This document shows, one piece after another, positions 1 through 33,151 of a stretch of DNA of 33,151 nt (the first letter of the stretch is position 1; each line of letters begins with the position of its first letter). Origin of the DNA: Chitinophaga pinensis (GTDB lineage: Bacteria; Bacteroidota; Bacteroidia; NS11-12g; UBA955); the NCBI GenBank assembly GCA_945860565.1, contig CAMAQS010000016.1, forward strand, positions 1-33,151, in the 5' to 3' direction. The notes under the pieces are model-generated. The model was not told the origin of the DNA. It did no database searches and worked only from the letters and a program-made list of their open reading frames with translations. The position numbers and the translations under genes were made by a program.

Positions 1-1116
1 CGGAGGGGCCTAAGAGAAACCATGTATAAATACATCATTTTTGAATCAGACGATTGGGGGTCTATTAGAATGTCTTCCAATGAAGCGAAGGCAGAATTAT
101 TGAATAAAGGATTTCCATTGAATGAGATTGGATCTGAATTTTATAATGAATTTGATTGTGTTGAATCAGCATCGGATTTAAGTTCATTGTTTGAAGTACT
201 TTCAAAACATAGAGATTCAGCCGGAAACCATCCTATTTTTACACCACTTCATTTACTTACAAATCCTGATTTTGAAAAAATAAGAAATGATAATTTTGAA
301 AGATATGTTAATGAGACCATCGATGCTACCTATGCCAAATTGAATAGAGGAAATGTAATGGAGCTTATCCATCAAGGAATTAGTGGTGGGTTGTATCATC
401 CCGAATTTCATGGTAGAGAACATTTAAATGTTCCAGTTTGGATGCGTGCATTAAAAGCCCAAGATAATGATACTATCACTGCATTTAATTATGGAATTTG
501 GGGATTCATTAATAAAAATAATTATGGAGTCTTTTATCAAGCTGCCTATGATTTAGAAAATCCTGCGGACATCCCTCAATACATTGAAATTGTGAATGAT
601 GGGTTGGATTTATTTGAGAAAATGTTTCACTACAAGGCTGAATATTTTGTTCCTCCAAATGGGCCTTTTACAAATTCTCTTTTAAAAACCCTTTCAAATA
701 AAGGCATACGATTAATAGCATCTGATTTAATTCAAAGAGAGCCTATGGGCTTTGGTAAAGTAAAAAGGAATGTTCGTTTTACTGGAATGAAAAATAAGCA
801 TGGTCAGCGGTTTATAAAACGAAACTGTTTTTTTGAACCAAGTAATCCTCAAAAAAACTGGGTAGATTCCTGTCTGCAAGACATAGAAAGGGCGTTTCTC
901 TATAAAAAGCCTGCAATAATTAGTACACACAGGGTTAATTATGTAAGCAGTTTGGTTGCTGAAAATAGGGATAAAGGATTAAGACAATTGGATGAGCTAA
1001 TTGCTAGAATTTTGCTCAAATGGCCAGATGTTGAATTTCAAACAACCAATAAACTATACGATTATTTTGAGAAATTGCCTTGGTCAATATCACGGATTAA
1101 AGGTTTGAGACGTTAA
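1..1116 (+). CDS. NodB/CE4-like putative polysaccharide (de)acetylase, probably 5'-truncated by the window edge
   Basis: ORF 22..1116; the frame stays open to base 1 (RRGLRET before the first ATG) and the downstream paralog has about 20 extra N-terminal residues. Motifs FESDDWGS, YHPEFHGREH, ISTHRVNY fit a D/H/H metal-site arrangement. Confidence 0.65.
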   Translation, partial: RRGLRETMYKYIIFESDDWGSIRMSSNEAKAELLNKGFPLNEIGSEFYNEFDCVESASDLSSLFEVLSKHRDSAGNHPIFTPLHLLTNPDFEKIRNDNFERYVNETIDATYAKLNRGNVMELIHQGISGGLYHPEFHGREHLNVPVWMRALKAQDNDTITAFNYGIWGFINKNNYGVFYQAAYDLENPADIPQYIEIVNDGLDLFEKMFHYKAEYFVPPNGPFTNSLLKTLSNKGIRLIASDLIQREPMGFGKVKRNVRFTGMKNKHGQRFIKRNCFFEPSNPQKNWVDSCLQDIERAFLYKKPAIISTHRVNYVSSLVAENRDKGLRQLDELIARILLKWPDVEFQTTNKLYDYFEKLPWSISRIKGLRR

Positions 1117-1117
1117 A

Positions 1118-2242
1118 ATGTTAAAGAATACCCTTTCTGCAATACATACCAATTTTCAGGGAAAATCCATTAAACGTAAGATTGTGGTATTTCAATCGGA
1201 TGATTGGGGTACCATTCGTACGCCTAAATCTAAGCCAGTAAGAGACTTTATTCAAAAAAATAGATTTGATGCAAACCCATTTTTGAATTTTGACACCTTA
1301 GAAACAGAGTCTGATTTAAACTGTTTATTTGAAGTTTTAAGTCAATCCTGCGACTATATAGGCAACAATCCAATATTTACAACCAATCACGTGGTTGGTA
1401 ATCCTGATTTCAAAAGAATAGAATCTGCAAATTTTGAAGAGTATTTTTTTGAATCCACATTGGATACATATAGAAGTTTAAATTCTACCAATCAAATGGA
1501 CTCGTTTTGGCGACAGGGGATTTCCAACAAGTTAATAAGTCCTGAATTTCATTCAAGGGAACATGTTGACTTTATTTTATGGTTAACTCAATTAAAAAAG
1601 GGCAATCTGAAAGTGAAGGAAGCTTTTGATTTGGGTTTTTGGGGGATTCCTTTAGATGCAAATATCTTCAAGAACCAAAATTTAATGGCAACTTACGATA
1701 GTTTTAATCAATCCAATAAGCAGGATTATTTAAATTCGATATCAGAAGGAATTGCGATGTTTAATGCCCAGTTTGGAAAATTCCCGACAAGTTTTATACC
1801 CAATAATTATATTTTCCCTTTGTCTTTGATTGAAGAATTGGCTTCATTTAATATTGACTCAATGCAAGGGATGAAATATATTTATCTTCCAAAAGAAGGA
1901 AAAAACATCCCCCGAGAGCAAAAAAGAAGAATCAATGGCCAACAAGAAATACCAAATTCTCGAATTATTTCTTTGGTAAGAAATGTGCAGTTTGAACCTA
2001 CTTTATTTAACAATAAACTTAAAACTTTAAATTTGTGTTTAAACCAAATAAAATGGGCGTTTTTATTTGGAAAACCTGCAATTATTGATACGCATCGGTT
2101 AAATTATGTAAGTGGTTTGTCAGAGGTTAACAGGGATGAAAATTTAAAATTGTTGAAGCAATTGATAAATGAAATTATCAAAAAATGGCCTGAGGTAGAA
2201 TTCGAATCAACAGAAAACCTGAGTAAATTATACAAAGTATAA
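1118..2242 (+). CDS. NodB/CE4-like putative polysaccharide (de)acetylase, tandem paralog of the preceding gene
   Basis: FQSDDWGT, SPEFHSREH, IDTHRLNYVSGL and KWPEVEFEST match equivalent positions in the upstream ORF. Confidence 0.65.
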   Translation: MLKNTLSAIHTNFQGKSIKRKIVVFQSDDWGTIRTPKSKPVRDFIQKNRFDANPFLNFDTLETESDLNCLFEVLSQSCDYIGNNPIFTTNHVVGNPDFKRIESANFEEYFFESTLDTYRSLNSTNQMDSFWRQGISNKLISPEFHSREHVDFILWLTQLKKGNLKVKEAFDLGFWGIPLDANIFKNQNLMATYDSFNQSNKQDYLNSISEGIAMFNAQFGKFPTSFIPNNYIFPLSLIEELASFNIDSMQGMKYIYLPKEGKNIPREQKRRINGQQEIPNSRIISLVRNVQFEPTLFNNKLKTLNLCLNQIKWAFLFGKPAIIDTHRLNYVSGLSEVNRDENLKLLKQLINEIIKKWPEVEFESTENLSKLYKV

Positions 2243-2243
2243 G

Positions 2244-3347
2244 ATGAGATTTATAAATAAATATTTAAGAAATTTAGCTCCTTACAAAGTTGCTTCTCAT
2301 AAAGTTTGGGAAGTAGATAAGGCGGAAAGAAAATCGATGTTAAAGCTAGATTGGAACGAAGCAACCATTCCACCTTCACCAAATGTTAAAAAAAGGTTGG
2401 TTAAATTGGCGGAACAAGACGATATGTTTTCACTTTATCCAAGTACAAACAATGTTGAATTGGTGAATTTATTGTCTAGTTATTGCGGTGTTCCTGCCGA
2501 AAACATACAATACTTCGCAAGTTCCGATGCGCTTCATGAATATTTGGTGCGTATGTTCGTATCGGTTGGAGACCCGATTTTAATTCTTGGTCCAACATAT
2601 GACAATTTTAGATTAACCTGTGAATCACAAGGGGCTAAAATATATTATTTTGAATATTCTACAGGATTCGTTTTGGATGAGCGGAAATTTATTGATTCAA
2701 TAAAACATACAAATCCTTCTTTAATTTATATCTGTAATCCGAATAATCCATCAGGGAATTTGGTTTCAAAAAATTTCATAGAAGAAATATTGATTAATTT
2801 TCCCAATAGTTTGCTCTTACTGGATGAAGCATATTATGAATTTAGTGGGATGACTTTGGCAAATGAAGTTCTGAAGTACGATAATTTGTTCATCTCAAGA
2901 ACTTTTTCAAAAGCCTTTGCTTTGGCCAATTTTAGGGCTGGTTATTTGATTTCAGATAGCGAGAATATTAAACAAATTTCGAAAATTCGGAACCCTAAGA
3001 ACTTTACAACTTTTACACAAGAAGCCGTTATTGGGGCATTGGAAGATGTTCAATATATGCATGATTTTGTGAGTGAAGTAAAACGATCAAAGGAGTACTT
3101 TGCACATGAATTAAGCAGTATTCCTGGTGTTGTACATACTTATCAAAGTCATGGAAATTTTGTTTTAATTGAGTTTGAATCTTCGGAGATAAAAGAATTA
3201 ATATTTAAGGGATTGGCGGATAATTTTATATACGTTCGCAATTTAACACACAATGAAATGTTAAATAATTCTTTAAGAATAACCATTGGTACGCAGGAGC
3301 AGATGAAACATGTTGTGAATGTAATTAAATCAATTGTTGGAGAATAA
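2244..3347 (+). CDS. HisC-like PLP-dependent aminotransferase (fold type I)
   Basis: LDWNEATIPPSP, YICNPNNPSGN, LLLDEAYYEF, SRTFSKAFALANFRAGY (PLP Lys), typical of the histidinol-phosphate aminotransferase family. Confidence 0.85.
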   Translation: MRFINKYLRNLAPYKVASHKVWEVDKAERKSMLKLDWNEATIPPSPNVKKRLVKLAEQDDMFSLYPSTNNVELVNLLSSYCGVPAENIQYFASSDALHEYLVRMFVSVGDPILILGPTYDNFRLTCESQGAKIYYFEYSTGFVLDERKFIDSIKHTNPSLIYICNPNNPSGNLVSKNFIEEILINFPNSLLLLDEAYYEFSGMTLANEVLKYDNLFISRTFSKAFALANFRAGYLISDSENIKQISKIRNPKNFTTFTQEAVIGALEDVQYMHDFVSEVKRSKEYFAHELSSIPGVVHTYQSHGNFVLIEFESSEIKELIFKGLADNFIYVRNLTHNEMLNNSLRITIGTQEQMKHVVNVIKSIVGE

Positions 3348-4008
3348 ACAATTAATTATTTTCGATTTCTGTGAGACGTTGGTAAACATCCAAACAGCCG
3401 ATAATTTTGTTTTATGGGTTTTGGATAAGGAAAAAGTAAATTCTAAATTTCAACTAGATTTTATACAAACATTAAAGAAAATCAAGTTCATTACAATTTT
3501 AAATGTACTGTTCCCGCGGTTAAATTTTGAGAAACGGTTAATGTTAAGGCTTTTGAAAAATTTAAGTCAAGAAACAATAAGTAAAAATGCCAAAAATTAT
3601 GCGCAATGGTTAAAAGGGAAATGGATATTGGAATTAAAAGACCTATTCATGATGCATGTTGATACTGGAGCGAAAATTGTTGTAATATCTGGTGGTTACG
3701 AAATTTATTTGAAACATTTTTTTGCTGAGTTCCCAGAAGTTGTTGTGTTTGGCACTAAAATTGAATTTAAAAATGGCAAATTAACAGGTAAGTTTGATGG
3801 AAAGGATTGTATGTTTCAAGAAAAGGTGAATATTCTAAATAGATGGATTGAAACAAGCGGTGAAAACATGGAGAAAAGTGTCGTTTTTTCTGATAGTATT
3901 TCCGATTTGCCTCTGTTAAAATGGGCCAATGAGGGATTTGTGGTTTCTCATAAAAAAGAACAAAATTGGTCGGAAATGAATAACTTAAAGGAAATAATAT
4001 GGGTTTAA
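3334..4008 (+). CDS. HAD-IB family (SerB-like) hydrolase with atypical motif I
   Basis: IIFDFCETLV (motif I, with Cys in place of the second Asp), VVISGGYE (motif II), VVFSDSISDLPLL (motif IV). TTG start, overlaps the previous gene by 14 nt. Confidence 0.78.
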   Translation: MLENKQLIIFDFCETLVNIQTADNFVLWVLDKEKVNSKFQLDFIQTLKKIKFITILNVLFPRLNFEKRLMLRLLKNLSQETISKNAKNYAQWLKGKWILELKDLFMMHVDTGAKIVVISGGYEIYLKHFFAEFPEVVVFGTKIEFKNGKLTGKFDGKDCMFQEKVNILNRWIETSGENMEKSVVFSDSISDLPLLKWANEGFVVSHKKEQNWSEMNNLKEIIWV

Positions 4009-4949
4009 AGAATTTGAAATATTTCGGATCATTGGGATTTTATTTATACTATCTTTTATTTAAAGTCTATCGCTACATTAAATTTGATAGACTAAGTGAT
4101 CAAGAATATATATCCTCTAGGTTCCTAAAAACACATGGTTATCCTTTGGATTTAGACAATCCAAAAACATTAAATGAAAAGCTTCAATGGTTGAAATTGA
4201 ATGATCGCCGGGACTTGTATACAGTGCATGCCGATAAATATGGTGTTAGGGCATATATTCAGGAAACTTTTGGCGATGAATACTTGGTTCCAATGGTATT
4301 AATTACGGATCAAATCTCAGAAGTGAAACCAGAAAACTTACCGAATTATCCTACCATTATTAAAGCAACACATGATTCTGGAAGTTTTAGAATAGTTAGG
4401 GACAAGCACAAAGTAGATTGGCAGAAATTGCGAATAGATTGTAAGTGGTGGTTAAGTCAGAATTATTATTATGCAGATAGAGAATGGCAATATCAGTCCA
4501 TAAAACCGCAAATAATTATTGAAAAATTACTGGCAACCCAAGATGGATTTATTCCAAATGATTATAAAGTGAATTGTTTTAATGGGAAGGTTGGGTTTAT
4601 TTATGTTTCAGTTGATAGAGAAGGCGATAACAAACGAAATATTTATGACTCTAGCTGGAACCCACTCTTATTCACTTGGGGTGCAAAATATAAAGATCAC
4701 AGCTTAATGAGAGGCAAGGAAATCGAGCCACCTAAAACGTTGAGCAAAATGATAGAAATTTCTGAAAGCATTGCTAAAAATTATGCCTATGTGAGGGTTG
4801 ATTTTTATGATGTAGATGGACATTTATATGTAGGAGAAATCACACACTGTCACGGTGGAGGATTCGATGTAATTCGTCCAATTGAATGGGATTATATGTT
4901 AGGAGAAAAGCTCGATTTGAGCCAATATGGATTCAAGCAAAAAGCTTAA
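3999..4949 (+). CDS. TupA-like ATP-grasp family protein of polysaccharide clusters
   Basis: DNPKTLNEKLQWLKLNDRRDLYTVHADKYGVRAY, IIKATHDSG, YVRVDFYDVDGHLYVGEITHCHGGGFD are characteristic of the ATPgrasp_TupA family. Confidence 0.82.
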   Translation: MGLKNLKYFGSLGFYLYYLLFKVYRYIKFDRLSDQEYISSRFLKTHGYPLDLDNPKTLNEKLQWLKLNDRRDLYTVHADKYGVRAYIQETFGDEYLVPMVLITDQISEVKPENLPNYPTIIKATHDSGSFRIVRDKHKVDWQKLRIDCKWWLSQNYYYADREWQYQSIKPQIIIEKLLATQDGFIPNDYKVNCFNGKVGFIYVSVDREGDNKRNIYDSSWNPLLFTWGAKYKDHSLMRGKEIEPPKTLSKMIEISESIAKNYAYVRVDFYDVDGHLYVGEITHCHGGGFDVIRPIEWDYMLGEKLDLSQYGFKQKA

Positions 4950-6024
4950 AATAGGCGTAGTTTTTACTTCACTTCAAATGGTTGGCATTGCCAAATCACT
5001 TTCTGTAATTACAAACTATTTGTCGGAAAGAAACGATACTGAGATTACCGCTTTTACAATTTATAAGTTCCCTCATTTTTTTAAACTCAATAACAATATA
5101 ACGTTGATTGAGCCTGAATTTGAACACGCAAAAACCAACAAATTATATTACTACATTAAAATATTTTGGTTTTTACGTCGCAATTTTAAACGTAAAGATT
5201 TTGATGTCATTTTAACCTTTCATGAGTATTGTAATTTTCAAGTTTTGTTGGCTTCTTTAGGTTTGAATATGCCGGTAATTATTTCTGACAGAGCAAGTCC
5301 TATCAGAAAAATATCTTTTCCCAGCAACTATTTTAGAAAGTATTTATACCCATTCGCGTCTGGAATGATTGCCCAAACAAAAGTAGCAAAGGAAATATTT
5401 GGAAAAGAGTTTAAAAAACTAAAGAATATTGAAGTTATTGGAAATGCCATTGAGTCACCAATTCATACAATCACCTCAGAAAGAGAGAATATAATTTTGT
5501 GGGTAGGCAGATATGAAGGTTTGAAGGGATTGAACCTTCTAATTGAAGCGTTTGTGGCTTGTGAAAATATGGATGATTGGAAGTTGGTTTTGGTAGGCGA
5601 CGGCGATGGTTATAATCAGATTTCAACCCTAATTGGTCAATTAGATTATAAACATAGAATTATTCAAGTTGGTAAACAAAAGGACGTAAATCAGTGGTAT
5701 TCGAAATCAGAAATTTTTGCGTTTCCCTCATTTTCGGAGGGTTTTCCAAATGCACTTTGCGAAGCCATGTCTATGGGATTAGCGGCAGTAAGTTTTGATT
5801 GTGTGGCGGGTCCTTCTGAAATTATTGAAGACCAAGTAAATGGATTGTTAATGCCGGTTGGGGATGTTAAACGGTTAACAGAATCTATCATGATTTTGGC
5901 CCATAACAAGTCCAAAAGAGAACAAATTCAAGTGAATGCCAAAAAGATTATTCACCAATTTAATAGAGAAAAAATTGGGAATCAGTATTTTGATTTTTTA
6001 GAAAAAAGCCGACGGATTAAATAA
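4927..6024 (+). CDS. Glycosyltransferase, GT4-like (GT-B)
   Basis: ILWVGRYEGLKGLNLLIEAF and FAFPSFSEGFPNALCEAMSMGLAAVSFDCVAGPSEII (E-x7-E type motif). Confidence 0.9.
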   Translation: MDSSKKLKIGVVFTSLQMVGIAKSLSVITNYLSERNDTEITAFTIYKFPHFFKLNNNITLIEPEFEHAKTNKLYYYIKIFWFLRRNFKRKDFDVILTFHEYCNFQVLLASLGLNMPVIISDRASPIRKISFPSNYFRKYLYPFASGMIAQTKVAKEIFGKEFKKLKNIEVIGNAIESPIHTITSERENIILWVGRYEGLKGLNLLIEAFVACENMDDWKLVLVGDGDGYNQISTLIGQLDYKHRIIQVGKQKDVNQWYSKSEIFAFPSFSEGFPNALCEAMSMGLAAVSFDCVAGPSEIIEDQVNGLLMPVGDVKRLTESIMILAHNKSKREQIQVNAKKIIHQFNREKIGNQYFDFLEKSRRIK

Positions 6025-7158
6025 ATGAAAACAACCAAAAGAATTTTATTTGTCAATCAAAGCTCCGGTTATTTGATGTATGATCTTGTAAATTCTGAGG
6101 TTTTCAATTCATTTGATAAGGTTTTTTTTAAAGGAACTTCTAATAATAAGCAGAAAGAATTAATTGGAAAAGTTAAAGTAATTGATACGGTTAGTTACCG
6201 AAATTCGAATATTTTTTGGCGTTTTTTTACATGGTTCATTGCTTCATTTCACTTATGGATTTTAATTGTATTTAAGTACCGGAAGTCGCATATTTTCTTT
6301 ACATCAAATCCACCAATTGCTCATTTTATTGCTGCCGTTTTAAAGCTGAATTTTTCTGTTTTGGTATTGGATGTTTATCCTGATGTATTAACCCGCAGTG
6401 GTGTTTTAAGTAAAGAGAATTTTTTGGTTTCGCGATTTCAAAAGCTCAACTCAAAAATTTACACCCATGCCAGAAGAATTTATACATTAAGCGAAGGCAT
6501 GAAAAAGGTCTTGGTTAATTATGTTGATGAATCTAAGATTCAAGTCATTCCATTGTGGGGGGATGATGACAATTTAATTAAAATCAGAAAAAACGAGAAC
6601 GAGTTTTTAAAAAAATTAGGATTACAAGATAAGTTTATTTTATTGTATTCCGGAAATATGGGATTGACTCATCCAATAGAAATATTAGATAAAATTGCAG
6701 AGAAAATTGAAAACACTGCAATTCATATATTGGCCATTGGCGGTGGGCCAAAATATAAGCCTCTGAATGATTTTGCCAAAAAGAATCACTCAAAGAATAT
6801 AACTGTTTTGCCATGGCAAGACCGACATTTATTATCCGAAATAATTAGTGCAGCTGATTTAGGAGTGGTGACTTCTGATTCCAGAATTGCAGATATTAGC
6901 GTCCCCAGTAAATTATTTAATTTACTGCAATTACACATTCCTATTTTGGCGGTTGGTCACGAAGATTCAGAATTGAATTATATTGTTAACAAATTCGAAT
7001 TGGGAAAATGTTTCAATGAAAGCCAATTAGACCTTATAATAGACTATATTCTAAAATGTTACGGGGATAAAACGTTTTTGAATCAGTTAATGGATAACAC
7101 CAAGATAGCGGTGCCTTTTTTTAGTAAAATTAATTTGTTAAGTATAGATATTAATTAA
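6025..7158 (+). CDS. Glycosyltransferase, GT4-like
   Basis: LLYSGNMGLTHPIEIL, ITVLPWQDRHLLSEIISAADLGVVTSDSRIADISVPSKLFNLLQ; located directly upstream of the PglC-like gene. Confidence 0.82.
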   Translation: MKTTKRILFVNQSSGYLMYDLVNSEVFNSFDKVFFKGTSNNKQKELIGKVKVIDTVSYRNSNIFWRFFTWFIASFHLWILIVFKYRKSHIFFTSNPPIAHFIAAVLKLNFSVLVLDVYPDVLTRSGVLSKENFLVSRFQKLNSKIYTHARRIYTLSEGMKKVLVNYVDESKIQVIPLWGDDDNLIKIRKNENEFLKKLGLQDKFILLYSGNMGLTHPIEILDKIAEKIENTAIHILAIGGGPKYKPLNDFAKKNHSKNITVLPWQDRHLLSEIISAADLGVVTSDSRIADISVPSKLFNLLQLHIPILAVGHEDSELNYIVNKFELGKCFNESQLDLIIDYILKCYGDKTFLNQLMDNTKIAVPFFSKINLLSIDIN

Positions 7159-7763
7159 TGTATAAATATTTTAAGCGTCTAGTAGATTTATTGTTGGCCT
7201 TGGTTTTGGGGATCATTATCTTGCCTTTTATGTTAATTTTAGGGTTGTATGCTGTTCTTTTTATAAAAGAAGGAATTATATTTACTCAGGATAGGATTGG
7301 CTTGAAAAATAAGAAATTCAAATTGTATAAATTGAGAACTATGACAAATGAAAGGGATAGTTCTGGAAATTTATTACCAGATTCTCAGCGTCTAACCAAA
7401 TTGGGAAGAATAATTAGAAGTTTATCTTTAGACGAATTGCCTCAAATATTAAATGTTTTGAAAGGTGAAATGTCGTTTGTGGGACCAAGGCCCTTGTTGG
7501 TGCATTATTTGCCTTTATACAATCAAAGGCAAATTCGTCGACATGAGGTGCGACCGGGAATTACTGGTTGGGCCCAAATAAATGGCAGAAATTCAATTAC
7601 ATGGAAAGATAGACTTGAATTTGATGTGTTTTATGTTGAATCATTTTCGTTTATGATGGATTTAAAGATTGTTTATATGACTGTAGTTAAGGTGTTAAAG
7701 AGAGAAGGTATTTCTGGAGACAATACAGCAACCATGAAACCGTTTACAGGCGATAATTCGTAA
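7158..7763 (+). CDS. PglC-like monotopic phosphoglycosyl transferase (initiating sugar-1-phosphate transferase)
   Basis: N-terminal hydrophobic segment; FTQDRIGLKNKKFKLYKLRTM, SLDELPQILNVLKGEMSFVGPRPLL, RPGITGWAQINGRN. Confidence 0.93.
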   Translation: MYKYFKRLVDLLLALVLGIIILPFMLILGLYAVLFIKEGIIFTQDRIGLKNKKFKLYKLRTMTNERDSSGNLLPDSQRLTKLGRIIRSLSLDELPQILNVLKGEMSFVGPRPLLVHYLPLYNQRQIRRHEVRPGITGWAQINGRNSITWKDRLEFDVFYVESFSFMMDLKIVYMTVVKVLKREGISGDNTATMKPFTGDNS

Positions 7764-7766
7764 ATT

Positions 7767-8411
7767 ATGATAAGAAAAATTGCAATTTTTGGAGCTGGTG
7801 GTTTTGGTAGAGAAATTTGTTGTTTAATTGCCGAATTAATTAAAGACGGTGCCAGCTGGGAATTTATAGGTTTTTTTGATGATGGTTTGTCAAAGGGCAC
7901 AATGGTTAAATACGGTGAGATTTTAGGAGGCCGACTTGAGTTGAATGAAATACCATTTGAACTTGATTTGGTCATTGCAATAGGAAATGGGGTATCTCGC
8001 AAGAAGTTAGTAGAGGGGATTACCAACGCCAACATTGGTTTTCCTACTGTTTATCCTAATGATATGCGTTTTCTTGATATTGAATCAAATACTATGGGAA
8101 AAGGAAACATATTTTTTTCGAAATGTTCATTGAGCTGTGATGTAGAGATTGGTGAATTTAATATTTTTAATGGTTCCATTAGTGTTGGACACGATACCAA
8201 AGTTGGAAATTTCAATACATTTATGCCAGCTTCAAGGATTAGTGGGGACGTAAATATTGGCGATTGCAATTTATTTGGAACCTCAACTATAATTATACAA
8301 GGAATTAACATAGGAAAGTATACGAATATTTCTCCGGGTAGTGTAATTTTGAAGAACACAAGCGACAGTGAGACCTACATAGGGAATCCGGCTAAAAAAT
8401 TTAAATTTTAA
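7767..8411 (+). CDS. PglD/NeuD-like sugar O/N-acyltransferase
   Basis: IAIFGAGGFGREICCLI N-terminal Rossmann-like domain followed by left-handed beta-helix hexapeptide repeats (VEIGEFNIFNGSISVGHDTKVGNFNTF...). Confidence 0.88.
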   Translation: MIRKIAIFGAGGFGREICCLIAELIKDGASWEFIGFFDDGLSKGTMVKYGEILGGRLELNEIPFELDLVIAIGNGVSRKKLVEGITNANIGFPTVYPNDMRFLDIESNTMGKGNIFFSKCSLSCDVEIGEFNIFNGSISVGHDTKVGNFNTFMPASRISGDVNIGDCNLFGTSTIIIQGINIGKYTNISPGSVILKNTSDSETYIGNPAKKFKF

Positions 8412-8415
8412 AATA

Positions 8416-8649
8416 ATGGAAATACAACAATTTATCAGTCACATTGCAGAACAGTTCGACGAAACTGATCCAACCACTATCACAGAACAAACTAATTTTA
8501 AAGAGTTAGACGATTACTCTTCTTTAACTGCTTTAAATATTTTATCGGTTATAGATGATGAGTATGATGTAAACCTGAAAGGCGATGATATTCGCAATTC
8601 TACAACCATTTTAGATTTATTTAATCTTGTAAAATCAAAAGTTGACTGA
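8416..8649 (+). CDS. Acyl carrier protein (phosphopantetheine attachment protein)
   Basis: 77 aa, acidic; FKELDDYSSLTALNILSVIDDEYDVNL aligns with the ACP Ser region (SSL in place of DSL). Confidence 0.85.
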   Translation: MEIQQFISHIAEQFDETDPTTITEQTNFKELDDYSSLTALNILSVIDDEYDVNLKGDDIRNSTTILDLFNLVKSKVD

Positions 8650-9394
8650 TTACAATCCATTTAATCTCTTAGGTAAAACCATATTTATCACTGGTGCTTC
8701 TAGTGGTATTGGAAGAAGTACTGCCATAGAATGCAGTAAGTTGGGAGCCGTCTTAATTATTACAGGGCGAAATGAAGAGAGGTTGAATGAAACGTTTTCA
8801 ATGTTAAGTGGAATAGGCCATCAAGCAATTGTAGGTGATTTACTCAATTCAGATTTTAGAGATGAATTGGTAAATCAATTGCCAAAATTGGATGGTTTTG
8901 TAAATAATGCAGGTATTAATATTACCAATACTGTAAAATTTATTAAGTCAGAACAGCTAGAACAAATTTTAGATATTAATGTAAAAATACCTATTCTGTT
9001 GACCAAAGAGATTTTAAAAGCCAGCAAATTGAATAATTATGCTTCGGTGGTTTTTACGGCTTCTATTGCTGGTGTATACAGGACTTCAATGGGAAATAGT
9101 ATGTATTCAGCGGCAAAAGCTGCCATACATGGCTTTATGCGCAATGCCGCATTAGAAATGGCAAATCAAAAAATCCGCGTTAATAGTGTAAATCCGGCTA
9201 TGATAGAAACGGAGCTTGTTGGAAAGGGCAATATCACCGAAGAACAGTACGAGGCAGATCGGCTTAAATATCCTTTAAAACGCTATGGAAAAGCCCAAGA
9301 GGTTTCTTGGGCAATTATTTATTTGTTATCGGACGCGTCGGCTTGGACAACAGGCACTGCAATGGTAATTGATGGTGGAATAACACTCAGGTAA
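8642..9394 (+). CDS. SDR-family 3-oxoacyl-ACP reductase-like protein (copy 1)
   Basis: TGASSGIGRS cofactor motif, NNAG, YSAAK catalytic motif, TTGTAMVIDGGITLR C-terminus; TTG start overlapping the ACP stop. Confidence 0.9.
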   Translation: MTDYNPFNLLGKTIFITGASSGIGRSTAIECSKLGAVLIITGRNEERLNETFSMLSGIGHQAIVGDLLNSDFRDELVNQLPKLDGFVNNAGINITNTVKFIKSEQLEQILDINVKIPILLTKEILKASKLNNYASVVFTASIAGVYRTSMGNSMYSAAKAAIHGFMRNAALEMANQKIRVNSVNPAMIETELVGKGNITEEQYEADRLKYPLKRYGKAQEVSWAIIYLLSDASAWTTGTAMVIDGGITLR

Positions 9395-9395
9395 G

Positions 9396-10454
9396 ATGGC
9401 AAATTCAACAATTCAATCGGTCTCAATTAAAGGGGTTGCAGCGGCAGTTCCTAAAAATGTAGTTTATAACAAAGATTATGAATTGTTTAGCGATTTGGAG
9501 TATGAAAAATTTGTACATTCTGTAGGGATTGAGCAAAGACGGGTAACTCCAAAAGGAATGTGTACTTCTGATTTGTGTTTTGAAGCCGCCAATAAATTAT
9601 TGCTAGATTTAGGTTGGTTACCTAACGAGGTAGATGCCTTGATTTTTGTTTCGCATACCCCCGATTATAAACTGCCTGCAACAAGTTGTATTTTACAAGA
9701 GAGACTGCAACTTTCGAAAGATTGTATGACCCTTGACATATCATTGGGATGTTCTGGTTTTCCCCATGGTCTGCATACGTTATCGGCAATTTTACAAGGT
9801 GGGCATTTCAAAAAAGGTCTGTTATTGGTGGGAAATACGCAATCTCACTATTCATCTTATTATGATAAAAGTGTATATCCACTTTTTGCTGATGCAGGAA
9901 CAGCCGTGGCGTTGGAATTTGATCCAAAGGCTGAACCAATGTATTTTAATTTTGGGACAGATGGGTCTGGTTATAAATCTATAATTATTGAAGATGGTGG
10001 CTGTCGGAATCCTGTAAATCAAGAGTCCTTTGATTATTATGAATTGGGCAATGGCAATAAAAAAACCCGTTTACATGAAGGTTTGGATGGCATGGATGTT
10101 TATTCTTTTGGTATAAAAGTCGCGCCGCAAAGCTTCCGTAAGTTGTTTGAATACAGTGCGTTTTCTATGGAAAAAATAGATTATTTTTTGTTCCATCAAG
10201 CAAATAAAATGATGATCGAAAAAATTGTAAAGAAGTTAGAATTGGCTGAAAATTTTGTACCTATGAATATTAAATATTTTGGGAATACAAGTTGCGCAAC
10301 CATTCCCTTGTTGATGGTTACCAATCTGAGAGATAAATTGATAAATGATTCTTTAAATCTATATTTCTGTGGTTTTGGTGTTGGATTATCATGGGGTTCT
10401 TCAATTTGCTCTACCCAAAATATAATTTGTTCTGAATTAATTGAAGTTGAATAA
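9396..10454 (+). CDS. 3-oxoacyl-ACP synthase III (FabH/KAS III-like), copy 1
   Basis: Catalytic Cys LDISLGCSG, His FLFHQAN, Asn YFGNTSCATIP. Confidence 0.92.
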   Translation: MANSTIQSVSIKGVAAAVPKNVVYNKDYELFSDLEYEKFVHSVGIEQRRVTPKGMCTSDLCFEAANKLLLDLGWLPNEVDALIFVSHTPDYKLPATSCILQERLQLSKDCMTLDISLGCSGFPHGLHTLSAILQGGHFKKGLLLVGNTQSHYSSYYDKSVYPLFADAGTAVALEFDPKAEPMYFNFGTDGSGYKSIIIEDGGCRNPVNQESFDYYELGNGNKKTRLHEGLDGMDVYSFGIKVAPQSFRKLFEYSAFSMEKIDYFLFHQANKMMIEKIVKKLELAENFVPMNIKYFGNTSCATIPLLMVTNLRDKLINDSLNLYFCGFGVGLSWGSSICSTQNIICSELIEVE

Positions 10455-11188
10455 TGTTAGAACTAGAAAATAAAAGAATTTTGGTAACTGGGGCTTCGTC
10501 TGGAATTGGCCGACAAGTGGCAATTGCTTGTGCTGAGTCTGGTGCCGATTTGTTTATTGTTGGAAGAAACGAAGAAAGGCTAAATGAGACGTTCAATAAA
10601 TTGAAGGGCGCAAATCATCAAAAGTTCATTCTTGATCTTACAAATGAAGAGGCGTGGTTGCCGTTATTTGAGTCAATAACAGATGGATTAGACGGTGTGG
10701 TGCACTGTGCTGGTGTGAATACCAAGTATCCAGTTAAATTCTTAGATAAATCAAAAATTGAAGGCATTATGGAAATTAATTTTAACGTACCTGTTTTAAT
10801 AACACAAAAACTGTTAAAATTAAAGAAGTTAAATAAAGAAGGATCCCAGGTTTTTATTTCTTCAATTTCTTCAAGTTATGCAGCAGTGAGCAATGCAATT
10901 TATGGAGCATCGAAGGGAGCATTGGATTCTTTTTCCAAAGTGTTGGCGTTAGAATTGGCATCCCAAAAAATAAGGGTTAATACAATTTCACCTGGTTTAA
11001 TTCAAGGTGAAATGTTGGAGAATTACGAATTAAAAGATGAGTTATTGGCTTTTGAAAAGTCAATCCCTCTGGGTAGATTGGGTAAATATGAAGATGTGTC
11101 AAATGCAGTTGTTTTTTTATTGTCTGCAAAATCATCTTGGATTACTGGAACAGATTTAAAAATTGATGGAGGAATTACCTTAAAATAA
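10454..11188 (+). CDS. SDR-family 3-oxoacyl-ACP reductase-like protein (copy 2)
   Basis: TGASSGIGRQ, YGASK, WITGTDLKIDGGITLK; start overlaps the KAS III stop (TAATG). Confidence 0.9.
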   Translation: MLELENKRILVTGASSGIGRQVAIACAESGADLFIVGRNEERLNETFNKLKGANHQKFILDLTNEEAWLPLFESITDGLDGVVHCAGVNTKYPVKFLDKSKIEGIMEINFNVPVLITQKLLKLKKLNKEGSQVFISSISSSYAAVSNAIYGASKGALDSFSKVLALELASQKIRVNTISPGLIQGEMLENYELKDELLAFEKSIPLGRLGKYEDVSNAVVFLLSAKSSWITGTDLKIDGGITLK

Positions 11189-11189
11189 T

Positions 11190-12245
11190 ATGGCTTATTT
11201 AACTATACAAAATGTAACAATAAAAGGTGTTGCTACTGCGGTGCCCAAAAGGGTGGTTGAAAATAGCGAAAATGAATTGTTTGACGCCGAAGAATTAAGT
11301 AGATTTTTTGATCATGTCGGTATCAAAAGAAGACGTTGTGTTGAAGAAGGTATGACAACATCTGATTTATGTTTTGCGGCCGCTGAAAAGTTGATTAGCG
11401 ACTTAAATTGGAATAAAGAAGAGATTGATGGGTTGATTTTTGTCACTCAAACTCCAGATTATAGGAATCCCGCAACTTCTTGCATTCTTCAAGACCGGTT
11501 GGGTTTGTCGAATCAATGTTTGGCATTCGATATCTCATTGGGTTGTAGTGGTTATGTGTATGGTTTATCCGTGGCTGCCAACATGTTGTCTACGGGAAAC
11601 ATGCGTAAAATACTTTTGTTGGTGGGGGATACTACATCGTTAACTTCATCTCCATTGGATAAAAGTAGGGTTTTGTTGTTTGGGGATGCTGGTACGGCAA
11701 CAGCATTAGAATATAATCCACAAGCTCCGGTTATGCAGTTTGAACTGGGAACAGATGGATCCGGTTTTGATGCAATATATACACCTCACAGCGGTTTTAG
11801 AAACAGAATAAAACCCGAATCATTTGAAATGGTGGATTACGGTGGAGGAATTGTAAGGGCAAAGACACATTCGTGGTTGGATGGATTGGAAGTTTTTTCC
11901 TTTGGTATTTCTAGAGCTCCAAAGTCAGTGAAAGGATTGGTCAGTCATTTTAATCTGGATATAAACACAATTGATTATTTTTTGTTCCATCAGGCAAATT
12001 TGATGATGAACGAAAAAATAAGGCAAAAATTGAAATTGGAAGTAGAAAAAGTACCTTATAATTTGGAAAATTATGGCAATACTTCATGTGCTTCAATCCC
12101 TTTGCTTTTGGTTGATAAATTGAGAGAGAAAGCAGAATCTGATCGGTTAGAATTGTTGATGTGTGCATTTGGAGTTGGGCTTTCATGGGGTAGTTGTAAG
12201 GTAGAATTGAATAAAATAGTTTGTCCACCCATCATTGAAATTTAA
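11190..12245 (+). CDS. 3-oxoacyl-ACP synthase III (FabH/KAS III-like), copy 2
   Basis: Catalytic Cys FDISLGCSG, His FLFHQAN, Asn NYGNTSCASIP; clear paralog of 9396..10454. Confidence 0.92.
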   Translation: MAYLTIQNVTIKGVATAVPKRVVENSENELFDAEELSRFFDHVGIKRRRCVEEGMTTSDLCFAAAEKLISDLNWNKEEIDGLIFVTQTPDYRNPATSCILQDRLGLSNQCLAFDISLGCSGYVYGLSVAANMLSTGNMRKILLLVGDTTSLTSSPLDKSRVLLFGDAGTATALEYNPQAPVMQFELGTDGSGFDAIYTPHSGFRNRIKPESFEMVDYGGGIVRAKTHSWLDGLEVFSFGISRAPKSVKGLVSHFNLDINTIDYFLFHQANLMMNEKIRQKLKLEVEKVPYNLENYGNTSCASIPLLLVDKLREKAESDRLELLMCAFGVGLSWGSCKVELNKIVCPPIIEI

Positions 12246-13354
12246 TGTATTTTAATTCACGATATGGCGTAATCATAAAGTTATTAAAAGGGTTTTCAGA
12301 TTTAATTATTGCAATTTCACCCAAAAAGAAAAGTCAAAAAGAGAAAGAAGTAAAAGAAATATTAATAGTTGACACGCATTTAATTGGCGATTTGGTTATG
12401 TCAACCGCATTTATTCAAGCGTTAATCTTGAAATATCCGTTGGCTCAAATTCACATAGTGGCGAGATCTTACGCGTTGGATGTGTTTTTGGGATATGAGA
12501 GGGTGAAAATTCACCCTTTTTTTATTTCTAATGGTTTTGAGTTTAGTAAGTGGTTAAAGAATCTAAAAACTATCCGGCGGATAAGAAAAATGAACATCGA
12601 TTTGGGTATCAATGCGCGCGGGGATATTCGAGAAATTGCCATTGCAAAATTGTCTAAAGTCCAAAGATTGGTTTCCTTTGATTTTACGGGAGGTGGGTTT
12701 TTGTTGGATGATGTTGTTGCCGTTGATTCAAAATTTAAGCATTTGTTTGATAAATATAAGGTAATAGGCCAATATTTGGGTTTAGACTTAACTGGATTGA
12801 AACCAGAGATTCGGTTAACCGAGGCTGAAATTGAAAGTGTTTCTCGGGTTGAAAGTTACATTGGCGTACATATCGATGCCTCCAATGTTTTAAGACAACT
12901 GCCCAAAGCGGAAATATTTCAAATATTGCAAACATTCCAAAAAACGGAAAAAGTCGTTTTTTTTGCTGGGCCAAATTTGCTTTTGGGTAACATTAATGAC
13001 ATTAAATTAACATTTCCTTGGGTTGAGATTTGGAAGGGAAATCTACGCGAGATGATGGTGCATTTGAGTAGGTGCAGAATTTTAATTTCAGCAGATAGTG
13101 GACAAGCTCATATTGCTGCTTCACTGAATGTTACAGTTTTGATTTTGGGAGGGCCATCTAAGTTAAATTTTACCAAACCTTTGGGAGGGAAAGTGGAATT
13201 AATTTCCTTAGAAAATATTATTTGTTCACCTTGTGATCAAATAGAATGCAAAAATTCGGTGCATCAATTTTGTTTTCAAGGAATTGGAATTATTGTAAAT
13301 CAAAGACTTAACCAATTAATTGGAGAGGCAAGTGTTTCAAGGGATGTTGAATAA
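12245..13354 (+). CDS. GT9-family (ADP-heptose:LPS heptosyltransferase-like) glycosyltransferase
   Basis: ILIVDTHLIGDLVMSTAFIQAL and ISADSGQAHIAASLNVTVLILGGPSK motifs. Confidence 0.88.
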   Translation: MYFNSRYGVIIKLLKGFSDLIIAISPKKKSQKEKEVKEILIVDTHLIGDLVMSTAFIQALILKYPLAQIHIVARSYALDVFLGYERVKIHPFFISNGFEFSKWLKNLKTIRRIRKMNIDLGINARGDIREIAIAKLSKVQRLVSFDFTGGGFLLDDVVAVDSKFKHLFDKYKVIGQYLGLDLTGLKPEIRLTEAEIESVSRVESYIGVHIDASNVLRQLPKAEIFQILQTFQKTEKVVFFAGPNLLLGNINDIKLTFPWVEIWKGNLREMMVHLSRCRILISADSGQAHIAASLNVTVLILGGPSKLNFTKPLGGKVELISLENIICSPCDQIECKNSVHQFCFQGIGIIVNQRLNQLIGEASVSRDVE

Positions 13355-13504
13355 TAATGAGAATTGGCTAAACGAGATTTTCCGTGCTTTTTTTATTAAA
13401 AAACTATTATATTTGTTGAATAATAAAGGTATAATACTAATTGGCACGTTTTTTGATAAACTAATGATTATAACTTACTTTTTACTTAATCCAAGAGAGG
13501 AGCT

Positions 13505-13512
13505 TAATTTTG
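13505..13512 (+). promoter_or_regulatory. Candidate internal Bacteroidota -7 element TAATTTTG
   Basis: Exact TAnnTTTG match at the end of a 155-bp AT-rich gap between 13354 and the aminotransferase; no clear -33 TTG. Confidence 0.35.
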
Positions 13513-14700
13513 AAACAGAATACTTCAATACATACAGAAAAGAATGCCAGAGTAACTACTACTCAAAAGGAGAAGATATGGTTATCGTCACCGCACATGA
13601 GTGGAAGCGAGCAAAAGTATATTCAACAGGCGTTCGATACCAACTGGATTGCCCCAATTGGACCAAATGTAGATGGTTTTGAAGCGGCTATCTGTGATTA
13701 CACTAAGGCCAATCATGCCGCTGCCCTTTCTTCTGGGACGGCTGCACTGCATTTGGCTTTAAAATTATGTGGTGTTACAACAGGAGATTATGTTATTTGT
13801 CAGAGTTTAACATTCGTAGCCACTGCCAATGCAGTGATGTATCAAGGAGCAACACCAATTTTTGTTGATTCCGAAGACGAAACTTGGGGTATGGATCCTG
13901 CATTAATGGAAATGGCAATTTTACATTGTATTTCATTAGAAAAGAAACCAAAAGCAATTATTCCAGTTCATTTGTATGGCATGCCAGTAAAAATGAATGA
14001 AATAAGTCAAATTGCCCGTAAATATAAAATTCCTGTTATTGAAGATGCTGCAGAAGCCCTTGGCTCTTCAATAAATGGAAAATCTTGTGGCACTTTTGGT
14101 GAATATGGAGTTTTAAGTTTTAACGGCAACAAAATTATCACCACTTCGGGTGGAGGAATGTTAATTGCCGATAACGAGAAAAAAATTGAAAAAGCACGTT
14201 TTTTGTCAACTCAAGCTAGAGACAGTGCACCACATTATCAGCATTCAGAAGTTGGATTTAACTATAGAATGAGCAATGTTATTGCTGGTATTGGAAGAGG
14301 GCAAATGGAGGTTTTACCTTTAAGAATTGAACAACGAAGATTAGTTTTTGAATATTACAAAAAACACCTTTCTGATATTCAAGGAATTTCATTTCTGAAA
14401 GAGCAAGAAGGCAGTTTCAGCAATAGATGGTTAACCATTATTAATATTGACGAATCAAAAACTAAGGGTATAGGTCGCGAGAAGATTCGGTTGGCATTGG
14501 AAGAAGCGAATATTGAGTCTCGTCCTTTATGGAAGCCTATGCACATGCAGCCATTGTTTGAAAAAATGCCTTATTTTGGAAAAGGTGTTGCCATGAAATT
14601 GTTCAACAATGGATTGTGTTTGCCATCAGGCAGCAACCTTACTACTGAAGATTTAGATAGAGTTATCAAAATAATTCATTTAACTTTGAAGCCAAAATAA
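13510..14700 (+). CDS. DegT/DnrJ/EryC1 (PglE-like) sugar aminotransferase
   Basis: [65 protein letters not shown] (PLP Lys), [15 protein letters not shown]. Start codon uncertain (non-ATG). Confidence 0.92.
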
Positions 14701-14716
14701 CATTTTCCAAAAATCT

Positions 14717-16297
14717 TTGGGTCAAAGTAACCATTCAAAAAAAGCTATAATTATTGGAGGCGGTCCTGCTGGCCTCACTGCTGCCTATGAGTTTTTGATA
14801 CACACCGATATTTTACCCGTGGTCATTGAAGCGGAGAATCAATTGGGTGGAATTTCAAAAACAGTAAATTATAAAGGCAACTTAATGGATATTGGTGGTC
14901 ACCGGTTTTTCTCTAAATCGGACCGTGTAATGAATTGGTGGTTAGATCATTTACCCATTGAAAACGAAAATTTGGAGCAAAGTTTAACGTTGTCTTATCA
15001 AGGAAAGTCTCTGTTGATAGATTCTCCTAATTTATCTGAAGAAGACAATGAATTGCCTTCAGATAACGTAATGTTGGTGAGAAATCGAATTTCCAGAATC
15101 TATTTTCTTAGGAAATTTTTTACATATCCAATTAGTCCTTCTTTTGAAACCATCCGTAATTTGGGTTTGCTTAGGGTTTTTCGCATTTTTATGTCGTACC
15201 TATTTGTAAAAATATCCCCCAATAAGAAAGAAAGAAGTTTAGAGGATTTTTTTATTAATAGATTTGGAAATGAACTGTATAAGACTTTTTTTAAAGATTA
15301 TACTGAAAAGGTTTGGGGTGTTTCTTGTACTGAAATCAGCGCTGAATGGGGTGCACAAAGAATTAAAGGTTTAAGCATCAGCACCGCCTTATTGCATGCT
15401 TCTAGAAATATTTTGAAACTCAAAAATAGGTCAACAGATATATCACAGAAAAAAACAGAAACGAGCTTAATTGAGAACTTTCTTTATCCAAAGTTTGGAC
15501 CGGGCCAAATGTGGGAGGTTGTTGGTAATAAAATATTAAAACAAGGTGGAAAAATTTATGCCGAATGTTGTGTCAATAAAATCCATATTGAGCATAACCT
15601 TGTGAAATTCTTGGAGTATACCGACAATGGTGGAAATACACATAGAATTGATGGAGAATACTTTATAAGTAGCATGCCAGTGAAGGATTTGATTAATAGA
15701 ATAGAACCTCCAGTGCCCATTGAAATAAAAAACATTGCAAATGGTTTGGTTTACCGAGATTTTATAGCGGTTGGGGTGCTGATTGATAAATTTAAAGGCA
15801 ATAAGAAATTGGATGACAATTGGATTTACATTCAAGAAAAGGACGTTAAAGTTGGAAGAATGCAAATTTTCAATAATTGGAGTCCTTTTTTGGTAAACGA
15901 TAGTCAAAAATATTGGTTGGGGTTAGAGTATTTTTGTCAAGAAGGCGATGATTTATGGAGTTTATCAGACGATGAAATTTTGAAGGTAGCAATAAGTGAA
16001 TTAATAAAATTGGATTTTATTGATAAAAGTAATTTTATGGATGGTACGGTTTTAAAAGTACCCAAAACCTATCCTGCTTATTTTGGTTCTTACAAGGAAT
16101 TTGGAAAAATTGTCGAATACTTGGCTAATTTTGAAAATTTATTTTTAGTAGGAAGAAATGGTATGCATAAATACAACAATCAAGATCACAGTATGTTAAC
16201 TTCAATGCAGGTTGTTCAAAACATTAAAGATGGAATTGTAGACAAGTCAAATATTTGGAGTATTAATACGGAAATGGATTATCACGAAGAGAAATGA
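14717..16297 (+). CDS. FAD/NAD(P)-binding oxidoreductase, protoporphyrinogen oxidase/UDP-galactopyranose mutase-like superfamily
   Basis: [16 protein letters not shown] dinucleotide-binding motif, [43 protein letters not shown] start. Confidence 0.85.
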
Positions 16298-16821
16298 AAA
16301 TTTCAATAATTGCAGCAATAGGGACAGAGTTTGAACTTGGTAAGGTAAATACACTATTGTGGCATTTACCCGATGATTTTAAATGGTTTATTCAAAAAAC
16401 GAAAGGGAAAGCAGTTATAATGGGCCGTAATACAATGCTTAGTTTAAAGAAACCTTTAAAGAATAGATTAAACATTGTATTAAGTAGCAGAACAGAGGAA
16501 ATCTTAGAGGGTTTTACCCATGTTTTTACGTGGGATAATGCACTGGATTTAGCGAAACAATTTAATTCAGAAGAAGCAATGGTTATTGGTGGTGGCGTTG
16601 TTTATTCTCAGGCGATTCAGTTTTCGAATGTTTTATATTTGACAAAAGTGAATGCTAGTTTTCCAGAGGCTGATACCTTTTTTCCAGTATTCGATCTCCA
16701 GAAATGGAAACTGATAGAATTAATTCATCATCCAGCTGATGAACTACATGAATATGGTTTTGATTTCGAGGTTTTTGAAAATACTGAAAAACAAGAATTA
16801 AATATATCGGCGGCTATTTAA
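16294..16821 (+). CDS. folA: Dihydrofolate reductase
   Basis: [47 protein letters not shown]. Overlaps the upstream gene by 4 nt (ATGA). Confidence 0.93.
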
Positions 16822-16832
16822 ATAAATGACTG

Positions 16833-16840
16833 TAAGTTTG
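16833..16840 (+). promoter_or_regulatory. Candidate -7 element TAAGTTTG upstream of nadK
   Basis: Exact TAnnTTTG, 28 nt before the ATG at 16869; no clear -33 element. Confidence 0.4.
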
Positions 16841-16868
16841 TACATTGTTTTAAACTAAAAGCACATTA

Positions 16869-17759
16869 ATGAAAATTGGAGTATACGCAAAATCAGTTAT
16901 TGACCCGAAACATAGGGATGCATTAACAATTTTGGTGAATACCCTTAGAGATAGAAACCACGACATTTACTGTCCACCATCTTTGGAGGATTTTATAAGA
17001 ATGAATACCAATGGAATAGTTCCTCATGTATTCGATTATTATTCGAAATCGGATGTGGGAATTGATGTACTATTTAGTGTTGGCGGAGATGGTACTATTT
17101 TGGATTCATTGCATTTGGTTAGGGACAGTGAAATTCCAGTTTTGGCAATTAATACGGGAAGATTGGGCTTTTTGGCCAGTGTTTCGGCGGAAAAAATACA
17201 ATTTGCAGTTGAACAAGTAGAATTAGGGTTATACAAAATTGAGCCAAGATCTTTGTTGCATTTGGAATCGAGCGAAGAGATTTTTGATTATAATTTTGGA
17301 CTTAATGATTTCGTGATTCATAAAAAAGAAACTTCAAGTATGATTGTTGTACATGCTTATTTAAATGGTGAATTTTTAAATAGTTACTGGAGTGATGGAT
17401 TGATAGTTTCTACGCCTACAGGTTCAACTGGGTATTCATTGAGTTGTGGTGGACCAATAATTTTCCCAAAAAGTGATAGTTTTGTCATAACTCCAATAGC
17501 GCCACATAATCTAAATGTGAGGCCTGTAGTGTTAAGTGACGATGTGGTAATTTCATTTGAAATTAGAGGTCGGGCAAGTAGTTATTTAGCGAGTTTGGAT
17601 GCGCGAAGTCACAGTATTACCAATCAAGTTTCGATGGCTGTAAAAAAAGCGAATTTTTGTTTGAATTTAATGCAGTTGAACGATGTTAATTTCATGGATA
17701 CTTTAAGAAATAAGTTGAATTGGGGTTTTGATAAGCGGATGGAAGGGTTAGATCATTGA
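16869..17759 (+). CDS. nadK: NAD kinase
   Basis: FSVGGDGTILDSLHLVRD, NTGRLGFLASV, SDGLIVSTPTGSTGYSLSCGGPII. Confidence 0.96.
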   Translation: MKIGVYAKSVIDPKHRDALTILVNTLRDRNHDIYCPPSLEDFIRMNTNGIVPHVFDYYSKSDVGIDVLFSVGGDGTILDSLHLVRDSEIPVLAINTGRLGFLASVSAEKIQFAVEQVELGLYKIEPRSLLHLESSEEIFDYNFGLNDFVIHKKETSSMIVVHAYLNGEFLNSYWSDGLIVSTPTGSTGYSLSCGGPIIFPKSDSFVITPIAPHNLNVRPVVLSDDVVISFEIRGRASSYLASLDARSHSITNQVSMAVKKANFCLNLMQLNDVNFMDTLRNKLNWGFDKRMEGLDH

Positions 17760-18901
17760 AATATTTATTTTTAAACTTGGGTTTTCTGGTATTTTCTAAT
17801 TTCTTAGATGCTCAAATACCAAATTTAAATGGCCAAAATAGGTTAGATTTGGTCTCATGGAACATAGAGTGGTTTGGAGATGCAAGCAATGGCCCATCCA
17901 ATGATGTGACACAATTGAATAATGTAACAAAAATCATTAATGGTTTGGATGTAGATATTATGGGATTGTGTGAAGTTAGCAATTCTAATTATTGGCAATT
18001 GTTGAAGAATAATTTGCCAAATTATCACGGGGTAATAAGCACTTGGGATCAACCACAAAAAACAGCACTTTTCTTTAAAAAAAGCCAGTTTAAGTTAGTG
18101 TATCAAAAGCATGTATTGAGCAACTATGAGTACGAATTTGCAAGTGGGCGTTTGCCATTGGAAGTGTGTCTTGAAGTTATTGATAAATCCTTAAAGATAG
18201 ATACCATCTATTTCTGGGTTATTCACTTAAAAGCAAATACAGGTAGTACATCTGCTAAAATTGAATCATATAATCGAAGAAATAGTGCATCGGTATTGCT
18301 AAAATCACATGTATTAAACACATGTAAAAAATGGCCAGGCTTTGTTATTGGTGATTGGAATGATGATTTTGACAAGAGCATTGTAACCGGTTACAAATCG
18401 CCATTTGAAAGTTGGATTGAAGATACTGCAAATGCTTTTGTGCCAACATACAAATTGAGCTTGGCTGGCAAAAAATCTACGGTTAGTTATTCTGAAATGA
18501 TAGATCACATTGCATGCAGTGCAAATGCCAAGAATAATTGTGTTGTTGATTCAACGATGGCAATTTATGCAGATAATTGGGTTACAAGTTATGGTTCTTC
18601 CACTAGTGATCATTATCCCGTCTATACACGATTTGATTTTACCAGAAACAACAATCAAACAAACAGTATAGATGTCAATTTAGAATTGTCGTCTACAGGT
18701 ATAAGTTGGAACGGTGAACATTGGATATTAAATGGAGTTTTTTTGGAAATGCAAGAAGCGACAGTATTTTCTTCTGACGGGAAATTGTTGTTTAATGGTT
18801 TAATTGGGACCTATAAACCCACAAATCAGAAGGTTGTTTGTGTCGTACTTCAAAGCGACCAATTTCACGATTTGAAAAGAAATTGGGTATATATTCCATA
18901 A
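17756..18901 (+). CDS. Secreted endonuclease/exonuclease/phosphatase (EEP) family protein
   Basis: N-terminal signal-like peptide (KYLFLNLGFLVFSNFLDAQ), LVSWNIEWFG, GLCEVSN, VIGDWNDDF, SDHYPVYTRF. TTG start overlapping the nadK stop; C-terminal SSDGKLLFNG-type segment may be a degenerate sorting domain. Confidence 0.85.
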   Translation: MKYLFLNLGFLVFSNFLDAQIPNLNGQNRLDLVSWNIEWFGDASNGPSNDVTQLNNVTKIINGLDVDIMGLCEVSNSNYWQLLKNNLPNYHGVISTWDQPQKTALFFKKSQFKLVYQKHVLSNYEYEFASGRLPLEVCLEVIDKSLKIDTIYFWVIHLKANTGSTSAKIESYNRRNSASVLLKSHVLNTCKKWPGFVIGDWNDDFDKSIVTGYKSPFESWIEDTANAFVPTYKLSLAGKKSTVSYSEMIDHIACSANAKNNCVVDSTMAIYADNWVTSYGSSTSDHYPVYTRFDFTRNNNQTNSIDVNLELSSTGISWNGEHWILNGVFLEMQEATVFSSDGKLLFNGLIGTYKPTNQKVVCVVLQSDQFHDLKRNWVYIP

Positions 18902-18928
18902 TAACTTTAAGTTATTAATTTAGTTTTT

Positions 18929-18956
18929 GGAGCCGAAAGGCTCTTTTTTGTTTTTA
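18929..18956 (+). terminator. Rho-independent terminator
   Basis: GAGCC-GAAA-GGCTC stem-loop (18930-18943) followed by TTTTTTGTTTTT, just after the EEP gene. Confidence 0.85.
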
Positions 18957-19130
18957 ATCGGATTATGAATAAGTACTTTGTCATGAGGTCTCAAGGCCTA
19001 AAGAAATAAGCACTTTGAAGAGAGAAGTATAACTCAACTTTATGGTGACCGAAATAGAGTCAATGAAGTGCCTGATTTCAATTGGGATTTCAAGGCGTAA
19101 TAGATTTTCTAATGCATATTCCGGATTTAG

Positions 19131-21542
19131 GTGATAAGTGTTATTTTTACGCTTATTATGAAACAGTCATTTTTCTATAAACTCTTTTTCCTTTTGTTAT
19201 ATGGTTATATTGGAGTTGCATATTCTAGGGCGCTTGAAGTAAAACCATTTCAATTAATTCAATTGCAACATAAAGGAACAGTCATTTATTTAAAAGACTA
19301 TATCTTGGAAGTGAATAAAGTTGCCAAAATTGAAGTTTTGGATGGTAGTGAATTTAAGTATAAAAAATCTTCAAAACTTTTCCGTGTTGAATGGAAAAAA
19401 GGCATGGATTCATGCATTGTATACCATACTGAGGATGCCACACGAATGGGGTTGTTAAATATTCATTTGAAAAATGGGAAAACGCTGAACATCCCCCTAA
19501 AAAAATCCACAAAACGAAAAAGGATTTTTACGTTTGCTGATTCAAAACAGTCTTTAAAATCAGTTAAAATCAAAGGAACATTTAACAATTGGAATGCCTC
19601 TTCATTGGCTCTAAAATTTGTAAAAGGGAATTGGGTAGGTGAGGCATATATAGAAGATGGGACCCACCAATATGTATATGTAATTAATGATAAAGCGGAA
19701 ATTAGAGATCCAAACAATAAAGACTCAATAAGCAATGGTATGGGTGGCTTTAACTCCATAATTTATTCTAAAGAGATAAAACTGACTTTAAATACATGGG
19801 GTTATACAGACAGTACGATTATATTGAATGCGGAATATGGAAAAGATACTCGGGTTATTGCATTGTATAACAATGAAATAGTACCATTCACATGTTATCC
19901 TTACAAGGTGAAGTCTAATTTTCTAAAATTGATTATTAATTGTCCGAAACATTCAATAAAGGACAATTTGGGTTATGTTAGAGTTTGGATTTATTCAAAA
20001 AATGGCATTAGTGATGATATTTTGGTGCCTTTGAAATTTGGGAAAATTTTAAAAAAAGAAGAGTTAAAGGAGGTGAATGACAACAGAAAGATGATTATTT
20101 ACAATCCCATGATAGATCGTTTTTATGATGGTAATCCTGACAACAATAGGACTTCAAATACCGATTCTGTATTGAAAAAGGTAGATTTTTACGGAGGTGA
20201 TTTGGAGGGAATTAATGATAAATTGAATGCCGGTTATTTTAAAAAATTGTCTGTAAATACAATTTGGATTTCACCAGTTGTATTAAATCCAAGCGCACCT
20301 TATGGGCAATGGTTAAATCCAAGAACAAAATTTAGTGGGTACCATGGATATTGGCCCATATCATTGAGAACTATCGATCCACGTTTTGGAAGCAAAAAGA
20401 GTTTTGAGTCATTGATTCATAACATTCACAGTAAAGAAATGAAAATATTGGTGGACTACGTGGCCCATCACGTTCATGAAAGTCACTCATTATATAAAAG
20501 TAATCCGGAGTGGTTTACTTCATTGTATTTGGCAGATGGAAGTAAAAACACGGAGAGATGGGATGATTATCGACTAACTACATGGTTTGATGATTTCATG
20601 CCCACCTTTAATTTTTTTAAACCAGAAGTAGTTAATGCGATGACTGACACAGCACTTTGGTGGTTTAAAACGTACCAAATTGATGGATTTCGTCATGATG
20701 CTACCAAACATATTCCCAATGAATTTTGGAGATCACTGACATTTAAGTTGAAGAGGGAAATGTTGAGTGATAGTGGTAGAACAATTTTTCAAATTGGGGA
20801 AACGTATGGTAGTGCAGAATTAATAGGTTCATATTTAGGGAATGGTTTATTGGATGCCCAGTTTGATTTTAATGTGTACGATGGAGCGGTGAATTTATTT
20901 AGATCTGCGGATGGAAATGGTTTAGAAATGGCAATGATTCTAAATGAAAGTAAACGCTGGTATGGTTCACATCATTTTATGGGAAATATTACGGGTAATC
21001 AAGATAGGCCTAGGTTTATTTCTTTGGCTGACGGCAGTTTAAAAGCGGGTGAAAACTATAAACAAGCAGGTTGGGATAGAGATATTCAAATTTTGGAGAA
21101 TAGTGGATATTTAAAATTGCAGAATTTGTTGTCGCTAATGATAGTTATACCGGGTGTTCCAGTGGTTTATTACGGAGATGAAATAGGGTTACCAGGTGCA
21201 GGGGATCCTGATTCAAGAAGGATGATGGTGTTTGACAAAGAGAAATTGACGGAAGAGCAATTATTCCATTTCAAACAATTTCAAAAACTGTTAAAATTAA
21301 GAAGTGAAAATATTGCATTGGTTTACGGTGATTGTCAAGTTGAAAGTAAAACAAAAAATGAGCTCATAGTTAAACGGAGTTATTTTGATGAGCAAGTTGT
21401 ATTCGTTCACCTTAATTATAAGGACACAGCTGAAATTCAAAAAATAGACGCCAATTACAGCGAAATGGAATTATTGTTTGATAATTGGGTAATCGATAAA
21501 ACAGGAAAGACCGTTACAAGGATTTACGCTACCAAAAGATAG
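19131..21542 (+). CDS. GH13 (alpha-amylase family) protein with N-terminal E-set/CBM48-like domain, exported
   Basis: KIKGTFNNWNASSLALKFVKGNWVGEAYIEDGTHQYVYVINDKAEIRDPNN (CBM48-like); GFRHDATKH (nucleophile), IFQIGETYG (acid/base), GNQDRPRF (region IV). The ATG at 19158 gives a better signal peptide than the GTG at 19131. Confidence 0.88.
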   Translation: MISVIFTLIMKQSFFYKLFFLLLYGYIGVAYSRALEVKPFQLIQLQHKGTVIYLKDYILEVNKVAKIEVLDGSEFKYKKSSKLFRVEWKKGMDSCIVYHTEDATRMGLLNIHLKNGKTLNIPLKKSTKRKRIFTFADSKQSLKSVKIKGTFNNWNASSLALKFVKGNWVGEAYIEDGTHQYVYVINDKAEIRDPNNKDSISNGMGGFNSIIYSKEIKLTLNTWGYTDSTIILNAEYGKDTRVIALYNNEIVPFTCYPYKVKSNFLKLIINCPKHSIKDNLGYVRVWIYSKNGISDDILVPLKFGKILKKEELKEVNDNRKMIIYNPMIDRFYDGNPDNNRTSNTDSVLKKVDFYGGDLEGINDKLNAGYFKKLSVNTIWISPVVLNPSAPYGQWLNPRTKFSGYHGYWPISLRTIDPRFGSKKSFESLIHNIHSKEMKILVDYVAHHVHESHSLYKSNPEWFTSLYLADGSKNTERWDDYRLTTWFDDFMPTFNFFKPEVVNAMTDTALWWFKTYQIDGFRHDATKHIPNEFWRSLTFKLKREMLSDSGRTIFQIGETYGSAELIGSYLGNGLLDAQFDFNVYDGAVNLFRSADGNGLEMAMILNESKRWYGSHHFMGNITGNQDRPRFISLADGSLKAGENYKQAGWDRDIQILENSGYLKLQNLLSLMIVIPGVPVVYYGDEIGLPGAGDPDSRRMMVFDKEKLTEEQLFHFKQFQKLLKLRSENIALVYGDCQVESKTKNELIVKRSYFDEQVVFVHLNYKDTAEIQKIDANYSEMELLFDNWVIDKTGKTVTRIYATKR

Positions 21543-21544
21543 GA

Positions 21545-24500
21545 TTATTTTTTATTCTTGTTGTTTGGATCAACATCTACGTCAATTTCAATGCCAAAAT
21601 CTCTTGGATCATTGGCAAAACGGACAGTTGTTCTTCTATTTTGTCTGTGTTGGTATTCTTCACATTTAACATGTGGTTTACCGGAAATCATTGTGATTTC
21701 AGAAGGTTGGTATTCAAGATAGACTGTACTTGAAACGTTCCCCTCATCATCTAATTCAACATTCATTTTTCTGGTAACACCCTTAATAAAAGGAGTAAAA
21801 CCAGCGGCTGCAGAGCCTTCACAAGAGCAATCATTAATTAATTGGTGTTCACCATAACCAACCGCAATAATTCTTTTTGGACTAATATTCCATCTTTTTA
21901 TTAGATAATCTACTGCACTATCTGCGCGTCTTTTGGAGAGATTTTCGTTGTAGTCATATGGCATTCTGCAATCAGTATGCGAGCCTAATTCTACAATAAG
22001 TTTTGGATATTTGAATAATATGTTCTGGGCAAAACTATCAAGAGTTGCTTGCGCATCAGGACGGATTATTGCTTTGTCTAAATCGTAAAAAATAGGCAAT
22101 GCGTAGGCTTTTTGCACGGCTTCTTCTATTTTAAACTCATCTATGCTTTTAAAGTCTATTTTAAATTCATCAACTACTTCTCTTGTATGTCCCACTCCAC
22201 CTTTTTTAAGGCGTTCATAGAATTGTGATCTACCTACGTTTGTATTGTTGATGTCTTTGTCTAGATTGATTTTGATACCAAACTCTTCTGGGTTTTTAGT
22301 AAAACGGACGGTCGTTCTTCTATTTTGGCGATGTTGGTATTCTTCACATTTTACGAATTGTGTTTCACCAAAATATTCAATTTCATCTTCAGTATAATCT
22401 TGATAAATTGTCCCTAAAACGTTTCCATCATCATCTAGATTAACGAGCATTTTCTTTGTGTAATCTGCATAATATGGGGTATACTCAACTGCTAATTTGT
22501 CTTCGCAATGACATTCATTAATCAATTCGGTTTCTCCATAGCCTTTTGCTGCGATTCGGTCTGGACCAATATTTCGACGTACATTTAAATATTTAACAGC
22601 ACTATCTGCTCTTCGCTGAGCAAGTCTTTCGTTGTATTTATAAGGCATCCGACAATCTGTATGCGAACCCAATTCAGCAATTAGAAAGGGATATTTGTCC
22701 ATGATTTTTGCAGCAAACGTATCCAAAATTCTTTGGGCATCCGGACGAATAATGGCTTTATCTAAATCATAAAAAATTGGCAGGGTAAATATTTCTGTAT
22801 ATGCGTTTTCAAGAGTAAAGTCGTCTATAGATAGGTATCGTTTGGCTTTATTTTGTTTAGGCAAAACCACAATTGGAGGAGGAATAAGTTTTTCTTTTAC
22901 AACTGGAATATTTGCTTTTTCTATACAAATATTTTTAAAGTCTGTGTCGAATCGCATGGTAATGCGGTCATTTTGATCGTGTTGTTTCTCGTTACAAAAG
23001 ACAAAGGGATTTCCTTCAATTATTTTTATTTCTTGTGATTCGTATTCGCTGTAATCGTAATTTTTGAATCTTCCTTTTGCATCAACTGCCAAGTCTAATT
23101 TTTTAGTATAACCTTGAATGTAGGGTGTTAGTTTAGAGAAATTGGTGCCTTCGCAGGAACAATCATTTAACAATTTGCTTTCACCATATCCTTTGTAGGC
23201 AATTCTATTGGAATCGATATTGTGTTTGTTTATGAGATAATTACGTATTGATTCCGCTCTATCATTGGTTATTGTAAGGTTATTTTCTTCGGTTTGTCGG
23301 CAATCTGAGTGAGACCCAATTTCAAATATTAATGCTGGATTTGCTTTTAGAATTCTATTGGCTAGAGTGTCGAGTGTTTTGCGTCCATTTTCATCGAGGC
23401 TTGATTTATTGCGATCAAATTTAACTGGAATATCAAAAATGTTAAAAGTGGCATTTTTAACATTGAGTCTATTGAATGAAATGGATCCATTATCGAAGTT
23501 GTTTCGACAATATTTTGGCTTAATAACTGTTTCGGCTAATGGGTCAATAAATTTATAACAGGTGTCAACTATTTTGGCAAAATTTTCAATATTTCGTTTG
23601 AATCTTAAAGTAATTCGTTCATTTTGGGCTTTTTGATATTCATCACATTTAACGTAAGCCTTGTTGTTTATAAACTGAATTTCATTCTTCTCGTATTTTG
23701 AATAATTGTAAGCGGTAGTTTGTCCTAATTCATTTTTAATTGCAATTTGTTTGCGGGTAACGCTATCAATGTATGGGGTATATCCGCGGACATCGGATCC
23801 TTCACAAGTGCAATTGTTCACAGGTTTTGCTTCTCCGTATCCTTTAGAAATTATTTTTGATGGATTTATTCTATGAAATTGAACCAAATAGTTTTTTATT
23901 GAGTCCGCTCTACGTTGGGACAATTGGGAATTATAAGCAAATTTGCCATCGCAGATGGTATGAGCACCAATTTCAACGGTTAAATCTGGTCGTTCTTTTA
24001 ATATTGAAACGAGGTCTTTTGTAATAACATTTCGGATATCATCGTTTAATATAACTTGATTTTTATTGTAAACAGCTTCTAGGTCAAATACATAACTAGT
24101 GGCGTTGTACATAGTAAAAGAGTCAATTGTAATGGGGTTAGTACAAATGGGTCTATTGGGCTTGTGGTCAATATAAATGGTATCGTAAACGATTTCAATG
24201 GCCGAATCGCTTTTTTCCCATTCTAGGGCACAGGGAATACTTCTATCGGCATTTGTGAACTTGCCGTCATTATTTCTATCGGTTCTATCTAATGGTATTT
24301 CGTAATAGAATTGAATTGTAGGTCCTAAAGTAAAGGAATATCCAAGTTCCCAATGAAATAGGTTATAGCGAGAATTATATCCAATTCCCATTTCTTTTCG
24401 GAGACCATTAAGCGGATTAACTTCATTTTGGGGTTTAAGAAGTCCTTTCTCAAAAATACCAACTCCTGCCCAAACTCTAAAAAGACAGCTTAATTGGTAA

Positions 24501-24733
24501 TTAATTCCCAAAGCATCTCTACCATAATTGTCATAAGGATTTATTTCCCACATGCCATATACACCAAAACGATTTACCAGATTGGTTACGGAGGCTTTTA
24601 AACGCAAAGATGAGTAATCGTAATATGGTGATAACGGGGTAATACCAGCTCCCAAGATTAATTGTTGGCCAGAAGAAGGTTTAGTTATAAAACCCAATAA
24701 AAAAGTTAAAATAAGGATTCTGAAGGTTCTCAA
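21545..24733 (-). CDS. Outer-membrane protein: N-terminal barrel-like region plus four tandem OmpA-like domains
   Basis: Signal peptide RTFRILILTFLLGF; four copies of the OmpA_C pattern (FYDLDKAIIRPDAQ..., ELGSHTDC..., N..L..RRADS, KGYGE). TTG start at 24733. Confidence 0.88.
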   Translation of the reverse strand: MRTFRILILTFLLGFITKPSSGQQLILGAGITPLSPYYDYSSLRLKASVTNLVNRFGVYGMWEINPYDNYGRDALGINYQLSCLFRVWAGVGIFEKGLLKPQNEVNPLNGLRKEMGIGYNSRYNLFHWELGYSFTLGPTIQFYYEIPLDRTDRNNDGKFTNADRSIPCALEWEKSDSAIEIVYDTIYIDHKPNRPICTNPITIDSFTMYNATSYVFDLEAVYNKNQVILNDDIRNVITKDLVSILKERPDLTVEIGAHTICDGKFAYNSQLSQRRADSIKNYLVQFHRINPSKIISKGYGEAKPVNNCTCEGSDVRGYTPYIDSVTRKQIAIKNELGQTTAYNYSKYEKNEIQFINNKAYVKCDEYQKAQNERITLRFKRNIENFAKIVDTCYKFIDPLAETVIKPKYCRNNFDNGSISFNRLNVKNATFNIFDIPVKFDRNKSSLDENGRKTLDTLANRILKANPALIFEIGSHSDCRQTEENNLTITNDRAESIRNYLINKHNIDSNRIAYKGYGESKLLNDCSCEGTNFSKLTPYIQGYTKKLDLAVDAKGRFKNYDYSEYESQEIKIIEGNPFVFCNEKQHDQNDRITMRFDTDFKNICIEKANIPVVKEKLIPPPIVVLPKQNKAKRYLSIDDFTLENAYTEIFTLPIFYDLDKAIIRPDAQRILDTFAAKIMDKYPFLIAELGSHTDCRMPYKYNERLAQRRADSAVKYLNVRRNIGPDRIAAKGYGETELINECHCEDKLAVEYTPYYADYTKKMLVNLDDDGNVLGTIYQDYTEDEIEYFGETQFVKCEEYQHRQNRRTTVRFTKNPEEFGIKINLDKDINNTNVGRSQFYERLKKGGVGHTREVVDEFKIDFKSIDEFKIEEAVQKAYALPIFYDLDKAIIRPDAQATLDSFAQNILFKYPKLIVELGSHTDCRMPYDYNENLSKRRADSAVDYLIKRWNISPKRIIAVGYGEHQLINDCSCEGSAAAGFTPFIKGVTRKMNVELDDEGNVSSTVYLEYQPSEITMISGKPHVKCEEYQHRQNRRTTVRFANDPRDFGIEIDVDVDPNNKNKK
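21599..24121 (-). repeat. Four tandem OmpA-like domain repeats (approx. 23588-24121, 22946-23473, 22289-22828, 21599-22147)
   Basis: Each repeat has OmpA_C core motifs plus a conserved 4-Cys arrangement; the last two copies are near-identical over IFYDLDKAIIRPDAQ, ELGSHTDCRMPY and KCEEYQHRQNRRTTVRF. Confidence 0.85.
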
Positions 24734-24755
24734 TGGATTTGCTATAGAACGCCTT

Positions 24756-24763
24756 CAAAGTTA
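24756..24763 (-). promoter_or_regulatory. Candidate -7 element TAACTTTG for the OmpA-repeat gene
   Basis: Exact TAnnTTTG on the minus strand, 22 nt before the TTG start at 24733. Confidence 0.4.
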
Positions 24764-24954
24764 ATTAAAAATTTAAAATATGAATTGGTTTTTAACGTAA
24801 AGTTTCATGAATTTGACAATGTTAATATTGATTTTGAATTATGTAATATAGAATGTATTGGATAATTTATTCCTTTTCCATTTAAATGTTTGTTTACTAA
24901 TCCGAAAATTGATCTATTCAGACGATAGTTAAACAAGAAAATAGGTAAATCGGT

Positions 24955-24962
24955 TAAATTTG
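24955..24962 (+). promoter_or_regulatory. Candidate -7 element TAAATTTG
   Basis: Exact TAnnTTTG, 7 nt before the ATG at 24970. Confidence 0.45.
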
Positions 24963-24969
24963 TACCTTT

Positions 24970-26223
24970 ATGTTTAAAAGTAAAATCATAGGATTTGCCT
25001 TCTTTTTTATTCTTTTTATTCTTATAGACCTTTACACTTGGCAGGGTGTAAGATTAATTGTTCGAAATTCAAGTGATTCCACTAAGAAAATTGTCACTTG
25101 GACCTATTGGGGATATACCATCTTCTTGGTTTTATTTATGATTTTATCTAGGTCTTTGGTTGGATTTATGAGTCCAACAGCAATGAGGTTTTTTGCCACA
25201 TTGTTTTTTAGTATTTTCATTGTTAAAATATTATGGTGTTTATTTCTGTTTATAGATGATATTATTCGATTTTTTCAATGGATTGGTAAAGATATATTTA
25301 ACAAGAATGTAGGAGTAGAAACCTTTGGAAATGGAGGAATAACGCGTTCTAAATTTTTGAATTACTTGGGATTGGCAATCGGTGGTTTCTTTTTATCAAA
25401 TGCTATTTGGGGTGTTGTAAAAGGCGCTCATAATTATATTGTTAGAAGAAAAAAGGTTGTTATTGATAATTTACCAGAAGGATTGAAAGGCCTTAAAATT
25501 GTTCAAATTTCGGATATACATACTGGGAGTTTTTGGAGTAAGGAAGCCGTTGAACGCGGTGTTGAACTCATTTTAAAAGAGAAGGCCGATTTGGTTTTCT
25601 TCACAGGAGATTTAGTGAATGATACTTCTAAAGAAGCAGAACCTTGGTTGGATGTCTTTGGAAGGATAAAAGCACCGTTGGGTGTATATTCAATACTTGG
25701 CAACCACGATTATGGTGATTATGTAATGTGGGAGTCTGAATCGGCCAAATTAGACAACATGAAGCAAATGTACAGTCACCATAAACAAATGGGCTGGGAT
25801 TTACTATTAGACGAAAACAGAATTCTAGAATTCAATGGCGAAAAACTTGCGGTAATTGGCGTCCAGAATTGGAGTGCTAAAGGACGGTTCCCAAAGTATG
25901 GGGATTTGGAAAAAGCACATGCTGGAACAGATGGTGTTTCGCTAAAACTTTTATTAAGTCACGACCCAAGTCATTGGAGAGAACAAGTACTTGGCAAGAA
26001 ACAAGACATCAATATTACGTTTAGCGGCCATACTCATGGAATGCAATTTGGAATTGATTCTAAATTTTACCGTTGGAGTCCAGTGAAGTATTTATATAAA
26101 GAATGGATAGATCTTTATTCCGAAGGCAAGCAACACCTCTATGTAAATAGAGGATTTGGATATTTGGGTTATCCAGGTAGGATGGGAATATTTCCTGAAA
26201 TTACTGTAATTACACTGGCGTAA
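24970..26223 (+). CDS. Membrane-anchored metallophosphoesterase
   Basis: Several N-terminal hydrophobic segments; KIVQISDIHTGSF, FTGDLVND, LGNHDYGDY, LLSHDPSHW, FSGHTHGMQFG calcineurin-like motifs. Confidence 0.92.
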   Translation: MFKSKIIGFAFFFILFILIDLYTWQGVRLIVRNSSDSTKKIVTWTYWGYTIFLVLFMILSRSLVGFMSPTAMRFFATLFFSIFIVKILWCLFLFIDDIIRFFQWIGKDIFNKNVGVETFGNGGITRSKFLNYLGLAIGGFFLSNAIWGVVKGAHNYIVRRKKVVIDNLPEGLKGLKIVQISDIHTGSFWSKEAVERGVELILKEKADLVFFTGDLVNDTSKEAEPWLDVFGRIKAPLGVYSILGNHDYGDYVMWESESAKLDNMKQMYSHHKQMGWDLLLDENRILEFNGEKLAVIGVQNWSAKGRFPKYGDLEKAHAGTDGVSLKLLLSHDPSHWREQVLGKKQDINITFSGHTHGMQFGIDSKFYRWSPVKYLYKEWIDLYSEGKQHLYVNRGFGYLGYPGRMGIFPEITVITLA

Positions 26224-26233
26224 TTGGAATAAA

Positions 26234-26271
26234 AACAAAACGGGCAGGTTTTTAAACCTGCCCGTTTTGTT
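26234..26271. terminator. Bidirectional terminator between convergent genes
   Basis: Perfect 18-bp inverted repeat AACAAAACGGGCAGGTTT / AAACCTGCCCGTTTTGTT with a 2-nt spacer; GC-rich core with A/T tails on both sides. Confidence 0.9.
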
Positions 26272-28085
26272 TAATTTAGTAAAAATGTTTTTGCTTTTTG
26301 TATGAATCGTTCTAAGGATTCACCAGTAAGTTGATTTTTTTCGAGTAATGCAAGGTCAATTGAATATTGCAACTTTGAATTTTTTGTGCTTTCATCTGCG
26401 TTTAGAATATTTAGGGCAAGCGGATTATTTGAATTTACAATGAGGGTTTGTTTTTTAAGTCCCAAATCGCCAAATGGCATTGATTGGCCCATTTTGGCAT
26501 ATTCTTCCATTCTACGTTCCCATTCATTTTTATGAATGCTTATAAATTCTTGTTGTGGGGGCAAAGATTCAATTTTTACATCAAAAGCCATTTCATTGAC
26601 AATCAATTTTAGTGTGGATTCTAACTCTGTTTTTTGGTCTTCGCTAAGCACCGATTCAATGTTCTCTTCCTTTTCTATCAATTGATTTACTGGCGCGCTG
26701 TCTACACATTTGAACTTCACTGTTTCAAATTTAGATTCTGCAAATCCCGTAAAGTGTACGTCTAATGAGCCATCAAGAACAATGGTTTCATAACCCATGT
26801 CTTTCACATTTTTGATACTCATGTGTTGGCTGTTTTTGTCGGTTGTATACAATACTACAGTTTCACCATTTTTATCAGTTTGATTTAGTTTGACTTTATC
26901 TATCCATTCTTGTATTGTATAGTGATTATTTTCCAGAGATTTAACCAAACAAAAATCTTTCATTCTGTCTGCGAATTTTTCATCTGTTAACATCCCGTAT
27001 TTCACAATAAGATCAAGATATTCCCATTTACTGTTAAAATCTTCACGGTCTGCATTAAAGAGTTCTTGTAGTTTATCGCTTACTTTTTTAGAAATGTGTG
27101 CCGTAATTTTTTTTACATTTCCATCACTTTGCAAAGCGCTTCTGCTTACATTCAATGGAATGTCTGGAGAATCCACCACCCCTTGCAATAAGACTAAAAA
27201 CTCTGGCAATACGTCTTTTACATCTTCAGTAACAAAAACCTGGTTGCTATAAAGTTGAACACGGTCTTTTCGATTATCGATGGCATGGTTTATTTTTGGG
27301 AAAAATAGAACTCCTGTTAAATTAAAAGGATAATCGGTATTTATATGTATGTGAAACAAAGGAGCATCTTGGAACGGGTATAATTCTTCGAAAAAAGCTT
27401 TGTAGTTTTCTGGTTCCAACTCACTTGGTTTTTTAGTCCAAATGGGTTCCGTATTATTTATTTTTTCGTCTTTAAATTCAATTGGAATGGGCAAGAACCT
27501 ACAGTACTTACGCAATAATTCTTTGACTTTATAGTCTGATACATAGGTTTCAGCGTCCTCATCGGTTAAATGCAATATCACATCTGTTCCACGGTTTTTG
27601 CGTTTGCCTTTTGCCAATGTAAAGGAGGTGGAACCATCGCAATTCCATTCCACTGCTGTGGTCTCTTTTTTGTAAGATTTACTGATTAAAGTAACTTTTT
27701 TGGCTACCATAAAAGCAGAATAGAAACCTAAACCAAAATGCCCAATCATTTGTGCAGGGTCTTTGTCTTTCCATTGTTCAATGAATTCAGTGGCTCCAGA
27801 AAATGCAAGTTGGGTAATGTATTTTTCAACTTCTTCTTCAGTCATACCTACACCTGAATCAGAAATAGTAATTGTTTTAGCCGTTTCATCTATGGAAACT
27901 TTAACGGTTAAATCGCCTAATTCACCATCAAATTCTCCAATTCGAGACAATGTTTGGATTTTTTTTGATGCATCGACCGCATTACTTACAAGTTCGCGAA
28001 TAAAAATCTCTTGATCTGTATACAAGAACTTTTTAATGATGGGAAATATATTTTCCGATTGAACCGAAATCTGTCCTGTTTTCAT
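26271..28085 (-). CDS. htpG: Molecular chaperone HtpG (Hsp90)
   Basis: RELVSNAVDASKKI, TISDSGVGMTEEEVEKYI, IGHFGLGFYSAFMVA, LNVSRSALQ. Confidence 0.97.
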   Translation of the reverse strand: MKTGQISVQSENIFPIIKKFLYTDQEIFIRELVSNAVDASKKIQTLSRIGEFDGELGDLTVKVSIDETAKTITISDSGVGMTEEEVEKYITQLAFSGATEFIEQWKDKDPAQMIGHFGLGFYSAFMVAKKVTLISKSYKKETTAVEWNCDGSTSFTLAKGKRKNRGTDVILHLTDEDAETYVSDYKVKELLRKYCRFLPIPIEFKDEKINNTEPIWTKKPSELEPENYKAFFEELYPFQDAPLFHIHINTDYPFNLTGVLFFPKINHAIDNRKDRVQLYSNQVFVTEDVKDVLPEFLVLLQGVVDSPDIPLNVSRSALQSDGNVKKITAHISKKVSDKLQELFNADREDFNSKWEYLDLIVKYGMLTDEKFADRMKDFCLVKSLENNHYTIQEWIDKVKLNQTDKNGETVVLYTTDKNSQHMSIKNVKDMGYETIVLDGSLDVHFTGFAESKFETVKFKCVDSAPVNQLIEKEENIESVLSEDQKTELESTLKLIVNEMAFDVKIESLPPQQEFISIHKNEWERRMEEYAKMGQSMPFGDLGLKKQTLIVNSNNPLALNILNADESTKNSKLQYSIDLALLEKNQLTGESLERFIQKAKTFLLN

Positions 28086-28225
28086 AATAAACTAAAGATA
28101 CAAACCCTGTTCCAAGTTAAATTTCGTGAAATTATGTCAGTTACTTAGCATTAGGAGCGCAAGATTGTCATAAATGCATCTTGAAAATGATTTAATTTGC
28201 AGTAATCGTAAAAGGATTCTCAAGT

Positions 28226-28233
28226 TATTTTTG
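28226..28233 (+). promoter_or_regulatory. Candidate -7 element TATTTTTG
   Basis: Exact TAnnTTTG, 10 nt before the recX ATG at 28244. Confidence 0.45.
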
Positions 28234-28243
28234 CAAATTATCC

Positions 28244-28741
28244 ATGTCTAACAGCAGAAAAAAGCAATTATTATCAAAATTGGAACGATACTGTGCCTAT
28301 CAAGAGCGTAGCCATTTGCAGGTTTTGAACAAATGCAGAGAATTGGGTATAACGTTCGTGGAGTCCAATGAATTATTGGTTGAGCTCATAGAACGAAATT
28401 TTTTGAACGAAGCCCGTTTTGTGGAGATTTATGTTCGCAGCAAATTGCGTCAGAAAGGTTGGGGCAGACAAAAAATAGCGATGGGATTAAAACAAGCAGG
28501 TATTACTGCAGCTTTGATTGAAAAGGCATTAAAAAATGTTGAGGATCAATGGCAAGATGTTATTCAGAAACAAATGCAAAAGAAACTAAAACAATTGACT
28601 CCAGATTTAGAAACTTTTGAAGAATTATTGGAAAGCATTGATAAAATTTCATTTGAAAATCGCAACAAAATTTACCGCTATTTATTGGGTAAGGGGTTTA
28701 CCCCAGATCAAATATCGAAAGTATTAAAGGTAGATTTATAA
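28244..28741 (+). CDS. recX: RecX-family regulatory protein
   Basis: Small helical protein: LERYCAYQERSHLQV, FLNEARFVEIYVRSKLRQKGWGRQKIAMGLKQAGI, IYRYLLGKGFTPDQISKVL. Confidence 0.85.
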   Translation: MSNSRKKQLLSKLERYCAYQERSHLQVLNKCRELGITFVESNELLVELIERNFLNEARFVEIYVRSKLRQKGWGRQKIAMGLKQAGITAALIEKALKNVEDQWQDVIQKQMQKKLKQLTPDLETFEELLESIDKISFENRNKIYRYLLGKGFTPDQISKVLKVDL

Positions 28742-29569
28742 ACCAATGGGATCCATGGCCCATTCATGGATTTTCATGAGGGCTTCGTAAGATTGCATTT
28801 TGCCCTCATTATTTTCAATTTTACCCTCCATAACAATTTCTGCCTTGAAACGAATAATGCGGTTTGTTTTAATATCTACATGCAAAAATCCATCTATATT
28901 TCCTTCCATGTCGATTTGTTTTTCCAAGTCTAAAATCATGCCTTTGTGGTTTGATTTTATTTTGCCAGAAAGTTTAACATAGGCTACACTTTTTCCTTCT
29001 GTGGTTTTATCCATTTTTTCAAAGGTAAAAGTGGTATTGAATTTTTGTAAAAGTGGAAATGAAAAAATACTGTCAGTCCAACTTTCTCCAAGCTTGTGTG
29101 CTTTGGCAGTATGCAAAAAGTAGGTAAAATGAGTGCCTTTTGCAATATGGTGTATGTTGTCGTTTTTTACGGCACTTAGATATACATCGCGGCCTTCAAA
29201 TTCAGATAATTCGCCTTTTTTATTAAAAATCAACTTGTAAGCATAATTGTGTTTGTCCTCAACTGGGTTTCCAAGATCTATAAGTCTGTCATCTTCTTTT
29301 CTCATTCCAGAAACTTCGGTATATGTGAATTCTACGGTAGATTGAGGGGTTTTATTTTTTGCCGGATTGCTAACATAAGCCTTTCCAACTGTTCTCATAT
29401 TTGCCGAAAGGTCATTTGGCTTAGAGTCTGGGGTTTTGAAGGTTGTTTTTATACGTTGCTCACGCTTAAAGGTGCCCGTTGGGTATCCAAATGGCATGGC
29501 AGGGATAACTTGCGCAGAGAGGAAGTCTGCAAGAAGCATTACACTTAAAGAAAGAAGAATTTTTTTCAT
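28736..29569 (-). CDS. Secreted protein of unknown function (paralog of the next gene)
   Basis: Signal peptide KKILLSLSVMLLADFLSAQ; shares LGESWTDSIF and a similar beta-rich layout with 29590..30378. Confidence 0.7.
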   Translation of the reverse strand: MKKILLSLSVMLLADFLSAQVIPAMPFGYPTGTFKREQRIKTTFKTPDSKPNDLSANMRTVGKAYVSNPAKNKTPQSTVEFTYTEVSGMRKEDDRLIDLGNPVEDKHNYAYKLIFNKKGELSEFEGRDVYLSAVKNDNIHHIAKGTHFTYFLHTAKAHKLGESWTDSIFSFPLLQKFNTTFTFEKMDKTTEGKSVAYVKLSGKIKSNHKGMILDLEKQIDMEGNIDGFLHVDIKTNRIIRFKAEIVMEGKIENNEGKMQSYEALMKIHEWAMDPIGL

Positions 29570-29589
29570 GAATTTGGTTTGTTTATGTA

Positions 29590-30378
29590 TTAATTATTGA
29601 CTTTTTCTTGAACACTGCCTTTAAGTGTAAGCGGAATTGACATTCCGTTAACTTCCATCGCACCTTCTAGTTTCATGTCTATTAAAGTCTCAATGGTTAA
29701 ATTGTTTTCAGTGTTTACACGAACGGTTCCGGTCATAGTACCAACTAGATTTTGATGTATCGTTGTTCCACCTTGATCAATATCGGCAATAAATTTGATA
29801 TCACTGATTACAGCCAATAATGCAATTTTGTTCTCACAAGACAGAAATTTATAATGACTGGTCATAAGATTGTCTGCAAAACTACTGTCCGTCCAAGAGT
29901 CGCCTACTTTCATTTCGGATTTTACTTGCAAGAACTGTGAATATGGTTTATTTATAGCATATCCATTCATGCCACTTTGTTGCATTTGCTTCACCAAGTC
30001 AGTATTGCCATACATTTCTGAGATTAATCCATCTTTATTAACGTGCAATTGAAACGAAGAGCCAGAATCAGAAATATTTGGAATAGGTTGAGAAACTGTG
30101 CCCATTTTAATGTCACCACTTATAGAATTAATATTAATGTCAATCACTTGTTTGGTGGTCTCAGGGGATAGTACACTCACATCAGTATTTAATTTCATAT
30201 TCATATCCATTTCTTGTTCCTGTCCAGCCACCAACATGTTGGTATGTGTAGTTTGGGTTGTTGATTTAGTGAATTTTGAAATGGGGTAATAACCATTAAT
30301 GGGTTTAATGGTTTGAGATTGGGCAGTATTAAAAAGCAAGGCGAAGCCTAAAAGAGCAATAACAGAGGCATTTTTCAT
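29590..30378 (-). CDS. Secreted protein of unknown function (possibly DUF6263-like)
   Basis: Signal peptide KNASVIALLGFALLFNTAQS; VGDSWTDSSF motif; 20 nt upstream of its paralog on the same strand. Confidence 0.7.
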   Translation of the reverse strand: MKNASVIALLGFALLFNTAQSQTIKPINGYYPISKFTKSTTQTTHTNMLVAGQEQEMDMNMKLNTDVSVLSPETTKQVIDININSISGDIKMGTVSQPIPNISDSGSSFQLHVNKDGLISEMYGNTDLVKQMQQSGMNGYAINKPYSQFLQVKSEMKVGDSWTDSSFADNLMTSHYKFLSCENKIALLAVISDIKFIADIDQGGTTIHQNLVGTMTGTVRVNTENNLTIETLIDMKLEGAMEVNGMSIPLTLKGSVQEKVNN

Positions 30379-30383
30379 AAAGT

Positions 30384-30391
30384 CAAAGTTA
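30384..30391 (-). promoter_or_regulatory. Candidate -7 element TAACTTTG
   Basis: Exact TAnnTTTG on the minus strand, 5 nt before the ATG at 30378. Confidence 0.45.
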
Positions 30392-30445
30392 TGAAAATTG
30401 GCTAAACAAAAAAGTAGAATTAGATGAAAATGTGAGTATATCGAT

Positions 30446-31474
30446 TTAAATAAACAATTTGCGGTCCATCTTTAACCATTCTAGGGCAGATTTTTCTAGT
30501 AGAATGTCTTGAGTGAATTGATCAAATCCAGCTGTTTTTATGAGTTCTCCTGGAATGTCCTCACCGAGCGGAAAAGGATAATCAGTTCCCAAACATACCC
30601 TGTTGGCACCCACTAAATCTACAATAAACTGTAGCATTTTAGGGTCATGGACCAAACTGTCGAGCCAAAATTGACCCAAATATTTTTTAGGACTGTGAAT
30701 ATTATCTACGGCAACCAAATCAGGCCTGGCTTGCCATCCGTGTTCAATTCGACCAACCGTTGCAGGAAAAGAACCTCCACCATGGGCAAAGGCAACGCGG
30801 AGGTTTGGAAGTCGCTCAAAAATCCCCCCAAAAATCATACTACAAATGGCCAAAGAGGTTTCAGCGGGCATACCCACCAACCATGGCAGCCAATATTTAG
30901 GCATTTTTACTTTAGCTCCCCACCACCATGGGTGCACAAACAAAGCCATATCTAAGTCTTGCATGGCTTCAAAAATTGGAAATAAAGCGGGCTCATTTAA
31001 ATTCCAATCGTTCACATGAGAGCCGATTTGTATTCCTTTTAAACCAATGGCTTTGCATCTTTCCAATTCTTTAATTGCCAAAGAAGTATGTTGCATTGGC
31101 AATGTGCCTAAACCCACAAATCGTTTAGGATAATTATTGCAGATTTCAGCGATGTGGTCGTTTAAATATTTGGAGATTTCCAATGTGTGTTTGGGTTCAG
31201 CCCAATAACTAAACATAACCGGAATGGTGCTTATTACCTGGACGTCAACATCTACATGATTGCATTCTTTTATACGTTGATCTGGATCCCAACAATTATT
31301 TTCAATTTCTCTGAAGAATTCTCCATCCATCATCATTCTAGCGCAACAAGGCTTGTGATGCTCTAGAGAAATAAACTCACCGTATCCATATTTTTCTTTC
31401 CATTTTGGTAAATCTGAAGGAATAATGTGAGTATGAATATCGATAATTAAAGACGATTTTTTGGATTGTTCCAT
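30446..31474 (-). CDS. Amidohydrolase 2 family, 2-amino-3-carboxymuconate-6-semialdehyde decarboxylase (ACMSD)-like
   Basis: IDIHTHIIP, CWDPDQRIKECNHVDVDVQVISTIPVMFSYWA, HPWWWG, FAHGGGSFPATVGRIEHGW, LGTDYPFPLGED. Confidence 0.9.
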   Translation of the reverse strand: MEQSKKSSLIIDIHTHIIPSDLPKWKEKYGYGEFISLEHHKPCCARMMMDGEFFREIENNCWDPDQRIKECNHVDVDVQVISTIPVMFSYWAEPKHTLEISKYLNDHIAEICNNYPKRFVGLGTLPMQHTSLAIKELERCKAIGLKGIQIGSHVNDWNLNEPALFPIFEAMQDLDMALFVHPWWWGAKVKMPKYWLPWLVGMPAETSLAICSMIFGGIFERLPNLRVAFAHGGGSFPATVGRIEHGWQARPDLVAVDNIHSPKKYLGQFWLDSLVHDPKMLQFIVDLVGANRVCLGTDYPFPLGEDIPGELIKTAGFDQFTQDILLEKSALEWLKMDRKLFI

Positions 31475-31478
31475 GGCA

Positions 31479-31486
31479 CAAAATTA
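31479..31486 (-). promoter_or_regulatory. Candidate -7 element TAATTTTG
   Basis: Exact TAnnTTTG on the minus strand, 4 nt before the ATG at 31474. Confidence 0.45.
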
Positions 31487-31553
31487 CATGCTAAAAATAA
31501 AAGGTTTACAGAATTTTCATTCCTAACGGAATATTGCGTTTTTTTGAAGTTAA

Positions 31554-32861
31554 ATGGAAGTTAGGAAAATTGATTTTTGGAGTGCTACCAGTATGGTAAT
31601 TGCAAACATGATAGGCACAGGGGTGTTTACGAGTTTAGGATTTCAATTGGGCGACTTACATCAGGGATTTTCCTTAATTATGGTTTGGTTTTTGGGGGGA
31701 TTGATTGCGTTAACCGGTGCAATATGTTACGCTGAGGTTGCAAATAGATTGCCTAAAGATGGGGGTGAGTTTTATTTTTTGAGTGAAATGTTTCATCCAG
31801 CATTGGGTTTTATGGCGGGTTTTGTAAGCACAACAGTAGGATTTGCGGCACCCGTTGCTGGCGCTTCTTTGGCTTTGGGTGCTTATGTTGAAGGGGTTTG
31901 GCCAGATGTTTCAGGGAAATTGGTGGCCACAATTGTCGTAGTTGGGATTACACTCATTCATTCGTTCAGTTTAAAATTCGGTCTATTGTTTCAACGCATT
32001 TCAACACTTTCAAAGGTGTTAATTATTTTGGCATTTGTGATTGTTGGCCTTTATTTACCAAGTAAATCGGATATTACTTTTTTACCCAATGCTGCTGCAA
32101 TGAATGAAGTATGGCAAGGCAATTGGTTTGTGCCTGCATTTTCTATTAGTTTGGTTTGGGTTTCGTTTGCATATAGTGGATGGAATGCATCGGCATATAT
32201 AGCGGGCAGCATCATAAATCCCCAGAAAAACTTAAGCCGAAGTATCATTTTGGGGACCATTTCGGTTACAGTAATGTATTTGCTTTTGAATATGGTATTT
32301 TTAAAATCGGCTCCGATTTCTGAATTGGTGGGTAGAAAGGAAGTCGGCTTGGTTGCAGCGCGTTCTTTGTTTGGCGATAAAATCGGTGCTATAATGGGCG
32401 GAATAATAAGTGTACTTCTTATTTCTACAATTAGCTCAATGATATTTACGGGTCCACGGGTTTTAAAAACCATGTTTGAAAAAATGAATTTGTGGCCAAG
32501 ATTGTACACCCTATCAAAACATGAAACGCCGGCTGGAGCCATTTATTTTCAGGGTGTATTGAGCTTGGTATTGTTGTTTACTATGAATTTTGAATCGCTC
32601 ATTTATTATGTAGCATTTACCCTTTCCACGTTTACATTGCTTACTGTAATTGGAATGATGAAAATGCGTATAAAATTGGGCAAACCTACTGGATATTCTG
32701 CATGGGGTTATCCAGTTACCCCTATCATTTTTATAATTATGACGGCGTCTGTGGCTTGGTATTTTATTAACAACAAACCTTTTGAAAGCGCGTTGGGACT
32801 GGCTACATCCCTTTTTGGATTGGTTCTTTGGGGGATAATTAATAAAAGAAAGACAACTTAA
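31554..32861 (+). CDS. APC-family amino acid permease
   Basis: Multiple hydrophobic segments; ATSMVIANMIGTGVFTSLGF, GAICYAEVANRLPKDGGEFYFL, FAYSGWNASAYIAGSIINPQKNLSRSI. Confidence 0.92.
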   Translation: MEVRKIDFWSATSMVIANMIGTGVFTSLGFQLGDLHQGFSLIMVWFLGGLIALTGAICYAEVANRLPKDGGEFYFLSEMFHPALGFMAGFVSTTVGFAAPVAGASLALGAYVEGVWPDVSGKLVATIVVVGITLIHSFSLKFGLLFQRISTLSKVLIILAFVIVGLYLPSKSDITFLPNAAAMNEVWQGNWFVPAFSISLVWVSFAYSGWNASAYIAGSIINPQKNLSRSIILGTISVTVMYLLLNMVFLKSAPISELVGRKEVGLVAARSLFGDKIGAIMGGIISVLLISTISSMIFTGPRVLKTMFEKMNLWPRLYTLSKHETPAGAIYFQGVLSLVLLFTMNFESLIYYVAFTLSTFTLLTVIGMMKMRIKLGKPTGYSAWGYPVTPIIFIIMTASVAWYFINNKPFESALGLATSLFGLVLWGIINKRKTT

Positions 32862-33151
32862 TTTTCAGAAATTCTGGTAGTTAACACAGCTGCTACCAGC
32901 AATAATCCACCCCCACACATCACAGCTGAAATCAAATTGTTGTTTAAAACATTCTCCATTATTGGTCCAAAAAAGAGTGCGGCGATAATTTCAGGTAAAA
33001 CAATAAAGAAATTGAAAATACCCATGTAAATGCCAATTTTATTTTCTGGAAGGCACCCACTTAACATGCTATAAGGCATGGATAGAATGCTTGACCAGGC
33101 AATACCTACACAAGCCATTACGCCATAAAGAGCAAGTACTGTGGATTTATC
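32858..33151 (-). CDS. C-terminal part of an MFS (sugar-type) transporter, truncated by the window edge
   Basis: Minus-frame stays open past 33118 to the edge (DKSTVLALYGVMACVGIAW...); GIYMGIFNFFIVLPEIIAALFFGPI motif. Confidence 0.75.
   Translation of the reverse strand, partial: DKSTVLALYGVMACVGIAWSSILSMPYSMLSGCLPENKIGIYMGIFNFFIVLPEIIAALFFGPIMENVLNNNLISAVMCGGGLLLVAAVLTTRISEN

Follow-up and report, generated by a model that had tools for sequence, protein, structure and literature searches.

The window analysed here, the whole stretch of 33,151 nucleotides, contains between positions 7158 and 14700 a run of genes that all lie on the plus strand. The first (7158..7763) encodes a PglC/WfpB-like phosphoglycosyl transferase, the initiating enzyme, which matches PF02397 with 200 bits and is 51-56% identical to the PglC proteins of cassette loci in other genomes. 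It is followed by genes for a PglD/NeuD-family N-acyltransferase (7767..8411) and a dedicated acyl carrier protein (ACP; 8416..8649), the latter matching PF00550 with 21.9 bits, barely above the cut-off. Next come two pairs of a 3-ketoacyl reductase-type SDR and a KAS III: SDR 1 (8642..9394) and KAS III 1 (9396..10454), then SDR 2 (10454..11188) and KAS III 2 (11190..12245). A heptosyltransferase-like glycosyltransferase gene of family GT9 (12245..13354; PF01075, 55 bits) occupies the interval between this cassette and the last gene, which encodes a PglE/LegC-type 4-aminotransferase (13510..14700). Adjacent genes overlap or are separated by no more than a few bases, the one exception being a gap of around 155 bp between GT9 and PglE. 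The window's open reading frames and profile scans confirm the gene order, common direction and near-gapless spacing reported in the first-pass annotation of this DNA, with catalytic residues intact, and Pfam scans of the window likewise found none of the dehydratase, KAS I/II or thioesterase families that it had listed as absent. The gene order is not random: in the Bacteroidota and Chlorobiota, related cassettes are found repeatedly at this position, flanked by PglC/PglD and PglE.

To the left, positions 1..7158 hold, again on the plus strand, a backbone of two genes of unknown family, a HisC-like aminotransferase, a HAD-IB phosphatase, a TupA ATP-grasp protein and two GT4 genes, most of which are also present in a sister genome (G007). 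To the right (14717..18901, plus strand), the polysaccharide site is flanked by a flavin oxidoreductase gene and then by DHFR, NAD kinase and EEP family genes, anchors that are conserved genus-wide. The locus continues upstream on a second contig of the same genome, C24, whose last 473 bases overlap window positions 1-473 end to end, ungapped and at 95.3% identity. Among its export and assembly genes are Wza, Wzc, an ABC half-transporter and a Wzy-like candidate. This upstream half is predicted to encode pseudaminic acid synthesis: its dehydratase is PseB (TIGR03589, 503 bits), and it also carries PseC, two PseF, two PseI, an ACP-sized protein, an SDR, an AMP-binding enzyme, LuxE, LuxC and GNAT acyltransferases. 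PglF, Wzx and Wzy had all been assumed to lie upstream of the window. The idea of a PglF directly upstream was rejected, since the C24 dehydratase is PseB and a search of the assembly, which is 88% complete, yielded no PglF; in G007 and in a further relative, G002, PglF is encoded outside the locus, elsewhere on the chromosome. The assumption was not borne out for Wzx either, with no match to the family on C24, and holds for Wzy only to the extent that the Wzy-like gene on C24 is a candidate.

Comparison with relatives reveals that the cassette is exchanged as a unit at one chromosomal site, an observation that is new here. In G007, which belongs to the same genus, the corresponding site, again bounded by RlmN/Der and DHFR/NADK, holds the same backbone and a PglE with 72% identity, but the PglD-PglE interval is filled by another cassette, KAS-ACP-KAS-SDR; a GT9 gene between cassette and PglE was not found in that locus. 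G002 has no cassette, and three other genomes (G003, G005 and G010) are without the whole cluster. Among close relatives the cassette is sporadic (3 of 57 genomes). The contig of a further genome, G016, starts at an SDR-KAS pair resembling SDR 2-KAS III 2, and a search of that genome for PglD returned distant matches only (27-28%). Comparator loci with PglC and PglE include one-module forms, with the orders PglC-PglD-ACP-SDR-KAS-PglE-PglF (L179) and PglC-PglD-KAS-ACP-SDR-PglE-PglF (L181), a two-KAS form, PglC-KAS-PglD-ACP-KAS-SDR-PglE-PglF (L182), and cassette-free loci with PglC-PglD-PglE (L156, L161 and L162).

The position of the cassette also bears on which sugar it serves. It might feed the nonulosonic acid pathway on C24 (PseB/C/F/I), or both sugars, and not QuiNAc4N alone, as N-hydroxybutyryl nonulosonic acids are known and the Pse genes share the locus with the ACP-sized, SDR, AMP-binding, LuxE and LuxC proteins listed above. 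However, the Pse cluster is already equipped with a carrier-like gene and GNAT acyltransferases, and it is in the interval from PglD to PglE that the cassette sits and is exchanged, making such a role very improbable.

The type of sugar is indicated by the aminotransferase. Homology starts near residue 23 of this protein, which scores 408.8 bits against TIGR04181 (cut-off 420) and has as its best solved relatives PDB 1o61 and 4ztc (E 1e-105), both of which we take to be C. jejuni PglE. Its orthologues in G007 and G002 are 72-73% identical. Because the enzyme is of the PglE type and not a VioA-type dTDP-sugar aminotransferase, the sugar, first named as a 4-amino-4,6-dideoxyhexose, is better termed a 2,4-diamino-2,4,6-trideoxyhexose. 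It is likely to be QuiNAc4N; a sugar of this type and PglC-type initiation are both supported parts of the earlier interpretation.

The PglD-like protein scores slightly below the TIGR03570 cut-off (152.9 against 160.8 bits) and matches PglD_N with 49 bits; its catalytic histidine, H142, is conserved in all 36 aligned sequences. The PglD proteins of two-KAS cassettes form a separate clade (24 rows, support 100), every member of which adjoins a cassette. The window PglD lies inside this clade and has its two signatures, an Asn ladder (N114, N132, N150, N168 and N186) and an altered loop, whereas C. jejuni PglD is without the ladder and retains a GGGA loop. Recognition of this clade is new here. 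Of 20 loci with A-type KAS III (the combinations AB, AC and WW), 19 have every Asn of the ladder; it is partial in B-only loci, and absent from C-only and cassette-free loci. The 20 loci are those that have an A-type KAS together with either a PglC or a PglE, the latter at least 45% identical, a restriction set after a first Fisher test; that test, in which any DegT protein was taken as PglE, was rejected for having mixed in 18-20 near-identical Flavobacterium loci whose aminotransferase is 25-28% identical. As the PglDs with the ladder make up one clade, its correlation with KAS type does not represent many independent events. In one locus, L180, the ladder is present alongside a divergent KAS. 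A survey of PglD neighbors in 396 genomes, chosen without regard to KAS, found that homologues at least 38% identical to the window protein adjoin ACP/KAS in 7 of 7 cases, against about 4 of 22 below 38% (Fisher p 0.0002). Together with the exchange at the PglD-PglE site, this supports the dedicated acyl supply for PglD suggested in the first-pass annotation, and we are confident in predicting that the cassette provides the N-acyl group.

The machinery of the cassette appears intact. In an alignment with other cassette ACPs, the phosphopantetheine serine of the window ACP is kept within a cassette-type motif. Both KAS III enzymes belong to the KAS III fold family (PF08545, PF08541) and retain the Cys-His-Asn triad, and each SDR shows the YxxxK motif of ketoreductases (YSAAK in SDR 1, YGASK in SDR 2), with FabI spacing absent. 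KAS III, ACP and reductase are all fatty-acid enzyme families. A part in bulk fatty acid synthesis was nonetheless rejected and is given next to no credence, as a housekeeping FabH encoded elsewhere in the genome scores 339.8 bits, above the cut-off, the cassette is sporadic, and both window enzymes fall below the FabH cut-offs: for NF006829 (cut-off 249), KAS III 2 scores 246.5 and KAS III 1 scores 215, and for TIGR00747 (cut-off 292) the two score 217 and 173. The CoA-contacting FabH residues W32 and R151 are not conserved in the window KAS III; E. coli FabH, E. coli AcpP and C. jejuni PglD served as reference sequences, and FabH positions after 274 were disregarded because the FabH reference lacked one residue late in the chain.

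In a tree of cassette KAS III that took in no F. psychrophilum sequences, members of clades B or C are able to serve alone elsewhere, and single-KAS PglD loci contain only B or C, never A. Where a clade A enzyme adjoins PglD in a complete locus, a partner KAS is always present. Flavobacterium aciduliphilum and Ferruginibacter paludis have A+B loci, and Agriterribacter humi has an A+C locus. The idea that single-module loci use the same KAS as the window was rejected. The window itself has two A-derived enzymes, both of clade W within A, and is without clade B or C. The SDRs are of separate descent: the nearest relative of SDR 1 is in a Bacteroides timonensis cassette (L038), and SDR 2 groups with the SDR of locus L002 (100/97) and not with SDR 1 (AU p 0.0005). 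KAS III 2 and the KAS of L002 share 62% identity, and the SDR-then-KAS order is also found in that locus. A sister pairing was thus rejected for SDR 1 and SDR 2, and weakly for KAS III 1 and KAS III 2 (p 0.04), indicating that the second SDR-KAS unit is not a fresh tandem copy. The KAS III clade pattern, with two A-derived enzymes in the window, no B or C, and two separately descended SDRs, is new here.

Two further explanations accept the cassette as an acyl supplier and differ in what it makes. A single round would give 3-hydroxybutyryl, as in viosamine or QuiNAc4NHb, leaving the second SDR-KAS pair redundant or serving another acyl group of the locus. This acyl group is well documented on such sugars, and L179 is a single-module cassette of the same gene order, but both pairs in the window are intact and separately descended, and the PglDs of single-KAS loci do not have the full Asn ladder that the window PglD possesses; a single round is accordingly improbable. 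Alternatively, the starter could come from outside the cassette, for instance as 3-hydroxybutyryl supplied by coenzyme A metabolism or as acetoacetyl-ACP supplied by the housekeeping FabH, and both A-lineage KAS III enzymes would then elongate it, so giving a longer or differently built polyhydroxyacyl group and not 3,5-dihydroxyhexanoyl. The absence of the clades that serve alone, the non-conservation of W32 and R151, the FabH encoded elsewhere and a rumen locus with three KAS and two SDRs, in which two of the KAS are W members (L068), would fit this explanation. It is weakened by the window PglD, which shares its clade and signature with the PglDs of A+B and A+C cassettes, suggesting the same acyl class, and by the existence of other A-only pairs (L067 and L071), so that initiation may have passed to an enzyme of the A lineage. 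An outside starter therefore seems unlikely. Two rounds of condensation and reduction, as first proposed, are supported by the two intact pairs and by the place of PglD in the two-KAS clade, and a C6 dihydroxyacyl product is somewhat favored.

Cisar et al. 2019 (PMC6519341) put forward the same scheme for F. psychrophilum, where a 3,5-dihydroxyhexanoyl group would be the product of wfpC-G, a set comprising a PglD homologue, a single ACP, a pair of KAS and a single reductase. In the KAS tree, wfpC/wfpE (accessions MK214915 and MK214917) would be expected to fall as A+B. The O-PS of that organism carries (3S,5S)-3,5-dihydroxyhexanoyl on QuiNAc4N, and its locus also includes a PglC homologue (PMC6519341). 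The R1 gene set (wfpB-wfpG plus pglE/pglF) and the window have in common PglC and PglD homologues, a PglE-type aminotransferase, a ketoacyl reductase, a dedicated ACP, which adjoins PglD in the window, and two KAS, and in F. psychrophilum, too, R-group genes differ between otherwise identical loci. The two are not equivalent, as the first-pass annotation had taken them to be: one reductase is described for R1, whereas the window has two of separate descent, both its KAS belong to one clade (A/W), without clade B or C, the order is strictly SDR-KAS-SDR-KAS, a GT9 gene is present, and PglF is not linked. In the viosamine island of P. syringae (vioA, vioB, vioS, vioR, acp), ACP, KAS III, ketoacyl reductase and N-acyltransferase are again found; the product is an N-3-hydroxybutyryl 4-amino sugar, but it is made through dTDP-viosamine for flagellin with one KAS and one reductase in one round (PMC3927599). 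Deletion of vioR abolishes this sugar and gives genetic support for such cassettes (PMC3927599). The C. jejuni Pgl system (PglF, PglE, PglD, PglC) shares the aminotransferase, N-acyltransferase and initiating transferase families but employs acetyl-CoA as donor and is without ACP, KAS and SDR genes. In Acinetobacter baumannii, qhbC/qhbB/gdr relate to the same sugar with an (S)-3-hydroxybutanoyl group, also a hydroxyacyl on N-4, and the module as listed has no KAS or ACP genes (PMC9676051).

We consider it probable overall that these genes constitute an exchangeable R-group cassette, making a dihydroxyacyl group, in a Wza/Wzc-type surface-polysaccharide locus. The holo-ACP would receive a short acyl chain, from which one KAS III/SDR pair would form a 3-hydroxybutyryl-type thioester and the other pair would carry out one further extension and reduction. 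Because a dehydratase is absent, both hydroxyls would remain and the acyl-ACP would be 3,5-dihydroxyhexanoyl-like. The PglD-like enzyme would then transfer the acyl group to N-4 of UDP-QuiNAc4N, the PglE product, and the PglC-like enzyme would hand the sugar phosphate to the lipid carrier. Within this model we infer the order of the rounds, the chain length, the stereochemistry and acyl-ACP as the donor.

The points that favor the model are the PglD clade with its Asn ladder, the cassette exchange, the lack of clade A from single-KAS loci, the F. psychrophilum glycan and the vioR genetics. Those that count against it are the absence from the window of any KAS of clades B and C, the ones able to act alone in other loci, the PglF missing from the assembly, and the pseudaminic acid pathway in the same locus, which has its own ACP, such that ACP sharing is possible. 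There is good support for the prediction that a dedicated ACP/KAS III/SDR cassette makes the acyl group on N-4 of UDP-QuiNAc4N, yet that prediction had been published earlier; the window holds an unusual variant of that known scheme, whose F. psychrophilum form used a simpler gene set, and not a new type of system.

In fish pathogens and other bacteria, serotype depends in part on the N-acyl groups that diaminotrideoxyhexoses carry. As a tentative reading, less probable than not, the cassettes may follow a code in which a lone KAS III of clade B or C stands for one round, an added clade A enzyme gives a second, and PglD changes along with them. The window would be a new realization of such a code, in which each A-derived KAS III has its own separately recruited SDR, so that each hydroxyl center may be set without regard to the other; the outcome would be a stereoisomer or chain that F. 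psychrophilum does not show. Between PglC/PglD and PglE, the loci compared here have no cassette, a single KAS, or two KAS accompanied by either one or two SDRs. They form a natural comparator set in which gene content can be tested directly against acyl structure, and which would allow the acyl group to be predicted from genome sequence.

The window genes named in the first-pass annotation, including PglC, PglD, the ACP, two SDRs, two KAS III enzymes, GT9, and PglE, are all present on the + strand where it had placed them, and Pfam scans of the window returned, as it had stated, no dehydratase, KAS I/II, or thioesterase. The KAS III triads are unbroken, the SDRs keep reductase-type YxxxK motifs, the ACP keeps its serine, and PglD its histidine. 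The identity of PglE is backed by the solved relatives 1o61 and 4ztc, which we take to be C. jejuni PglE entries.

Layouts were compared in a locus scan of genomes that gave 80 loci, with more from additional genomes; the cassette scans used A-type KAS queries (A, B, and C being clades of the cassette KAS III), and the F. psychrophilum sequence lay outside the compared set. The interval between PglC/PglD and PglE is cassette-free in L156, L161, and L162, holds one KAS and one SDR in L179 and L181, and holds two KAS and one SDR in L004, L006, L182, and many Chitinophagaceae. Two KAS and two SDRs in strict alternation were found only in the window in this sample; L179 has the window's order but a single SDR-KAS unit. 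A rumen Bacteroidia locus (L068, 3447-11053) harbors three KAS III, two SDRs, one ACP, and PglD, possibly for three condensation rounds. An ACP-KAS-(x)-SDR-KAS cluster whose KAS III enzymes are of types A and C is widespread and conserved across about 20 Flavobacterium species (L008-L063) and Mucilaginibacter (L019-L052); its PglE is distant or absent, and it probably serves another acylated sugar or product.

Among complete loci with PglD nearby, a sole KAS belongs to clade B in six, to C in three, and to A in none, and in one it is unassigned; A enzymes always occur with a second KAS in the locus, and that of L006, from the same-genus genome G007, was scored as B from the KAS tree. The lack of lone A loci is not explained by the search, since A-type queries would favor them. 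We infer that B and C mediate the initial condensation and that A mediates the next. The window pair groups with L002, L038, and L068 as clade W inside A (97-98), for which another KAS tree gives no single supported fork. As both enzymes lie inside A, initiation probably falls to one of the two, unless the starter is supplied from elsewhere.

The window PglD falls in a 24-row clade (support 100), all members of which adjoin a cassette. Because these loci had been fetched by KAS, the test was rerun by querying 396 genomes with PglD: homologues at least 38% identical lay beside ACP/KAS in 7 of 7 cases, and those below 38% in about 4 of 22. Clade members carry Asn at 18-residue spacing, each coil of the left-handed beta helix bearing one (N114, N132, N150, N168, and N186 in the window). 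The full ladder occurs in 19 of 20 loci with an A/W KAS plus PglC or PglE at least 45% identical; B-only loci have 2 or 3 of 4 positions, C-only and cassette-free loci have none, and L180 is an exception to the pattern. Since the PglDs with the ladder form one clade, it is one correlated innovation rather than many. The clade's loop is usually S-terminated (SPGS in the window), whereas cassette-free PglDs have GAGA-like forms and C. jejuni PglD has GGGA.

The nearest relative of SDR 1 is in L038 from Bacteroides timonensis, and that of SDR 2 in L002 (100/97). A sister relationship between the two SDRs was rejected (p 0.0005), and this, with the corresponding KAS result (p 0.04), argues against the two KAS/SDR pairs being interchangeable copies. 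Standard FabG reductases set R centers, so a (3S,5S) product implies another specificity. That configuration is given in a review for the 3,5-dihydroxyhexanoyl group of F. psychrophilum; V. cholerae O3 also has this group, again per review. The F. psychrophilum group is borne by QuiNAc4N, and wfpC and wfpE are proposed as KAS, wfpD as ACP, wfpF as reductase, and wfpG and wfpB as PglD and PglC homologues (Cisar et al. 2019). A one-round version is backed genetically by the P. syringae viosamine island. For the window, the chain length is predicted, and it is a speculation that its two differing SDRs could set the two centers separately.

The window is the whole of contig C16 in an assembly (2.39 Mb, 156 contigs, 88% complete) that contains gaps. 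Its first 473 bases overlap the final 473 of contig C24, ungapped and 95.3% identical, as expected where strain variation breaks assembly. On C24 lie RlmN and Der, recognized by homology to L109, followed by Wza, Wzc, and an ABC half-transporter, together with a GT4 transferase and a Wzy-like candidate. Sister genomes have one variable polysaccharide site between RlmN/Der and DHFR/NAD kinase, and the overlap and anchor genes suggest that C24 and the window are two halves of a single locus. On C24 (L116 8901-20000, L117 1-2161), a pseudaminic acid pathway (PseB, PseC, two PseF, two PseI) is interleaved with a second acyl module, comprising an ACP-sized protein, SDR, AMP-binding enzyme, LuxE, LuxC, and BKACE enzyme, which is predicted to be another route for supplying an acyl group to sugar at the cassette's own locus. 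Within the window, a pair of related proteins (1-2242), each about 370 aa long and unmatched in Pfam, is kept near PglC/PglE genes in G007, G002, and L180. A HisC-like aminotransferase, HAD-IB phosphatase, and TupA-type ATP-grasp in series (2244-4949), conserved in G007 too, look like a route that makes a small amino compound and ligates it to a sugar acid.

The polysaccharide cluster is absent at this site in G003, G005, and G010, whose loci (L112, L110, L111) are natural empty sites in which Der/RlmN and DHFR directly flank a flavin oxidoreductase. G007 (outside this locus), G002, and G016 encode a long PglF-type dehydratase, which was not found in G005 or G013. G007 has the window's backbone at the same site (identity 53% for the first gene and HisC-like, 55% TupA, 72% PglE), but its PglD-PglE interval, unlike the window's, holds KAS-ACP-KAS-SDR; in G002, the first two genes and PglE are retained and the cassette is absent. 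The supported core of the analysis, as read from these gene comparisons, is that the window genes would constitute an exchangeable N-acyl cassette.
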